From: Flavobacterium eburneipallidum
GTDB lineage: Bacteria; Bacteroidota; Bacteroidia; Flavobacteriales; Flavobacteriaceae
Direction: 5' to 3'
Length of the DNA stretch: 64,000 nt
NCBI RefSeq assembly: GCF_027111355.2
Contig: NZ_CP114291.2
Span: 1,798,001-1,862,000, forward strand
The notes below the pieces were generated by a model. It made no database searches, was not told the origin of the DNA, and saw nothing but the letters and a program-made list of their open reading frames with translations. The position numbers were made by a program, and so were the translations under genes. Within the stretch, counting starts at the first letter, position 1, and each line of letters opens with the position of its first letter. Below, piece by piece: positions 1-64,000 of the stretch.

Positions 1-290
1 GCTTGAACACTTCGAGCAAGTCCTTTCAATTCACGTTTGTTCAGCAATAATTTGCGTTCGCTTCTGGATTTATGATTAAATTGATTGCCAAAAGCATATT
101 CTTCGATATAAGTATTGATAGCGAAAAGTTCTGTTCCGCTAAATTCGCAGAAACTTTCGGTGATATTGGCTTTCCCTAAACGAATGGATTTTATTTCGGT
201 TCCAGCCAAAACGATTCCAGCGGTAAATTTTTCGAGTATTTCGTAATCGAATCGGGCTCTTTTATTAAGTATGTTGACGTTTTTTTGCAT
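1..290 (-). CDS. smpB: SsrA-binding protein SmpB (partial, C-terminus outside window)
   Basis: My reading of the minus strand from the ATG at 288-290 gives 96 codons starting MQKNVNILNKRARFDYEI, continuing with AGIVLAGTEIKSIRLGKANI and later NHKSRSERKLLLNKRELKGL. These are the hallmark stretches of SmpB, the small protein that binds tmRNA and brings it to stalled ribosomes for trans-translation. Known family members are about 150 residues, so roughly the last third lies beyond the left edge. A TACATTTG -7 element at 298-305 with a TTG 20 nt further upstream would start transcription about 3 nt before the ATG, giving an almost leaderless mRNA. It is divergent from the VF530-like gene. Confidence 0.93.
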   Translation of the reverse strand, partial: MQKNVNILNKRARFDYEILEKFTAGIVLAGTEIKSIRLGKANITESFCEFSGTELFAINTYIEEYAFGNQFNHKSRSERKLLLNKRELKGLARSVQ

Positions 291-297
291 GGGACAG

Positions 298-305
298 CAA
301 ATGTA
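298..305 (-). promoter_or_regulatory. Candidate promoter -7 element of smpB
   Basis: On the minus strand this reads TACATTTG, a match to the Bacteroidota -7 consensus TAnnTTTG, with a TTG 20 nt upstream as -33. The start site predicted about 5 nt downstream falls within 3 nt of the smpB ATG. Confidence 0.6.
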
Positions 306-348
306 AATACAAATGAATGAAACACCAAAGAAATATATAAAAATGCCA

Positions 349-356
349 TAAATTTG
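349..356 (+). promoter_or_regulatory. Candidate promoter -7 element of the VF530-like gene (leaderless)
   Basis: TAAATTTG ends 5 nt before the ATG at 361, so the predicted start site coincides with the start codon. No TTG is seen at the -33 position, so the call rests on the -7 match alone. Confidence 0.45.
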
Positions 357-360
357 CAAT

Positions 361-591
361 ATGGAAAAGCCACAATCAAAAGATCCGCTTCACGGAATTA
401 CTTTACAGAAAATTTTGGAACAACTTGTCGATTATTATGGATTCGATACTTTAGGCGAATTAATTAAAATCAAATGCTTTACAGATAATCCAAGTATAAA
501 ATCAAGTCTGACTTTCTTGCGAAAAACAGATTGGGCCAGAAAAAAAGTAGAAGAATTGTATGTCAGAACAATTCCTAAATTTAAGAATTAA
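361..591 (+). CDS. VF530 / DUF2132 family small DNA-binding protein
   Basis: This 76-residue protein carries the full signature of the VF530 (DUF2132) family: SKDPLHGITLQKILEQLV near the start, then IKCFTDNPSIKSSLTFLRKT and WARKKVEELY. The Vibrio member VF530 is a small helical protein reported to bind DNA; the cellular role is not settled. The length is normal for the family. The gene is divergent from smpB, and its candidate -7 element lies only 5 nt before the ATG, so the mRNA may have no leader. The family assignment is sure; the function is not. Confidence 0.88.
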   Translation: MEKPQSKDPLHGITLQKILEQLVDYYGFDTLGELIKIKCFTDNPSIKSSLTFLRKTDWARKKVEELYVRTIPKFKN

Positions 592-1145
592 TTCAGGCGA
601 TACGAAATCATCAAACCACCACGGTAAGGGATCCATTCACCACTTTTATTTCTACCTTTAGCGTGGTCAAGCTCAAATCTTTTGCCAGTTTCTATGTAAT
701 AACTGTGATAAAAACCTTGATGATTTCCTCCACCAATAAAAAAATCAAGCATTAATCTTTTATTTATTTTTTTTTCATAACCTATAGTTGCACCAAGGGT
801 ATAACCAACACCTATTTGGTGTACTCCTATATCAATATAGTTCCACTTTGTTAGATTATAACTATCGAAACCCGCATTGGCTCCTGCATAAAAGCCATTA
901 AATTTTTCGTGAAAATGGTATCTGTATTCAGTAGTAAATGTATAAAATTCATAAGGTTTACCTTTTATAGAACTCCAGAAAGAAGCTAGTGCATCAAATT
1001 GAAATGTAGATTTTTTTCCAATACTAGTTTCAATTCCTATGTTTGGTACTAAAGCTAATGCTGTTACAGCATTTCCTTTGACATAAGTTTGCGATTGAGA
1101 ATAAAATGATAGTAAAAGAAAGCTAAATAGGACTACTTTTTTCAT
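588..1145 (-). CDS. DUF3575-like outer-membrane beta-barrel protein
   Basis: 185 residues. A signal peptide at about residues 1-18 (MKKVVLFSFLLLSFYSQSQ) is followed by alternating aromatic and polar strands typical of a small beta-barrel. LALVPNIGIETSIGKKSTFQ, EYRYHFHEKFNGFYAGANAG and LGATIGYEKKINKRLMLDFF resemble the DUF3575 family of Bacteroidota outer-membrane proteins, whose ligand or role is unknown. The protein ends in aromatic/basic residues (MISYRLN), as barrels often do. The stop overlaps the end of the convergent VF530-like gene by 4 bp. Likely monocistronic. The fold is an inference from the pattern. Confidence 0.7.
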   Translation of the reverse strand: MKKVVLFSFLLLSFYSQSQTYVKGNAVTALALVPNIGIETSIGKKSTFQFDALASFWSSIKGKPYEFYTFTTEYRYHFHEKFNGFYAGANAGFDSYNLTKWNYIDIGVHQIGVGYTLGATIGYEKKINKRLMLDFFIGGGNHQGFYHSYYIETGKRFELDHAKGRNKSGEWIPYRGGLMISYRLN

Positions 1146-1218
1146 GAATTATATTATTTGTGAAAAATCAAAATTTGCGATGCGAATATAAAGATTATAG
1201 ATTGATGTAATCTAATTT

Positions 1219-2070
1219 TTATAAAATTTTGATGCTAAAATTACAGCTAAATGGTTTATTTGCATCCAAAAGTTGAATGGCTTCTTTTTCTAGAATATTT
1301 CCTGATGAATGAATCGTATCCGAATAACCAATCCAAGGTTCGATACATAAAAAAGGAGCATCTTTTTTTGTCCAAATACCTAGATTTGGAAAATCATTAA
1401 ACTCAACTCGAAGTAATGGTTTTTCATCCTCTAAAATGGTAATATTCTTTGATTGTAATTCCTTAAAAATTAAAGCATCTTTTTCGAATAAGGAGTAAGA
1501 AAGAGGCAGCTGGTTCCTCATCATTTCAAGATTAGTGACGGTATCTGAAAGCAAATCATTTTCTAATTCATAACTGGTTAAGGTTTCAGGATGTTCAAAT
1601 GCTAGAGAATAATTTTCGAAAGCTTTTGGTAATGCAAATGCTGGGTGAGCTCCAATACTGAAAGGCATTGTATGCTTATTTTTATTGATAATAGTGTATC
1701 CAATAAAGAGTTGGTTTTCGGTTAATGTATAACTGATTTGCAATTCAAATGCAAAAGGAAATACTTTAAGAGTTTCTTCTGATGAAGATAGTGAAAAGAC
1801 AACAGCACTTTCAGATTGTTCTGCGATTGCAAATTCCAAATCTCTAGCAAAACCATGTCTAGATAAATGATATTCAGAACCATCATAATAATAGGAATTG
1901 TTTTTTAGTGTACCAACAATTGGAAATAAAATAGGAGAATGTTTGCCCCAAAATGCAGGATTTCCTTCCCAAATGTATTCTTTGTTTGCTGTTGTTTTTA
2001 AAGAAATTAATTCAGCTCCTTTTGGATTTATAACTGCAATTAAATGAGTATTTTGGATAGTTGTGTTCAA
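1219..2070 (-). CDS. Aldose 1-epimerase family protein (LacX-like)
   Basis: 283 residues with galactose-mutarotase family features: NPKGAELISLKT at the N-terminus, the strand WGKHSPILFPIVG, RHGFARD at about residue 75, GAHPAF at about 143 (candidate catalytic His) and FLCIEPWIGYSD near the C-terminus (candidate catalytic Glu). The family interconverts sugar anomers; this sub-branch (LacX/YeaD-like) is cytosolic with unproven substrate. The start appears to be TTG, because a TAA lies three codons upstream in frame and no ATG occurs nearby. It is divergent from the small gene at 2177. Confidence 0.82.
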   Translation of the reverse strand: MNTTIQNTHLIAVINPKGAELISLKTTANKEYIWEGNPAFWGKHSPILFPIVGTLKNNSYYYDGSEYHLSRHGFARDLEFAIAEQSESAVVFSLSSSEETLKVFPFAFELQISYTLTENQLFIGYTIINKNKHTMPFSIGAHPAFALPKAFENYSLAFEHPETLTSYELENDLLSDTVTNLEMMRNQLPLSYSLFEKDALIFKELQSKNITILEDEKPLLRVEFNDFPNLGIWTKKDAPFLCIEPWIGYSDTIHSSGNILEKEAIQLLDANKPFSCNFSIKIL

Positions 2071-2176
2071 TGAAAATTAAATTTTAGTTATTTTTTAACG
2101 TTAGTTAAACTTGGCATAAGTGTATTTTTTATTAACTTCATTATTGCTAAATTAATAATAATTAATACTTACAATT

Positions 2177-2458
2177 ATGAATGATATTTTTTTAACTATT
2201 GAAAAAGAAGATATTCAAACTTTAAAATTTCCAACTACAGACGTACTTGATGATAAAGAAGCCATTTCTCAACGAATAAATGACTTAAATCGAGCACAAG
2301 CTTTAGGTAATTTAGAACACTCAAAAATCAAAATTTATTTTGAAGATGATTCTTCTAAAAAAGTTGTCGAAACAACAGTTTGGGCAGTTACAGACAATAA
2401 CGTAGTCCTAAAAAAAGGAGTTGGAATACCTATAAACAGAATTTTTAAATCGCTTTAA
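2177..2458 (+). CDS. Conserved small protein of unknown function
   Basis: 93 residues, no signal peptide or membrane segment, mixed charge. The middle (residues 50-90) has beta-rich alternation, KIKIYFEDDSSKKVVETTVW then VVLKKGVGIPINRI, suggesting a small beta-domain. I do not recognise a characterized family. A clean ATG, coding-like composition and a strong terminator 7 nt after the stop support a real monocistronic gene. Confidence 0.65.
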   Translation: MNDIFLTIEKEDIQTLKFPTTDVLDDKEAISQRINDLNRAQALGNLEHSKIKIYFEDDSSKKVVETTVWAVTDNNVVLKKGVGIPINRIFKSL

Positions 2459-2464
2459 AAAAAG

Positions 2465-2517
2465 TAAGTCATAAAAGTACAAATCTCAAAAATATATTTT
2501 TATGACTTATTTTTTTC
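2465..2517 (+). terminator. Intrinsic terminator after the 93-residue protein gene
   Basis: A perfect 12-bp stem (TAAGTCATAAAA at 2465-2476 with TTTTATGACTTA at 2498-2509) is followed by eight T. It lies between convergent genes and may serve only the plus strand. Confidence 0.75.
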
Positions 2518-2532
2518 TTCTTTTTCAAAGAA

Positions 2533-3573
2533 CTATTCTGGAATTTGTTGACTCAAACAATGTAAAGTTCCAAAACCCCAAATCAAATCTATTGCATTAA
2601 TTCCGATGATTTCTCTATCAGGAAAACAGTCGGCAATGATGTTCAACGCAATTCTATCGTTCGAATCATTAAATGTTGGCACCAAAACACAGTTATTCAA
2701 AATCAGGAAATTAGCATAACTAGCAGGTAATCGCAATCCATCAAAATCGATGCGTTTTGGCATTGGCAATTCTACTATTTTTGGAGATTTTCCGTTTTCT
2801 AATTTGGCATTTTGCAAACGTTTCAAATTGTCTTGCAAAGGTTTGTAATTGTTGTCGCTTGGATCTTTTTCTACTATGGTAATGATAGTATCTTCGTTTA
2901 CAAATCGGCATAAATCGTCGATATGACCGTGAGTATCATCGCCTTCGATTCCGTCTCCTAGCCAAATTACATTGGTAATTCCCAAATATTCTTTGAAGAT
3001 TGCTTCATAATCGGCTTTGGTAAAACCTGGATTTCGAACCTGGATTGTTGGGTGCATCAAGCATTCTTCCGAAGTTAGTAAAGTGCCACATCCGTTTACA
3101 TCAATTGCACCACCTTCTACAATTACAGGTTTTCCGTTGTAAATTACTTGTGTAACAGGAAGTTTTAGAAATTCGCCCACTTTTGGGGGAACGTGTTTGT
3201 CTAAATTGATATTTTTATATTTTGCCCAACCATTAAAATTGAAATTCAAAGCTTCTCTTTTGGTTCCGTTTTGAATAATAATCGGACCCGAATCTCGCAT
3301 CCAACTTCTGTTGGTTTTATGAATGATGAAAGAAACATTGCTCATTTGAACCGTTGCCATTTCTAGCATTTCAGTAACTTTTGTTTTTAATTTTTCATCA
3401 GCAACGACTAAAAAAACTTGCTCAAAAGTGGCTACTTTTTTGATAAATTCCACAAACGCCCATTGTATAGCCTCATATTTCCCTGGCCAATCGTTGCCAT
3501 TATGCGGAAAACACAATAAAACACCTTGCTGCTTTTCCCATTCTGCAGGGAATCTTTTATTGGATGCGCTCAT
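2533..3573 (-). CDS. aguA: Agmatine deiminase
   Basis: 346 residues of the porphyromonas-type peptidyl-arginine/agmatine deiminase family. It converts agmatine to N-carbamoylputrescine plus ammonia in the cytosol. Visible active-site segments: WMRDSGPI (about residue 92), HGHIDDLCRF (about 215) with catalytic His/Asp, and GFGTLHCLSQQIPE at the extreme C-terminus with the nucleophilic Cys. No signal peptide, unlike the secreted citrullinating enzymes, which favours the agmatine role. It starts 3 bp after the aguB stop, so the two are translationally linked and form the agmatine-to-putrescine pathway. Confidence 0.92.
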   Translation of the reverse strand: MSASNKRFPAEWEKQQGVLLCFPHNGNDWPGKYEAIQWAFVEFIKKVATFEQVFLVVADEKLKTKVTEMLEMATVQMSNVSFIIHKTNRSWMRDSGPIIIQNGTKREALNFNFNGWAKYKNINLDKHVPPKVGEFLKLPVTQVIYNGKPVIVEGGAIDVNGCGTLLTSEECLMHPTIQVRNPGFTKADYEAIFKEYLGITNVIWLGDGIEGDDTHGHIDDLCRFVNEDTIITIVEKDPSDNNYKPLQDNLKRLQNAKLENGKSPKIVELPMPKRIDFDGLRLPASYANFLILNNCVLVPTFNDSNDRIALNIIADCFPDREIIGINAIDLIWGFGTLHCLSQQIPE

Positions 3574-3576
3574 AAA

Positions 3577-4464
3577 TTAATCGATTGCTCTTTTTGTAAT
3601 ATCTCCAAAAGCATCAATTCTCCTGTCTCTAAAAAAAGGCCAGTTCTGACGCACATTTTCTTGTAAATCCAAATCAACTTCGGCAATTAGAATTTCTTCT
3701 TTATCGTGAGAGGCTTGTGCCAAAATTTCTCCTTGAGGTCCTGCTATAAAAGATGAGCCCCAAAACTGAATTCCAGCCGTATCCGGTAAATATTGTTCTA
3801 ATCCGATTCGGTTTGCGGCAGCTACATAAACTCCATTTGCTACAGCATGACCTTTCATTACATTCATCCAAGCACCGTGTTGGTTTTCACCATATTGTTC
3901 TTTTTCTAATGGATGCCAACCTATTGCTGTTGGATAAAACAACACATCTGCGCCTTGTAAAGCTGTCAATCGAGCCGCTTCTGGATACCATTGATCCCAA
4001 CAAATAAGCGTTCCGATTTTTCCTTTTTGAGTAGGGAAGGCCTTGAAACCCAAGTCACCTGGTGTAAAATAAAATTTTTCGTAAAACGCGGGATCATCTG
4101 GAATGTGCATTTTTCGATACAATCCCGCTTCAGATCCGTCGGTATCTATGATATACGCACTGTTGTGGTAAATTCCTGCCATTCTTTTTTCGAAGAAAGG
4201 AACGATAATTACCACTCCTAATTCTTTTGCCAATGCACTAAAAGCAATAAAGGATGTGCTGTATAATGGTTCTGCCAAAGCAAAATTGTCCACATCTTCA
4301 CTTTGACAAAAATAGTGGCTGCTGTACAATTCAGGTAGCGAAATCACTTCTGCACCTTGGCTGGCAGCATCTCTAACCCAAGATATACATTTTTTCAAGT
4401 TATTTTCGGCAACATCATTCAGATTCAATTGAATGACTGCTATTTTGTATTTATTTTTTGACAT
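3577..4464 (-). CDS. aguB: N-carbamoylputrescine amidohydrolase
   Basis: 295 residues from the ATG at 4462-4464 (MSKNKYKIAVIQ). Nitrilase-superfamily fold with the Glu-Lys-Cys triad visible: SLPELYSSHYF (Glu), YRKMHIPDD (Lys) and GTLICWDQWYPE (Cys). It hydrolyses N-carbamoylputrescine to putrescine, CO2 and ammonia, the step after AguA. The open frame extends to 4527, but a TATTTTTG -7 element at 4484-4491 would start transcription downstream of that, so the shorter start is preferred. First gene of the aguB-aguA operon. Confidence 0.92.
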   Translation of the reverse strand: MSKNKYKIAVIQLNLNDVAENNLKKCISWVRDAASQGAEVISLPELYSSHYFCQSEDVDNFALAEPLYSTSFIAFSALAKELGVVIIVPFFEKRMAGIYHNSAYIIDTDGSEAGLYRKMHIPDDPAFYEKFYFTPGDLGFKAFPTQKGKIGTLICWDQWYPEAARLTALQGADVLFYPTAIGWHPLEKEQYGENQHGAWMNVMKGHAVANGVYVAAANRIGLEQYLPDTAGIQFWGSSFIAGPQGEILAQASHDKEEILIAEVDLDLQENVRQNWPFFRDRRIDAFGDITKRAID

Positions 4465-4483
4465 AAGGCAAAATTTTAGAGTG

Positions 4484-4491
4484 CAAAAATA
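4484..4491 (-). promoter_or_regulatory. Candidate promoter -7 element of aguBA
   Basis: TATTTTTG on the minus strand, 20 nt before the aguB ATG. A clear -33 TTG is not seen. Confidence 0.45.
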
Positions 4492-4588
4492 GTTATTTTC
4501 TAACGAATTGGGGAATTTGGAAGGCAAATAAATTGTAATTTTTGTATCTTATAAATAGAATTTATTAGATAGAACAACTGTAAATAAA

Positions 4589-4630
4589 AAATCCTTCTTC
4601 AAGTAAATTAGATAACTTGAAAAAGGATTT
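4589..4630 (-). terminator. Intrinsic terminator of the GH106-GH105-GH2-esterase operon
   Basis: 16-bp stem with one mismatch (4589-4604 with 4615-4630) and a 10-nt loop. On the minus strand it is followed by TTTTTTATTTA. It lies 32 nt past the stop of the last operon gene. Confidence 0.78.
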
Positions 4631-4661
4631 AAGAATGAAATTTTGCGGTTTATTTTGAAAA

Positions 4662-6476
4662 TTATTCTTTTTTCAATTCATTAATCACATCAGACGAAAC
4701 TTTGATTACTGTTCCATGTCGAGTTCCTTTTGGGAAGCTAACTTGTTCTGAAATATCTTCCCAACCTTTAGCGGTTTGTTTTACTGCACCGTATTTCTTT
4801 TGAGTGTATTTATCAAAATAAACTATCCATTCGCCATTAATTTGGATTGCCGTTGGTCCTTCTGCCCAATACTTTCCTGTTATTGGTTCACTAGCTTTGG
4901 TGTATGGGCCTGTAAGCTTTTTGCTTGTAGCAACTTTTAAATTTTTTTGAACTGGAACTTTAGTTTCATCTTTCAAAAACATTATAAATCCATCTTTACC
5001 TTTTAGAATTGAAGAATCGATGACATTAAAACCAGGCTCGTACAATAATTTTGTTTTACTGAATTTTTTAAAATCTTTGGTAGTCACATAATAGATTCTG
5101 TGATTGTATCCATCTTCTTCCTTTGAATCAGTTTCGGTAAATTTACCTTTGATGGTAGAAGCCCAATAAATCATATATTCTTTTGATTTTTCATCATAAG
5201 TAATTTCGGGAGCCCAAGTATTTCTGGCATTTTCTTCGTGAGCCATCACTGGAATAAATTCTTGTTTCGACCAATGAATCAAATCTTTGGAAGAAGCATA
5301 ACCAATGCCTTTATCTGTCCAACTCACAGTCCAAACCATGTGGTATAATCCATCGCCACCTTTGATAACACATGGGTCACGCATTAATTTGTCTTTGCCT
5401 ACTTCTGGAGTCAAAAAAGAAGCGTCTTTCTTTAAAGTTTCCCATTTGTAACCGTCTTCGCTATAAGCCATGTGTAATCCGTCTTCGCCATTTCCTTTGA
5501 AATAAGTAAAAACATAACCATCGGGTTTTAAAGTGAAATTATTAGCAATCAACCATTTTTCGCAAGCGTTTGGCCAATATTGATTGGTTCCTTTTACTCC
5601 AAGACCAAAACCATGTCCACCATTTTCATAAATGTGCATTTCGGCAGGAACTTTTTGATTTTTTAATGCTAGGTAATAATTGATACTATTTTCTACAGGA
5701 ACAGCTTTGTCATCTGTGGCGTGAACCAAAAAAGTTTTTGGAGTTTCAGCAGTAATTTGTTTTTCATTCGAATATTTTGCAATACTTTCTGATGAAGCAT
5801 TTTTGCCTATTAAATTGTTTTTAGATCCTTCGTGTGTAATACCATTTTCCATGGAAATTACTGGATAAATCAAAATAGAAAAATCAGGACGAGCACTAAT
5901 ATTGTCTTTACTATCATACACTTTATCGTTGTAATGAGTAGCCAAAGTAGAAGCCAAATGGCCTCCAGCCGAAAAGCCCATAATACCCACTTTGTTTGGG
6001 TTGATTTTCCATTTATCAGCATTGCGTCTAACCAATCGGATGGCTTCTTGAGCATCTTGAAGCGGTGCGATAGATTTATCAGTCATGATGGCATCGCTAG
6101 GCAATCTGTTTTTTAATACAAAAGCATTTATGCCTAAAGTGTTAAACCATTCGGCAACTTTATATCCTTCTTTATTGATAGCCAACATTCCATAACCACC
6201 ACCCGGACAAATAATAACTGCTGATCCATTAGACTTTTTTGGGTCTGCTAAATAAACAGTCAGTGTTGGCTGGCTTACATAACGAACACCGTTGGCAACA
6301 CCACTTTTATCAGCATCTATTTTTTCTAAATATTCTTTAGACTGAATTTCTCCGGGAATTTTGTCCCACAAAGGGATGATTTCTTTGTTTTGAGCAAAAG
6401 ACGGAATGCTCATTCCTAATACTACAAATGCTACTACAAATCTAATTTTGTTATTAGCGTTACTTAATTTTTTCAT
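4662..6476 (-). CDS. Secreted esterase (alpha/beta hydrolase) fused to a GH43-like beta-propeller domain
   Basis: 604 residues from the ATG at 6474-6476 (MKKLSNANNK, signal peptide ending near SFAQ). N-terminal half (about 35-310) is an alpha/beta hydrolase of the carbohydrate-esterase/BD-FAE type: PGGGYGMLA oxyanion loop, GFSAGGHLAS nucleophile elbow, HATDDKAVPV (Asp) and ENGGHGFGLG (His). The C-terminal half (about 315-600) has five-bladed GH43-type landmarks: MRDPCVI, NTWAPEI and AEGPTAI, which supply the usual Asp, Asp and Glu. Inferred role: deacetylating a pectic side chain while trimming it. The start overlaps the end of the GH2 gene by 17 bp, the last position of a four-gene operon. 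Substrates are not deducible from sequence. Confidence 0.82.
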   Translation of the reverse strand: MKKLSNANNKIRFVVAFVVLGMSIPSFAQNKEIIPLWDKIPGEIQSKEYLEKIDADKSGVANGVRYVSQPTLTVYLADPKKSNGSAVIICPGGGYGMLAINKEGYKVAEWFNTLGINAFVLKNRLPSDAIMTDKSIAPLQDAQEAIRLVRRNADKWKINPNKVGIMGFSAGGHLASTLATHYNDKVYDSKDNISARPDFSILIYPVISMENGITHEGSKNNLIGKNASSESIAKYSNEKQITAETPKTFLVHATDDKAVPVENSINYYLALKNQKVPAEMHIYENGGHGFGLGVKGTNQYWPNACEKWLIANNFTLKPDGYVFTYFKGNGEDGLHMAYSEDGYKWETLKKDASFLTPEVGKDKLMRDPCVIKGGDGLYHMVWTVSWTDKGIGYASSKDLIHWSKQEFIPVMAHEENARNTWAPEITYDEKSKEYMIYWASTIKGKFTETDSKEEDGYNHRIYYVTTKDFKKFSKTKLLYEPGFNVIDSSILKGKDGFIMFLKDETKVPVQKNLKVATSKKLTGPYTKASEPITGKYWAEGPTAIQINGEWIVYFDKYTQKKYGAVKQTAKGWEDISEQVSFPKGTRHGTVIKVSSDVINELKKE

Positions 6477-9423
6477 AAAATTCAATTTCTACAATGCGTA
6501 ATTGTCCTGTTGCATTTACTGCTACTGGGTCTTTAAATAAGTCTAAATCTTTGTTTGCTTCTACTTCAACAATGTTGCTGAAACCATCTTTTTCGGTATT
6601 GGTTCCAATCAATTCTATTTTGATCGTTGAAGCTAAAATTGGTTTTAATGCAAGTGTAATATAGCCTAAACTTTGCGCTGTATTACCACTGTAAACTTCT
6701 TTTCCGTCGGCTAAAATACGAATTGGATAGCTTTTAGAACGCCAACCTGTTAATTTAATTACGCATTCGTTTACTATCGAAGGTTTTGAAAGGGTGTAAG
6801 TGATTGCAGCATTACTGTTGCCATTATTTTTCCATTCTGTTAATTCGTTGTCGTCATAACTTTTGAAAGTGTCGTTGTTATTAGAAAGTGATGATGCACT
6901 TGCAATAGTAACCGTATTTCTTCTTACTGTATAAGAAGGCGTTTTCGGCGTTGCTCCACGGTCTAAATTAGGACTTAAATTCACACCCGGAATCGCTGTT
7001 GAAAGTCCGTTTTGTGTTTTTATTGCTCTACTTTCAAATGTTAATTCTGCCGATTTTAATCCTTTGGCTGTAGCCAAAATTTTTATTTTTCCGCTTTGAA
7101 TCATCGATTGTAAAAGCACTCTGTTGATACCATTTTCTACAGGTAAATCTTTAGAAAGAATATAGTTTTTAGGGCCTTGTGCAATTCCGCCTAACCAAGT
7201 TGCTGGACCTTCAACAGCAAATGAAATTAAATCATTGCTAATTGGGTAACGTTGACCATTTTTGTCCACTACTTCTACGTCAATTAAAGCAACATCGGCT
7301 CCATCGGCTAAAAATCCATTGGGTTGTGTTGTTAATTTTAGTTTGATTTCTGATGGTTCTCCAGCAGTTGTTTTGGAATCTTCACTTAAAATTTTTCCTT
7401 GCTCGTCGTATCCAATAGCTTTTATACTTCCTTTTTTAAAGCCGATATTTTCAAAAGTAAAAAGAAACTCGTTGCTTTGTTTTCCAAAACCTTGGGAGAT
7501 TCCATTGATGAAAAGTTCTACTTTTTTGGCTGTCGAAACTACATAAATATTTTTAATAACATTTTCAGCATAGTTCCAATGTCCCATAATGTGGGTGCGG
7601 TATTTTTCGATATCTACCCAGCCATCCCACATCACCTGATGTGCCCAAAAGCCGTCTTTTGGAATTCGCATCGCATCCACTTCGCCACTGGTTCTATAAT
7701 TAGATTCTCCTCTATGATGTGTATTCGAATCCGAAAAAATAATATTTACACCACCCGAATTGACTCTTTTTCCAGTTCCAGGTCTTTCTTGGTAATAATC
7801 GTTCCAGCGAATGATGTTTTCAATCGCATGACGATCTTGGTTGTGGTTGTAATCTTCGGCAGGTTTATCACGATATAATGGACCGAAACCTTCTTTATGA
7901 AAAGGAGGAGAGAATTCGTCCCAATATTTTCGCATGCCTTCGTCTCTGGAATATTCGGTTGCCCATAATGGAATATGAGCACTTTTATTTATGTACAGCA
8001 TTTCGCCACCATATTCAGCTACTTTGCTATCCAACATTTCACGAGACCCAATCGCTCTTCCGCCATTCGGATCATACAAATTTCGAATGTCTTTCATTTC
8101 TTGCATGTGTTCCTCGCTGATGGATTCATTGCCACATTCGTAGAAAATAATACTTGGATTGTTTCGGTTGTAAATAATGGCATCACGCATTAAATTAATT
8201 CGCTGAATCCATTGTTCGCCTTTGGCATCTTTTTCGGCATCGCCAGCGGGCATGGCTTGTAATAATCCCACTCGGTCGCAGGATTCTATATCTTGTTTCC
8301 AAGGCGTAACGTGCATCCAGCGCACTAAATTCCCATTGCCTTCTACGATTAATTTATTACTAAAATCACTCAACCAAGGCGGAACCGACATTCCGATTGC
8401 TGGCCATTCGTTGCTGGTTCTTTGGGCATAACCTTTTACTTGAATCACTCGGTCATTCAACCAAATTTCTCCATTTTTGAATTCCGTTTTTCTGAAACCA
8501 GTTTTGGTAGAAACTTCATCAATTACTTTTCCATCTACTTTTAAAATGGTTTTTACCGTGTATAAATAACCGTAACCCCAACTCCAAAAATGTAAATTAT
8601 TGACCAAACTTTGAGCTTTAATAATTTTAGTTTCGTTGGGCAAAAGCGTTGTTTTTTCTCCTGAAAAAGAAGCGATTTTTTTGCTATCGATATCTTCAAT
8701 TTCGATATTATATTCTATGTTTTTAGCCGTTTCAAATTCATTTCTAACTTCTGTTTCAGCATGGATAATGGCATTCTGATTCTGAATGTTGATGTCAGAT
8801 GGATAAACATAAACTCCAGTCGTTTTTAGGTTCGAATAGAGTGGAAGTGTCTGATAAACTTTGCTCGTAATATGAAGAAAAACATTTTTTGGAATTCCAC
8901 CATAATTAGCATTAAAATTGGTGTTGTTCCATTGATAGGTCGAGTTTGTGGCTATTTCTCGGTATTTCCAGTCGTTGTCAATTCGTAAGGCAATGGTGTT
9001 TTCTTCAGGAAAGGGTTTTACAATTGTAGAAATATCAAAGCCAAAACCCATTACGCCATTTTCATGAAGGCCTACTTTTTGTCCGTTTACATAAATAACG
9101 CCGCCTTGACGAATGCCTTCAAATTCTATAAAAATCTTATGGTCTTTGATTCCTTTTGGAAGTTTGAATTTTTTTCGATACCAAACAATTCCAGTGGTAT
9201 GATTATCGATATCTTTTTCGAAAGCTTCTTCCTGATTGTAAGCATGCGGAAGCGTCACTTTTCTCCAGTTGGTATCATCAAAAACAGGAGATTCCGCATG
9301 TTGGGAATCTCCTGTTTTTAATTTCCAATCCGAATTGAAATTGTATTTTTCTCTTTTAAATTCTTGTGAAATAACAGCCGAACTAAAAAGTAGATAAGCA
9401 AAAAGCAAAAGGATTTTTTTCAT
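6460..9423 (-). CDS. Glycoside hydrolase family 2 enzyme (beta-galactosidase/beta-glucuronidase type)
   Basis: 987 residues with signal peptide (MKKILLLFAYLLFSSAVISQ). Order: GH2 sugar-binding jelly roll (about 25-190), Ig-like domain (200-310), TIM barrel (315-600), DUF4982-like and further Ig-like domains (620-790), and a C-terminal NPCBM/discoidin-like jelly roll (about 840-985). The acid/base is probably E433 in ECGNES and the nucleophile E490 in WATEYS. Family activities are exo-beta-galactosidase, glucuronidase and related; the locus suggests beta-linked galactose or uronate on rhamnogalacturonan. Third operon gene, 6 nt after the GH105 stop. A perfect 16-bp inverted repeat lies inside its 5' coding region. 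Confidence 0.87.
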   Translation of the reverse strand: MKKILLLFAYLLFSSAVISQEFKREKYNFNSDWKLKTGDSQHAESPVFDDTNWRKVTLPHAYNQEEAFEKDIDNHTTGIVWYRKKFKLPKGIKDHKIFIEFEGIRQGGVIYVNGQKVGLHENGVMGFGFDISTIVKPFPEENTIALRIDNDWKYREIATNSTYQWNNTNFNANYGGIPKNVFLHITSKVYQTLPLYSNLKTTGVYVYPSDINIQNQNAIIHAETEVRNEFETAKNIEYNIEIEDIDSKKIASFSGEKTTLLPNETKIIKAQSLVNNLHFWSWGYGYLYTVKTILKVDGKVIDEVSTKTGFRKTEFKNGEIWLNDRVIQVKGYAQRTSNEWPAIGMSVPPWLSDFSNKLIVEGNGNLVRWMHVTPWKQDIESCDRVGLLQAMPAGDAEKDAKGEQWIQRINLMRDAIIYNRNNPSIIFYECGNESISEEHMQEMKDIRNLYDPNGGRAIGSREMLDSKVAEYGGEMLYINKSAHIPLWATEYSRDEGMRKYWDEFSPPFHKEGFGPLYRDKPAEDYNHNQDRHAIENIIRWNDYYQERPGTGKRVNSGGVNIIFSDSNTHHRGESNYRTSGEVDAMRIPKDGFWAHQVMWDGWVDIEKYRTHIMGHWNYAENVIKNIYVVSTAKKVELFINGISQGFGKQSNEFLFTFENIGFKKGSIKAIGYDEQGKILSEDSKTTAGEPSEIKLKLTTQPNGFLADGADVALIDVEVVDKNGQRYPISNDLISFAVEGPATWLGGIAQGPKNYILSKDLPVENGINRVLLQSMIQSGKIKILATAKGLKSAELTFESRAIKTQNGLSTAIPGVNLSPNLDRGATPKTPSYTVRRNTVTIASASSLSNNNDTFKSYDDNELTEWKNNGNSNAAITYTLSKPSIVNECVIKLTGWRSKSYPIRILADGKEVYSGNTAQSLGYITLALKPILASTIKIELIGTNTEKDGFSNIVEVEANKDLDLFKDPVAVNATGQLRIVEIEFYEKIK
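9280..9319. repeat. Perfect 16-bp inverted repeat inside the GH2 coding sequence
   Basis: Arms at 9280-9295 and 9304-9319 are exact reverse complements (core AACAGGAGATTCC) with an 8-nt loop. Each strand has an A-run before and a T-run after the stem, so it looks like a bidirectional intrinsic terminator placed in codons about 35-48. Confidence 0.8.
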
Positions 9424-9429
9424 GAATTT

Positions 9430-10554
9430 TTATTTCATTTTATAGATTTCATAGCCAGCTAATAAGTAGCAACCCAATCCATAATCTTCGAAATCAGGAA
9501 TTTTATCATAGGATAATGGTTGTCCATCTTTTGGTTCTTTTCCGGTAGATTGTAAAAATCCTAAAAACCCATTATCGTGCAAAGCATCTTTGTTTATAGC
9601 ATTCCACGCTTTTTGAATCACTGGTAAATAAGTTTCTTTTTTCAAAATTCCGCTGTTGATTCCATAAGCCATACCGTAAACGAATAAGGCAGTTCCTGAA
9701 GTTTCTTTTTCGCCAAAATGTGTTGAATCGTGTAAACTTACATTCCAAAAACCATCAGGACGTTGTACTTTTACTAAAGCGGCTGCCATTGCTTTTAAAT
9801 CATTAACATATTGTGCTCTGTGAGGTGCATTTTCTGGAATAATGGTCAGCACTTTTGCCAAAGCGCCAATTACCCAACCATTTCCACGGCTCCAGTAACA
9901 ATCCTCGCCGTTTGGTTCTTTGTACGGAGGATCAAAATCGGCATCACGCCACCACAAGCCATCTTTTGGGTTGTAAAGTCCGTGATCGCCATGATTATTT
10001 CTGGAATACATGTACATTTCATACATTTTTTCGAAATAACGGTTGTCTTTTTCAAGAACACCCATTTTAGCAAAAACTGGCATTCCCATTTGAATAGCAT
10101 CAATCCAAGACCAATCGTCTAGTTGAGGCGTATTCAAAAGCATGTCCATATTGGCTTTTGTGTTTTTTAATTTTTTTGCATCTGGTTCTAATTTGTACAA
10201 GTCAATATAGGTTTGTGCAGCGCAATAGTTATCGGCATTGCGGGTGGTATTTCCGCCATTAAATCCCCATTTGTGAAATTCAGCCCAATCGTAAGCATAC
10301 TTGTAATAGGCTTCTTTCGGGAAAATTTCATGCAAAGCCATTAGTCCTTCATAATAAACGCCACGTGTCCAAATATTACTTGGGCGTTCTTTGTTAGTAA
10401 TAATTGTTTTACCAGTTTCTGGCCATTTTTGCATGAAATAATCATTGGCAAGCATCATTTGTTTTAGCACTAATTTTTTATCGAATGGCTGTTGTGCATT
10501 CGATTTTGTAGCTGTAATTAAGGCTATAGCGAAAAATAAAACTAACTTTTTCAT
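9430..10554 (-). CDS. GH105 unsaturated rhamnogalacturonyl hydrolase
   Basis: 374 residues from the ATG at 10552-10554 (MKKLVLFFAIALI, signal peptide to about residue 21). (alpha/alpha)6-barrel of family GH105, YteR/YesR-like: W-T-R-G-V-Y-Y-E-G near residue 62, WSWIDAIQMGMP with the likely catalytic Asp at 152, and WSRGNGWVIGAL at about 228. The family removes the 4,5-unsaturated uronic acid left at the non-reducing end by polysaccharide lyases, releasing 5-keto-4-deoxyuronate, the substrate of KduI encoded at 24.7 kb. The open frame runs 30 codons further upstream but into the GH106 end, without a signal peptide. 23 nt after GH106. Confidence 0.92.
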   Translation of the reverse strand: MKKLVLFFAIALITATKSNAQQPFDKKLVLKQMMLANDYFMQKWPETGKTIITNKERPSNIWTRGVYYEGLMALHEIFPKEAYYKYAYDWAEFHKWGFNGGNTTRNADNYCAAQTYIDLYKLEPDAKKLKNTKANMDMLLNTPQLDDWSWIDAIQMGMPVFAKMGVLEKDNRYFEKMYEMYMYSRNNHGDHGLYNPKDGLWWRDADFDPPYKEPNGEDCYWSRGNGWVIGALAKVLTIIPENAPHRAQYVNDLKAMAAALVKVQRPDGFWNVSLHDSTHFGEKETSGTALFVYGMAYGINSGILKKETYLPVIQKAWNAINKDALHDNGFLGFLQSTGKEPKDGQPLSYDKIPDFEDYGLGCYLLAGYEIYKMK

Positions 10555-10577
10555 TTTTGAGTATCGTTGTTTAGTAA

Positions 10578-13379
10578 TTAATTTTGTTGTTTTAAAGGTG
10601 TAATTGTAATTGGACCTAATAATCCCGAAGGCATTGGAGCCCATTTTGTAGCGTCGAATTTTTTATAATCTTTGTCAACCATATTGATTTCGTAGAATAT
10701 TTTCCATTCTTCGCCTTTTAATTCTTTGTTGCGAATTCTGTTGGCAGAAAGATTGGTTACCTGAATTTTTAAAGTGTTTTTTCCTGATTTTAATTTACCA
10801 AGATTCAATTGATAAGGAACTGACCAAGCTGTTCCAACATAAACGTCATTAATCCACACTTTAGCACTTTCGCGAACATCGCCTAAATTCAATTGCCAAT
10901 TTTCAGTTTTGCTATTTGGATTATCAAATTGCAAGGTATAAGTTGCGCTTCCTGAAAAAGCTTCGGCTTGCGGACTTAATTTTGTCCAAGACTCTAAAGT
11001 AGAAACGGTTGCAGTTGGAGGCAATTCTGGTCCACCTTTATCAAAATTGATTTTCCAATTTCCTTTTAACGGAATAGAAGCTGCAACAGGTTCAAAATAA
11101 TTCCATTTTTTTTGCGAAGCTGTATTTTCAGTTTTCAAAAAGTACGATTGTCCTGGTTCTATTTTTATTTTGACCAAAGTGTTTTTGGCCGATTTTTGAA
11201 CGATTGCATTTCCAAAATCTCTGTTTAAAGGGTCAAAAATTATTACTTCTTTGTTACCAACTTCTATCGGAATAAAAGTATCAATGGTTTGAGGCGTGTG
11301 GTTTACTAGATAATACACTTTTTCGCCATCCACATTTCTTCTGATGTATTTTAAACCAGTATTAACTAATGTTTCAGGATAGATTTGAGCTTCTTCTAGA
11401 GTTTTGAAAATATCCGAAGTAGGTTGAACTAATTCTTTGTTAGATGCTAAAAGCGCTTTCATTTCGGCTTCTTGTTTTTGAAACTCATTAAATCCAGGAA
11501 CCGATTCTGGTAAGCCTTCAAAGATGATTTTAGCTCCTGCTTTTTGTAATTCGATTAGTTTTTGCAAAGTAGCCAAAGGCATTTTTTGGCAAGCAGGAAT
11601 CACTAATGATTTGAAAGTTCCACCTGGTAAAATGATTTTTCCGTCAATCACTTTGGCTTCTAAAATGAAATTATCAGAAATAAAATCGACTCCATATCCT
11701 TTTTTCATAAGGTTTCTGGTACTGTCATAAAAAGCAGTTCCGTGCAACCATTGTGATAATGAATGGATTTTATATTCAAAAAATAAAGTGCCTTTTTGGT
11801 ATTTGTCCCAAGTGTCAAAAATTGGCCAGTACAACAATATTTCATTGTCAGGTTTTCCTTGTTGTAACATTGATTGGCAGTTGGCAATATACGAAAACAA
11901 GGAAGGAGCATCTTCCCAAATGTTATTATTAGCATTAAAATTTACTGATGCGTAAAATTGCCATCCCGGCCAAACGGCTCTTTCAGGCGAATAGGTAGAA
12001 CCGTGAAGAAAAATATGATTGATTCCGTTTAGCATCAAATCTTCGGCTTCAGGCTTGCATTGTGATAAAGCGGTTTTGAAATGCTCACGCAACCATGTAA
12101 AAGTTTCTGAAGATACCAATGGTTTTCCTGAAATATGAGCAGCAGATGAAGAGAATTTCAACATTACGGCATCGGCATCACCTTCACGAACGTCTTCTTT
12201 TTCGCGTCTAAAACCTGGAATATCAAAAGGCATAGAGCCAAAAGTTTCGCATTCTGGAATATCAGCAGATGCGTATAAGTCAATTAAATTTCCTGGAGAT
12301 CCATGGGCTTGTAATTTGGTTTTGGAGCCTTTGTTATTTGCCCATTTCGTCCAATTTTTGTCAAATTTATTCAATAATAAATCGGATAGGGTTTGTCGGT
12401 AATCACTTCTTATTCTATTACTGATAGCGTCATCAGTTTCGTTTAGTAAACGAGGTAATTGTTGTTTTAAATCATACCCTCTTCTGGCTTGGAATTCTTC
12501 GAAAAATTTAGGGGTAAAATCCGTTCCATAAACTTCATAACTGTCGTTAAAAATAGCTCTAATTTTTCCTTCACGTCCTTTGAATGCTTTGTCAAACGGA
12601 ACAACATAATCATTTAATGCTTCGTCAGAATAATGGTCTAATGTATAACCGCTTCCGCCCGGAGCTGCTCTTTTAACTTGTTGACCAGTTTTGCCACTAA
12701 AAACAGCATAAATCGTATAATCTGTTTTTTTAGCTTTCCATTTTAGTTGATTGGGTTTTGCTGAGGATGGTATTGAAACTGTTGTTCCATCAATTCCTTT
12801 GTCATTTACTTTTATCGGATCGTTTTTTAATTGATTAGTAAGATTTACATACGAACCATCATTTCCATACGCTACAACATATAAAAGTTCTGCTGGTGTT
12901 TTTTCTTTTTTATTTTCTACAACAATGCTTTTGTCAAAGGTTTCGTTTTTTTTGACTTGGTATTTTTCTACAATTAATTTGGTAGCTGCGTGTGGTAAAG
13001 TAACATGAGAACCACCATAAGGCCAACCTGTTCCTAAAACCATATCCACCTGCATGTGTAAACTATCAGCAGTTTTTATGGTATAATCAAGCATTTCTAA
13101 ATATTTTGGAGAAAGAAAATCGATAAAATTGTTTTCTTCTCCTTTTACACCATATATAGGAGTGATTTCGACACCGCCAATTCCTACTTTATGAAAATCG
13201 ATTAAACTTTTCTTTAAATTAGGTTTGTCCACAGCACTTCCCATCCACCACCAGCGAGCCCATGGTTGATTGGTATTGGTTGATTTTGGCCAAGGAGAAG
13301 GTGTAGTTTCTTGAGCAAAAGCGTTGCAAGCAAGTAAAATTGCTAATGCTATGAAAGAGGATTGTTTGTTATGTTTCAT
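10578..13379 (-). CDS. GH106 alpha-L-rhamnosidase
   Basis: 933 residues, first gene of the leftward operon. Landmarks of GH106: PWARWWWMGSAVDKPNLKKS near residue 40, GGVEITPIYGVKG, MVLGTGWPYGGSHVTLP (about 115-130), long TIM-barrel region to about 620, then beta-sandwich domains ending in a jelly roll (about 770-900). It removes terminal alpha-L-rhamnose, a backbone sugar of rhamnogalacturonan. The N-terminus (MKHNKQSSFIALAILLACNAFAQE) fits either a type I signal cut after AFA or, less likely, a lipoprotein at the Cys. Preceded by a double ACAGGA site and a TACTTTTA -7 element. Confidence 0.9.
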   Translation of the reverse strand: MKHNKQSSFIALAILLACNAFAQETTPSPWPKSTNTNQPWARWWWMGSAVDKPNLKKSLIDFHKVGIGGVEITPIYGVKGEENNFIDFLSPKYLEMLDYTIKTADSLHMQVDMVLGTGWPYGGSHVTLPHAATKLIVEKYQVKKNETFDKSIVVENKKEKTPAELLYVVAYGNDGSYVNLTNQLKNDPIKVNDKGIDGTTVSIPSSAKPNQLKWKAKKTDYTIYAVFSGKTGQQVKRAAPGGSGYTLDHYSDEALNDYVVPFDKAFKGREGKIRAIFNDSYEVYGTDFTPKFFEEFQARRGYDLKQQLPRLLNETDDAISNRIRSDYRQTLSDLLLNKFDKNWTKWANNKGSKTKLQAHGSPGNLIDLYASADIPECETFGSMPFDIPGFRREKEDVREGDADAVMLKFSSSAAHISGKPLVSSETFTWLREHFKTALSQCKPEAEDLMLNGINHIFLHGSTYSPERAVWPGWQFYASVNFNANNNIWEDAPSLFSYIANCQSMLQQGKPDNEILLYWPIFDTWDKYQKGTLFFEYKIHSLSQWLHGTAFYDSTRNLMKKGYGVDFISDNFILEAKVIDGKIILPGGTFKSLVIPACQKMPLATLQKLIELQKAGAKIIFEGLPESVPGFNEFQKQEAEMKALLASNKELVQPTSDIFKTLEEAQIYPETLVNTGLKYIRRNVDGEKVYYLVNHTPQTIDTFIPIEVGNKEVIIFDPLNRDFGNAIVQKSAKNTLVKIKIEPGQSYFLKTENTASQKKWNYFEPVAASIPLKGNWKINFDKGGPELPPTATVSTLESWTKLSPQAEAFSGSATYTLQFDNPNSKTENWQLNLGDVRESAKVWINDVYVGTAWSVPYQLNLGKLKSGKNTLKIQVTNLSANRIRNKELKGEEWKIFYEINMVDKDYKKFDATKWAPMPSGLLGPITITPLKQQN

Positions 13380-13460
13380 TTATAGGGAATTCAATAGTAT
13401 GACGAATGTGGTTTTTTGTGTTATAAAACTTATTTTATTGTTGTATTAATAGCAATAAAG

Positions 13461-13468
13461 TAAAAGTA
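13461..13468 (-). promoter_or_regulatory. -7 element of the GH106 operon promoter
   Basis: TACTTTTA on the minus strand, 7 of 8 to TAnnTTTG, exactly 22 nt after the second ACAGGA of the tandem site. No TTG at the -33 position. Predicted leader is about 77 nt. Confidence 0.6.
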
Positions 13469-13490
13469 TTAGTTGTTTGTGAAATCGCTA

Positions 13491-13506
13491 TCCTGTTGCG
13501 TCCTGT
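13491..13506 (-). promoter_or_regulatory. Tandem ACAGGA operator for the GH106 operon
   Basis: On the minus strand ACAGGA-CGCA-ACAGGA (10-bp period). It matches the SusC-side site at 16 of 18 positions over AACAGGAyGCwACAGGAT and sits where the -33 box should be, as expected for an activator site. Confidence 0.65.
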
Positions 13507-13727
13507 TTTTTGTGTAATTCAAAACAATCGTTAATCAATAAGTATGCCTTTTTTTTAAATAATATTTAATTTTAAGTTCAAAAAAATAAAAAATACAAAT
13601 AAATAGATATGTTAAAATTTAGATATTACAATTTCTACTTTTGTGGCATTTTTGTATTGTGAATCAAGGGGTTGGGGATTTCTTTGAGTGAAAAAAAGTA
13701 AAGTGATATATAAGTTATTGATAATTA

Positions 13728-13743
13728 ACAGGATGCTACAGGA
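13728..13743 (+). promoter_or_regulatory. Tandem ACAGGA operator for susCD
   Basis: ACAGGA-TGCT-ACAGGA with a 10-bp period. The second copy ends 22 nt before the TAAATTTG -7 element, the same distance as on the GH106 side, and replaces the -33 TTG. Likely bound by a locus activator (AraC-type, hybrid two-component or OmpR-like); none is encoded in the window. Confidence 0.65.
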
Positions 13744-13765
13744 TGCTGTAGCTATTCTATATGGA

Positions 13766-13773
13766 TAAATTTG
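13766..13773 (+). promoter_or_regulatory. -7 element of the susCD promoter
   Basis: TAAATTTG, a full match to TAnnTTTG; the predicted start site is about 13778, giving a leader of about 29 nt before the susC ATG. Confidence 0.6.
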
Positions 13774-13806
13774 ATTAACTAAATAATTAACTTAATTTAA
13801 CTTTTT

Positions 13807-16800
13807 ATGAAAAACAAATTTAGCCTTTTGCTGGTTATAGCCTTGTTTACATTATTTCATGTATCGGGTTATGCGCAGAACAAAGTTGTTAAAGGTACAA
13901 TTACAGATATTTCAGGATTTCCTATTCCTGGAGTAAATGTAATTGTTAAAGGCACTTCAACAGGTGTTAGTTCTGATATTGATGGTAAATACTCGATACC
14001 TGCTGCTCCGGGGCAAGTATTAGTGTTTAGTGCTACAGGCTCTAAAACAGTAGAAAAAACTGTTGGAACAACTGGAGTAGAGAATGCAATTCTTACAGAC
14101 GATGTAGCTCAACTAAATGAAGTTGTAGTTGTAGGGTACGGAACTGTAAAAAAATCGGATGTAACAGGAGCTATTGCAAGAGTTAGTGCTGAAGAGCTGA
14201 CTTCACGACCAGTAAATAATGCTCTGGAGGCTTTACAAGGTAAAGCAGCAGGTGTTGATATTACAACAAACGAACGTCCCGGACAAATAGGAACTGTTCG
14301 TATTCGTGGTCAACGTTCCTTAACAGCTAGTAGCAGTCCTCTTTATGTTGTTGATGGGGTGCCATTATTATCGTCATCTTCTATTGAAACTCTTAATCCA
14401 AGAGACATTGAATCTATTGATGTATTGAAAGATGCTTCCGCAACTGCTATTTATGGTTCTCGTGGAGCTAATGGGGTAATTATTGTTACTACTAAGCAAG
14501 GTAAATCAGGCCAATTTACATTGAATTATGCAGGTACAATCAGTACAACTGATATTGTAGATCGTGCACCAGCAATGAATGCTGGAGATTATGTAACTTT
14601 TAGACGTTGGGCTGCTTACAACCTTAATCCTACTCTATACCCTCACCCTGATTCACCAACTTTAGCAAATGACAGAATTCTTTTCGATAGTGCTCTTGAC
14701 GGTCAAACATCAAGGGATAATGTCTTGAAAGGATGGGCAAGTGGAACATGGGATCCTTCTAAAGTTACTAATACAGACTGGACAGATTTTGTTACTCAAA
14801 CAGGTATTATGAATGAACACGTTATTAGTGCTAGTGGAGGTTCTGAAAAAGTAAATACCTACGGGTCAATTGGTTATTTAAGTAACGAAGGGACTCAAAG
14901 GGGACAAACTTATGATCGTTATACAGCAAAGATTAGTAATAATATAACTCCTGTAGATTGGTTTAAGTTCAATAGCTCTTTGAATGTTTCTTGGAGCGAA
15001 CAAGATTTTGGTATGTCAACTCTAGGTGGACGTAGTGGTTCTGTTCCGAATGCAATTTATGGAGCAGCAAAATCTGTTTTTAACATTGCTGTTCCTTATG
15101 ATGCTAATGGTAATTTAGTTATTAATCCAGGTGGCGAAACAGGTGTTTATACTATTATGGACGAATGGAAAAAAAGCACTCAATTGTCTCAAACCATGCG
15201 TATTTTAGGGAACTTCTCTGCTACTTTTGATATAGGTAAAATAACTAGTCCAATGAAAGGCTTGAGTTATAAAGTAAGTTTCGGTCCTGATTTTCGTCAT
15301 TGGAGAGAAGGTGTTTATATTGATGGAACTTCATCACATAGAATCAATTCAAATGGTACTGCAGGAAGAAACTTTGCACGTCTTAACAATAATCGTGATT
15401 TCTCATGGACTTTTGACAATATGTTGACTTATGATAGAACTTTTGCTGACAAACATAAAGTAGGAGCTACTTTGCTGCAAACGGCATCGGCTTGGAATAT
15501 AGAAAGTTCTACTATGAGTGCTAGTAATATTACGAACTCTTCTTTCTTATGGAATGCTTTTGGAGATATTGATTTAAGTAATCCTAACAATAGTCCTAGT
15601 ATGGGATCTGATGTTGTAAAACGTCAACTTAATTCTTATATGGCACGTTTTACTTATGGTTATGATAACCGATATTTGTTAACCATGTCAGGTCGTTGGG
15701 ATGGTGCTTCTCAATTAGCAGATGGACATAAATGGGACTTTTTTCCATCAGCTGCTTTAGCTTGGCGTTTGGATCAAGAAGAATTTCTTAAAAAAGTTAC
15801 TTGGGTTGATAATTTAAAACTTCGTTTTGGATTGGGAACAGTAGGTAACTCATCTATAGATCCTTATGCAACAAAAGGCGCCATTAATGATATTTTACTC
15901 CCTTTTAATGGGCAGTCCAATCAAATTGGATTTACTACAAATGAACCATATTACACAGCTCCAGGCGATTTAGTGGCTATGCCTAATCCTACTTTAGGAT
16001 GGGAAGTTACAACACAATATAATCTTGGAATAGATTTTGGTTTCTTCAAAAATAGAATTAATGGTAGTATTGAACTTTACAAATCAAATACTGATGATTT
16101 GTTGATGTTAGTTGCGATTCCAACAATTCTTGGATATCCTAATACTTATGCCAATGTTGGTAAAACTAGTAACAAAGGAGTTGAAGTTACCCTTAATTTC
16201 ACACCAATAGAGACTAAAGGTGGGTTTACATGGGAGACCAACTTAAATGGTGCTTGGCAAAAAGATAGAATAGATGGATTAGCTTATGGTAAGAATGATA
16301 TGCCAGACAACTCATGGTTTATTGGACAATCCATAGCAGTTCGATATGGTTTTGATAATGAAGGTATGTGGCAAAATACACCAGAAGATTTAGCCGAAAT
16401 GGTTCTTTGGAAAGCAAATGGTTATAACTTTACTCCAGGTAATGTAAGACCTAAAGATCAAAACGGTGATTACAAAATGGATGCTACTGATCGTGTAGTT
16501 GTTGGTAACAGTAATCCGAATTGGACAATGGGATGGAACAATACCTTTGATTACAAAGGATTTGAATTAGGAATAAATCTTTATGGACGTATGGGGTATA
16601 CGGCTTCATTAGGAGGAGAGGCGTTAACGGGTCGTAGTAATCAACGTGAAACGGATTATTGGACACCTACTAATACTGATGCTGAATTCCAAAAACCAAT
16701 TTTAGGTCAAGCTTCTTCAGGATCACAAGATGCTTATTCAGGACTTCTTGGATTTACAAAAGCATCATTCGTAAAAATTCGTAACATTTCTCTAGGATAT

Positions 16801-16968
16801 AACTTTCCAAAAGATCTTGCTTCTCAAATTGGATTTGCTAATCTGAAATTGTATGCACAGGCTGTAAATCCAGGTAGTATATATCAATCTGTAGATTGGT
16901 ATGATTTTGATACAAGTGCCACTTATTTCAACCGTAGTTTTGTTATGGGAGTTGAAGTTGGATTTTAA
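13807..16968 (+). CDS. SusC-family TonB-dependent outer-membrane transporter
   Basis: 1053 residues. Signal peptide to about 23 (GYAQ), carboxypeptidase-D-like regulatory domain (about 26-105: KGTITDISGFPIPGVNV, DGKYSIPA), the SusC motif LNEVVVVGYGTVKKSDVTGA near 110-130, a plug domain (about 120-235, ending RGANGVIIVTTK), then a 22-strand barrel to the terminal MGVEVGF. SusC proteins import oligosaccharides using TonB energy, with the SusD partner as lid. The pair starts 52 nt apart. From its neighbours the cargo is expected to be rhamnogalacturonan or other pectic oligosaccharides; the sequence alone cannot prove it. Confidence 0.93.
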   Translation: MKNKFSLLLVIALFTLFHVSGYAQNKVVKGTITDISGFPIPGVNVIVKGTSTGVSSDIDGKYSIPAAPGQVLVFSATGSKTVEKTVGTTGVENAILTDDVAQLNEVVVVGYGTVKKSDVTGAIARVSAEELTSRPVNNALEALQGKAAGVDITTNERPGQIGTVRIRGQRSLTASSSPLYVVDGVPLLSSSSIETLNPRDIESIDVLKDASATAIYGSRGANGVIIVTTKQGKSGQFTLNYAGTISTTDIVDRAPAMNAGDYVTFRRWAAYNLNPTLYPHPDSPTLANDRILFDSALDGQTSRDNVLKGWASGTWDPSKVTNTDWTDFVTQTGIMNEHVISASGGSEKVNTYGSIGYLSNEGTQRGQTYDRYTAKISNNITPVDWFKFNSSLNVSWSEQDFGMSTLGGRSGSVPNAIYGAAKSVFNIAVPYDANGNLVINPGGETGVYTIMDEWKKSTQLSQTMRILGNFSATFDIGKITSPMKGLSYKVSFGPDFRHWREGVYIDGTSSHRINSNGTAGRNFARLNNNRDFSWTFDNMLTYDRTFADKHKVGATLLQTASAWNIESSTMSASNITNSSFLWNAFGDIDLSNPNNSPSMGSDVVKRQLNSYMARFTYGYDNRYLLTMSGRWDGASQLADGHKWDFFPSAALAWRLDQEEFLKKVTWVDNLKLRFGLGTVGNSSIDPYATKGAINDILLPFNGQSNQIGFTTNEPYYTAPGDLVAMPNPTLGWEVTTQYNLGIDFGFFKNRINGSIELYKSNTDDLLMLVAIPTILGYPNTYANVGKTSNKGVEVTLNFTPIETKGGFTWETNLNGAWQKDRIDGLAYGKNDMPDNSWFIGQSIAVRYGFDNEGMWQNTPEDLAEMVLWKANGYNFTPGNVRPKDQNGDYKMDATDRVVVGNSNPNWTMGWNNTFDYKGFELGINLYGRMGYTASLGGEALTGRSNQRETDYWTPTNTDAEFQKPILGQASSGSQDAYSGLLGFTKASFVKIRNISLGYNFPKDLASQIGFANLKLYAQAVNPGSIYQSVDWYDFDTSATYFNRSFVMGVEVGF

Positions 16969-17020
16969 CACAAATAAGTTATAACGAATTATAAAGTAAT
17001 AACATTAAAATATAGTAAAA

Positions 17021-19126
17021 ATGAATAAATTTAAAAATATAGGAATTGGTCTTCTTATCCTAACAGGATTATCTTTTGGATCCTGTTCAAAAGATTTCCT
17101 TGATGAAGAACAATCAAATCGATACACGGCAGATTATTTTCAAACTCCCGAAGGACTTCAAGCATTAACGGTTTCTTTATACGGAAACATCAGATGGCAT
17201 TTTGGTTTTGAATGGTCATATGGAATCACACTTTATGGTACAGATGAGTTTACCAATGCTAATGATTTAACAAATGAATTATGGAATACTTATGACAGAC
17301 GATTAACGCCTTTTAGAGCAACTACAGCTTTAGGAGCTGCTAATGGAAATGCTACTGGACCAGAAGATCTTTGGAATCAAATGTATTATGGTATTTCTTC
17401 TGCAAATCTTATAATAGCAAATGCTGATAAAATTTCAGACTTAGCTATAAGAAACCGTTGCTTGGCTCATGCTTATTTCTTGCGCGGATACAACTACTAT
17501 CGTCTTACGGCTCAATATGGAGGTGTAGTTTTACAGACTGCGCCTGTTGTAGGGGTAGTGCGTAATTTTACTCGTTCAACTGAAGAACAGTGTTGGGAAC
17601 AAGTAATTTCTGATTTCCGTAATGCTTACAATCTTTTTCAAGGTGAAATTTATACGTATGGAAAAGGAGTTACTTGGACTAAAGCTACTGCAGCTCACTT
17701 TTTAGCTAAATCGTTATTGTTCCGTGCTTCTGAACGCAATGATGCTTGGAACAGTTCATATAAAGATGCTGATTTAAAAGAAGCTATCGCAGCTTGTACT
17801 TATGCAATTACGGCACGTGGTCCTTTGACTAGTAATTACAGTGATTTATATGCCAACTGGACAGGAGTAGATTCTGCTGCTGAACAACGAGATGAAATCT
17901 TAATGGCTGCTGGTCATAATGCAGATCCTATTACAAATGGTCGTTTTGGAAACAGAACTTACAACTATTTTGCCCCTCAATTTTCAAGCTTTGCAGGAGG
18001 TTGGGTAAGACGTGGAGTATGGATTGGAAGTATGGATTTTCAACGTTGTCGACCAACAGAATACAGTTATGCTGTTTTCAACCACGTAAATGATGCTCGT
18101 ATGTGGAAAACTTTCAAAACGGTTTATGGAGCTAATACTATTATAGCTCCTAATTCTAGAGGACTTGCTCTAGGAGATCCGGCTATAGTTATGATCTTGA
18201 ATACAAAAAATGACAATACCTACAACGGATATACTTTTGGAGCTGCAATTCAAAACCCAACATGGAAAGATGATTTTAGTCGTTTGCCAAATTGGACTGT
18301 TGGATCTCGTCAAACGCCAACCTCTGGTTCTTTGACAACAAAAGTAGGGCAGTCATCACCTAATTCATTAGTGTTGTACCAAAATGGAACGTATGTTGCG
18401 CCCAACTTTAAGAATCAACCTATTTGTAATTTCTTTGCTGGTATTAATAAGACTGATGATGGATCTCGTCAGGCAGAAAGAGGAGATTCTCGTCGTGATG
18501 TAACTATGGCTCGTCTAGGAGAAACTTATTTGGTAAGAGCTGAATGTTATGTTCGTTTAGGAGAATATGGTAATGCAATGGCTGACATCAATGTGGTTCG
18601 TGCTCGTGCGCAATGGAAAAATGGTGAAAACAGGTCTTACTATAGTGACGGTTCTCAAGCATTTGCTACTAATGCTTTGAATACAGGTGCAAACGCAACA
18701 AATTATATCAATTCAAATTTGAATATGAATACCTATTATTTGTCTAACCCAACACAACCTGTTACTACAGCAGCATCTAATTTGACATTAAGCACATTTC
18801 CAGCTAACTTACCTCCTGAAGACGAAGCTATTATTACACAAATTGGAGCTTCTAGTAACTATCAACGTGCATTGCACTTTATCCTTAACGAACGTACTCG
18901 TGAGTTACTAGGTGAATGGCAACGTTGGGAGACTTTATCTCGTACAGGAACATTAATTGCTCGTGCAAAAGCATTTAACCCTGAAGCAAGAACAAATATT
19001 ACTGCAAACAAACATGAATTGCGTCCAATTCCACAATCCTTCATTGATGGTTTGTTAAATGCTGATGGAACAAATTTGACAACAGAGCAAAAGAATGCTT
19101 GGCAAAACCCAGGTTATTTTAATTAA
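17021..19126 (+). CDS. SusD/RagB-family glycan-binding outer-membrane lipoprotein
   Basis: 701 residues with lipoprotein signal (LTGLSFGSCSKDFLDEE; Cys about 22), so it is surface-anchored. The SusD core is seen as tetratricopeptide-like helices: GALRG-type segment RCLAHAYFLRGYNYYRLTAQ (about 149), TKATAAHFLAKSLLFRASE, and the C-terminal AERGDSRRDVTMARLGETYL and FILNERTRELLGEWQRW. It is longer than most family members (about 450-650), the excess lying around 290-470. It caps the SusC barrel encoded 52 nt upstream and binds the glycan. A terminator follows the stop. Confidence 0.92.
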   Translation: MNKFKNIGIGLLILTGLSFGSCSKDFLDEEQSNRYTADYFQTPEGLQALTVSLYGNIRWHFGFEWSYGITLYGTDEFTNANDLTNELWNTYDRRLTPFRATTALGAANGNATGPEDLWNQMYYGISSANLIIANADKISDLAIRNRCLAHAYFLRGYNYYRLTAQYGGVVLQTAPVVGVVRNFTRSTEEQCWEQVISDFRNAYNLFQGEIYTYGKGVTWTKATAAHFLAKSLLFRASERNDAWNSSYKDADLKEAIAACTYAITARGPLTSNYSDLYANWTGVDSAAEQRDEILMAAGHNADPITNGRFGNRTYNYFAPQFSSFAGGWVRRGVWIGSMDFQRCRPTEYSYAVFNHVNDARMWKTFKTVYGANTIIAPNSRGLALGDPAIVMILNTKNDNTYNGYTFGAAIQNPTWKDDFSRLPNWTVGSRQTPTSGSLTTKVGQSSPNSLVLYQNGTYVAPNFKNQPICNFFAGINKTDDGSRQAERGDSRRDVTMARLGETYLVRAECYVRLGEYGNAMADINVVRARAQWKNGENRSYYSDGSQAFATNALNTGANATNYINSNLNMNTYYLSNPTQPVTTAASNLTLSTFPANLPPEDEAIITQIGASSNYQRALHFILNERTRELLGEWQRWETLSRTGTLIARAKAFNPEARTNITANKHELRPIPQSFIDGLLNADGTNLTTEQKNAWQNPGYFN

Positions 19127-19147
19127 TTTGTTATTTGTTTATTAAAG

Positions 19148-19186
19148 AAAGCCGTCTCATAATAAAATATGAGGCGGTTTTTTTTA
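19148..19186 (+). terminator. Terminator of the susCD operon
   Basis: Stem GCCGTCTCAT (19151-19160) with ATGAGGCGGT (with G:U pairs), followed by a run of eight T; 22 nt after the susD stop. Confidence 0.75.
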
Positions 19187-19294
19187 CTGCTCAAATTAGA
19201 AAGATGTGATGAGAATATTAGTATTTCTTTTAGTTTTTATGATTCTAAAATAAAAAATTAACAACTATTTTTGACCACATTACCCTTTAAAACA

Positions 19295-19331
19295 AAAAAA
19301 AGGTGTGAAAATTTAATTCACACCTTTTTTT
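19295..19331. terminator. Bidirectional terminator of the kdu-uxa operon
   Basis: Perfect 9-bp stem AGGTGTGAA (19301-19309) with TTCACACCT (19317-19325), flanked by A7 and T7, so it can act on both strands. It lies 22 nt past the uxaA stop. Confidence 0.78.
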
Positions 19332-19353
19332 ATGTTTCAAAATCAATTTCTTT

Positions 19354-20970
19354 TTACAAAGAAACTCCTCTTTTCCAAGGAATAAAATCGTTTTGATTTA
19401 ATATTGCTGCTTTAGTTTTGATATCTCCACTTGCTACATTGATAATGAATTCTAACATTTCGTCTGCTGTCTCTTCAATTGATTTTTCACCTGTGATAAT
19501 TCCACCTGTGTTAAAATCGATAATGTCAGACATTTTTGTAGCCAATTGAGTGTTTGAAGATACTTTTACAACTGGTGCAATTGGGTTTCCTGTTGGAGTT
19601 CCTAATCCTGTTGTAAACAATACCATGTTTGCTCCAGAACCTACCATTGCAGTTGTACATTCCACGTCATTTCCAGGGGTACATAATAAAGTAAATCCAG
19701 GCTCGTTGATGTATTCTCCATAATCGTAAACACCTACAATTGGAGAAGTTCCTCCTTTTTTGGAAGCACCAGCAGATTTCATTGCATCAGTAATTAAACC
19801 GTCTTTGATGTTTCCTGGAGATGGATTCATGTCGAACCCTGAACCTGCATCTACAACTGTTTTTTCATACCATTGCATTAATTCCAAGAAACGCTTTCCG
19901 TCTTTGTCATCTACACAACGGTTTACTAATTCTTGCTCTACACCACATAATTCTGGGAATTCAGAGAGAATAGTAGTTCCTCCTAATGCAACCAATTTAT
20001 CAGATAAAACACCTAATGTTGGGTTAGCCGAAATTCCAGAGAATCCATCAGAACCACCACATTCTAAACCGATTGTTAATTTTGACAATGGAGTAGGAGT
20101 TCTTTTAATTTTATTAGCTTCTTTGATTGCAGCGAAAGAATCTTTTACTACAGTACTCAACATTTCTTCGATAGTTCCAATTTGTTGTTGGTCGTAAATC
20201 AAAACAGGTTTGTCGCTGTTTGGATTAATAGCTTTCATTGCATCTTGAAAAATCGAGATTTGCAAGTTTTGACAACCTAAACTCAAAACAGTAGCACCCG
20301 CCACGTTTGGATTGTTTACGTATCCAGCCAACAATTTAGCCAAGGAGTGTGAATCTTGACGAATTCCACCACAACCACCTTGATGCTGGATGAATTTTAC
20401 TTCAATGTTTTCAAACAAATCAACTTCAGTTGATTTTGCAACTGCGTCTTCAGCACCTTTTTCAGAATTTACCAAAGAACGAAGTAACAATTGGTAATCG
20501 TTTTCTTTTGGTTTTTTCAATTCTTTTTCGAAAATACCTTTTAAGATTTCAATGTTTCTGTTTTCACAAAAAACTAATGGAAAAAACAACCAAACATTTT
20601 CAGTTCCTACTTGTCCGTCTGTTCTATGGTATCCCATAAAAGTTCTATCTTTCCATTTCGATACATCAGGTACAGTCCAACCGATAGTTTCTGTTTTTCC
20701 TGAAACTTTTGCGCTTTCGTGTTTTACATTAGTCGTAGCAATAACATCACCTTTAGCAATCTTTTGGCTAGCTTTACCTACGATTACACCGTACATATAG
20801 ATTTTGTCTCCAGGCTCAAAATCCACCATTGCAATCTTGTGCTTCATTTTAGTATCCGATAATACTAAAACATCTTCTCCTTCAAAAGTGATTTTTTCTC
20901 CAGCAGTTAGGTTTACTAATGCTACAGCCACATTATCCGAAGGATCTACTTTTATTAATTTCTTTTGCAT
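19354..20970 (-). CDS. uxaA: Altronate dehydratase
   Basis: 538 residues. N-terminal SAF domain (about 1-95) and a C-terminal D-galactarate/altronate dehydratase domain (about 110-538). Family landmarks: QHQGGCGGIRQD (about 195), SLGCQNLQISIF, LECGGSDGFSGISANP (about 300) and GNPIAPVVKVSSN. It removes water from D-altronate to give KDG, in the cytosol, with Fe(II)-type metal. Last gene of the kduI-kduD-uxaC-uxaB-uxaA operon, 28 nt after uxaB. Together with UxaB and UxaC it completes the galacturonate branch. Confidence 0.93.
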   Translation of the reverse strand: MQKKLIKVDPSDNVAVALVNLTAGEKITFEGEDVLVLSDTKMKHKIAMVDFEPGDKIYMYGVIVGKASQKIAKGDVIATTNVKHESAKVSGKTETIGWTVPDVSKWKDRTFMGYHRTDGQVGTENVWLFFPLVFCENRNIEILKGIFEKELKKPKENDYQLLLRSLVNSEKGAEDAVAKSTEVDLFENIEVKFIQHQGGCGGIRQDSHSLAKLLAGYVNNPNVAGATVLSLGCQNLQISIFQDAMKAINPNSDKPVLIYDQQQIGTIEEMLSTVVKDSFAAIKEANKIKRTPTPLSKLTIGLECGGSDGFSGISANPTLGVLSDKLVALGGTTILSEFPELCGVEQELVNRCVDDKDGKRFLELMQWYEKTVVDAGSGFDMNPSPGNIKDGLITDAMKSAGASKKGGTSPIVGVYDYGEYINEPGFTLLCTPGNDVECTTAMVGSGANMVLFTTGLGTPTGNPIAPVVKVSSNTQLATKMSDIIDFNTGGIITGEKSIEETADEMLEFIINVASGDIKTKAAILNQNDFIPWKRGVSL

Positions 20971-20998
20971 GATATTATAAATTTTAAAAAAGTTTTAA

Positions 20999-22441
20999 TT
21001 AGTTTTTTGAGCTGAAATTAGCAAAGCCTTTTTCAATTCCGTTAGCTTCAATTTCAGTTAAAGCTACTACTAATGCTTCTGATAAACCGTTAATTTTTGT
21101 TAAATCTTCTCCCCAGAAGTCGGTGTTAGCTAAAACTGTAGCCACAACTGAATCTAAATTTTCTAATTCCCAAGCTTTTTTAAATGCTTCAACTAATTCC
21201 GGAGTATCTTTTACGGGTAAAGCTTCGTTGTTCCAAGTTCCTTTGTAGAACTGGATTAAACAAGCTAATGAAAAAGTTAAACTAGTAGGAAGTTCTTTTT
21301 TCGCATTATAATATCCTAATAAACTAGGTAAAACTCTTACTTTGAATTTTGAGATAGAATTTAAAGCAATATCAGCCAAAGCGTGTTTGATAAATGGATT
21401 TTTAAAACGATCCATTACCTCTTCAGCATAAGCAGTAATTTCGTTTTTATCCATTGGAAGCGTTTCACTAATTTCGCTGATAACATTATCTACAAACGGT
21501 CCTGTAAAACCTCCATTAACAGTTTCCATTACTAATTTGTTTCCAAATAAAAGAGAAACAGGAACCATTGCGGTATGTGCACCATTCAAAATACGAACTT
21601 TAATCATTTTGAAAGGACGAATATCGTCAACAATTTTTACATTCAAATCTGTTTTATGGAATGGTAGTTTTGCTTTCAAATCATCACCTCCTTCGATTGC
21701 CCAAAGGAAAAATGGTTCCGCAGCAACAATTAAATTATCTTGATAATCTAATTTACTGTTGTAATCATCAATTTCAGCTCTTGGATATCCTGGAACAATT
21801 CTGTCAACCAAAGTACTGTGGTACGTACAAGCATCAGAAACCCAAGTTACAAATGCTTCTTCTAATTTCCATAATTCGCAATATTGTAAGATACATTTTT
21901 TCAATGCTTCTGAATTGTAATCAATCAATTCGCAAGGAATGATCGTCACAGCTTTAGCAGCATCTCCATTAAAATGTTTGAATCTTTCGTGTAATAAAAC
22001 CGTTAATTTTGCAGGAAATGAAGTTGGTGGCTGCATATCAGGCGTATCCGTTCCTACGAATTCAATTCCTGCTTCAGTAGTGTTTGAAACAATAAATTGC
22101 AATTCTTCTTCTTTGGCTAAAGCTAAATAATCAGCAAAATCAGTATAAGGATTGATTCCTTTTACAATATTAGTAATTAACTGAATGTCTTGAATTTTCT
22201 CCCCTTTTTTGATTCCGTTCATAAACAAGGTATAAAGACCGTCTTGGTCGTTAATCATGTTTACCATACCACCTGCCAATGGCTGAACCATCGCAATTCC
22301 AGCATTAAAATCAACTTCATTATTTAATCTTTGAAAAGCGTAATCCACAAAAGCTCTCAAGAAATTACCTTCTCCAAATTGTACCACTTTAATTGGAAAC
22401 TTCTTTTCTAATCCTTGGCTTTTTCTATTTAATTTTTCCAT
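20999..22441 (-). CDS. uxaB: Tagaturonate reductase (altronate oxidoreductase)
   Basis: 480 residues of the mannitol/polyol long-chain dehydrogenase family. The N-terminal NAD-binding start is KVVQFGEGNFLRAFVDYAF; the catalytic C-terminal domain contains KVRILNGAHTAMVP (about 278) and FVDNVISEISET, both typical of UxaB. It reduces D-tagaturonate to D-altronate with NADH. It lies between UxaC and UxaA, matching pathway order. A terminator-like hairpin sits in the 70-nt gap from uxaC, so its level may be set separately from the upstream genes. Confidence 0.92.
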   Translation of the reverse strand: MEKLNRKSQGLEKKFPIKVVQFGEGNFLRAFVDYAFQRLNNEVDFNAGIAMVQPLAGGMVNMINDQDGLYTLFMNGIKKGEKIQDIQLITNIVKGINPYTDFADYLALAKEEELQFIVSNTTEAGIEFVGTDTPDMQPPTSFPAKLTVLLHERFKHFNGDAAKAVTIIPCELIDYNSEALKKCILQYCELWKLEEAFVTWVSDACTYHSTLVDRIVPGYPRAEIDDYNSKLDYQDNLIVAAEPFFLWAIEGGDDLKAKLPFHKTDLNVKIVDDIRPFKMIKVRILNGAHTAMVPVSLLFGNKLVMETVNGGFTGPFVDNVISEISETLPMDKNEITAYAEEVMDRFKNPFIKHALADIALNSISKFKVRVLPSLLGYYNAKKELPTSLTFSLACLIQFYKGTWNNEALPVKDTPELVEAFKKAWELENLDSVVATVLANTDFWGEDLTKINGLSEALVVALTEIEANGIEKGFANFSSKN

Positions 22442-22470
22442 TTTTTATCTTGTTATTATTTTAAAATATA

Positions 22471-22502
22471 AAAATCAACAACTTTAGAGGTTGCTGATTT
22501 TT
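22471..22502 (-). terminator. Terminator-like hairpin between uxaC and uxaB
   Basis: On the minus strand ATCAGCAAC pairs with GTTGTTGAT (one G:U) around a 7-nt loop, with A-run before and TTTTTATATTTT after. It could terminate part of the transcripts or protect the uxaC mRNA end. Confidence 0.55.
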
Positions 22503-22511
22503 ATGGTGTTT

Positions 22512-23930
22512 TTACTTAATTAATCCTTTTGCAGGGAAATTGAAATATTCTTTGGCATTATTATAACTGATGTCAGATACCATTTTACCAATCCATTCCA
22601 TGTCGTTTGGCAATTCGCCTCTTTTGATTTCATCTCCTAAAAGATTACAAAGAATACGTCTGAAATATTCGTGTCTTGGGAAAGATAAGAAGCTTCTTGA
22701 ATCGGTCAACATTCCGATAAAACAGCTAATTAAACTCATATTTGATAATGCGTTCAATTGTTTTGTCATACCATCTTTTTGATCTAAAAACCACCATCCT
22801 GAACCAAATTGAACTTTCCCTTTAACACTTCCGTCGTTGAAGTTACCAATCATGGTAGCCATTACTTCGTTGTCCGCAGGATTCAAGTTGTAAATGATTG
22901 TTTTTGTTAATTTATCTTTAGTATCTAATGAGTTCAAGAAACCAGATAATTTTTGCGCTTGAGGATAATCTCCAATAGAATCCCATCCTGTATCAGGACC
23001 TAAAATACTGTGCATCCTAGCATTGTTGTTTCTTAATGCTCCCAAGTGAAATTGCTGTACCCATCCAAATTCATGGTAGGTTTCGCATAAATATACTAAA
23101 ATAGCACTTTGGAATTTCAAAGCTTCTTCGTTAGTCAAAGTTGCTTTTTCTCTTTTCTTTTTGAAAATTGCGTTTACTTCAGTTTCCGTATAGCTTTCGA
23201 AGTAAATTTGGTCTAAACCATGATCCGAAAGTTTAGAACCATTTTTAGTAAAATATTCAATTCTGTTTCTCAAAGCCGAACATAAATCTGAATAAGTTTC
23301 GATGTTTATACCAGCAACTTGACCTAATGTGTCAATGTATTCGTTATACCCATCATTCGAAATTAAGATGGCTTTATCAGGACGGAAAGCAGTACTCACT
23401 TGAGTTTTGCAATCGCTTACGGCTAATTTTTGGTGCCATTCTAAAGTATCAATTGGATCTTCAGTAGTACAAACAAATTCAGCATTAACTTTAGTCAATA
23501 AGTTTCTAGTGCTGTATTCGGCAGAATTTATTTTAGCCGATGCTTGTTCGTAAATGCTTTTTGCTGATTTTTCGTTTAATAAGTCGGTGATGTCAAAATA
23601 ACGAGCTAATTCTAAATGCGTCCAGTGGTACAAAGGATTACGCATCGTGTACGGAACAGTTTTTGCCCAGTTTAGGAATTTGTCTTTATCAGAACCATTT
23701 CCTGTGATGAACTGCTCATTGATTCCCAAAGTACGCATCGCACGCCATTTGTAGTGATCTCCGTTAATCCAAACTTGTGTGATGTTTTCGAAAATTTTAT
23801 CCTCGGCAATAAATTGAGGATTCAAGTGATTGTGATAATCTATAATAGGTTGATTTTTAGAATAATTGTGATACAACTCTTCTGCAAATTTGTTCTCTAA
23901 TAAAAAGTTATCGTTTATAAAAGTGCTCAT
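22512..23930 (-). CDS. uxaC: Uronate isomerase
   Basis: 472 residues, amidohydrolase-like TIM barrel of the glucuronate isomerase family. N-terminal metal-binding DYHNHLNPQFIAEDK (about 32), then HYKWRAMRTLG, ARYFDITDLL, VCTTEDPIDTL (about 158) and SCFIGMLTDSRSFLSFPRHE (about 405). It converts D-galacturonate to tagaturonate, and D-glucuronate to fructuronate. Here the downstream partners are UxaB and UxaA, pointing to galacturonate. 18 nt after kduD. Confidence 0.94.
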   Translation of the reverse strand: MSTFINDNFLLENKFAEELYHNYSKNQPIIDYHNHLNPQFIAEDKIFENITQVWINGDHYKWRAMRTLGINEQFITGNGSDKDKFLNWAKTVPYTMRNPLYHWTHLELARYFDITDLLNEKSAKSIYEQASAKINSAEYSTRNLLTKVNAEFVCTTEDPIDTLEWHQKLAVSDCKTQVSTAFRPDKAILISNDGYNEYIDTLGQVAGINIETYSDLCSALRNRIEYFTKNGSKLSDHGLDQIYFESYTETEVNAIFKKKREKATLTNEEALKFQSAILVYLCETYHEFGWVQQFHLGALRNNNARMHSILGPDTGWDSIGDYPQAQKLSGFLNSLDTKDKLTKTIIYNLNPADNEVMATMIGNFNDGSVKGKVQFGSGWWFLDQKDGMTKQLNALSNMSLISCFIGMLTDSRSFLSFPRHEYFRRILCNLLGDEIKRGELPNDMEWIGKMVSDISYNNAKEYFNFPAKGLIK

Positions 23931-23948
23931 TATAATTTACTTAAAATA

Positions 23949-24734
23949 TTAATTTTCATTTGATGGTTTACCAATGGTAGCCAAGATTCCACCATCAACA
24001 TAAATAACTTGTCCGTTAACAAATTTACTGGCTTCCGAAGCCAAGAATACAGTTGCTCCAGCCAAATCTTCAGGATCTCCCCAACGACCAGCAGGTGTTC
24101 TGCTGATGATGAATTCGTTAAAAGGATTTCCGTTTACACGAATCGGTTCTGTTTGCGAAGTAGCAAAATAACCTGGTCCAATTCCGTTTACTTGAATGTT
24201 GTATTTTGCCCATTCCGTAGCTAGATTGCGCGTCAACATTTTCAATCCGCCTTTTGCAGCAGCATAAGCAGAAACGTTTGTTCTACCCAATTCGCTCATC
24301 ATAGAACAAATATTGATAATTTTCCCTGATTGACGTTCGATCATTTGTTTCGCTACTAATTGCGACATAATAAATGGTCCAACTAAATCCACTTCGATTA
24401 CTTGTCTAAAATCACTTACGGGCATTGTGATAGCCAATTCTCTTTTAATAATCCCTGCATTATTAATCAAGATGTCGATTGCTCCTAATTCTTTTGTGAT
24501 TAATTCTACATTTTCGGCAGCCGCTTTTTCATCAGTTACATCAAAAATATAACCTGCAGCGGTGTAGCCTTTGCTTTTGTAATAAGCTAGAGCATCTTCC
24601 ATTTTAGAAGGTGTTGTTCCTGTAATTACAAGTTCGGCACCAGCTTGAGCAAGACCTTCAGCCATGGCTAATCCTAAACCATGAGTTCCTCCAGTGATAA
24701 GGGCTCTTTTTCCTTTTAAATTAAATAAATTCAT
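23949..24734 (-). CDS. kduD: 2-deoxy-D-gluconate 3-dehydrogenase / KduD-type short-chain dehydrogenase
   Basis: 261 residues, classical SDR: ALITGGTHGLGLAMAEGLA cofactor loop (about 10), NNAGIIKR (about 90), catalytic Ser in NICSMMSELG and Tyr-Lys in SAYAAAKGG (about 155), and IGPGYFATSQTEP. It is 3 nt from kduI, the classical partner. In this pathway KduD reduces the diketo sugar made by KduI to KDG with NAD(P)H. Confidence 0.92.
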   Translation of the reverse strand: MNLFNLKGKRALITGGTHGLGLAMAEGLAQAGAELVITGTTPSKMEDALAYYKSKGYTAAGYIFDVTDEKAAAENVELITKELGAIDILINNAGIIKRELAITMPVSDFRQVIEVDLVGPFIMSQLVAKQMIERQSGKIINICSMMSELGRTNVSAYAAAKGGLKMLTRNLATEWAKYNIQVNGIGPGYFATSQTEPIRVNGNPFNEFIISRTPAGRWGDPEDLAGATVFLASEASKFVNGQVIYVDGGILATIGKPSNEN

Positions 24735-24737
24735 GGG

Positions 24738-25574
24738 TTATCTTAATTCGGTTATTTTACAAACATCCATATCTCCGTAGTCTAGATTTTCTCCAGCCAT
24801 TCCCCAAATAAAAGTATAATTTGAAGTTCCAGCACCAGAGTGAATAGACCATGGTGGAGAAATAACCGCTTGATGATTGTTCATCCAAATGTGTCTTGTT
24901 TCTTGTGGTTCTCCCATAAAGTGACAAACCGCTTGGTTTTCTGGAATGTCTAAATAGAAATAAACTTCCATTCTGCGATCGTGAACGTGAGCTGGCATAG
25001 TATTCCAAACGCTTCCTGGTTTCAATTCGGTCATTCCCATTTGCAACTGGCAAGTAGTAACAATTCCGCCAATAATCATTTGGCTTACCGTACGGTGATT
25101 AGCTGTTTCCATTGTGCCCAATTGCAATTTATTAGCTTCTGCCAAACTTACTTTTTTGGTAGGATAAGTGGTGTGTGCAGGAGCAGAGTTGATGTAAAAT
25201 TTCGCTGGATTTTTTGCATCATCACTTTTGAAAATTACTTCTTTATTTCCGCTTCCAATATACAAAGCATCTTTGAATCCTAAATCATAAGTAGTTCCGT
25301 CAACAACTACAGAACCATTTCCACCCACATTGATGATTCCCATTTCTCTTCTTTCTAAAAAATAACTAGATTTTAAAGGATCGATAGTTTCAAGTGTTAG
25401 TGGTGTTGTTGGTGTGGCAGAACCTGCTATGTATCGGTCATAATGAGAGTAGGTTAGAGTGATTTCTCCTTCTTTCATCAAATTATCAATTAAGAATTCA
25501 GATCTTAATTGTGCTGTGTTGTATTCTTTTACTGCTTGTGGGCTAGAGGCGTATCTAGAGCTATAGTTTATCAT
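24738..25574 (-). CDS. kduI: 5-keto-4-deoxyuronate isomerase
   Basis: 278 residues from the ATG at 25572-25574 ([20 protein letters not shown]), matching the usual KduI N-terminus. Cupin fold; metal-binding segment [17 protein letters not shown] (about 192-208) and [14 protein letters not shown] (about 245). It isomerises 5-keto-4-deoxyuronate, the product of GH105 action, to the substrate of KduD. The open frame goes on to 25607, but the predicted transcription start (about 25600) excludes that start. First gene of the uronate operon, with a LacI-type palindrome in front. Confidence 0.94.
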
Positions 25575-25591
25575 AATAATTAGGGTGTAAT

Positions 25592-25603
25592 GTAATCGAT
25601 TAC
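25592..25603 (-). promoter_or_regulatory. LacI-type palindromic operator before kduI
   Basis: GTAATCGATTAC is a perfect 12-bp palindrome with the central CG typical of LacI/GalR-family operators (compare TGWAANCGNTNWCA). It begins 2 nt past the -7 element and covers the predicted +1. Confidence 0.65.
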
Positions 25604-25604
25604 G

Positions 25605-25634
25605 CAAAAGTAATTTTTAAATTTTAATTAGCAA
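25605..25634 (-). promoter_or_regulatory. Promoter of the kduI-kduD-uxaCBA operon
   Basis: On the minus strand TTG (25634-25632), 19 nt, then TACTTTTG (25612-25605): a full match to the Bacteroidota consensus at ideal spacing. Confidence 0.75.
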
Positions 25635-26039
25635 TGCTTTTTTAATTCATTTTTTGTTCATTTTGCAATATAATATTTCTTTTTTGTGTATATCATAACT
25701 TTTAATAAAGAAAATTGTGTTTAAGTTAGTTTGTAAGTCTTTTGTTATTGAATTTAGGATTACAAAGATGATGATTTTTAAACTAAAAAAAAACAAAACA
25801 AATTAATTTTGAGTGAAGTGCAAACAAATTAAAGACTTATGGGTTTAAGGTTTTATTTTGTTTGTAAAATATTGACATTTACACTCCTTTTTTTTATATA
25901 GAATATGACTGAAGTTTGTTTTTGAAAATAAGATTTGTTATTTGAATGTGTCTCTAATTTTTCAAAATAAGATGGAATACAAATTTTTAAATACACAAAA
26001 TAAATTCTACTTTAGCCTACTTTAAATTTCTTCTAAAAA
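25635..26039. other. Intergenic region between kduI and nadC
   Basis: About 400 bp, very AT-rich. No gene, tRNA or strong hairpin found. Just upstream of nadC, TACTTTAG and TACTTTAA (about 26009-26026) are imperfect -7 candidates. Otherwise I see nothing in it. Confidence 0.5.
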
Positions 26040-26897
26040 ATGATAAGCAAAATACAATTCGAAAACGAATTACAAATCATAATACAAAACGGAATACGAG
26101 AAGATATTGGTGAAGGTGATCATAGTTCTTTAGCCTGTATTCCATCATCAGCAAAGGGAAAAGCAAAATTATTAGTCAAAGAAGATGGTATTATTGCTGG
26201 AGTAGATTTTGCTAAAATGATTCTCGAATATGTGGATCCTGATTTGCAAATGGAAACGTTTATTCAAGACGGAACTCCTGTAAAAAAAGGAGATGTAGTT
26301 TTTCATGTTGAAGGAAGTTCGCAGTCAATCTTGAAAGCAGAACGTTTGTTGTTGAATTCGATGCAACGAATGAGTGCTATTGCGACCAAAACCAAGAAAT
26401 ACGTAGATTTGCTCCAAGGAACAAATACAAAGATTTTGGATACTCGCAAAACAACTCCAGGATTCAGGGCTTGCGAAAAATGGGCAGTGAAAATAGGCGG
26501 AGGTGAAAATCATCGTTTTGCGCTTTATGATATGATTATGCTCAAAGACAATCATAACGATTTTGCGGGTGGAATTACTTTGGCAATTGCTAAAGTTAAA
26601 ACCTATCTCAAAGAAAATAATTTGGACCTAAAAATTATTGTAGAAGCAAGAAATCTGGAAGAAGTTGAAGAGATTTTGAAAAGTGATGGAATTCATAGAA
26701 TTTTGATAGACAATCTTAATTATGAAGATACCCGAAAAGCAGTTGAATTAATTGGGAATAAATGTCAAACGGAATCTTCTGGAAATATCAACGAAAATAC
26801 TATTCGATCTTATGCAGAATGTGGAGTCGATTACATTTCTTCTGGAGCATTGACACATTCCATTTATAATATGGATTTGAGTTTGAAAGCTTTTTAA
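26040..26897 (+). CDS. nadC: Nicotinate-nucleotide pyrophosphorylase (carboxylating)
   Basis: 285 residues, type II phosphoribosyltransferase. Landmarks: REDIGEGDHSS at about residue 20, RLLLNSMQRMSAIAT (about 103), DTRKTTPGFRACEKWAV (about 138) and GGGENHRFALYDMIMLKDNH. It makes nicotinate mononucleotide from quinolinate and PRPP in NAD biosynthesis. Length is typical. The YihY-family gene starts 11 nt after the stop, so the two are likely cotranscribed. Confidence 0.95.
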   Translation: MISKIQFENELQIIIQNGIREDIGEGDHSSLACIPSSAKGKAKLLVKEDGIIAGVDFAKMILEYVDPDLQMETFIQDGTPVKKGDVVFHVEGSSQSILKAERLLLNSMQRMSAIATKTKKYVDLLQGTNTKILDTRKTTPGFRACEKWAVKIGGGENHRFALYDMIMLKDNHNDFAGGITLAIAKVKTYLKENNLDLKIIVEARNLEEVEEILKSDGIHRILIDNLNYEDTRKAVELIGNKCQTESSGNINENTIRSYAECGVDYISSGALTHSIYNMDLSLKAF

Positions 26898-26908
26898 ATT
26901 CAAAAAAG

Positions 26909-27832
26909 ATGAGCAAAGAAATAGAAGCTAAAATTGAAACAATTCCGGTATTACGCAATTTAGTTCGTCCTTTAAAAAAGATAAAACTATCGTGGTTAGA
27001 AGGCAAATCGTTGTATGATTTGTTGGAATTTTATGCCGAGGGAATTGCAAAAAGTGCGTTTTCGTATCACGCAAGTGCTATTGCATTTAGTTTTTTCATG
27101 TCGTTATTTCCTTTTGCTTTATTCATTTTAAACCTAATTCCTTATATTCCTATTCAGGGTTTTCAGGACGATTTTTTGGAGTTTGTAAAGGATGGAGTTC
27201 CGCCAAATACGTATGATGCCATTGCTACTATTATTGATGATATTTTGAATAATAGTCATTCAGGATTGTTATCTACCGGTTTTTTCTTGTCTATTTTCTT
27301 AATGGCAAATGGATTGAATGGAATTTTAGGAGGCTTTGAGTCTTCCAAACATGTGATTGTTAAAAGAGGTTTTTTGCGTCAATATATTGTGGCTTTAGGA
27401 ATGTCTTTGGTTTTGTCGTTTCTATTGTTAGTAACCGTTGCTATCATTGTTGTTTTTGAAGTTTTAATACAAAAAACAATCATCCAAGATGTGTTGAGTG
27501 ATCGAATTCCATTAATTAGTTTGGGAAGGTATGTGTCTGTCATATTTATGATTCTTATTACTATATCCATACTTTTTAAGTTCGGAACAAAACGTGACAA
27601 AACGAGAGCGTTTATTTCTATAGGTTCTGTTTTTACGACCATTCTAATTATTTTAGATTCCTATGGATTTGGGATTTGGGTATTGCGATTTTCAAAATAC
27701 AATGAACTATATGGTTCTATTGGAACCTTATTGATTGTGATGTTTTATATTTGGATCAACTGCGCCATATTACTTTTGGGTTTTGAGTTGAATGCTTCTA
27801 TAAAAAAATTAAGAGAAAAAAAGGAATCCTAA
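26909..27832 (+). CDS. YihY/BrkB-family inner-membrane protein
   Basis: 307 residues with about six membrane segments (roughly 60-85, 120-145, 155-180, 205-230, 240-265, 270-290). Family features: KSAFSYHASAIAFSFFMSLF near 50, FLMANGLNGILGGFESSKH (about 130) and the C-terminal YGSIGTLLIVMFYIWINCAI followed by LGFELNA. The YihY/BrkB family was once annotated as RNase BN, which is wrong; its function is not established, with transport proposed. Positioned directly after nadC and before priA. Confidence 0.85.
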   Translation: MSKEIEAKIETIPVLRNLVRPLKKIKLSWLEGKSLYDLLEFYAEGIAKSAFSYHASAIAFSFFMSLFPFALFILNLIPYIPIQGFQDDFLEFVKDGVPPNTYDAIATIIDDILNNSHSGLLSTGFFLSIFLMANGLNGILGGFESSKHVIVKRGFLRQYIVALGMSLVLSFLLLVTVAIIVVFEVLIQKTIIQDVLSDRIPLISLGRYVSVIFMILITISILFKFGTKRDKTRAFISIGSVFTTILIILDSYGFGIWVLRFSKYNELYGSIGTLLIVMFYIWINCAILLLGFELNASIKKLREKKES

Positions 27833-27877
27833 TTATTAGGAGAAGCACAGAATTAATTTTTTAATAAAAAAATCACA

Positions 27878-30328
27878 ATGTATTTCGTTGAAGTAATTTT
27901 ACCGTTGTCGCTAGCCAAAACCTTTACGTATAGTATTTTGGAAGCCGAGTATAATTATATCCAAAAAGGAATGCGAGTGGCAGTTCCTTTCGGCAAAAGT
28001 AAAATCTACACCGCTTTGGCAATCGAAACCCATGAAAATCAGCCTACTTTATACGAAGCCAAAGAAATTCATCAAATTTTGGATGAAAAACCCATTGTAA
28101 CCGAAATTCAAATCGCCCATTGGCAATGGATTGCTACCTATTATATGTGTGCTATTGGCGATGTGTATCGTGGTGCAATGCCATCGGCACTTTTGCTGGA
28201 AAGCGAAACAGTTATTTCGCAAAAACAAGAAGGCTTTGTGGATGAAAGTTTGCTTTCGGACGAAGAATATTTGGTTTACGAAGCCTTGCAGCAACAAAGT
28301 TCTCTAAAAGTTCAGGATATAATGAAAATTTTGAACAAGAAGAATATCTTTCCAGTGATTCAAAAATTGGTGGACAAAAACATTTTAGTACTTCAGGAAG
28401 AAGTGCAAGAAATTTATACGCCTAAACTCATTCGATACGTAAAATTACATTCCAAATACGATTCCAATGAAGGTTTGAATGAATTATTAGAAACGCTTAA
28501 AAAAGCCAATAAACAAAAGGAAATTGTTTTGAGTTATTTCCAATTGAGTGCTTCGGAGAAAAAGCCCATTACAGTCAAAAAACTCATTGAAGTTTCTAAT
28601 TCTACGGGTGCAATCATTAAAACTTTAATAGAAAAAGAAATTTTCGAAGAATACCATCTTCAAGTAGATCGAGTAGATTTTTTAGGAAAAAGTAAAGAAG
28701 AAGCCTTGCAATTAAGCGATGCTCAACAAATAGCTTTCGAGCAAATAAAAGAAAGTTTTATTAATAAAGAAGTTTGCTTGTTACACGGAGTAAGTTCCAG
28801 CGGAAAAACTGAAATCTACACCAAGCTTATTGAAGAATATCTTGCTACAGGAAAACAAGTCTTGTATTTATTGCCTGAAATTGCTTTGACAACTCAATTA
28901 GTTGGACGATTGCGAGATTATTTCGGAAATAAAGTGGCTGTTTTTCATTCGAAATATAGCAATAACGAAAGGGTAGAAGTCTGGCAACAAGTATTAACAG
29001 CCTCACCAAAAGCACAAATTGTCATTGGTGCGAGATCGGCTTTGTTTTTGCCATTTTCTAATTTAGGATTGGTAATTGTTGACGAAGAGCACGAGCAAAC
29101 TTTTAAACAAGCAGATCCCGCTCCCCGTTATCATGCTCGTGATGCTTCGATAGTTTTGGCAAATAGTCATAAAGCAAAAGTTTTGTTGGGTTCAGCAACT
29201 CCAAGTATTGAAACCTATTTTAATGCACAATCTGGAAAATATGGTTTTGTGGAAATTACCCAAAGATATGGTAATGTCAAAATGCCTGAAATTGAGTTGG
29301 TTGATTTGAAAGACAATTATTTCCGCAAGAAAATGACAGGTCATTTTAGTGATAATTTGATTGAAAATATTTCTAAAGCCTTGTCTTTAGGTGAACAAGT
29401 TATTTTGTTTCAAAATCGCAGAGGTTTTTCTCCTATTATAGAATGTATGACTTGTGGCCATATACCACAATGTCCACAATGTGATGTGAGTTTGACCTAT
29501 CACAAATTCAAAAACCAATTGCGTTGTCATTATTGTGGCTATTCCATGGCTAAACCAACTAATTGTCATGCGTGTTCCAGTATCGATTTGACAACAAAAG
29601 GTTTTGGGACCGAACAAATTCAACAGGAATTGGTAGAGCTGTTTCCAAATGCCAAAATTGGTCGAATGGATCAGGATACGACTCGGGGTAAATTTGGTTT
29701 CGAAAAAATTATTGATAGTTTCAAAAATCGAGAAATCGAAATTTTGGTAGGAACTCAAATGCTTGCCAAAGGTTTGGACTTTGATAATGTTAGTCTGGTA
29801 GGAATTATGAATGCCGATAATATGCTGTATCATCCCGATTTTAGAGCTTTTGAAAGAAGTTATCAAATGATGATACAAGTTTCAGGTCGTTCGGGTCGTT
29901 CCGAAAAGCAAGGAAAAGTAATTATTCAAACTTACAATGTGAATCATAATACAATTCAACAAGTAGTTCGCAATGATTATGAAGGGATGTACAAGGAGCA
30001 ATTGTATGACCGACAAATTTATCATTATCCTCCTTATTTCAAACTCATCAAACTGACATTGAAACACCGTGATTTCGATAAACTAAAAGAAGGTTCGATG
30101 TGGTTGTATCAGGTAATGAAGCAAAATTTTACTATTCCAGTTTTAGGTCCAGAAGAACCGCCAATTTCTAGAATTCGAAATGAATATATTAGAACGATAA
30201 TGATAAAAATCCCAATCAATCAGTCATTGCAAGGCACAAAAAAAACTATTCAGAAAATGCTGAATAGTTTTGAAGCAGTTGCACAATACAGAGCTATTAA
30301 AGTGTCTGTAAATGTTGATTTCTATTAG
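27878..30328 (+). CDS. priA: Primosomal protein N' (replication restart helicase PriA)
   Basis: 816 residues. N-terminal 3'-end DNA-binding domain (FVEVILPLSLAKTFTY), SF2 helicase with Walker A HGVSSSGKTE (about 304), DEEH box VDEEHEQTFKQ (about 405), the zinc-binding cysteine cluster CMTCGHIPQCPQCDVS and CHYCGYSMAKPTNCHAC (about 525-570), and motifs LVGTQMLAKGLDFDNV and VSGRSGR. It reloads the replisome at stalled forks. It ends convergently with the LytTR regulator, sharing 3 bp. Confidence 0.96.
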   Translation: MYFVEVILPLSLAKTFTYSILEAEYNYIQKGMRVAVPFGKSKIYTALAIETHENQPTLYEAKEIHQILDEKPIVTEIQIAHWQWIATYYMCAIGDVYRGAMPSALLLESETVISQKQEGFVDESLLSDEEYLVYEALQQQSSLKVQDIMKILNKKNIFPVIQKLVDKNILVLQEEVQEIYTPKLIRYVKLHSKYDSNEGLNELLETLKKANKQKEIVLSYFQLSASEKKPITVKKLIEVSNSTGAIIKTLIEKEIFEEYHLQVDRVDFLGKSKEEALQLSDAQQIAFEQIKESFINKEVCLLHGVSSSGKTEIYTKLIEEYLATGKQVLYLLPEIALTTQLVGRLRDYFGNKVAVFHSKYSNNERVEVWQQVLTASPKAQIVIGARSALFLPFSNLGLVIVDEEHEQTFKQADPAPRYHARDASIVLANSHKAKVLLGSATPSIETYFNAQSGKYGFVEITQRYGNVKMPEIELVDLKDNYFRKKMTGHFSDNLIENISKALSLGEQVILFQNRRGFSPIIECMTCGHIPQCPQCDVSLTYHKFKNQLRCHYCGYSMAKPTNCHACSSIDLTTKGFGTEQIQQELVELFPNAKIGRMDQDTTRGKFGFEKIIDSFKNREIEILVGTQMLAKGLDFDNVSLVGIMNADNMLYHPDFRAFERSYQMMIQVSGRSGRSEKQGKVIIQTYNVNHNTIQQVVRNDYEGMYKEQLYDRQIYHYPPYFKLIKLTLKHRDFDKLKEGSMWLYQVMKQNFTIPVLGPEEPPISRIRNEYIRTIMIKIPINQSLQGTKKTIQKMLNSFEAVAQYRAIKVSVNVDFY

Positions 30329-31020
30329 TTAATAGCTAAAGCTCTAACTAAATCTTCTTTTTTATGTCGGCTTAATGGAATTTTAGTAACTCCAATTTCG
30401 GCAAATCGACTGTTAAAACGTTCTACTTTATCAATATTAATAATGTAGGATTTGTGAACTCTAACAAACTTGTCTTTCGATAAATCCTTTTCAAAAGACT
30501 TCATTGTAGAAAGAACAAGGTTGCTGTCGTCTTCGGTTACTACTTTTACATAATCGCCAAAAGCTTCAATCCATTTGATTTTAGCAGTAAAAATTTTTAG
30601 CTTTTTAAGATTGCTTTTGATAAAAATGTGTTCGCCGTCTTCTTCGTGAGTTTCAGAGCGCAACATTTGCAAATCGATTGCTCTTTTTACAGAAGCATTG
30701 AATCGATCAATGGCAATTGGTTTTTGTAGGTAATCCGTAGCATCATAATCAAATGCTTTCATCGCATATTCTGCTTTGGAAGTAATGAAGATGATTTGAG
30801 GTTTAGTTTTTAAACCATCCAAAAAATCGAAACCGCTTATAACGGGCATCTCAATGTCCAAGAAAATCAAGTCCACATTGTGAATGGTCATGCAGCCTCT
30901 TGCTTCAATGGCATTGGAAAAATCTCCAATTAAGTGTAAGTTTGGATGATTATTTACTAACTTTGTGATGATCATTCTTTGTATAGAACTATCATCGACT
31001 ACTACACAGTTTAGTTTCAT
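30325..31020 (-). CDS. LytTR-type response regulator
   Basis: 231 residues: receiver domain (1-120) with acidic residues VVDDSS, phosphoacceptor Asp in IFLDIEMPVISG (about 57) and Lys in DYLQKPI, then a LytTR DNA-binding domain (about 135-231; IKWIEAFGDYVKV, FVRVHKSYIINIDKV). Such regulators usually bind direct repeats upstream of targets. No histidine kinase lies next to it, so the partner is encoded elsewhere. Similar proteins are common in Flavobacteriia; the target genes are unknown. Confidence 0.9.
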   Translation of the reverse strand: MKLNCVVVDDSSIQRMIITKLVNNHPNLHLIGDFSNAIEARGCMTIHNVDLIFLDIEMPVISGFDFLDGLKTKPQIIFITSKAEYAMKAFDYDATDYLQKPIAIDRFNASVKRAIDLQMLRSETHEEDGEHIFIKSNLKKLKIFTAKIKWIEAFGDYVKVVTEDDSNLVLSTMKSFEKDLSKDKFVRVHKSYIINIDKVERFNSRFAEIGVTKIPLSRHKKEDLVRALAIN

Positions 31021-31128
31021 AATATTGTATTATTAATGATTTGGGATAGTAAATGTAGTACGCTTAAATGAGAAAAACAAATCTTTATCGGTTTTTTTTG
31101 CATTACAACGAATTAAGTGTAATTATGT

Positions 31129-31158
31129 TTGTTTATTAAAAAATAATAATTACTTTTG
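31129..31158 (+). promoter_or_regulatory. Promoter of the rpsF-rpsR-rplI operon
   Basis: TTG (31129-31131), 19 nt, TACTTTTG (31151-31158), with predicted start about 31163 and a leader of about 25 nt. The leader is too short for an S6:S18-type regulatory RNA. Confidence 0.8.
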
Positions 31159-31187
31159 CGCCCAAATTAACATTTAAATAAATATTT

Positions 31188-31529
31188 ATGAATCATTATG
31201 AAACTGTTTTCATTTTAAATCCCGTTTTATCTGAAGTTCAGGTAAAGGAAACAGTAACGAAATTTGAAGAATTTCTTACGTCTAGAGGAGCAGAAATGGT
31301 GTCTAAAGAGGATTGGGGTCTGAAAAAAATGGCTTACGAAATCCAAAACAAAAAATCTGGTTTTTACCACTTGTTCGAATTTAAAGTATCAGGAGAAGTT
31401 CTTATCGCTTTTGAAACTGAATTCAGACGTGACGAAAGAGTTATGCGTTTCTTAACTGTAAGTCTTGACAAACATGCTATCTCTTGGGCTGAAAGAAGAA
31501 GAGCAAAACTTAAATCTCAAAAAGCTTAA
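31188..31529 (+). CDS. rpsF: 30S ribosomal protein S6
   Basis: 113 residues with the S6 ferredoxin-like pattern: [40 protein letters not shown] and [12 protein letters not shown]. It binds 16S rRNA in the platform together with S18. It starts the rpsF-rpsR-rplI operon without an ssb gene between S6 and S18, usual in Bacteroidota. Confidence 0.97.
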
Positions 31530-31534
31530 TTATC

Positions 31535-31831
31535 ATGGCAACATTACAACAATCTGCTTCAGGAAAAAAAGACGGAGATATCAGATATCTTACTCCTTTA
31601 AATATAGAAACTAACAAAACTAAAAAGTATTGTCGTTTCAAAAAATCAGGAATCAAATACATCGATTATAAAGATGCTGATTTCTTATTGAAATTCGTTA
31701 ATGAGCAAGGGAAAATTCTTCCTCGTCGTTTAACAGGAACTTCATTGAAATACCAAAGAAAAGTATCTGTAGCTGTAAAAAGAGCTCGTCATTTAGCTTT
31801 AATGCCATACGTGGCCGATTTATTAAAATAA
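31535..31831 (+). CDS. rpsR: 30S ribosomal protein S18
   Basis: 98 residues, with the S18 core [17 protein letters not shown], then [17 protein letters not shown] and the basic [12 protein letters not shown]. It pairs with S6 on the small subunit. 5 nt after rpsF. Confidence 0.97.
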
Positions 31832-31849
31832 TATAAAATAACAGTTGTT

Positions 31850-31867
31850 GTTCCGATTCATCGGGAC
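31850..31867 (+). other. Hairpin between rpsR and rplI
   Basis: GTTCCGAT and ATCGGGAC form an 8-bp stem (one G:U) with a 2-nt tip, in the 62-nt gap between the two genes. No U-tract follows, so it is not a terminator; it may tune or separate translation of rplI. Confidence 0.45.
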
Positions 31868-31893
31868 TAACTTCTATAACAAAGGACATCAAC

Positions 31894-32337
31894 ATGGAAT
31901 TGATTTTAAAACAAGACGTTCAAAATTTAGGATTTAAAGACGATGTAGTAACTGTAAAAAACGGATACGGTCGTAATTACTTAATCCCACAAGGATTTGC
32001 TCAATTAGCTACACCTTCTGCAAAGAAAGTATTGGCTGAAAACCTAAAACAAAGAGCGCACAAAGAAGCTAAAGTAGTTGCAGATGCAAAAGCGTTAGCT
32101 GAAACTTTGAAAGCATTAGAAATTAAAATTGCTGCAAAAGCAGGTGGAGAGAAACTTTTTGGTTCTGTTACTAACATCGACATTGCTGAAGCTTTAGAGA
32201 AATCAGGAAATGCTATCGACAGAAAATTCATCACTAGTGGTATCGTAAAACGTACTGGTAAATATGCTGCAAGCATTCGTTTACACAGAGATGTAATCGT
32301 TGAATTAGCTTATGAAATCGTTGCTGAAAAAGCATAA
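31894..32337 (+). CDS. rplI: 50S ribosomal protein L9
   Basis: 147 residues. N-terminal L9 signature MELILKQDVQNLGFKDDVV and VKNGYGRNYLIPQGFA, a long central helix and a C-terminal domain (GGEKLFGSVTNIDIAEAL). It binds 23S rRNA domain V. Third gene of the ribosomal operon, followed by a terminator. Confidence 0.97.
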   Translation: MELILKQDVQNLGFKDDVVTVKNGYGRNYLIPQGFAQLATPSAKKVLAENLKQRAHKEAKVVADAKALAETLKALEIKIAAKAGGEKLFGSVTNIDIAEALEKSGNAIDRKFITSGIVKRTGKYAASIRLHRDVIVELAYEIVAEKA

Positions 32338-32356
32338 TTTCTACATACAATAGATT

Positions 32357-32385
32357 AAAATCCCGATGAAAGTCGGGATTTTTTT
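32357..32385 (+). terminator. Terminator of the rpsF-rpsR-rplI operon
   Basis: AATCCCGA pairs with TCGGGATT across a 6-nt loop, followed by a T-run; 20 nt after the rplI stop. Confidence 0.82.
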
Positions 32386-32415
32386 GTTTAATATAGAATC
32401 TAAATACAATATAGA

Positions 32416-32889
32416 ATGAAATATACCCGATTAACCAAAGAGCAATTCGAAGAATTAAATCAAGAATTCAGTACTTTTCTTGCTACGCAAACTATTGACA
32501 AAGCCGAATGGGATACATTAAAAGCAGAAAAACCAGAAGTAGCAGAACAGGAGTTGGATGTTTTTTCAGATTTGGTTTGGGAAGGTGTTTTAAGCAGAGC
32601 CGAATATTTGGAACATTTTTCTAAAAATCATATTTTTCTTTTTCAATGTTTTGATACTTACGTACAATCTATTGTGTTGAAATCACTGGTTCCGGAAACT
32701 GATTTTTTGACTAAAGACGGATTACAATGGTTAAGTGACAATATGTTTACCGAAACTATCGAAATGAAAACTGGTAAAAAAGTATTCACTGAAGAACGCA
32801 ATAGTTCTATTTTTCAATTGATACAACAAGGCGCATTTTTGAGCGACGGACAATTGTACAAACAAATAAATTCAATAATTGAGTCTTAA
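32416..32889 (+). CDS. DUF6495-like protein of unknown function
   Basis: 157 residues, acidic and probably all-helical, no signal peptide. It begins MKYTRLTKEQFEELNQEFST and has the conserved-looking segments DLVWEGVLSRAEYLEHFSKN, LFQCFDTYVQSIVLK and GLQWLSDNMFTETIEM. I recognise it as a Bacteroidota-restricted family (probably DUF6495) often near ribosomal genes; the function is unknown. The 78-nt gap from rplI contains the terminator, so it needs its own promoter, which I could not identify. Confidence 0.72.
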   Translation: MKYTRLTKEQFEELNQEFSTFLATQTIDKAEWDTLKAEKPEVAEQELDVFSDLVWEGVLSRAEYLEHFSKNHIFLFQCFDTYVQSIVLKSLVPETDFLTKDGLQWLSDNMFTETIEMKTGKKVFTEERNSSIFQLIQQGAFLSDGQLYKQINSIIES

Positions 32890-32912
32890 TTGAGTCATTT
32901 TACTATTTAATT

Positions 32913-35644
<2,732 letters not shown>

Positions 35645-35648
<4 letters not shown>

Positions 35649-36334
35649 AAGTTGTTAATTTAAAATATAATCCTGAAAAAGTATTTACTATCCTGTATTT
35701 TTTAACAGCTATGTTAGAAATTATTGCGGAATTTTATGGCAATAAACCCATTCTATTTATAGTAAAGCCTTTGGTTTCTATTTTTTTAGTTTTGCTTTAT
35801 TGGATTGCTTCAACTCAAAGAAACATTCTTTTTTTTATTACAATTGCTTTTTTATTAATTGTAAAATTGTGTCGGATATATATAAGTGAGGAGTTATTAC
35901 TTACAGGAATGGCTGTCTTTTTTTTGCATCGATTGATACTCATTTATTACATAAGTAAGTTGATCCATCTTCAAGATTATTTTCCGTTATTTATAGCCAC
36001 AATTCCTTTCTTGTTTTTTTTCTTTTATTTGTTGTCCATTACGAGCGATATTAAACCAATAATTTATGTAGGCTTGATGATTCAATGCTTTTTAATGTCT
36101 ATTGTGGCAGGTATTACTTTGTCGCATTATGTGATGAATGATAGAAAAGAGGTATGGCTACTTATTTTCGGATTATTGTCTATTGTGCAGTATTTTATTA
36201 TTTTTATCGATAATTTTTACTTGGTAGATTCTTCACCTTCTGTATTAAGAAAATTAGGAGTTTTGTTGACCGTATTTGCTACTTATGCTTTTTATCAATT
36301 TGTGATAACTACAGAGAGAAAGCTTATACAATAA
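35645..36334 (+). CDS. Second polytopic membrane protein, degenerate relative of its neighbour
   Basis: 229 residues, about eight hydrophobic segments. It shares length, topology and features with the upstream protein (FIVKPLVSIFLVLLYWI; C-terminal IIFIDNFYLVDSS), but the G-D motif is replaced by IVKLCRIY. This suggests an old tandem duplication with loss of the putative active site in one copy. Start ATG overlaps the previous stop (ATGA), so translation is coupled. It ends 11 bp inside the convergent metallophosphatase gene. Function unknown. Confidence 0.6.
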
Positions 36335-37232
36335 TTGATTTTCCAGTTGCTGATTTGGATTTATTATCAAAATAAAAATCAATCCGTCCCAAGTTAATTC
36401 CGTAGCAGCCCACTTGATTGACTAAAACTTCTTTTCCTTCAAGATTTTTCATTACTGTTGGTTTGTCCAGAAAAGTATGGGTGTGACCACCAATAATTAA
36501 GTCTATATCTTTAGTAAGTGCAGCTAATTTTAAGTCGCAAATTTTATCTGAATCTTCTTTACCATATTTGTATCCAAGGTGCGAAAGACAAATAACCAAG
36601 TCACATTTGTTTTCCTTTTTTAGAATTCGAACCATATCTTGAGCGACTTCTACAGGACTGTGCCACACGGTTTCTTGAGACATTTTTTTGTCAACTAAAC
36701 CATTCAATTCAATTCCGAGTCCAAAAACGCCAATTTTAATCCCGTTTTTATTAAATATTTTGAAAGGTTTTACAAAACCATCCATCGGAGTATTTTTGAA
36801 ATCATAATTAGCCGATACAAATTCAAAACTAGCATGAGGCATTTGTGCAGCTAAACCTTTAACACCATTGTCAAAGTCATGATTACCAATGGTGGATAAG
36901 TCATATTGCATCATACTCATCAATTTGAATTCTAGTTCACCACCATAATAATTAAAATAAGGCGTTCCCTGAAAAATATCACCAGCATCTAACAATAATA
37001 CATTTGGATTCTCTTGACGAATGTTTTCAATCAAAGCAGCTCTTCGGGCAACTCCACCCATATTGGGATTTCGTGGATCATCTGCAGGAAAAGGATCAAT
37101 ACGACTGTGCACATCATTTGTGTGGAGGATTGTTATTTTTTTTATATCTGACGAAAAACTACTCAACGAAAGGCCTAAACTTAACAAAGCAGTACTGGCA
37201 GTAGTTTTTTCTATAAATTCTCTTCTTTTCAT
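36324..37232 (-). CDS. 5'-nucleotidase-type metallophosphatase, catalytic half
   Basis: 302 residues. A twin-arginine-like start (MKRREFIEKTTASTALLSLG) is followed by the calcineurin-like phosphoesterase signature: ILHTNDVHSRIDPF (about 35), LLLDAGDIFQGTPYF (about 80), TIGNHDFDNG (about 115), ICLSHLGY and IGGHTHTFLD (about 250). The protein stops after this domain and lacks the usual C-terminal 5'-nucleotidase domain, which is encoded by the gene just upstream (37268). Together they would make one UshA-like nucleotidase, probably periplasmic. Confidence 0.88.
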   Translation of the reverse strand: MKRREFIEKTTASTALLSLGLSLSSFSSDIKKITILHTNDVHSRIDPFPADDPRNPNMGGVARRAALIENIRQENPNVLLLDAGDIFQGTPYFNYYGGELEFKLMSMMQYDLSTIGNHDFDNGVKGLAAQMPHASFEFVSANYDFKNTPMDGFVKPFKIFNKNGIKIGVFGLGIELNGLVDKKMSQETVWHSPVEVAQDMVRILKKENKCDLVICLSHLGYKYGKEDSDKICDLKLAALTKDIDLIIGGHTHTFLDKPTVMKNLEGKEVLVNQVGCYGINLGRIDFYFDNKSKSATGKSIIV

Positions 37233-37267
37233 TTTGCCGTTTTTTTTGCTAAAATTATCAGCTATTT

Positions 37268-38047
37268 TTATTCTACACTAACTCTAACATCGTTTATGAC
37301 AGGAATTGTATCTACTTTTTTGAAATAATCAATTAGTATGTTTCTCAATTTATAATCGAGGTCAAATTTTGCTATTCCTTTTTTAAAGAAATTCATATTG
37401 TCACCACCATTAGACAAGTAATCATTGGTAGCAACATAATAAATAGTGTTTTTGTCAACCGCTTTACCTTGGATCAATATGTTTTTTCCCAAGTTATCTT
37501 TAGTTATTGTAAACGTAATTCCAGACACGGGATGTGGTTTTTGTGAGCTAATGAAATAATCCACAAGTTCCAATATTTGTTCTCCTTTTAAGGCAATAAC
37601 TACCAGACTATTTTCAAAAGGCATTATTTCGTAAGCTGTTCGGGCAGTCACATTTCCTTTAGGAAGTGTAGCTCGAATGCCTCCGTGGTTTAGAATACAC
37701 ATGTCTATATTCTTTTTTTCGCGATACAAAAACACGGTATTTCCACCTTGTAAAGTAACATCAGCCATCAAATTTCCTATGCTAGTTTGCCATTTTCCAT
37801 TACTTTTGTCCAAAGTTTCTGGGCAATAAGCTAGAACGTTGCTTAAATCTTGGTCAATATGTTCCCGGTAGGGTTTGATAAAAGCTTCAATATCTGGGTT
37901 TTGTTTTTCTGAAGCTGTAATTGGAATTTTTTTACCTTCTATCTTGGTAACATTGTAAGTCTGTTTTCCGCAAGAAGCGACTAATAAAAATGTTAAGAAT
38001 ATAACAAAAAGTTTTAAAACATCCTTATAGTTTTTTAGATTTACCAT
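37268..38047 (-). CDS. 5'-nucleotidase C-terminal domain lipoprotein
   Basis: 259 residues with lipobox LLVASCGKQ (Cys about 26). The remainder matches the 5'-nucleotidase C-terminal substrate-binding domain: SIGNLMADVTLQG (about 98), CILNHGGIRATLPKGNVTAR (about 125), VIALKGEQILELVDYF, and YYVATNDYLSNGGDNMNFF near the end. It lacks the catalytic metallophosphoesterase domain, which is the next gene 35 nt downstream in the same direction. The split of one enzyme into a lipoprotein and a Tat-type partner is the odd feature here. Confidence 0.86.
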   Translation of the reverse strand: MVNLKNYKDVLKLFVIFLTFLLVASCGKQTYNVTKIEGKKIPITASEKQNPDIEAFIKPYREHIDQDLSNVLAYCPETLDKSNGKWQTSIGNLMADVTLQGGNTVFLYREKKNIDMCILNHGGIRATLPKGNVTARTAYEIMPFENSLVVIALKGEQILELVDYFISSQKPHPVSGITFTITKDNLGKNILIQGKAVDKNTIYYVATNDYLSNGGDNMNFFKKGIAKFDLDYKLRNILIDYFKKVDTIPVINDVRVSVE

Positions 38048-38069
38048 CTGTTATGCGACTTAAATTAAG

Positions 38070-38077
38070 TAATTTTG
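38070..38077 (+). promoter_or_regulatory. Candidate -7 element before the DUF6913-like gene and dapA
   Basis: TAATTTTG, 18 nt before the ATG at 38096; no TTG at the -33 position (CTG instead). Confidence 0.4.
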
Positions 38078-38095
38078 TGACAAGGTAAAAGTAAT

Positions 38096-38614
38096 ATGTT
38101 TTTAAATTATATAAAGGATTATTTTTTAAAAAGGATATTAAAAAATAGTTTACACAACGTTAAGACTATTCCTTCGACTGTTTCGATACAAACGGTTGGT
38201 TTACTTATAGATGAAAGTTATTTTTTAGAAAAAGAAGCCTTAATAAAGGAATTAATAGCTAATGGAATTGTCGAAAATAATATCAAAACAATTCTTTACA
38301 GCAATAAATTAAAGAAAAGCGAATCAGATTCGCAATTAAATTTTTCTACAAGAGATATTAATTGGAAAGGAGAAATTACAAATCCAGCAGTTAATGATTT
38401 TATTCTAAAGAACTTTGATTTATTGGTAAGTTATTACGATGTGGAAAGAGCTATTTTATTGCATATTTCCCATAATTCTAAAGCATCTTTCAAAGTTGGT
38501 TTTTCATCAATTGACAAAAGAGTGAACCATTTGATGATTCAAACAAATGCCGAGAATTATTCCGTTTTTGTTCATGAATTATTCAGATACTTAAAAATAT
38601 TAAATAAAATTTAA
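38096..38614 (+). CDS. DUF6913-like protein of unknown function
   Basis: 172 residues, no signal peptide. Segments VSIQTVGLLIDESYFLEKEA, DINWKGEI, FDLLVSYYDVERAILLHIS and KVGFSSIDKRVNHLMIQTNA. It matches my memory of a Flavobacteriia family (DUF6913) that regularly precedes dapA. It is 8 nt from dapA, so cotranscribed. The function is not known. Confidence 0.68.
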   Translation: MFLNYIKDYFLKRILKNSLHNVKTIPSTVSIQTVGLLIDESYFLEKEALIKELIANGIVENNIKTILYSNKLKKSESDSQLNFSTRDINWKGEITNPAVNDFILKNFDLLVSYYDVERAILLHISHNSKASFKVGFSSIDKRVNHLMIQTNAENYSVFVHELFRYLKILNKI

Positions 38615-38622
38615 AATAGATT

Positions 38623-39510
38623 ATGCAATCATTAATAGGTACAGGTGTTGCTCTTGTAACTCCTTTTAGAGAAGATTTATCAATAGACACTGACGCATTA
38701 ATAAAAATAGTAAATTTCTCTATCGATGGAGGAGTAGAATACCTTGTAATATTAGGTACAACAGCAGAAAATGCTACAATGACCCAGGCCGAAAAAGAAT
38801 TTGTAATCCAAACTGTGGTTGATACTAATAATGGAAGATTACCGTTAGTACTTGGCGTAGGAGGTAATAACACTATGGAAGTAGTTGCAGAATTGAAAAC
38901 TAGAGATTTTTCTAAATTTGCTGCGATTCTTTCAGTTTCACCTTATTATAACAAACCAACGCAGGAAGGAATTTATCAACATTTTAAAGCGGTTTCAGAG
39001 GCTTCTCCAATTCCTGTAATCTTGTACAACGTTCCGAGTAGAACAGGAAGCAATATGTTGCCATCAACTGTCATGCGTTTGGCAAATGATTTCGAAAATA
39101 TTGTAGCTATTAAAGAAGCTAATGGAGATATGGTACATGCGATGCAATTATTAAAAGATAAACCAAAAGATTTTCTGGTACTTTCTGGTGATGATATGAT
39201 TGCTTTGCCAATGGTTTTGGCTGGTGGTTCAGGCGTTATATCTGTTATTGCGCAAGGTTTTCCAAAAGAATTTTCAGAAATGATTCGTTTGGGATTAAAT
39301 AGAAAAGTAGATGAAGCCTATAAAATACATTATCTTTTTTCAGACTGTATCGATATGATTTTCGAGCAAGGAAATCCAGCAGGAATCAAACAAGTCTTTC
39401 AATCATTAGGAATAGCAGATAATACAGTTCGATTGCCTTTGGTAGCAGCCGATCAATCCTTGGCAAATAGAATCGGAGCTTTTGTCGATAAAATCAATAA
39501 ATTAGCTTAA
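38623..39510 (+). CDS. dapA: 4-hydroxy-tetrahydrodipicolinate synthase
   Basis: 295 residues, TIM barrel of the DHDPS/NAL family. Landmarks: [24 protein letters not shown] (about 46), the catalytic Tyr in [13 protein letters not shown] (about 135) and the Schiff-base Lys in [10 protein letters not shown] (about 163), then LSGDD. It condenses pyruvate with aspartate semialdehyde, the first lysine/diaminopimelate-specific step. Confidence 0.95.
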
Positions 39511-39544
39511 AAAAACACCTTGTTTTAAACAAAAAAAATATATT

Positions 39545-39574
39545 TTGAAGTGGCTGAATTTATAACTAAATTTG
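39545..39574 (+). promoter_or_regulatory. Promoter of the bamD operon
   Basis: TTG (39545-39547), 19 nt, TAAATTTG (39567-39574). Predicted leader to the preferred bamD start is about 136 nt and contains a hairpin at 39599-39618. Confidence 0.65.
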
Positions 39575-39598
39575 CCACCGAAACTTGGGTATTGTTTT

Positions 39599-39618
39599 TT
39601 GAAAGTCAAAACTTTCAA
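39599..39618 (+). other. Hairpin in the bamD leader
   Basis: TTGAAAGT and ACTTTCAA form a perfect 8-bp stem with a 4-nt loop, not followed by a U-tract. Its role is unknown. Confidence 0.4.
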
Positions 39619-39714
39619 CAGCGTTATAAAAGTAAATAAAAAATGAAATCGAAGATTCAAGATGCGAGTGTTAGCAAATGGGCAAAGCAATTCCAAAAAA
39701 ACAAAAATAGTATA

Positions 39715-40515
39715 ATGGTGGGTAAAAAAATAGTATCGTTATTGCTTCTTGTTCTCCTTTTGGGTTCGTGTAGTGAATATCAAAAAGCATTAAAGTCTGA
39801 AGATCCTGGCGTTAAGTTTGAAATGGCAACTCAATTATATGATGCAGGCAAATACAATGATGCCATTCGATTAATAGAACAAATTGCTCCAGCTTACAGA
39901 GGAAAGCCACAGGCAGAGAAATTATTTTATATGTTTTCAATGTCTTATTATAATACCAAACAATATTATCTAGCGGCTTATCAGTTTGATAGTTTTGTTT
40001 CAGGCTATCCTAAAAGTGAAAAAATAGAAGAAGCAGCCTATTTAGGAGCGATATGTTATTCAAAACTATCACCGTCTTATAGTCTAGATCAAACAGATAC
40101 TTTTAAAGCAATAGATAAATTGCAACTTTTTATAGATTCATATCCTAATTCAACTTATTTGCCAGAAGCCAATAAAACACTGAAATTATTGAATGAAAAA
40201 ATAGAGCAAAAAGTGTACGAAAACGCTAAAGGATACCATACCATTATGGATTATAAATCAGCAATGGTAGCTTTAGATAATTTTGTTTCAGATTATCCAG
40301 GAACATCTCTTAAAGAAGATGCTCTTTTTTATAAATACGATTGCGCTTACCAAATAGCAATTAATAGTATTCCTTCTAAAATGGAAGAACGTTTGAATAT
40401 TGCAAAAACAGCATACGGCAATTTAATTAAATACAAAGCCGATACTAAATACAAAAAAACAGCAGAAGAAATGGCTGCTAGAATAGAAACCGATTTAAAA
40501 AATTTCACTAAATAA
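39715..40515 (+). CDS. bamD: Outer-membrane protein assembly lipoprotein BamD
   Basis: 266 residues from the ATG at 39715 (MVGKKIVSLLLLVLLLGSCSEYQ; lipobox Cys about 19). An upstream ATG at 39643 in the same frame would place 24 charged residues before the signal peptide, so the inner start is preferred. TPR-type helices follow: VKFEMATQLYDAGKYNDAIR, KPQAEKLFYMFSMSYY, KSEKIEEAAYLGAICY, KEDALFYKYDCAYQIA. BamD helps BamA insert barrel proteins into the outer membrane. Followed after 9 nt by rpoZ. Confidence 0.92.
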   Translation: MVGKKIVSLLLLVLLLGSCSEYQKALKSEDPGVKFEMATQLYDAGKYNDAIRLIEQIAPAYRGKPQAEKLFYMFSMSYYNTKQYYLAAYQFDSFVSGYPKSEKIEEAAYLGAICYSKLSPSYSLDQTDTFKAIDKLQLFIDSYPNSTYLPEANKTLKLLNEKIEQKVYENAKGYHTIMDYKSAMVALDNFVSDYPGTSLKEDALFYKYDCAYQIAINSIPSKMEERLNIAKTAYGNLIKYKADTKYKKTAEEMAARIETDLKNFTK

Positions 40516-40524
40516 ATAAAAGTC

Positions 40525-40842
40525 ATGGATTTAAGAAAGACAGTTGCTCCAGTAAACACAATAACTTACAACAAAACAGTTATCGAAGAACCTACAGGAA
40601 ATGTGTATGAAGCGATAACAATTATGGCTAAAAGAGCAAACCAAATCAACTCTGAAATCAAAAAAGAATTGACAGAAAAGCTAGAAGAATTTGCTACTTA
40701 CAACGATAGTTTAGAAGAAGTTTTCGAAAATAAAGAACAAATTGAAGTGTCTAAATTTTACGAAAAATTGCCTAAACCACACGCTTTGGCTGTGCAAGAA
40801 TGGCTTGATGGTAAAATCTACCACAGAGACGGAAACAAATAA
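40525..40842 (+). CDS. rpoZ: RNA polymerase omega-like subunit (Bacteroidota type)
   Basis: 105 residues, starting MDLRKTVAPVNTITYNKTVI, then GNVYEAITIMAKRANQIN, the omega helix with the conserved R-A-x-Q-I. The rest (ELTEKLEEFATYNDSLEE and KPHALAVQEWLDGKIY) is specific to Bacteroidota. Omega binds the beta' subunit and aids polymerase assembly. Between bamD and coaBC, an arrangement frequent in Flavobacteriia. Confidence 0.88.
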   Translation: MDLRKTVAPVNTITYNKTVIEEPTGNVYEAITIMAKRANQINSEIKKELTEKLEEFATYNDSLEEVFENKEQIEVSKFYEKLPKPHALAVQEWLDGKIYHRDGNK

Positions 40843-40848
40843 TATACA

Positions 40849-42060
40849 ATGTCAGTTTTAAGCGGAAAGAAAATTTTACTAGGTATTTCTGGTGGAATTG
40901 CAGCTTACAAAACAGCTACATTAGTTCGATTATTCATAAAAGCAGGTGCACATGTCCAAGTGATAATGACACCTGCTTCTAGCGATTTTATAACTCCGCT
41001 AACCTTATCGACTTTGTCTAAAAACCCAGTGTATTCTAGTTTTTATGACAAAACAGATGACAACGAAAAATGGAATAACCATGTCGAATTTGGACTTTGG
41101 GCCGATTTGATGGTTATTGCTCCTGCAACAGCCAATACTTTGTCAAAAATGGCCAATGGCAATTGCGACAATCTTTTAATAGCCACTTATTTATCGGCAA
41201 AATGTCCTGTTTATTTTGCACCAGCAATGGATTTAGACATGTACATACATCCTTCTACAATCGAAAGTTTTAAGAAATTGAAACAATTTGGAAATACCAT
41301 GATTCCTGCTGAAAGTGGTGAATTAGCCAGCGGTTTATCAGGCGAAGGAAGGATGGCTGAACCCGAAAATATTCTAAAATTTCTTGAAGCTGATTTAGAA
41401 AGCAAATTACCGCTCAAAGGAAAAAAAATACTAATTACTGCTGGGCCAACATACGAAGCCATAGATCCTGTGCGTTTTATAGGCAATCATTCTAGTGGTA
41501 AAATGGGTTTTGATATAGCGCAAAGTGCAGCAAATTTGGGAGCTTCGGTAATATTGATTTCAGGACCTACTCATTTCAAAATAGAGAATAGTTTGGTAAA
41601 AATTATTCGGGTTGTTTCGGCTCAAGAAATGTATGAGGCTTGCCATCAGTATTATGATGAAGTGGATGTAGCCATTGCTGCTGCTGCCGTTGCGGATTAC
41701 AAACCAAAGAATGTTGCACTGAATAAAATCAAAAAAACAGCTGATAATTTTAGTATTGAATTAGAAAAAACAAAAGATATTCTAGCTTCTTTAGGCAAAA
41801 TCAAGAAAAAGCAGTTTTTAATAGGATTTGCATTGGAAACCGAAAATGAAATTGAAAATGCAAAGCTGAAAATTCAGAAAAAAAACCTAGATTTGATAGT
41901 TCTTAATTCGTTGCAAGATGAAGGGGCTGGTTTTGGAAAACCTACTAATAAAATCACTTTTATTGATAGTAATTTCAAGGTAGAACCAATGAAATTAAAA
42001 TCGAAAGAAGACGTTGCCGATGATATTCTTAATAAAGTAATAGCCCATTTTTATGCGTAA
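40849..42060 (+). CDS. coaBC: Bifunctional phosphopantothenoylcysteine decarboxylase / phosphopantothenate-cysteine ligase
   Basis: 403 residues. The N-terminal flavoprotein half (1-185): LLGISGGIAAYKTATLVR, the active His in NHVEFGLWADLMVIAPATA (about 75) and YFAPAMDLDMY (about 130). C-terminal CoaB half (190-403): LITAGPTYEAIDPVRFIGNH with SSGKMGFDIA, and VAIAAAAVADYKP. It performs two successive steps of coenzyme A synthesis. 6 nt after rpoZ; its end overlaps the DUF4835 gene by 8 bp. Confidence 0.95.
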   Translation: MSVLSGKKILLGISGGIAAYKTATLVRLFIKAGAHVQVIMTPASSDFITPLTLSTLSKNPVYSSFYDKTDDNEKWNNHVEFGLWADLMVIAPATANTLSKMANGNCDNLLIATYLSAKCPVYFAPAMDLDMYIHPSTIESFKKLKQFGNTMIPAESGELASGLSGEGRMAEPENILKFLEADLESKLPLKGKKILITAGPTYEAIDPVRFIGNHSSGKMGFDIAQSAANLGASVILISGPTHFKIENSLVKIIRVVSAQEMYEACHQYYDEVDVAIAAAAVADYKPKNVALNKIKKTADNFSIELEKTKDILASLGKIKKKQFLIGFALETENEIENAKLKIQKKNLDLIVLNSLQDEGAGFGKPTNKITFIDSNFKVEPMKLKSKEDVADDILNKVIAHFYA

Positions 42061-42937
42061 AATAATTGTTTTTTTCTTTTTGTTGACTTTTGGTTTCACT
42101 CAAGCTCAAGAGTTGAATTGTGTGGTTACCATAAATACAGAAAAATTGCCCAATGCCAATCAGCAAATTTTTAAAACTTTGCAAACAGCTTTGAGCGAAT
42201 TTATCAATAAAACGAGTTGGACTAATCAGGTTTTTAAACAAAACGAAAAAATAAATTGTTCGATGTATATTACGCTTTCATCGAATAATTCCGATCAATT
42301 TGTTGGTACCATTCAAGTACAATCTTCAAGACCTATATACAATTCAACTTATGCCTCGCCAATATTAAATTTTAACGACAAGGATTTTAGTTTTAGATAT
42401 GTAGAATTCGAAAATTTAATTTTTAATCCAGCTGAATTCGATTCTAATTTAGTTTCCGTAGTTGCTTTTTATAGCTATATGATTTTAGGATTAGATGCTG
42501 ATAGCTTTGTTGCAAATGGTGGTGATTCTTATTTTGACACGGCTCAAAACATTGCTAACGTAGCGCAACAAAGTGGTTATAGAGGTTGGAGTCAGTCTGA
42601 TGGTAACCAAAGTCGCTATTTTTTGATAAACGATTTGTTGTCACCAACTTTCACCGAAATTCGTCAAACAGTGTTTCAATATCATTCAGGTTTAGACATG
42701 ATGAGTACTGATTTGAAAGCTGCCAAAGAGAAAATAAAAGCATCTATACTTAACTTGACCAAAGTAAATTCAGTAAGACCTAATGCCTTTTTGACTAGAG
42801 TATTTTACGATGCAAAATCAGACGAAATTGCCTCTGTTTTTTCAGGAGGTCCAAGTGTGACTATTAGCGATTTAGGCGATGTTCTGAATAAAACTTCTCC
42901 TCTTAATTCCAGTAAATGGGCTACCATTAAGTATTAA
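42053..42937 (+). CDS. DUF4835 family exported protein
   Basis: 294 residues with signal peptide (MRKIIVFFFLLTFGFTQAQEL). Segments ELNCVVTINTEKLPNANQQI, FKTLQTALSEFINKTSWTNQ, FLINDLLSPTFTEIRQTVFQ and YHSGLDMMSTDLKAAKEKI are the DUF4835 pattern. It overlaps coaBC and precedes recN, a conserved order in this group. Its position next to bamD suggests an envelope role, but that is inference only. Confidence 0.83.
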   Translation: MRKIIVFFFLLTFGFTQAQELNCVVTINTEKLPNANQQIFKTLQTALSEFINKTSWTNQVFKQNEKINCSMYITLSSNNSDQFVGTIQVQSSRPIYNSTYASPILNFNDKDFSFRYVEFENLIFNPAEFDSNLVSVVAFYSYMILGLDADSFVANGGDSYFDTAQNIANVAQQSGYRGWSQSDGNQSRYFLINDLLSPTFTEIRQTVFQYHSGLDMMSTDLKAAKEKIKASILNLTKVNSVRPNAFLTRVFYDAKSDEIASVFSGGPSVTISDLGDVLNKTSPLNSSKWATIKY

Positions 42938-42993
42938 TTAAAAAACTAGAATTTTACTCAAATTTCCGGCTTACTTCCATAAATACAATAGAA

Positions 42994-44646
42994 ATGATAA
43001 CTACACTATCGATAAAAAACTATGCATTAATTGAAAAATTAACTATTGATTTTTCTACAGGTTTTTCGATTATAACGGGAGAAACTGGTGCTGGAAAATC
43101 AATAATATTGGGTGCTTTAGGATTGGTTTTAGGAAAAAGAGCCGATTTGACTTCGCTTAAAAACAAAGAAGAAAAATGTATAATCGAAGCCCAATTTGAA
43201 ATCTCAAAATACAATTTAAAAGATTTTTTTCAGGACAATGATTTGGATTATGAAGACGAAACTATCATTAGACGTGAAATTTTACCTTCTGGAAAATCTC
43301 GTGCTTTTATCAATGATAGTCCTGTAAATCTTCAGGAATTGCAAGATTTGAGTTTGTTTTTAATTGATATTCATTCGCAACAGCAAACCCAAGAATTATC
43401 AGATGAAAATGTGCAATTTAAAATTATCGATGCCATTGCTAATAATTCCGAAGTGATAACTTCTTTTCAAAAGCTTTTAAAAGAATACAAATCAGATAAA
43501 ACAAAACTGAATGCTTTGTTGAAAAAACAATCGGAAGCTGGTAAGCAACAAGAATACAATACTTTTTTACTAGAAGAATTAGTTGCTGCTAAATTAAAAT
43601 CAGGAGAACAAGAAGAATTAGAAGCCGATTTTGAAAAGCTGAATAATGTTGAAATCATCAAAGAATCGATTGATAAATCTTTAGCAATAGCCAATGAAGA
43701 ACAATTTGGCGTTTTTCATAATTTGAATGAAATCAAAGTAGCATTGCAAAAAATAGCATCTTTTTCACCAGAATATCAAGCTTTGTTCGAAAGAATTACA
43801 AGCATAACCATTGATTTTGATGATGTTTCAAAAGAATTACAAAATTGTTCCGAGAAGTTATTAAACGATCCAGCTCAATTAGAATTAATCAGTCAAAAAC
43901 TGCAATTAATTTATAATTTACAAAAGAAACATCAAGTTACTTCGGTTGATGAATTATTGCAAATTCAAACAAATCTCCAAAATACGGTTTTAGAACTTGA
44001 AAATATAGAAGAAGAAATTGCTGTTTTGTCTAAAGCAATTGAAGAAAAAACACAGGAATTGGATACTATTTCGGCTACTATTCATCAAAATAGAGCTGAT
44101 GCTATTCCTGTTTTATCCAATCAATTGATTTCGATTTTAGAAACTTTAGGGATGCCTAATGTTCGTTTTAAAATGGAATTAATTCCATCTGAAACCTATT
44201 TCCAAAATGGAAAAGACGAATTGCAATTTTTATTTTCTGCCAATAAAGGAACTGATTTTGGCTTGTTGAAAAAAGTAGCTTCAGGAGGAGAAATGTCCAG
44301 AATTATGTTGGCTGTAAAAGCTATTTTAGCACAATATTCGAAATTGCCAACTTTAATTTTTGATGAAATTGACACAGGAGTTTCTGGAGAGATTGCTAAT
44401 AGAATGGGAGAGATTATGAAAGGAATGAGTAACAAAATGCAAATTTTTGCCATCACGCACTTACCTCAAATTGCAGCCAAAGGCGATTCGCATTTCAAAG
44501 TATTCAAATCGACAGTAGATGAAGATACCCAATCGGAATTGAAACTTTTATCTTCAGAGGAAAGAGTGGTTGAGATAGCCCAAATGCTCTCAGGAACCGT
44601 GATTTCTGATTCAGCATTAAACCATGCAAAAGCCTTGCTGAACTAA
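42994..44646 (+). CDS. recN: DNA repair ATPase RecN
   Basis: 550 residues, SMC-like. Walker A GETGAGKSIILGALGLVLGK (about 30), RREILPSGKSRAFINDSPVN, the long coiled coils in the middle (150-370), then SGGEMSRIMLAVKAIL (about 430), Walker B LPTLIFDEIDTGVSGE and FAITHLPQIAA. It acts in double-strand break repair. Last gene of the bamD-recN cluster. Confidence 0.95.
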   Translation: MITTLSIKNYALIEKLTIDFSTGFSIITGETGAGKSIILGALGLVLGKRADLTSLKNKEEKCIIEAQFEISKYNLKDFFQDNDLDYEDETIIRREILPSGKSRAFINDSPVNLQELQDLSLFLIDIHSQQQTQELSDENVQFKIIDAIANNSEVITSFQKLLKEYKSDKTKLNALLKKQSEAGKQQEYNTFLLEELVAAKLKSGEQEELEADFEKLNNVEIIKESIDKSLAIANEEQFGVFHNLNEIKVALQKIASFSPEYQALFERITSITIDFDDVSKELQNCSEKLLNDPAQLELISQKLQLIYNLQKKHQVTSVDELLQIQTNLQNTVLELENIEEEIAVLSKAIEEKTQELDTISATIHQNRADAIPVLSNQLISILETLGMPNVRFKMELIPSETYFQNGKDELQFLFSANKGTDFGLLKKVASGGEMSRIMLAVKAILAQYSKLPTLIFDEIDTGVSGEIANRMGEIMKGMSNKMQIFAITHLPQIAAKGDSHFKVFKSTVDEDTQSELKLLSSEERVVEIAQMLSGTVISDSALNHAKALLN

Positions 44647-44664
44647 AGAAATGGCTTATATTTG
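44635..44664 (+). promoter_or_regulatory. Promoter of fabV/ter
   Basis: TTG (44635-44637, inside the end of recN), 19 nt, TATATTTG (44657-44664). Predicted leader about 38 nt. Confidence 0.72.
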
Positions 44665-44706
44665 TTACCTTAAAAAAAATAAATAATCGAATAATAGTAT
44701 AGAATT

Positions 44707-45897
44707 ATGATCATAGAACCAAGAATGAGAGGATTTATTTGCTTAACAGCGCACCCAGCGGGATGTGAGCAAAATGTTGAAAATCAAATTGAATATATCA
44801 AATCAAAAGGAAAAATAGAAGGTGCCAAAAAAGTATTAGTAATTGGTGCTTCAACGGGTTTTGGGTTGGCATCTAGAATTACAAGTGCTTTTGGATCGGA
44901 TGCTGCAACTATTGGAGTATTTTTTGAAAAACCAGCTGCTCCAGGAAAAACGGCTTCTCCAGGCTGGTACAATTCAGCCGCTTTTGAAAAAGAAGCACAC
45001 AATGCAGGATTGTATGCCAAAAGTATCAATGGAGATGCTTTTTCTAATGAAATAAAAAGACAAACTTTAGACTTAATAAAGGCTGATTTAGGTCAGGTAG
45101 ATTTGGTGATTTACAGTTTGGCTTCTCCTGTACGTACTAATCCCAATACAGGTGTTACACATCGTTCGGTTTTGAAACCAATCGGTCAAACGTTTACGAA
45201 TAAAACGGTTGACTTTCATACCGGAAATGTTTCTGAAGTTTCTATCGCTCCAGCTGTTGATGAGGATATTGAAAATACAGTTGCTGTAATGGGCGGTGAA
45301 GATTGGGCAATGTGGATGGAAGCTCTTAAAAATGAAAATTTATTAGCACCAGGAGCTACAACAGTGGCTTATTCTTATATCGGACCATCATTGACAGAAG
45401 CGGTTTATCGTAAAGGAACAATTGGTCGTGCCAAAGATCATTTGGAGGCAACAGCATTTACTATTACAGATAGTTTGAAATCAGTAGGAGGTCAGGCTTA
45501 TGTTTCGGTAAATAAAGCATTGGTAACTCAAGCGAGTTCAGCTATTCCAGTTATTCCTTTGTATATTTCTTTGTTGTACAAAATTATGAAAGAAGAAGGA
45601 ATTCACGAAGGTTGTATCGAGCAAATTCAACGTTTGTATCAAGATAGATTGTACACAGGTTCTGCAGTTCCTGTTGATGAAAAAGGAAGAATTAGAATTG
45701 ACGATTGGGAAATGCGTGAGGATGTTCAGGCAAAAGTAGCTCAACTTTGGTTGGAAGCAACTACTGAAACTTTGCCAGCAATCGGTGATTTAGCAGGGTA
45801 TAAAAATGATTTTAATAACCTGTTTGGCTTCGGCTTTGAAGGTGTAGATTATTTAGCAGATACAGATGAAATGGTTACTGTTTCTAGTATTGCTTAA
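44707..45897 (+). CDS. fabV: Trans-2-enoyl-CoA/ACP reductase (FabV/TER family)
   Basis: 396 residues of the FabV/TER family: MIIEPRMRGFICLTAHPAGC, the NADH site VLVIGASTGFGLASRI (about 45), SPGWYNSAAFE and the active-site Tyr-x8-Lys as Y-R-K-G-T-I-G-R-A-K (about 235-244) within YSYIGPSLTEAVYRKG. It reduces the double bond of trans-2-enoyl chains with NADH. FabV (fatty-acid synthesis) and TER (acyl-CoA) cannot be separated by sequence inspection. Monocistronic, with promoter and terminator. Confidence 0.92.
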   Translation: MIIEPRMRGFICLTAHPAGCEQNVENQIEYIKSKGKIEGAKKVLVIGASTGFGLASRITSAFGSDAATIGVFFEKPAAPGKTASPGWYNSAAFEKEAHNAGLYAKSINGDAFSNEIKRQTLDLIKADLGQVDLVIYSLASPVRTNPNTGVTHRSVLKPIGQTFTNKTVDFHTGNVSEVSIAPAVDEDIENTVAVMGGEDWAMWMEALKNENLLAPGATTVAYSYIGPSLTEAVYRKGTIGRAKDHLEATAFTITDSLKSVGGQAYVSVNKALVTQASSAIPVIPLYISLLYKIMKEEGIHEGCIEQIQRLYQDRLYTGSAVPVDEKGRIRIDDWEMREDVQAKVAQLWLEATTETLPAIGDLAGYKNDFNNLFGFGFEGVDYLADTDEMVTVSSIA

Positions 45898-45923
45898 ATT
45901 TTATGCTATTATAAAAGTTTCAT

Positions 45924-45956
45924 AAACCATCACTTTTTTCGTGATGGTTTTTTTTT
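45924..45956 (+). terminator. Terminator of fabV/ter
   Basis: Perfect stem AAACCATCAC (45924-45933) with GTGATGGTTT (45941-45950), then six more T. Confidence 0.82.
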
Positions 45957-46087
45957 GTAATGATTGGTAGTTAATTTACATGAGTAATTTTACAAGATAT
46001 TTTGTAAATTGTATAAATTATTTTGTTTTTAATTCAAGAAGTTTGTTAGAATTATTTGGTGTTTTTTATAAATTAAAATTCAATACG

Positions 46088-47311
46088 ATGAAAAATATAA
46101 TCTTTCTTATTTCACTATCTGGTTTTTTTACGGTTTTAAGTTGTTCTAATGACAAAAAAAATCCGACTCCAATAGCTATAATTACAGATCCAGTTGAAAC
46201 CAACACTCCAAATACCGCTTACAGTCCAGCATTTTCAGGACAAACTCGAATTAGCGGTATTAAGACAAAAACCAGTTATGAGTCAGTTGTAATTACTACT
46301 AACTTAACAAATCCTTGGGGAATAAAAAGTCTTCCTGATGGTAGGTTATTAATCACCGAAAAAGCAGGGCAAATGCGAATCGTTACTACAACTGGAATTG
46401 TGAGTAGTCCAATTACAGGAATTCCTGCAGTTAATTCAGGAGGTCAAGGAGGTTTGTTAGGCTTATGTCTAGATCCGGATTTTACGTCTAACCGTATGAT
46501 ATATTGGGTTTTCGCCGAAGCTACTACGGGAGGAAATAATACAGCAGTAGCTAAAGGAAAGCTTTCTACCGATGAAAAAACAATAGAGGGAGCAACTGTA
46601 ATTTATAGAGCAAAACCAGTCAATTCCAGTACGCTACATTATGGTGGACGTATTCTTTTTGATACTACAGGTAATCTTGTGGTAAGTACAGGAGAGCGTT
46701 CTGTTATAGAAACTAGACCATTGGCTCAATCTGTTTCTTCGGGTCTTGGAAAAGTCATTCGAATAACCAAAGACGGACAACCTGCATCTGGAAATCCAAC
46801 TTTTAGTGGAGTTGGCACATTGCCTGAATTGTTCAGTATTGGTCATAGAAACCCTCAAGGATTAGCACTTCATCCTGTTACTGGCGAAATATGGTTAAGC
46901 GAACATGGACCAAGAGGAGGTGATGAAATTAATCGTTTGCTAGCGGGAGCTAATTACGGATGGCCTACAATTACTTATGGTATAGAATATAGTGGTACCA
47001 AAATAGGAGCAGGAATTCAGCAACAAACAGGTATGGAACAACCCGTCTATTATTGGGATCCTGTAGTTTCGCCAAGTGGTATGACTTTTTATAAAGGAAA
47101 CCGAATCGCCGAATGGGAAAACAACCTTTTTATAGGAGCTTTGAGTGGGATGCATATTGTTCGTTTGGCTATCGAAAATAATAAAGTCGTAGGAGAAGAA
47201 AGATTATTAGCATCCGAAAATCAACGATTTAGAGACGTAACTCAAGGAACTGACGGTGCTTTGTATGCTATAACAGATCAAGGAAGACTTTATAAAATAG
47301 ATAAAAAATGA
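46088..47311 (+). CDS. PQQ-dependent aldose sugar dehydrogenase lipoprotein
   Basis: 407 residues from the ATG at 46088 (MKNIIFLISLSGFFTVLSCSN; lipobox Cys about 19). Six-bladed propeller of the soluble glucose/aldose dehydrogenase family: LTNPWGIKSLPDGRLLITEK (about 80), GGQGGLLGLCLDPDF, HYGGRILFDTTGNLVV, IGHRNPQGLALHP (about 255), and SEHGPRGGDEINRL with the catalytic His, then ANYGWPTITYG. It oxidises aldoses with PQQ and Ca2+. The gene does not show where PQQ comes from. The extended frame back to 45980 lacks a signal peptide in front, so it was rejected. Confidence 0.88.
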   Translation: MKNIIFLISLSGFFTVLSCSNDKKNPTPIAIITDPVETNTPNTAYSPAFSGQTRISGIKTKTSYESVVITTNLTNPWGIKSLPDGRLLITEKAGQMRIVTTTGIVSSPITGIPAVNSGGQGGLLGLCLDPDFTSNRMIYWVFAEATTGGNNTAVAKGKLSTDEKTIEGATVIYRAKPVNSSTLHYGGRILFDTTGNLVVSTGERSVIETRPLAQSVSSGLGKVIRITKDGQPASGNPTFSGVGTLPELFSIGHRNPQGLALHPVTGEIWLSEHGPRGGDEINRLLAGANYGWPTITYGIEYSGTKIGAGIQQQTGMEQPVYYWDPVVSPSGMTFYKGNRIAEWENNLFIGALSGMHIVRLAIENNKVVGEERLLASENQRFRDVTQGTDGALYAITDQGRLYKIDKK

Positions 47312-47352
47312 TTTTTTTAAGTAAACTATTATGTAATACTTGTGCTTGCATA

Positions 47353-47383
47353 TTGAATCTACAATTGATAAAGATTATCTTTG
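47353..47383 (+). promoter_or_regulatory. Promoter of the glycosyltransferase-coaE operon
   Basis: TTG (47353-47355), 20 nt, TATCTTTG (47376-47383). Predicted leader about 36 nt. Confidence 0.68.
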
Positions 47384-47423
47384 CAGCAATTTTTAATAAA
47401 AGTTTTACTTCTTAATTTTCGTT

Positions 47424-48422
47424 ATGTTATTTTCTCTAATCATTCCTGTTTATAATCGTCCAGATGAAGTGGATGAGCTATTAGAAAGTTTGTCGCAACA
47501 AGATTATGCCAATAATTTTGAAGTGGTGATAATCGAAGATGGATCTACTTTGCGCTGTGATAATGTGGTGCGTAAGTATGCAGGGAAATTACATTTGGCT
47601 TATTGTTTCAAAGAAAATTCAGGGCCTGGAGATTCTAGAAATTACGGAATGAGAAGAGCCAAGGGGAATTATTTTATTATTTTTGACTCTGATTGTATTA
47701 TTCCAAAGAATTATTTAAGCGAAGTTGCAAAAGCTTTAAATGAAAATTACGTAGATTGTTTTGGTGGTCCAGACAAAGCTTTGGATAGTTTTTCAGATAT
47801 TCAAAAAGCCATTAATTTTGCGATGACTTCTTTCTTGACTACTGGCGGAATTAGAGGTGGATCAGAGAAAATAGACAAGTTTCAACCACGAAGTTTTAAT
47901 ATGGGATTGTCCCGAAAAGCCTTTGAAGCTTCTAACGGTTTTGGAAATATTCATCCAGGAGAAGATCCAGATTTATCCATAAGATTATGGAATTTGGGCT
48001 TTGAAACCAGACTTTTTTCGAAAGCATTCGTTTATCACAAAAGAAGAATTGATTGGGAAAAATTTACTATTCAGGTTAATAAATTTGGCAAAGCCAGACC
48101 TATTTTGAATAGCTGGTATCCGCAATACAACAAGCTTACTTTCTTTTTTCCATCGGTTTTTATCATTGGGTTTCTATTTTCTATCGTTTTGTTAATTTTT
48201 AATTACGATTTTTTACTTAAATTTTACTTTTTGTATTTTTTGGCACTTTTTTTGTTGTCTTCTTTTCAGAACAAAAGTTTTAAAATTGGAATTTTGTCTG
48301 TTAAGGCGGTTTGGAAACAATTTTTTGGTTACGGAGCAGGTTTTTTAGAGTCTTATATCAAAATTATTATTCTGAATCAAAAACCGCAAGAGGCTTTTCC
48401 AGAGTTGTTTTTCAAAAAATAA
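47424..48422 (+). CDS. Family 2 glycosyltransferase with C-terminal membrane segments
   Basis: 332 residues. GT-A core: FSLIIPVYNRPDEVDELLES (start), VIIEDGST, NYFIIFDSDCIIPKNYL (DxD-type motif about 90) and HPGEDPDLSIRLWNLGFETR (about 173; likely catalytic base region). Then two or three hydrophobic segments (about 240-285) and a short tail. It transfers a sugar from a nucleotide donor at the inner membrane; acceptor unknown. 1 nt before coaE. Confidence 0.85.
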   Translation: MLFSLIIPVYNRPDEVDELLESLSQQDYANNFEVVIIEDGSTLRCDNVVRKYAGKLHLAYCFKENSGPGDSRNYGMRRAKGNYFIIFDSDCIIPKNYLSEVAKALNENYVDCFGGPDKALDSFSDIQKAINFAMTSFLTTGGIRGGSEKIDKFQPRSFNMGLSRKAFEASNGFGNIHPGEDPDLSIRLWNLGFETRLFSKAFVYHKRRIDWEKFTIQVNKFGKARPILNSWYPQYNKLTFFFPSVFIIGFLFSIVLLIFNYDFLLKFYFLYFLALFLLSSFQNKSFKIGILSVKAVWKQFFGYGAGFLESYIKIIILNQKPQEAFPELFFKK

Positions 48423-48423
48423 T

Positions 48424-49005
48424 ATGACAAAAATAATCGGATTAACAGGAGGCATTGGGAGTGGAAAAACGACTATTGCCCGTCTTTTTATGGCAGCTGC
48501 TGTTCCAGTTTATATTGCTGATGATGAAGCAAGGAAACTCATGCAATCCGAAGAAATTATTCAAGAAATCAAAGCGAAATTTGGCACAACAATTTTTGAA
48601 AATGATGTTTTGAATAGACAAAAACTCGCCGAAATAGTCTTTAATAATCCCGAAAAATTAAAATTGCTTAACGGTATCATTCATCCTGCGGTTAAAAAGG
48701 ATTTTGATGTTTGGGTTTTAAACCAAAAACAAGCTTCTTTCGTAATTTATGAAACAGCCATTTTGTTCGAAAGCGGAAGTTATAAAAATTGCGACCATAT
48801 CATTGCCGTAACAGCACCTATAGAAACAAGGATTCAAAGAGTAATGCAACGAGATAATGCCTCTCGCGAGCAGATTATGACTAGAATCAATTCGCAATGG
48901 ACCGATGAGCAACGCATTGCCAAAAGTGATTTTGTGATAGAAAATGATACTGTAGAAACCACTAAATTAGAAGTGGATAAGATTCTTAAAATTTTGAATA
49001 ATTGA
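48424..49005 (+). CDS. coaE: Dephospho-CoA kinase
   Basis: 193 residues. P-loop IIGLTGGIGSGKTTIARLF at the N-terminus, YIADDEARKL (the catalytic Asp region), LNGIIHPAVKKDF and RIQRVMQRDNASREQIMTRI (lid). It phosphorylates dephospho-CoA, the final CoA step, after CoaBC. 1 nt after the glycosyltransferase, so translationally coupled. Confidence 0.95.
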   Translation: MTKIIGLTGGIGSGKTTIARLFMAAAVPVYIADDEARKLMQSEEIIQEIKAKFGTTIFENDVLNRQKLAEIVFNNPEKLKLLNGIIHPAVKKDFDVWVLNQKQASFVIYETAILFESGSYKNCDHIIAVTAPIETRIQRVMQRDNASREQIMTRINSQWTDEQRIAKSDFVIENDTVETTKLEVDKILKILNN

Positions 49006-49066
49006 CAATCAAAATCTATTTTGTTAATGTTGGGTTAAATTATTATTATTTATATTGTTAAAATAT

Positions 49067-49074
49067 TAGCTTTG
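49067..49074 (+). promoter_or_regulatory. Candidate -7 element of the histidine kinase gene (leaderless)
   Basis: TAGCTTTG, ending 5 nt before the ATG at 49080, so the predicted start is at or 1 nt before the start codon. No TTG at the proper -33 position. Confidence 0.45.
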
Positions 49075-49079
49075 TATCG

Positions 49080-50663
49080 ATGAATAAATTATTTTTTAGA
49101 TTGTTGGTACTATTGATGAGTTTGTCCCTAATTGGGATCATACTGGTTCAGGTATATTGGTTTAATTCCTCGTTTCAAAACAATGACGAGCAATTCAAGT
49201 TTCATGTAAAACAAGTGATTGGAAATGTTGCTGATAAGTTGCAAGAACAAGAAGCTTACAGTTTTTATGATAAATACAATAAGTACAAAGATAGCACGGG
49301 TAAAATTCCTCAAAAGGTAGATTTGTTAGAGTTCTATTATGTTCAAAAAAATCATGAAACTAACACAACAACCGTTTATTCAAGTACCATAAAATCAGAA
49401 GATTATAATATATCTTCAACGTTCTTTGATAAAAAATTAGATAGTGTAAAGTTTAAAAGTTTCAATTCTAAACGCACTACCGAAGTTTATAACAACAATA
49501 AAATTGATGTTTCGTCCAATCAGCAAAAATTGATTCCCGATGTTAAGATTGAAAAATCTGGAAATTTAGATGTTTTAGACAATGCTCAATTTGAAATTTT
49601 CTTTAAAGACATTGCCTCTACAATGCCTTTGCAAGAAAGAGTTACTAAAGAAGCTTTGCAAAAATTGTTGAAATCAGAATTAGTAGAATATGGTGTAAAC
49701 ACACCTTTTGAATTTGGAATTTACAGCAACGGTTTGGCTACAAAAGTAAAATCGGATGGGTTTGAATATGATAAAAAAAGCACCTATTCCATTCCTGTTT
49801 TTACCGATAATGAAGGCAATCACAAATACCAATTATTAGTTTCATTTCCGCAAAAGAAGAAGTTTTTGCTAACCGATTTGATGGGAATTACGTTGTTGTC
49901 TATCATTTTTACGCTCATTATTATTATTGCTTATTCCAGTGCGTTGAACCAATTGATTCGTCAGCGTCATATATCTGAAATAAAATCGGATTTTATTAAT
50001 AATATGACTCATGAGTTCAAAACACCAATTGCCACTATCAATTTAGCCTTGGATGCTATAAAAAATCCAAAAATTATTGAAGATAAAGAAAAGGTTTTCA
50101 AATATCTTCAAATGATTAAAGATGAAAATAAAAGAATGCACGCACAGGTGGAGAATGTGTTGAGAATATCTAAATTAGAGAAAAAAGAATTAGATATTGC
50201 TAAAGAACCTGTTGATATTCAGGAGATTATTGATGATGCAATTGAACACGTAAGTTTGATATTAGAAGATAGAGAAGGATCAATTACAAAGGATTTTAAA
50301 GCTGTTCGCACAACCGTTTTGCTCAACGAAGTTCATTTTATAAATGTAATTGTAAACATATTAGAGAACGCCATAAAGTACACACCTAATGTTCCTAAAA
50401 TTGAAATTCTTACAGAAAATGTAAAAGAATTTTTGATTGTCAAAGTAAAAGATAATGGAATTGGGATGAGTAAAGTGGCTCAAAAAAGAATTTTCGAAAA
50501 GTTCTACAGAGAACACACCGGAGATTTACACGATGTAAAAGGTCATGGTTTAGGCCTAGCTTATGTCAAAAAAATTATTGACGACCACAATAGTCAAATA
50601 TACGTAGAAAGCGAAAAAGGGAAGGGAAGTACCTTCATAATAAAAATACCATTAATAAATTAA
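49080..50663 (+). CDS. Sensor histidine kinase (RprX-like)
   Basis: 527 residues. Transmembrane segment about 8-28, periplasmic sensor (30-265), second membrane segment (about 267-287), HisKA with phospho-His in NNMTHEFKTPIATIN (about 313), and HATPase: NILENAIKYTP (about 425), KDNGIGMSKVAQ, KGHGLGLAYVKKI. Pairs with the response regulator 3 nt downstream. Order and type recall RprX-RprY of Bacteroides; the stimulus is unknown. Confidence 0.9.
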   Translation: MNKLFFRLLVLLMSLSLIGIILVQVYWFNSSFQNNDEQFKFHVKQVIGNVADKLQEQEAYSFYDKYNKYKDSTGKIPQKVDLLEFYYVQKNHETNTTTVYSSTIKSEDYNISSTFFDKKLDSVKFKSFNSKRTTEVYNNNKIDVSSNQQKLIPDVKIEKSGNLDVLDNAQFEIFFKDIASTMPLQERVTKEALQKLLKSELVEYGVNTPFEFGIYSNGLATKVKSDGFEYDKKSTYSIPVFTDNEGNHKYQLLVSFPQKKKFLLTDLMGITLLSIIFTLIIIIAYSSALNQLIRQRHISEIKSDFINNMTHEFKTPIATINLALDAIKNPKIIEDKEKVFKYLQMIKDENKRMHAQVENVLRISKLEKKELDIAKEPVDIQEIIDDAIEHVSLILEDREGSITKDFKAVRTTVLLNEVHFINVIVNILENAIKYTPNVPKIEILTENVKEFLIVKVKDNGIGMSKVAQKRIFEKFYREHTGDLHDVKGHGLGLAYVKKIIDDHNSQIYVESEKGKGSTFIIKIPLIN

Positions 50664-50666
50664 GAT

Positions 50667-51371
50667 ATGGAAAATGTAAATAAAAGAATCCTTTTGGTTG
50701 AAGATGACCTTAATTTTGGAGCAGTATTAAAAGATTATTTAATGCTAAATGATTTTGATGTCACTTTGGCAAAAAACGGAATGGAAGGTTTCGAAAAATT
50801 CAAGAAAGATCCTTATGATTTGTGTATCCTAGACGTGATGATGCCATACAAAGATGGATATACTTTAGCTAAAGAAATCAGAGAGAAAAATGCTGATGTG
50901 CCAATCATCTTTTTAACAGCAAAATCGATGAAAGAAGATGTGCTTAAAGGTTATAAAGCAGGAGCTGACGATTATTTGAACAAACCTTTCGATTCTGAAG
51001 TTTTGTTGATGAAAATTAAAGCTATCATTCAAAGAAAATCATCTGCTACACAAGCAGAGCCTGTTCAATTTGAATTTAATGTAGGTCAATTTCATTTGAA
51101 CTCAAAACTTCGATTTTTATCTTACGGAACTGAAGAACCAGTAAAATTATCTCCTAAAGAAAATGAATTATTAAAAATGCTTATTCTTCACGAAAATGAC
51201 TTAATGCCAAGAGAATTGGCTTTGACCAAAATTTGGAGAGACGACAACTATTTCACTTCCAGAAGTATGGATGTTTATATTGCTAAATTAAGAAAGTATC
51301 TTAAACTAGATCCAAACGTGGAAATCTTGAATATTCACGGTGAAGGATTTAGATTAGTGGTTAAGAAATAA
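50667..51371 (+). CDS. OmpR-family response regulator (RprY-like)
   Basis: 234 residues. Receiver with acidic pair LLVEDDLNFG, phosphoacceptor in LCILDVMMPYKDG (about 57) and Lys in ADDYLNKPFDSE (about 107), then a winged-helix DNA-binding domain (about 130-234: KLSPKENELLKMLILHEND, SRSMDVYIAKLRKYL, IHGEGFRLVV). Cognate to the kinase 3 nt upstream. Confidence 0.92.
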   Translation: MENVNKRILLVEDDLNFGAVLKDYLMLNDFDVTLAKNGMEGFEKFKKDPYDLCILDVMMPYKDGYTLAKEIREKNADVPIIFLTAKSMKEDVLKGYKAGADDYLNKPFDSEVLLMKIKAIIQRKSSATQAEPVQFEFNVGQFHLNSKLRFLSYGTEEPVKLSPKENELLKMLILHENDLMPRELALTKIWRDDNYFTSRSMDVYIAKLRKYLKLDPNVEILNIHGEGFRLVVKK

Positions 51372-51387
51372 TTACGGTCAATAAACA

Positions 51388-51430
51388 AAAAGTCCCCAAA
51401 AGAGTTAATCTTTTGGGGACTTTTTTTATG
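51388..51430. terminator. Bidirectional terminator between the regulator and oxyR
   Basis: Perfect 13-bp stem (AGTCCCCAAAAGA at 51391-51403 with TCTTTTGGGGACT at 51409-51421), 5-nt loop, A-run before and T-run after. Serves convergent genes. Confidence 0.88.
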
Positions 51431-51446
51431 TGTTACAATGTATGAT

Positions 51447-52388
51447 TTATTTCTTCTGTAGAGGACTAATAATTTGAACATTTTGAAAAGCGATGGCTCC
51501 TTTGACAACTCCAGAAATTGTAGTTCTTAAAGCATCAATAATGTGGATTTTCAATTCGTTTTTAGGATAAATTAAACTGACTTCTCTGGCTGGTTTTGGC
51601 TCTTTGAAGTGTCTTAATTTTAATTGGTCTTTTTCTTTTAAATCCAAAGTATGTAAGTAGGGAAGTAGCGTAGTTCCTAGTCCTTCATCTGCCAGTTTTA
51701 TCAAGGTTTCGAAACTACCACTTTCTAATTGAAATGAATTTTTAGAAACTACACCTTGATTTTTACATAGATTTAAGATTCCGTCTCTAAAACAGTGTCC
51801 GTCTTGTAATAGTAAAATCTCATCCAAATTTAAGTCTGAAACTTCTATTTCGGTTTTGTTAGCAATAGCATTGGTTTCAGGAATATAAGCCACGAATGGC
51901 TCGTAATACAATACAATTTCTTTTATTTTTTCATCTTCTAATGGTGTTGCGGCAATAGCTGCATCCAGATGACCATTTTTTAAACGAAGGATAATTTCAT
52001 CGGTATTCAATTCTTCGATGATGAGTTTTATTTTTGGATATTTCTTGATAAAATTATTCAAAAACATGGGCAAAAGTGTAGGCATAATCGTTGGAATAAT
52101 TCCCAATCGGAATTCCCCACCAATAAATCCTTTTTGATGTTCTACAATATCTTTGATTCTATCTGCTTCAATGACAATATTCTTGGCTTGATTGACAATT
52201 TTTTGACCAATATCAGTGAGTTGAATCGGCTTTTTACTTCTGTCAAATATTTGCACATTTAATTCTTCTTCGATTTTCTGGATTTGCATACTCAATGTAG
52301 GTTGAGTCACAAAACATTTTTCGGCAGCAAGCGTAAAATTTTTATGTTCGGCTACAGCCAAAACGTATTGTAGTTGAGTAATTGTCAT
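51447..52388 (-). CDS. oxyR: LysR-type hydrogen-peroxide regulator OxyR
   Basis: 313 residues. N-terminal LysR helix-turn-helix: MTITQLQYVLAVAEHKNFTL and CFVTQPTLSMQIQKIEEELN. C-terminal sensor domain with both redox cysteines in GHCFRDGILNLC (about 199-210), the hallmark of OxyR. Peroxide oxidises the pair to a disulfide and activates defence genes. A TATATTTG -7 element lies 20 nt upstream of the ATG. Divergent from carbonic anhydrase. Confidence 0.92.
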   Translation of the reverse strand: MTITQLQYVLAVAEHKNFTLAAEKCFVTQPTLSMQIQKIEEELNVQIFDRSKKPIQLTDIGQKIVNQAKNIVIEADRIKDIVEHQKGFIGGEFRLGIIPTIMPTLLPMFLNNFIKKYPKIKLIIEELNTDEIILRLKNGHLDAAIAATPLEDEKIKEIVLYYEPFVAYIPETNAIANKTEIEVSDLNLDEILLLQDGHCFRDGILNLCKNQGVVSKNSFQLESGSFETLIKLADEGLGTTLLPYLHTLDLKEKDQLKLRHFKEPKPAREVSLIYPKNELKIHIIDALRTTISGVVKGAIAFQNVQIISPLQKK

Positions 52389-52407
52389 TGTATAGTATTT
52401 TGTGATG

Positions 52408-52415
52408 CAAATATA
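52408..52415 (-). promoter_or_regulatory. Candidate -7 element of oxyR
   Basis: TATATTTG on the minus strand, 19 nt before the oxyR ATG. A TTG at 25 nt upstream is the best, somewhat long, -33 candidate. Confidence 0.5.
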
Positions 52416-52533
52416 AAAACAATCAATTTAATTTATAACGCAAAACTTCATTATTTTATAAAAATCATTTAGATGCTCAAAGCTTGGTAACAAGATTAAC
52501 AATATTATCGATTTTTGTACGGATTATATTTCC

Positions 52534-52541
52534 TATTTTTG
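52534..52541 (+). promoter_or_regulatory. Candidate -7 element of carbonic anhydrase
   Basis: TATTTTTG with TTG (52515-52517) 16 nt upstream; predicted start about 52546, which excludes the longer open frame from 52515. Confidence 0.5.
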
Positions 52542-52562
52542 GAAAACATAATACATACAACA

Positions 52563-53198
52563 ATGAGCGACTTTTATAAGAAAATATTAGAGAATAATAA
52601 AAAATGGGTTGAAGATTCATTAGCATTAGATCCTAATTATTTTCAAGATCTTGCCAAAGGACAAACTCCACCATTGCTATGGATTGGTTGTTCAGACAGT
52701 AGAGTTCCTGCCAACGAAATTATTGGCGCAAAACCAGGAGAAACTTTCGTGCATCGAAATATTGCCAATATGGTTATTCATTCGGATATGAATATGTTGA
52801 GTGTTTTGGATTATGCTGTAAATGTTTTGAAAGTAAAACACGTATTGGTTTGTGGTCATTATGGTTGTGGCGGTATAAAGGCCGCTATGGGCAATGATTC
52901 AGTAGGTATAATAGACAACTGGATTCGTCATATAAAAGACATTTATCGCCTGCATCATGTAGAGTTAGATGCTATTGAGGAGGAAAACGAAAGATTTAAC
53001 AGATTTGTAGAATTAAATGTTATTGAGCAAGTATATGATTTGGCCAAGACCTCAATTGTTCAATCAGCCTGGAAAAAAGGACAAGAGTTATCCATCCACG
53101 GTTGGGTTTATGGTCTGAATTCAGGATATGTAACTGACTTAAATGTGAATTTTAGCTCTGATAAAGATTTAGACGGTGTGTATCAATTGAAGTTTTAA
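52563..53198 (+). CDS. can: Beta-class carbonic anhydrase
   Basis: 211 residues from the ATG at 52563 (MSDFYKKILENNKKWVEDSL). Zinc ligands CSDSRVPAN (Cys/Asp, about 43-51), the His and Cys of GHYGCGGIKAAM (about 101) and the typical HRNIANMV. It interconverts CO2 and bicarbonate in the cytosol. C-terminal HGWVYGLNSGYVTDL is also typical. Monocistronic; divergent from oxyR. A large inverted repeat follows. Confidence 0.94.
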   Translation: MSDFYKKILENNKKWVEDSLALDPNYFQDLAKGQTPPLLWIGCSDSRVPANEIIGAKPGETFVHRNIANMVIHSDMNMLSVLDYAVNVLKVKHVLVCGHYGCGGIKAAMGNDSVGIIDNWIRHIKDIYRLHHVELDAIEEENERFNRFVELNVIEQVYDLAKTSIVQSAWKKGQELSIHGWVYGLNSGYVTDLNVNFSSDKDLDGVYQLKF

Positions 53199-53243
53199 AA
53201 GAAATTAAGTATAGATAGCTGGTAACTTTTTCAGTTATCAAAC

Positions 53244-53313
53244 AAATAAACCGCAAATTCACAAATCAAAAACCCTGACTGGAAAAGGTAATTTGCGAAT
53301 TTGCGGTTTATTT
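53244..53313. repeat. Long inverted repeat / terminator between carbonic anhydrase and the LETM1-related gene
   Basis: 23-bp arms at 53244-53266 and 53291-53313 match at 22 of 23 positions, with a 24-nt loop. Each arm holds a near-repeat of GCAAATTC and CACAAAT. It ends with a T-run on the plus strand and an A-run on the other side, so it may end both convergent genes. Confidence 0.75.
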
Positions 53314-53328
53314 TTGTGAATTTTCGTC

Positions 53329-54537
53329 TTATTCTAAATCTTCTTCATCTAAATTTTCATTAAAAGCCGAGGGTAAAAATTTAGGTATAAATTTGATAAA
53401 AATAGGGAGTAACAAACTTCCTCCAGGCAATAAAAAAATAGCCAGCGAAGGAACTGTTTTGCAAATGTCTAATAGCTGTTTTCGTACTTTTTTCTTTTCC
53501 TTTTCGTCCAAATCTCTTCGGGTAGAATAGGCTAATAAGAGCATTAGTTCCTTGCTTTGCACAATTTCTTTGACCAATCTGTTTTTATTGCGAGTAATCA
53601 ATGTTATGACCGTTTGTGTGGTTTGGTCGTAAAAATGTTTTACAGGATTAGAGTATTTAAAATAAGGAATTTCGTTTTTGTATTGGGTGATAAATTCATT
53701 TGTTTTGTCAATACTTTCGGTGACAAAAACATCAGGAACGTTCATTAATTCAGCTAGTTTGTGCAAAAAATAAGCTTCGTTATTTTCTATAATTCCATCG
53801 CTCCACAATGCCATTCCAGCCATATCTATCAGATAACTTTGTTCCAATTCGTTGGTAAAAAAATCTAATTTTAATTCTTCTAAATTCTTGATATTTACTT
53901 TCGAAAATTTGCTGTAGCGCACTGAAGATTCAAAAAGTTTGATCAATAAATCGTCGTATTTAGATTTAGTAGTTTTGGTTTTTAATGCCAGTGAAACGAT
54001 ACTAATAATAGTTTCCTCAATTTTTTTTAAATATTTTTCTGGAATTTCTCCATGAACTAAATATTGGCGAAAAGCCAAAACATCTATAAAGAGTAGCGCA
54101 TTAGTAACAATGTGAGAAAAGTTTTTGCTGATGATATCAATATTGGTTTGAACCCTGCTGTCTATAATTTTTTCCAAGTTCAATGAAGGAGAATCATTGG
54201 GCAATATTTTTTTGAAAAGATTGAATCCTTGCGGGTTCATTTCATTATAAAAAGCAACTGTTTTTGGAATAAAAATTTCAGGATTTTTTTCTTTTGAAGT
54301 TAATATATAAACTCCAAATAAGGTATTAAGCAACGCTACTTTTGATATTTCGTTCGTTAGCCATCCTTTTGTTTTTATGGGGAAATCGGTATCAAAAGAA
54401 ACGATATGACCGTAGATAAATCCAGTTTTTCTAACTTTTGTATAAAACTCATTAGGCTGTATAGAAACGGGGAGCAAAGAAGGTTTTTGCTCTAAAAAAA
54501 ATTTGTCTATCCAACCAATTGCCGAGGGATTAATCAT
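53329..54537 (-). CDS. LETM1-related protein
   Basis: 402 residues, no signal peptide. The C-terminal segment KKKVRKQLLDICKTVPSLAI and FLLPGGSLLLPIFIKFIPKF (about 352-390), followed by LPSAFNEN, is the LETM1 hallmark: a hydrophobic hairpin with L-P-G-G. The N-terminal 340 residues are Bacteroidota-specific and helical. I recall this group being named LETM1-related, biofilm-associated in Flavobacteriia. Mitochondrial LETM1 takes part in cation/proton homeostasis, but the bacterial role is unproven. Confidence 0.72.
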   Translation of the reverse strand: MINPSAIGWIDKFFLEQKPSLLPVSIQPNEFYTKVRKTGFIYGHIVSFDTDFPIKTKGWLTNEISKVALLNTLFGVYILTSKEKNPEIFIPKTVAFYNEMNPQGFNLFKKILPNDSPSLNLEKIIDSRVQTNIDIISKNFSHIVTNALLFIDVLAFRQYLVHGEIPEKYLKKIEETIISIVSLALKTKTTKSKYDDLLIKLFESSVRYSKFSKVNIKNLEELKLDFFTNELEQSYLIDMAGMALWSDGIIENNEAYFLHKLAELMNVPDVFVTESIDKTNEFITQYKNEIPYFKYSNPVKHFYDQTTQTVITLITRNKNRLVKEIVQSKELMLLLAYSTRRDLDEKEKKKVRKQLLDICKTVPSLAIFLLPGGSLLLPIFIKFIPKFLPSAFNENLDEEDLE

Positions 54538-54588
54538 GCTGTTATTTTGAGGTGTAAATTTATGGTTTTTTATGAATTTGTATTGCTG

Positions 54589-55158
54589 TTAATCTCTGGA
54601 TTTTTTGTTTTGGTAACACAAATTTATGATTTGAGTTATTCTATTGTTTCGCGTTTCTTCTCTCTTGGCTTGATAGAGCCAATACAAATAATTTTTTCGA
54701 TAAGAAGGACTGAAATTTTGATAATTTTCAAAAGCGATTTTGTTTTCATCAAAAGCAGTTTTCAAATCTTCGGGTATGATCAAATCTTGTGCATCATCTA
54801 AAGATGTCCAAGAACCATTTTGCTTGGCGATTTCAATTTTGGCTAATCCGCTTTCGTGAATGAGGTTTTCTTTCAGAAGTCTTTCGACATACGATTTGTT
54901 GAGTTTGCTCCAAACGCTTTTGTTTTTCCGTGGAGAGAAAACTTGTATTCGGCGTTCATCATCAAGTTTTCTTACCGTAGAATCTATCCATCCATAACAA
55001 AGCGCTACTTGAACGGCTTCTTCCCATCGCATACTTTCAAATTGGCTACTAACTTTATAAAAAATCAAGTAAATACCTGTAGATGTATTATGATTTTGAT
55101 GCAACCATTCTCGCCATTCGTTAGCATTCTTAAAGTAATGCTGTTCTTTTTTGTCCAT
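54589..55158 (-). CDS. YdeI/OmpD-associated family protein
   Basis: 189 residues. Family landmarks: EWREWLHQNHNTSTGIYLIF, RWEEAVQVALCYGWIDSTVR (about 45), RIQVFSPRKNKSVWSKLNKS (about 70), and the C-terminal AFDENKIAFENYQNFSPSYR. Cytosolic. Members are linked to antimicrobial-peptide tolerance and bacteriocin protection in some bacteria, but the mechanism is unknown. 16 nt after the CLC-channel start region in reverse orientation, so probably its own unit with the neighbour. Confidence 0.82.
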   Translation of the reverse strand: MDKKEQHYFKNANEWREWLHQNHNTSTGIYLIFYKVSSQFESMRWEEAVQVALCYGWIDSTVRKLDDERRIQVFSPRKNKSVWSKLNKSYVERLLKENLIHESGLAKIEIAKQNGSWTSLDDAQDLIIPEDLKTAFDENKIAFENYQNFSPSYRKNYLYWLYQAKREETRNNRITQIINLCYQNKKSRD

Positions 55159-55174
55159 TAAATAAACTTTAAAA

Positions 55175-56959
55175 TTATTCTATGGTCATTGATTTTAGCT
55201 TTTTTCTATAGGCTTCGAGTGCCAAAGCTTTAGAAATAAAACCATAATATTTTCCGTTTTTGAGTACGGGTAAGAATACGACTTTTGCCTTTTCGATTTT
55301 ATTCATTACAATTTCCATACTGTCTGTTGGGTAAATAACATCAATAGGGGGTGACATTATTTCTTTGACTAAAGTATATTTTACCCGATATTGATTGAAA
55401 ATAATTTCTCGAATATCGTTAAAATGGACTACACCCAACATTTGATTTTCTTTGTTGACAACAGCAAAAATAACTTGATTGGAATGGGATATTAAATCGA
55501 CTAATTTTTCTAAATTTTCATCTGGAGAAACCGTCAAATAATCCGTTTGAATAATAGAATTGGTATCTAAAGTAGAAAGAATATTGGTGTCTTTGTTGCT
55601 CGTAAAAGCGTGTCCTTTTCTTGCCAAATGCTTAACATCTAGTGAATGTTTTTCAAAACGTTTTGATAACGCATAACTAATAGAAGCAACAATCATAAGT
55701 GGAATCATTAGGTCATAACCTCCTGTTATTTCTGCAATTAGAAATATAGCAGTCAACGGAGCGTGAAATAAACCGCTCAAAATACCAGCCATTCCTACCA
55801 TTGTAAAATTACTTACAGGCAATTTTGTAAGTCCAGTTAAATTTAAAAGTGTAGAAAAGAAAAAACCAACATAAGAACCTAAAAACATAGATGGAGCAAA
55901 ATTCCCACCATTTCCGCCACTTCCCAAGGTGATTCCTGTAGCAAATGCTTTGAGCATCATGGTTAAACCAACAAATAATAGTAGTATCCAGCTGTTGTTT
56001 CTAAAACTTTCAAAGAGTGTGTTTTCTAGCAATTGTCCAGGGTCATTTTCGGATAAAATCTTTATGCTTTCATAACCTTCACCAAAAAGCGTGGGGAAAA
56101 CAAAAATTAATAAAGACAAAATCGAAGCTCCAATGAAAGCTTTTTTGTAAGGAGAAAATTTTAGCCTAGTAAAAATATGTTCCATTCTTTGAAAATTTCT
56201 AGAATAATAAACGGAAATAAGACCAGTAAATAATCCTAAAAAAACATAATAAGGAATGTTATGATAATCAAAGGTTTCTTGTTGTTTGAATGTTAATAAA
56301 ATAGTTTCATCGAGTGCAATTTTTGAAACTAAAGCACCTGTTGCAGCTGCAATCATAATGGGCGTAAAAGCAGAAATGCTAACATCAACCAGTAACACTT
56401 CGATAGCAAACAAAACTCCTGCAATTGGCGCATTAAAAGCAGCTGCAATTCCAGCTGCAACACCACAGCCAATAAGCAATGTTCTATCTTTGTAACTTAA
56501 TTTATAGCGTTGTGCATAATTAGATCCAAATGCAGCACCAGTTATTACAATTGGACTTTCTAATCCTGCTGATCCTCCCAGACCAACGGTAAGTGAGCTA
56601 GTAATAATTTGGGCATACATTTGTTTTTTAGGAATAATACTTGCTTTTTTAGCTACTGCATATAAAATTTGTGAAGTACCTTTTTCTATTGTGCCTCCTA
56701 AAAATCTTTTGATGACCAAAACAGTAAGCAAAATTCCAATGATAGGAAACAACCCTTTTATAAATCCGTATTTTAAAATACTTGTTACATAAGTAGCAAA
56801 AGTAAAAATATTGTGTGCAAAAGTTTTTAATACAATTACCGCAATAGCAGCCGAAATACCTACTAAAACACTGGATAAAAATATAAATTGTTTGTTCGTG
56901 ATTTTATCTCTTGACCAGGCAATCAGATTTTCAAGTTTATAAAGATATTTTTTGAACAT
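55175..56959 (-). CDS. CLC-type chloride channel/antiporter with CBS domains
   Basis: 594 residues. About ten to twelve membrane helices (20-440) with the CLC signatures: VGLGGSAGLESPIVI (GSxGxEGP-type, about 122), GCGVAAGIAAAFNAPIAGVL and FAIEVLL (about 165-190), and GSGGNGGNFAPSMFLG (about 345). Two C-terminal CBS domains (about 470-590: TDYLTVSPDENLEKLVDLIS; PPIDVIYPTDSMEIVMNKIE). A chloride channel or H+/Cl- exchanger in the inner membrane. The GSxGxEGP motif reads LESP, i.e. Glu is present at the gating position. Confidence 0.92.
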   Translation of the reverse strand: MFKKYLYKLENLIAWSRDKITNKQFIFLSSVLVGISAAIAVIVLKTFAHNIFTFATYVTSILKYGFIKGLFPIIGILLTVLVIKRFLGGTIEKGTSQILYAVAKKASIIPKKQMYAQIITSSLTVGLGGSAGLESPIVITGAAFGSNYAQRYKLSYKDRTLLIGCGVAAGIAAAFNAPIAGVLFAIEVLLVDVSISAFTPIMIAAATGALVSKIALDETILLTFKQQETFDYHNIPYYVFLGLFTGLISVYYSRNFQRMEHIFTRLKFSPYKKAFIGASILSLLIFVFPTLFGEGYESIKILSENDPGQLLENTLFESFRNNSWILLLFVGLTMMLKAFATGITLGSGGNGGNFAPSMFLGSYVGFFFSTLLNLTGLTKLPVSNFTMVGMAGILSGLFHAPLTAIFLIAEITGGYDLMIPLMIVASISYALSKRFEKHSLDVKHLARKGHAFTSNKDTNILSTLDTNSIIQTDYLTVSPDENLEKLVDLISHSNQVIFAVVNKENQMLGVVHFNDIREIIFNQYRVKYTLVKEIMSPPIDVIYPTDSMEIVMNKIEKAKVVFLPVLKNGKYYGFISKALALEAYRKKLKSMTIE

Positions 56960-57001
56960 TTTTTGCTTTTTTGGAGATTACAAAAATACTCTATTTAGAA
57001 A

Positions 57002-57670
57002 TCAAAGAATATGTTTTAACGCTTCTTTTTTGCTCAAAGGTTTTAAATTTGTGTTAGCCACATAGTTTTTTACTGCTTCAGGATTGGTTTTGGTATATTC
57101 TCGTAATGCCCAGCCAATGGCTTTTTGAATGAAAAACTCGTTCGAATTTTTATGTTTTTCACATTCGGATTTCAATAAATCGAAATTGGTTTTTTGTTTG
57201 TAACCCAATTGAAAAAGAATAGCACTTCTATTAAGCCACATGTTTTCCGAATTCGAAAAATGTTCAATTACTTTTTCAGTTTGCAAAGGGTGTTCTAATA
57301 AATATTCTCCCAACAGATATTTGGCAATCGTATCCACGCTGTCCCACCAAGAGTTGGTGATAATCATTTTTTCGATAAGTTGAATATCCTCTTTTTTATA
57401 ATTTTTTTTGAGTTCTTTTATCAGTATTTCGATCCCACAATAGTGTAATTCTCTTTGCGGTTTGGTAAAGAGTTTCCAAGCAATTGCTCTGATATTTTCT
57501 GAAACTTCTTGTTGATTTTCTTTCCAAATGGTTTTGAAAATCAATCTTCGGTCAGTTGTTTTTAGTCCAAAAAAAGGAAAGTGATTTCGCATGTACTTCG
57601 CCATCTTCAACCCATTTTCAGGATTACTATTTTCGTTAAAAGAGGTTTCTAATGATTTGATGAAAGGCAT
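57002..57670 (-). CDS. DNA alkylation repair protein (AlkD-like)
   Basis: 222 residues, all-helical HEAT-like fold: MAKYMRNHFPFFGLKTTDRR, EIREVVRAIAW-type segment SENIRAIAWKLF, NSWWDSVDTIAKYLLGEYLL (about 125) and NEFFIQKAIGWALREYTKTN (about 182). The W-W-D and F-I-x-K-A-I-G-W-x-L-R motifs are the AlkD/AlkC-type signature for removing alkylated bases. Cytosolic. A palindromic repeat separates it from the ACP phosphodiesterase gene. Confidence 0.88.
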   Translation of the reverse strand: MPFIKSLETSFNENSNPENGLKMAKYMRNHFPFFGLKTTDRRLIFKTIWKENQQEVSENIRAIAWKLFTKPQRELHYCGIEILIKELKKNYKKEDIQLIEKMIITNSWWDSVDTIAKYLLGEYLLEHPLQTEKVIEHFSNSENMWLNRSAILFQLGYKQKTNFDLLKSECEKHKNSNEFFIQKAIGWALREYTKTNPEAVKNYVANTNLKPLSKKEALKHIL

Positions 57671-57682
57671 ATTTTTAATTTT

Positions 57683-57761
57683 TAGTAATTAGTGAATAGT
57701 CATTAGTGATTAGCCTTGAAATTTGTTTAAACAAAAGCTAATTACTATTCACTAATTACTA
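57683..57761. repeat. Intergenic palindrome with ATTAGTGA words
   Basis: 18-bp arms TAGTAATTAGTGAATAGT (57683-57700) and its exact reverse complement (57744-57761) enclose 43 bp. The left side adds another copy of ATTAGTGA. The right arm supplies the stop codon of the ACP phosphodiesterase gene. Confidence 0.7.
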
Positions 57762-58352
57762 TGGACTTAAATCAGTTTGTATTTTCTGTTTTGAATGTGT
57801 TTTTATTTCTTCGAAAAAAGTAGTGAATTCCATTTCGAATTCCGAGTAGAAAGTTCTTAATTCTGCGATACCCAATTGCATATTCGAATTGTGTTTCATT
57901 CGGTTGTCCATTTTTTGTAAAATGATTTCGATTCCTTCAATCGTTTGGTAACTTAACAACCAGTTTTGAGCAATTAAATACGGCACCATCTTTTGCGTTT
58001 TCTCATTCAAAAATTCATAATTGTCTCGCAACGATTGGTAAAAACGTTGAGTAAAACTTTCTAATGTTTCGTCTGAATAATTACTCCAGTTTTTGGCCAA
58101 AAAATGATCGTAAAAAATATCCACGATGATGCCAGAATAGTGATGATAATTGGCGTGCAAACGTTTCGTACTTTGACGAAAAATCGGATGTGCATCCGTG
58201 AAAGTATCTATTTCACGATGCAAAATAATTCCTTTTTGTATCTCGATTGGAAAAGTATCAAAGTTTTTTCCGTGAATACCATCAGCCATAAAATTGCCAA
58301 TTTTCATCAAATCGTTGTCTCCAGAAAGGTATATGTGGGCTAAAAAGTTCAT
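57759..58352 (-). CDS. ACP phosphodiesterase family protein
   Basis: 197 residues of the DUF479/AcpH family: MNFLAHIYLSGDNDLMKIGN, FMADGIHGKNFDTFPIEIQK with GIILHREIDTFTDAHP (about 45) and VDIFYDHFLAKNW (about 78). These Asp/His residues form the HD-like metal site that removes the phosphopantetheine arm from acyl carrier protein. Length normal. Its end lies inside a palindromic repeat, and its start touches another one. Confidence 0.86.
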   Translation of the reverse strand: MNFLAHIYLSGDNDLMKIGNFMADGIHGKNFDTFPIEIQKGIILHREIDTFTDAHPIFRQSTKRLHANYHHYSGIIVDIFYDHFLAKNWSNYSDETLESFTQRFYQSLRDNYEFLNEKTQKMVPYLIAQNWLLSYQTIEGIEIILQKMDNRMKHNSNMQLGIAELRTFYSEFEMEFTTFFEEIKTHSKQKIQTDLSP

Positions 58353-58585
58353 TTTAGATTTCAGATTTTAGATTTCAGATTAGACTTTATTACTGGAATA
58401 ATGAATTTGATTATAATTTTAAAGTCGTAGTCTGTAATCATTTTTATAAAGATATAAAAAAACACGAACCATCGAATTATTTAAAAGAAATAGTAACTTA
58501 CATTTTACGTCTTATTAAATACATAACTTTTTTATATTTGCATCCAAAATCTGCAATCTAAACTCTGCAATCTAAACTCTAAAAT
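58352..58585. repeat. Word-repeat palindrome spanning the AcpH-glmM divergent region
   Basis: Left arm 58352-58382 carries two copies of TTTTAGATTTCAGA; right arm 58546-58585 carries two copies of TCTGCAATCTAAAC. The arms are inverted versions of one another with only A/C differences (about 28 positions, 4 differences). The 160 bp between contain the glmM -7 element. Confidence 0.65.
58533..58540 (+). promoter_or_regulatory. Candidate -7 element of glmM
   Basis: TATATTTG; predicted start about 58545, so the right word-repeat arm lies in the leader (44 nt). No TTG at the proper distance. Confidence 0.5.
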
Positions 58586-58588
58586 CAA

Positions 58589-59989
58589 ATGACTTTAATA
58601 AAATCTATATCGGGAATTCGAGGAACTATTGGCGGAAAAGTAGGGGATAACCTGACTCCGGTGGATGCGGTAAAATTTGCTTCGGCTTATGGAACCTGGT
58701 TGAAGCAAAATTCCAAAAATGAAATTCCAAATTCCAAATTAAAAGTTGTAGTTGGTCGCGATGCCCGTATTTCTGGTCCAATGATTCATAATTTGGTGGT
58801 AAACACATTAATAGGTTTAGGAATTGATGTGGTCGATTTAGGACTTTCTACGACACCTACAGTTGAAGTGGCTGTTCCTTTGGAAAGTGCTCATGGCGGA
58901 ATTATTCTTACCGCTTCACACAATCCAAAACAATGGAATGCTTTGAAATTACTGAATGAAAAAGGAGAATTTCTAAATGGTATCGAAGGAGAAAAAATCC
59001 TTCAAATTGCCGAAGCCGAAGCATTCGATTTTTCGGATGTGGATAGTTTAGGCGAAATCCTTGAAAATGATGCTTATATGGACATTCATATCGACGAAGT
59101 TTTGAACTTACCTTTGGTAGATATCGAAGTGGTTAAAGCCGCAAAATTTAAAGTTGTTGTGGATGGAGTAAATTCATCAGGAGGAATTATTATTCCAAAA
59201 TTATTGGAATTAATGGGTGTTGAAGTTGTAAAATTATACTGTGAGCCTAACGGACATTTTCCTCACAATCCAGAGCCTTTGAAAGAGCATTTAACAGATA
59301 TTTCAGAATTAGTTGTAGAAGAAAAAGCCCATTTAGGAATTGTAGTTGATCCCGATGTAGATCGTTTGGCTTTTATCTGTGAAGACGGCGAAATGTTTGG
59401 CGAAGAATATACTTTGGTGGCTTGTGCTGATTATGTGTTGAGCAAAACGCCAGGCAATACGGTTTCGAATATGTCGTCTTCCCGTGCTTTGCGTGATGTG
59501 ACGAATTTGCATAAAGGAAGCTACGAAGCCAGCGCAGTAGGTGAGGTGAATGTAGTGGAATTAATGAAGAAAAACAATGCCATTATTGGTGGAGAAGGAA
59601 ACGGCGGAATTATTTATCCTGAATTGCATTATGGTCGCGATAGTTTGGTAGGTGTGGCTTTGTTCTTGACGCATTTGGCGAATAAGAAAATGAGCGTTTC
59701 AGCTTTGAGGGCTTCCTATCCTGAATATTATATGAGCAAAAACAAAATCGAATTGACTCCACAAATTGATGTAGATGCGATTTTGGTAGCCATGACTGAA
59801 AAATACAAAAACGAAGACATCACAACCATTGACGGAGTGAAAATTGACTTTGCCGAAAACTGGGTTCACCTTCGTAAATCGAATACCGAACCGATTATTC
59901 GTATTTATACCGAAGCGGCTTCACAAGAAAAAGCAGATGCTTTGGCGTTGCGCATTATTGACGAGATTAAATTAATCGCTGGAATTTAA
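58589..59989 (+). CDS. glmM: Phosphoglucosamine mutase
   Basis: 466 residues, alpha-D-phosphohexomutase superfamily: MTLIKSISGIRGTIGGKVGD, active Ser in GGIILTASHNPKQWNALKLL (about 108), metal loop VVDPDVDRLAFICEDG (about 255), sugar-binding GGEGNGGIIYPE (about 330) and phosphate loop RKSNTEPIIRIYTEA (about 435). It interconverts glucosamine-6-P and glucosamine-1-P for peptidoglycan and LPS precursors. Other phosphohexomutase substrates cannot be fully excluded, but this is the usual single copy in the group. Confidence 0.9.
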   Translation: MTLIKSISGIRGTIGGKVGDNLTPVDAVKFASAYGTWLKQNSKNEIPNSKLKVVVGRDARISGPMIHNLVVNTLIGLGIDVVDLGLSTTPTVEVAVPLESAHGGIILTASHNPKQWNALKLLNEKGEFLNGIEGEKILQIAEAEAFDFSDVDSLGEILENDAYMDIHIDEVLNLPLVDIEVVKAAKFKVVVDGVNSSGGIIIPKLLELMGVEVVKLYCEPNGHFPHNPEPLKEHLTDISELVVEEKAHLGIVVDPDVDRLAFICEDGEMFGEEYTLVACADYVLSKTPGNTVSNMSSSRALRDVTNLHKGSYEASAVGEVNVVELMKKNNAIIGGEGNGGIIYPELHYGRDSLVGVALFLTHLANKKMSVSALRASYPEYYMSKNKIELTPQIDVDAILVAMTEKYKNEDITTIDGVKIDFAENWVHLRKSNTEPIIRIYTEAASQEKADALALRIIDEIKLIAGI

Positions 59990-60008
59990 AAAGCTAGTTT
60001 TATAAATG

Positions 60009-60049
60009 AAAAATCCTTTCAGAGAGTACTCTTTTAAAGGATTTTTTTT
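60009..60049 (+). terminator. Terminator of glmM
   Basis: AAAAATCCTTT pairs with AAAGGATTTTT, with inner AGAG/CTCT pairs and an AGTA loop, then T-run. Confidence 0.78.
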
Positions 60050-60095
60050 ATGAATTATATTAACTTAATACTTGATTTAAGAATTGGTAATTAAT

Positions 60096-61355
60096 TTAAT
60101 ACCAGCGTTTTTTATTTTGTTTTGAAGCGTTAGATTTTCTAGATTTTTGTTTTTCGCCACTTCGGTTGGAATTGTTTGGTTTTGTAGATCCACCTGTAGC
60201 TGTTTCTGGATTTCCAGAATGCCAAGGATACGGATGATCGCTTACAATTTTCACATCCACTTTTATTAATTTTTGGATGTCTTTCCAATATTGATGTTCG
60301 TCTTTACCACAAAAAGAAATCGCAATTCCTTCATTTCCTGCACGACCTGTACGACCAATTCGGTGAACATAAGTTTCAGGAATATTAGGTAAATCAAAAT
60401 TGATTACGAAGGGCAATTGGTCAATATCAATTCCACGAGCGGCAATATCTGTAGCTACTAAAACACCAACTTCTTTGTTTTTGAAGGCATCTAAAACGCG
60501 TTGTCTCGCATTTTGTGATTTGTCTCCATGAATGGCTTCGGCAGGAATATCTTTTTTGCGCAATGCTTTTACCACATTATCTGCTCCATGCTTGGTCCTA
60601 GAAAACACCAATACATTCGATAAATTTTCATTTTTTATCAAATGATATAATAGGTTTCTTTTTTCGCCTTTCTCTACAAAATAAACCCGTTGTTCTACAC
60701 TTTCGGCAGTTGATGATACGGGAGAAACTTCTACTTTTGCTGGATCCTTCAAAAACATTTCGGCTAATTCTCGGATAGCAATGGGCATGGTTGCCGAGAA
60801 TAATAAAGTTTGTCTGTTTTTTGGCGTAAGCTTTACAATTTTTTTGACATCGTTGATGAATCCCATGTCTAACATTTGATCGGCTTCGTCCAAAACTAGT
60901 GTGTGTAAACTATCTAAATTGATAAATCCTTGTTTGTGCAAGTCTAATAATCTTCCGGGTGTTGCTACAAGTACATCAACGCCTTTTTTCAAAGTATCTA
61001 CTTGAGGAACTTGAGAAACACCACCAAAAAGAGTGAGTTGAACCAAGTTGGTATATTTTCCGTAAGTGTCAAAACTTTGACCAATTTGTACGGCTAATTC
61101 TCGAGTTGGAGTTACGATTAAAGCACGAATTTCTTTGGCTTTTTTAGATGAACCTACAATTCGATGCAATTGATGTATGATTGGAATAGCAAATGCTGCT
61201 GTTTTTCCTGTTCCTGTTTGTGCGCAACCTATTAAATCTCTGCCAGATAAAACCAGCGGAATAGATTGTTCTTGAATGGGTGTAGCTTCAGTATAGCCTT
61301 CTTCAAATACGGCTTTTTGGATACTTTTTGAAAGTGATAAATCTTCGAATAACAT
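60096..61355 (-). CDS. DEAD-box RNA helicase (RhlE-like)
   Basis: 419 residues from the ATG at 61353-61355 (MLFEDLSLSKSIQKAVFEEG). All motifs visible: Q motif TEATPIQEQSIPLV, Walker A AQTGTGKTAAF (about 45), PTRELAVQIG, TPGRLLDL, VLDEADQMLDMGF (about 145), SATMP, ATDIAARGIDIDQLP (about 300) and HRIGRTGRAGNEG. A basic, low-complexity tail follows (SRKSNASKQNKKRWY). A TATCTTTG -7 element at 61401-61408 would start transcription after the longer open-frame start, supporting this ATG. Confidence 0.92.
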   Translation of the reverse strand: MLFEDLSLSKSIQKAVFEEGYTEATPIQEQSIPLVLSGRDLIGCAQTGTGKTAAFAIPIIHQLHRIVGSSKKAKEIRALIVTPTRELAVQIGQSFDTYGKYTNLVQLTLFGGVSQVPQVDTLKKGVDVLVATPGRLLDLHKQGFINLDSLHTLVLDEADQMLDMGFINDVKKIVKLTPKNRQTLLFSATMPIAIRELAEMFLKDPAKVEVSPVSSTAESVEQRVYFVEKGEKRNLLYHLIKNENLSNVLVFSRTKHGADNVVKALRKKDIPAEAIHGDKSQNARQRVLDAFKNKEVGVLVATDIAARGIDIDQLPFVINFDLPNIPETYVHRIGRTGRAGNEGIAISFCGKDEHQYWKDIQKLIKVDVKIVSDHPYPWHSGNPETATGGSTKPNNSNRSGEKQKSRKSNASKQNKKRWY

Positions 61356-61400
61356 ATATTTTGTATTAAATATCCTGTGATAAGTACAAGGATAGTGGCG

Positions 61401-61408
61401 CAAAGATA
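61401..61408 (-). promoter_or_regulatory. Candidate -7 element of the DEAD-box helicase gene
   Basis: TATCTTTG on the minus strand; predicted start about 61396 and a leader of about 41 nt. Confidence 0.45.
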
Positions 61409-61450
61409 GGTTTTATATTTTTGATGCGAATTAGTTCAGAATGTCAACAG

Positions 61451-61614
61451 GGCATTCGCTTTTAAAACCAGTAGACACGAATTTCACGAATTAAAGATTG
61501 CTAAAGTTTAATTGTCACTAATTTTAAGCGTTATTATGATTTTGTAAAATTTTTAAAGTTTACTCTTCGTGCAAATTTGTGGAATTCGTGTGAAATTTTT
61601 TAAATGCGAATGCC
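61451..61614. repeat. 164-bp imperfect palindrome with CACGAATT words
   Basis: Ends GGCATTCGC at 61451 and GCGAATGCC to 61614 are exact inverses; about 41-bp arms match at roughly 33 positions. The left arm has CACGAATT twice with a 9-bp period. It fills most of the 282-nt gap between the helicase and the arginase-family gene. Confidence 0.65.
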
Positions 61615-61637
61615 GTGGAATGTCAATATTTTAATCT

Positions 61638-62687
61638 TTAAATTTGAGGATGAATACTATTTTGTGATTTCATAAAATCAGTAACCAAATAACCAATCAA
61701 TTTTCCTATAAGGTGTGTGTTTTTGTCTTCTCCCAAGTCTGGAGCACCTTCGCTAATATGCAAATATGCTGCATTTTTATTTTTTCCAAAAAAGGAAACA
61801 AACTGCCTTAATTCTTCGACAGAAAATCCACTCAAAGTCATGGCACTACTGGCAATATTTGGTATGGCATCAAGATCTATTTCGATTCCATAAAAATCGG
61901 TTTGAACAAACTCTGCTGCCGAATGTAGTTCTAGGTTAAAATCTTTTTCTTTTCGGATTTTTATGCTGTCATAAGTGCAATATCGTACCCTATTTTCGGT
62001 TTTTTTAATAATATCCAACACGCTTTTGGAGGTGTAGTTTTCGTGTAAACCAAAAATAAAATATTTCTTTAAAAAACCTTCTTCAAAAGTATAAGAAAAA
62101 GCATTTCCGCTATGTCTTCCTTCTAGAATTCGAAAATCAGAATGGGCATCAAAATTTACTGCATTTATCGGTTTTCCTTTTGCCAGTGCCGTTCCTTTAA
62201 TATTTCCATAGGCGTTATTATGTCCACCGCCAATAATGATAGGTGTTTTTCCTGCTTTTATGATATTGAAAATAATATGAGAAACTTCTTTATCAATTTT
62301 TTCTACTAATTGACTTAATCTGGTGCGATCATCAAATTTATGAAAATCTAAATGTTCTACTTCCTCCATCTCCTCACTCACATCGAGGTGTCCTAAAACT
62401 AAAATCTGATTGCCTTTAGCAAATCGATTGTGCTGGATATTGGCAATACTAGCTATAGCACTTTCCCATGCAGAAGCTGTTCCGGGTCTGCCATGATTGG
62501 CTCTAACGCCAATGTCTTCAGGTATTCCAAACAAAATAAATTTGGCTTCTGTTGTTTTTAAAAAAGTAGCCACATCAATTCCTTTTGGAAGCGTTAACAT
62601 TTTTTCGCCAAATTTTATTTCACCACTTCTATGATTGGTTACTTTAGCAAGATCCTTGATTGAAAAAGGGATTAGTTTTTTTTCCAT
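61638..62687 (-). CDS. Arginase-superfamily protein, formimidoylglutamase-like
   Basis: 349 residues. All six manganese ligands seem present: GGGHNNAYGN (His, about 152), NFDAHSDFR (Asp, His, Asp, about 178) and EIDLDAIPN (two Asp, about 272). The third Asp of the usual S-x-D-x-D-x-x-D-P motif is missing, as the site reads D-A-I-P. HutG-type enzymes split formimidoylglutamate into glutamate and formamide; no hutH, hutU or hutI is nearby, so arginase or agmatinase activity is possible. Divergent from the coiled-coil gene. Confidence 0.72.
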   Translation of the reverse strand: MEKKLIPFSIKDLAKVTNHRSGEIKFGEKMLTLPKGIDVATFLKTTEAKFILFGIPEDIGVRANHGRPGTASAWESAIASIANIQHNRFAKGNQILVLGHLDVSEEMEEVEHLDFHKFDDRTRLSQLVEKIDKEVSHIIFNIIKAGKTPIIIGGGHNNAYGNIKGTALAKGKPINAVNFDAHSDFRILEGRHSGNAFSYTFEEGFLKKYFIFGLHENYTSKSVLDIIKKTENRVRYCTYDSIKIRKEKDFNLELHSAAEFVQTDFYGIEIDLDAIPNIASSAMTLSGFSVEELRQFVSFFGKNKNAAYLHISEGAPDLGEDKNTHLIGKLIGYLVTDFMKSQNSIHPQI

Positions 62688-62703
62688 AAAAAAAATTAAG
62701 CTC

Positions 62704-62711
62704 CAAATATA
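62704..62711 (-). promoter_or_regulatory. Candidate -7 element of the arginase-family gene
   Basis: TATATTTG on the minus strand, 16 nt before the ATG. No proper -33 TTG. Confidence 0.4.
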
Positions 62712-62781
62712 ATATAATTGTCGATAATACGTTTAAAGCTCAAATTATATTAATAAATTTGTATTTAAAAATAATCATAAA

Positions 62782-63663
62782 ATGGAAGAACAACAAAACA
62801 ATTCGAACTCAAGTTTAAAGATAATTATAGGAATTTTAGCCTTACTACTAGTGGGTAGTTTAGGTTATATCTATAAAATCACTACAGAAGCTAAAGAAGT
62901 ACAAACCGAGATGACCAAAATTGTATCTGAAAAAGATTTGGTTTTGAAAGATTTAGAAGAATTAAAAACAACTTATGATGCTGCTATCGCTGAAAATACT
63001 TCAATGTCTGAAGAATTAATTGCAGAAAGAGATAAGGTGGTAAACTTGATTAGTGAAGTAAACAAATCAAAAGGAGATGTAACAAAATACAAATCTCAAT
63101 TACAGAATTTGCAAAGCAATATGAAAGTTTTGATTGCTGAAAATGATAACTTAAAAAAGCAAAATAAAACCCTGACTACTCAACGTGATAGTACTATTGT
63201 CGTTTTAGGAGAAGCAAGAAAATACAATGAAGTTATTGTTGGTCAAAACGAAGAATTAGCAAAAACGGTTGAAAAAGGGTCTAAATTGTCAGTTTTGAAT
63301 TTGAAAACTGCAGCTTTTAAAGTAAGAAGTTCAGGCAAACAGATAGAAACCGACAAAGCAGGAAGGGCTGATGTTCTTCGAATTAGCTTTACCATTGCCG
63401 AAAATCAAATTGCAAAATCAGGTGATAAAGCCTATTATGTTCAAGTGATTGATAGTAAAAATAATGTTCTTGGTGATAAACAAACTGTTAATTTTGACGA
63501 AAAGTCATTGACTTACAGTTTTATTTCTAATGTGAAATATGAAAATAAAACAGTTCAAGTTTCACAAGATTTACCAGGAAAAGATTTTGCAAAAGGAACT
63601 TATTTTATCAATGTTTTTGATAAAAACGAATTGGTTTCTAAATCTAGTTTTAGCTTGAAATAA
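62782..63663 (+). CDS. Membrane-anchored coiled-coil protein of unknown function
   Basis: 293 residues. A short cytosolic Asn/Gln-rich tail, one membrane helix (about 14-30), a long coiled coil (about 35-175, heptads in LVLKDLEELKTTYDAAIAEN and KYKSQLQNLQSNMKVLIAEN), then a beta-rich C-terminal domain (about 180-293, FTIAENQIAKSGDKAYYVQV). The domain resembles extracytoplasmic modules seen in Flavobacteriia; I cannot name the family. Preceded by a TAAATTTG at 62754-62761. Monocistronic with terminator. Confidence 0.7.
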   Translation: MEEQQNNSNSSLKIIIGILALLLVGSLGYIYKITTEAKEVQTEMTKIVSEKDLVLKDLEELKTTYDAAIAENTSMSEELIAERDKVVNLISEVNKSKGDVTKYKSQLQNLQSNMKVLIAENDNLKKQNKTLTTQRDSTIVVLGEARKYNEVIVGQNEELAKTVEKGSKLSVLNLKTAAFKVRSSGKQIETDKAGRADVLRISFTIAENQIAKSGDKAYYVQVIDSKNNVLGDKQTVNFDEKSLTYSFISNVKYENKTVQVSQDLPGKDFAKGTYFINVFDKNELVSKSSFSLK

Positions 63664-63681
63664 TTTTTAGGATTTTCATAT

Positions 63682-63713
63682 AAAAAAAGAGGAGCAATCG
63701 CTCCTCTTTTTTT
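63682..63713. terminator. Terminator after the coiled-coil gene
   Basis: GAGGAGC pairs with GCTCCTC around AATC, flanked by A7 and T7. It can also serve the convergent gene at the right edge. Confidence 0.8.
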
Positions 63714-63738
63714 ATGCTTATTAGTGGTCGTTTTTAAA

Positions 63739-64000
63739 TTATTCTGAAACTTTAATTTCGAACATTTTGTCCCAATTTTTTCCCGTTACAAAAATGGTTT
63801 TAGTTTTTGGGTTGTAAGCAATTCCGTTGAGTACCTCCGCATTTGGATAAGTAAGAAACTTTCTTAAGCCTGACATATCTAGAATTCCTTCTACAGCTCC
63901 AGTGGCTGGATTTACAACCGCAATAGCATCTTTTTGCCATACATTCGTATAGATTTTGCCCTCAATCCATTCCAGCTCATTGATACTCTCAATTTTAGCA
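63739..64000 (-). CDS. Glutaminyl-peptide cyclotransferase (partial, N-terminus outside window)
   Basis: My reading of the minus strand from the stop at 63739 gives a C-terminal 86-residue stretch: ESINELEWIEGKIYTNVWQK, DAIAVVNPATGAVEG, then EVLNGIAYNPKTKTIFVTGK and NWDKMFEI. This is the signature of the bacterial/plant-type glutamine cyclotransferase beta-propeller, which converts N-terminal Gln to pyroglutamate, normally after export. The rest of the gene lies beyond the right edge. Confidence 0.88.
   Translation of the reverse strand, partial: AKIESINELEWIEGKIYTNVWQKDAIAVVNPATGAVEGILDMSGLRKFLTYPNAEVLNGIAYNPKTKTIFVTGKNWDKMFEIKVSE

Follow-up and report, generated by a model that had tools for sequence, protein, structure and literature searches.

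In the rhamnogalacturonan-I locus of Flavobacterium eburneipallidum, tandem ACAGGAYRSW repeats are likely to be the operators of a one-component activator of the GntR/LacI chimeric type encoded beside rhaT. The activator would be induced by L-rhamnose or an early catabolite and would act in the class II manner; its binding, activation and ligand are predictions. Positions without a contig prefix refer to the window, which is the whole stretch of 64,000 nucleotides that was analysed.

Two predicted tandem operators between the hydrolase operon and susCD

A hydrolase operon led by a GH106 gene on the minus strand and susCD on the plus strand are separated by an intergenic region of 427 bp. By Pfam content, the locus is assigned to rhamnogalacturonan-I use, and it is followed by genes for uronate enzymes (altronate dehydratase, mannitol-type dehydrogenase, UxaC, SDR, and KduI, all by Pfam). 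The features of the locus are as follows.

4662..6485, minus strand, esterase (BD-FAE) fused to a GH43-like domain (Pfam)
6460..9423, minus strand, GH2 glycosidase (Pfam)
9430..10644, minus strand, GH88/GH105-type unsaturated rhamnogalacturonyl hydrolase (PF07470; function taken from the family)
10578..13379, minus strand, GH106 alpha-L-rhamnosidase, first gene of the hydrolase operon (PF17132)
13461..13468, minus strand, -7 element of the hydrolase operon, TACTTTTA, 22 nt 3' of operator 1; predicted +1 at about 13456
13491..13506, minus strand, operator 1, ACAGGA-CGCA-ACAGGA, ACAGGACGCAACAGGA, read from 13506 to 13491; matrix score 45.3; promoter of the hydrolase operon, predicted -50 to -35
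13728..13743, plus strand, operator 2, ACAGGA-TGCT-ACAGGA, ACAGGATGCTACAGGA; matrix score 47.9; promoter of susCD, predicted -50 to -35
13766..13773, plus strand, -7 element of susCD, TAAATTTG, 22 nt 3' of operator 2; predicted +1 at about 13778
13807..16968, plus strand, SusC-type TonB-dependent transporter (Pfam)
17021..19126, plus strand, SusD-type glycan-binding lipoprotein (Pfam)

Each strand of the intergenic region carries one ACAGGA-N4-ACAGGA, both oriented outward, and the 18-mers of the two operators are identical at 16 of 18 positions, the same count as in the initial annotation. Both -7 boxes fit TAnnTTT(A/G), and TTG is missing from the -33 place of both promoters. None of 20000 first-order Markov copies of the 427-bp region held the exact tandem, and a tandem hexamer of any sequence occurring on both strands arose in 1 of 5000. 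The paired exact tandems with their 22-nt gap are far above chance, and the observation is confirmed. Allowing up to two mismatches gave 6 matches in the window where 3.0 were expected, and at least as many turned up in 11 of 100 shuffles; it is the exact sites alone that stand out from the background, not the loose matches.

The outward tandems on both strands, each 22 nt before its own -7 box, had been described in the initial annotation and are read directly from the sequence. Its remarks that the repeat takes the place of the absent -33 TTG and that the half-sites are one helical turn apart were supported as well, and the activator-type promoter form that it had proposed agrees with the tandem in the -33 place and the fixed layout.

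Further downstream in the window, the uronate operon that begins with kduI is preceded by a TACTTTTG box and, immediately 3' of it, by a perfect palindrome, GTAATCGATTAC (25592-25603), which looks like a candidate LacI-type operator. Since the TTG start of the first open reading frame (25607) adjoins this palindrome, the real start is probably further in.

Distribution of the motif in the genome and across the genus

In the own genome, 25 matches with at most one mismatch were found, compared with 13 for the reversed control. Exact tandem copies were limited to three, the two window sites and one ACAGGACAGGACAGGA at C1:1605773. Copies of ACAGGACAGGACAGGA were also seen in L044 and L248, before NrtR/AraR-type regulator genes in two relatives; since like copies precede NrtR-type genes there, it is probably the site of another regulator (NrtR/AraR type) outside the ACAGGA regulon. 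The site matrix (training minimum score 24.5) shows the 10-bp unit ACAGGAYRSW twice, followed by a spacer that is mostly variable in sequence. A matrix scan of the own genome gave further sites, weaker than those of the window.

Score 32.7, before another T9SS protein
Score 30.9, before a fasciclin/SusCD locus
Score 29.1, before a PL11 rhamnogalacturonan lyase
Score 16.1, before rhaT, below the training minimum
Score 15.6, before a PL9-like pectate lyase, below the training minimum

Across the genus, the promoter pattern (ACAGGA tandem, 20-24 nt, TAnnTTT) gave 120 matches in 46 of 299 genomes, and the reversed control gave 0; as the genomes are related, these and the following counts of genomes and loci are not independent events. 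A 20-nt gap was found in 6 of the 120 rows, and four of the five that were rechecked also have a box at 22 nt, with L236 having it only at 20 nt.

In 45 loci picked by SusC homology (L056-L100), each of the 48 distinct exact tandems is followed by TAnnTTT after 22 nt. Pairs of ACAGGA in these loci are 10 bp apart in 53 cases, with at most 3 pairs at any other distance up to 40 bp and 1 pair at 21 bp, so that the period of about 21 bp of HTCS/AraC-type motifs is not seen. The reversed hexamer AGGACA gave 5 pairs at 10 bp, all five within ACAGGA tandem sites. A site with at most one mismatch was present in 29 of the 45 loci, and none was found in the other 16 (12 Prevotella-labelled loci, Arcticibacter, Segetibacter, Chitinophaga, and one Bacteroidetes MAG). 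In the Prevotellaceae loci L072-L080, the SusC is 60-65% identical to the window SusC and the motif is missing, and HTCS-like ORFs were observed in L075, L076, L078, and L079; the orthologous transporter seems to have changed its regulator between families.

The first genes behind the sites (n = 76; duplicates with identical first 40 residues counted once, and one contig-end site without ORF omitted) most often encode SusC-type transporters (22), GH106 (17), and SASA acetylesterases (9). They are followed by fasciclin (4), GH78-type rhamnosidases (3), a further rhamnosidase-like protein (1), GH2 (3), oligogalacturonate lyase (2), GH43 (2), 3-keto-disaccharide hydrolase (2), and two rhamnogalacturonan-lyase families (1 each), and some of the 76 have no domain match. 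Two NrtR regulators, preceded by ACAGGACAGGACAGGA, are probably foreign to the regulon. In the own genome, rhaT is followed in its operon by rhamnulose-phosphate aldolase, isomerase-like, kinase-like, and lactate-use genes. Judged from gene content, the common denominator of the regulon is L-rhamnose and rhamnogalacturonan I. The searches of the own and related genomes that had been suggested in the initial annotation thus turned out in favour of the motif, with further sites before rhamnogalacturonan/pectin genes in the former and sites before pectin genes in the latter. The pectin-type regulon proposed there holds insofar as a conserved regulon is tied to pectin genes, but it is better named after rhamnose/rhamnogalacturonan I than after pectin in general.

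A GntR/LacI chimera encoded beside rhaT

The candidate regulator gene (C1:2761437-2762474 of the own genome) is divergent from rhaT and 0.95 Mb from the window locus. Its N-terminus is a GntR winged helix (PF00392, 7.7e-12, 45.1 bits versus a cut-off of 27), and its C-terminus has the predicted fold of a GalR/LacI-type effector domain; no Pfam match to an aminotransferase domain was obtained at E 0.001, the fold there being LacI-type. The best NCBIfam match of the DNA-binding domain is PdxR, far below its cut-off. A search of solved structures by sequence gave matches to the GntR domain only, among them AraR and YvoA, both of which bear the name repressor. The source names of the 120 best homologs out of 5587 are mostly GntR family or YhcF, with one MngR and some hypothetical proteins.

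Strong orthologs (at least 425 bits, a cut chosen post hoc at a gap in the match list) were found in 62 of 299 genomes. They are present in all but one of the motif genomes (45 of 46) but in only 17 of the 253 others, a co-occurrence that is confounded by ancestry and by rhamnose use. Such a profile alone is no proof of binding, since rhamnose-use and rhamnogalacturonan-I-use genes tend to travel together. The motif genome lacking a strong ortholog (G062) is a fragmented assembly. Of the 30 GntR loci with the best scores, 29 have a site before rhaT. This site differs from the exact tandem at one or two positions, mostly reads AAAGGA-N4-ACAGGA, and is followed after 22 nt by a -7 box of the form TTAnTTT(A/G), whose second base does not fit TAnnTTT. 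In L147, the ortholog is present and no rhaT site was found. Among the 17 ortholog genomes without the strict pattern, five are represented in the 30 best loci, and all five have the rhaT site.

Outside the genus, Tamlana (L081) has both the motif and a GntR protein with 79% identity. Arcticibacter, Segetibacter, and Chitinophaga (L093, L098, and L100) have GntR relatives with 41-44% identity, yet their SusC loci are without an ACAGGA site, and the rha loci of Segetibacter and Chitinophaga carry a CATGAYAG tandem in its place. For 7 of the 12 Prevotella-labelled loci, which were followed to genomes (completeness not given), no match to the GntR protein was found at E 1e-12. In 20 loci of further paralogs, a site with a score above 11 was present in 9 and missing in 11, and scores above 24.5 were reached only in L171, L177, L183, and L184, where the sites of L183 and L184 are about 9 kb from gntR. 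The gntR gene itself is preceded by a site in L174 and L177.

The gntR-rhaT regions of L135-L160 share a second element, conserved and palindromic in part, on the gntR side of the tandem; in the alignment it reads ACGAAATCGATTGCTAAAATA in many rows and GCAAACGTTTGC in L156. It is perhaps involved in autoregulation or is a LacI repressor site, and it could be this element, not the tandem, that is the operator of the GntR protein.

Paralogs and half-site divergence

Two findings reach further than the shared occurrence of motif and regulator, namely the sites of a galactose paralog and the period of the rha loci. The galactose paralog is 37-39% identical to the rhamnose GntR protein, and its gene is divergent from galactose genes, which were judged galM-, galK- or galT-like from their sequence starts and their surroundings. 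All 20 galactose paralog loci have ACTGGT-N4-ACTGGT (at most two mismatches) with 22 nt to TAnnTTT. The exact galactose pattern was found in 114 of 299 genus genomes, with 2 control matches, and the gap is less strict genome-wide, since at least 18 pattern rows have 23 nt. In the own genome, a galactose box is located at C1:60682-60726. Several genus genomes hold two or three such boxes, and the galactose regulon is therefore likely to be wider. By sequence comparison, the rhamnose and galactose paralogs share the geometry and differ in the hexamer (ACAGGA versus ACTGGT).

The period was compared in 21 of 49 loci, namely those where a rha gene could be recognised divergent from the rhamnose-type gntR; 7 of them belong to the genus and 14 do not. 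A period of 10 was best or tied in 17 of the 21 loci and the sole best in 10; outside the genus, it was best or tied in 10 of 14 loci and the sole best in 7. The weight of period 10 was 12.8 of 21, and every other period from 6 to 16 had at most 3.0; another period was better in four loci (L214, L215, L216, and L224). The ACAGGA half-site has diverged outside the genus, with the half-sites in L281 and L283 reading CATGAYAG. The recognition-helix residues by group are SRDTVEKAY, SRDTVLQAY or SRDTVLLAY, and SRDTAEKGY or SRDTAEKAY, and such differences between groups are expected if the protein reads the hexamer.

A third GntR protein of the own genome, the more distant xylose paralog, has no clear tandem in its loci. 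Xylose-type paralogs were observed at L188:10169-11170, near C1:38200-39200 in the own genome, and in L294, L295, L297, and L298. Their conserved box ACCGGAACAGAACAGTA is downstream of the TATATTTG box in L297 and L298, which is a repressor-like place.

We lean slightly towards a Bacteroidota family of GntR/LacI chimeras that would bind as head-to-tail dimers to 10-bp tandems replacing the -33 element. The architecture would be one and the same (tandem, about 22 nt, TAnnTTTG), and the hexamer code would be set by the sugar (ACAGGA for rhamnose, ACTGGT for galactose, and RCATGA for rhamnose in other families) and read by the recognition helix.

Proposed mechanism and alternative regulators

The -7 box of flavobacterial promoters is reported at -12 to -5 (PMC9723704), which places the half-sites at -50..-45 and -40..-35. 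In the proposed mechanism, intracellular L-rhamnose or an early catabolite would bind the GntR/LacI regulator, whose two winged helices would sit head-to-tail on neighbouring helix turns at these positions. The bound winged helices would then substitute for the absent -33 contact and bring RNA polymerase to the TAnnTTTG -7 box, and a single regulator would couple rhamnose catabolism to the import and breakdown of rhamnogalacturonan I. We infer rhamnose or an early catabolite as the inducer from the target genes and the type of sugar-binding domain. A site overlapping -35 at a fixed distance to the -7/-10 box, a feature of class II promoters, is present at the exact tandems of the SusC-selected loci (22 nt in 48 of 48), and class II activation is preferred over repression because a fixed distance to the -7 box marks an activator that touches the polymerase.

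Alternatively, the same chimera may occupy the tandem as a repressor, obstructing the -35 region until rhamnose releases it. The repressor names of AraR and YvoA, solved relatives of the DNA-binding domain, speak for this mode, as do the LacI-type effector domain and the place of the conserved box of the xylose paralog downstream of the -7 box; in the flavobacterium Zobellia, a GntR repressor governs alginate genes, as given by the title of a paper. A road-block, however, would not need the fixed 22 nt found at 48 of 48 sites and in 20 of 20 galactose loci, which contact with the polymerase would, and the two window promoters offer no TTG at the -33 place, so that repression is considered unlikely; the 23-nt rows of the galactose pattern and the low score of the own rhaT site weigh slightly in its favour. 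Control by an AraC-type or hybrid two-component (HTCS) regulator is quite improbable. In Bacteroides, an HTCS and the AraC-type RhaR are described as controlling such loci (PMC3878776), and in the own genome an AraC gene is located 20 kb from rhaT. The rhamnose motifs reported for HTCS and AraC-type regulators, however, have a period of about 21 bp (PMC3878776, PMC3870299). At 70% identity or more, the AraC gene is matched in 8 of 299 genomes, 7 of which are motif genomes. Counting any match at E 1e-60 raises this to 23 genomes; with 12 of the 46 motif genomes among these, the profile does not fit and the gene was rejected as the regulator. The Prevotellaceae loci of orthologous SusC, four with HTCS-like ORFs, are also without the motif.

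OmpR/PhoB-type proteins bind direct repeats of 10-11 bp near -35, which suits the 10-bp tandem. The initial annotation had stated that the window contains no regulator gene, which is wrong, and one of the genes present is of the OmpR type.

30325-31020, LytTR response regulator
49080-50663, histidine kinase
50667-51371, OmpR-type regulator
51447-52388, LysR gene

The OmpR-type gene is core (present in 120 of 121 genomes), in contrast to the promoter pattern with its 46 of 299 genomes; the gene was rejected, and a response regulator of this type on the tandem is very improbable. A DeoR-type rhamnose regulator is barely credible, even if imperfect direct repeats with a period of 10-11 bp are reported as motifs of DeoR-type RhaR elsewhere (PMC3870299). 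A single DeoR gene was identified in the own genome. At E 1e-60 it is matched in 10 of 299 genomes, each of them a motif genome, and its 17-kb region holds no site with a score above 8; as its profile covers 10 of 46 motif genomes, it was rejected as a general regulator. The profiles comprised one AraC, one DeoR, and one OmpR-type gene, with matches down to E 1e-60 for AraC and DeoR. The AraC, HTCS or LysR type of regulator put forward in the initial annotation is therefore not supported, as the tested AraC gene does not fit and the evidence for GntR is much stronger.

Comparison with known systems

GntR proteins mostly have palindromic operators, and those of AraR are palindromic as well, whereas the candidate operator of the GntR/LacI protein is a tandem direct repeat, with a partly palindromic element also in the gntR-rhaT region. 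The AraR subfamily of GntR is defined by the chimera of GntR winged helix and GalR/LacI domain (PMC4494728), and the candidate shares the domain layout and the role in sugar catabolism with its type, AraR of Bacillus subtilis. AraR is a named repressor, whereas the tandem direct repeats at -50..-35 fit an activator. The rhamnose regulators surveyed in PMC3870299 belong to the AraC, DeoR, and LacI types, and the main text of that survey makes no mention of GntR. As GntR operators are mostly palindromic and the surveyed rhamnose regulators are of those three types, we describe the system as a GntR chimera of the AraR type whose candidate operator is a tandem direct repeat at -35. Among the papers listed, judged by title or abstract start, no ACAGGA motif or GntR-type rhamnose regulator in Bacteroidota was found.

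Proteins of the MocR subfamily (TauR, GabR) also have a GntR-type domain, direct-repeat operators (CTGGACYTAA for TauR), activation, and genes divergent from their targets (PMC5320631). The direct-repeat operator in a divergon is present here as a sequence layout, and the likeness is functional and not one of membership, since MocR proteins have an aminotransferase-like domain where the candidate has a LacI-type domain. Their repeats are two or three helical turns apart (PMC5320631), compared with one turn here. NanR, FarR, and NagQ are GntR proteins that likewise bind direct repeats (PMC4494728), but they belong to the FadR or HutC subfamilies and their effector domains are unlike that of the candidate.

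The DeoR-type RhaR regulons are rhamnose regulons with direct repeats of 10-11 bp period, as here (PMC3870299), but this RhaR is of a different protein family, and the own DeoR gene does not follow the motif. In Bacteroides, RhaR (AraC type) and HTCS_Rgu likewise control rhamnose catabolism and rhamnogalacturonan loci (PMC3878776), with AraC-type domains, periods of about 21 bp, and separate regulators described for catabolism and for polysaccharide loci. Unlike in that system, one motif here spans both rhamnose catabolism and polysaccharide loci. At class II promoters of the PhoB/OmpR type, a tandem repeat with a spacing of about one helical turn replaces the -35 element; the layout is alike, but the sole response regulator profiled here does not follow the motif.

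In Bacteroidota, polysaccharide loci are usually regarded as being under the control of sigma/anti-sigma pairs or hybrid two-component systems. Hybrid two-component control of such loci is described in PMC3878776. In Flavobacterium, a cytosolic sugar sensor seems to switch the rhamnogalacturonan-I programme jointly with rhamnose catabolism. With the rhamnose/galactose paralog pair and its equal geometry, one could test directly how direct repeats are read by GntR-type domains and by what means activators take over from the -33 element in promoters of Bacteroidota. The pair may also be a source of rhamnose- and galactose-responsive promoters for harmless laboratory strains of Flavobacterium.
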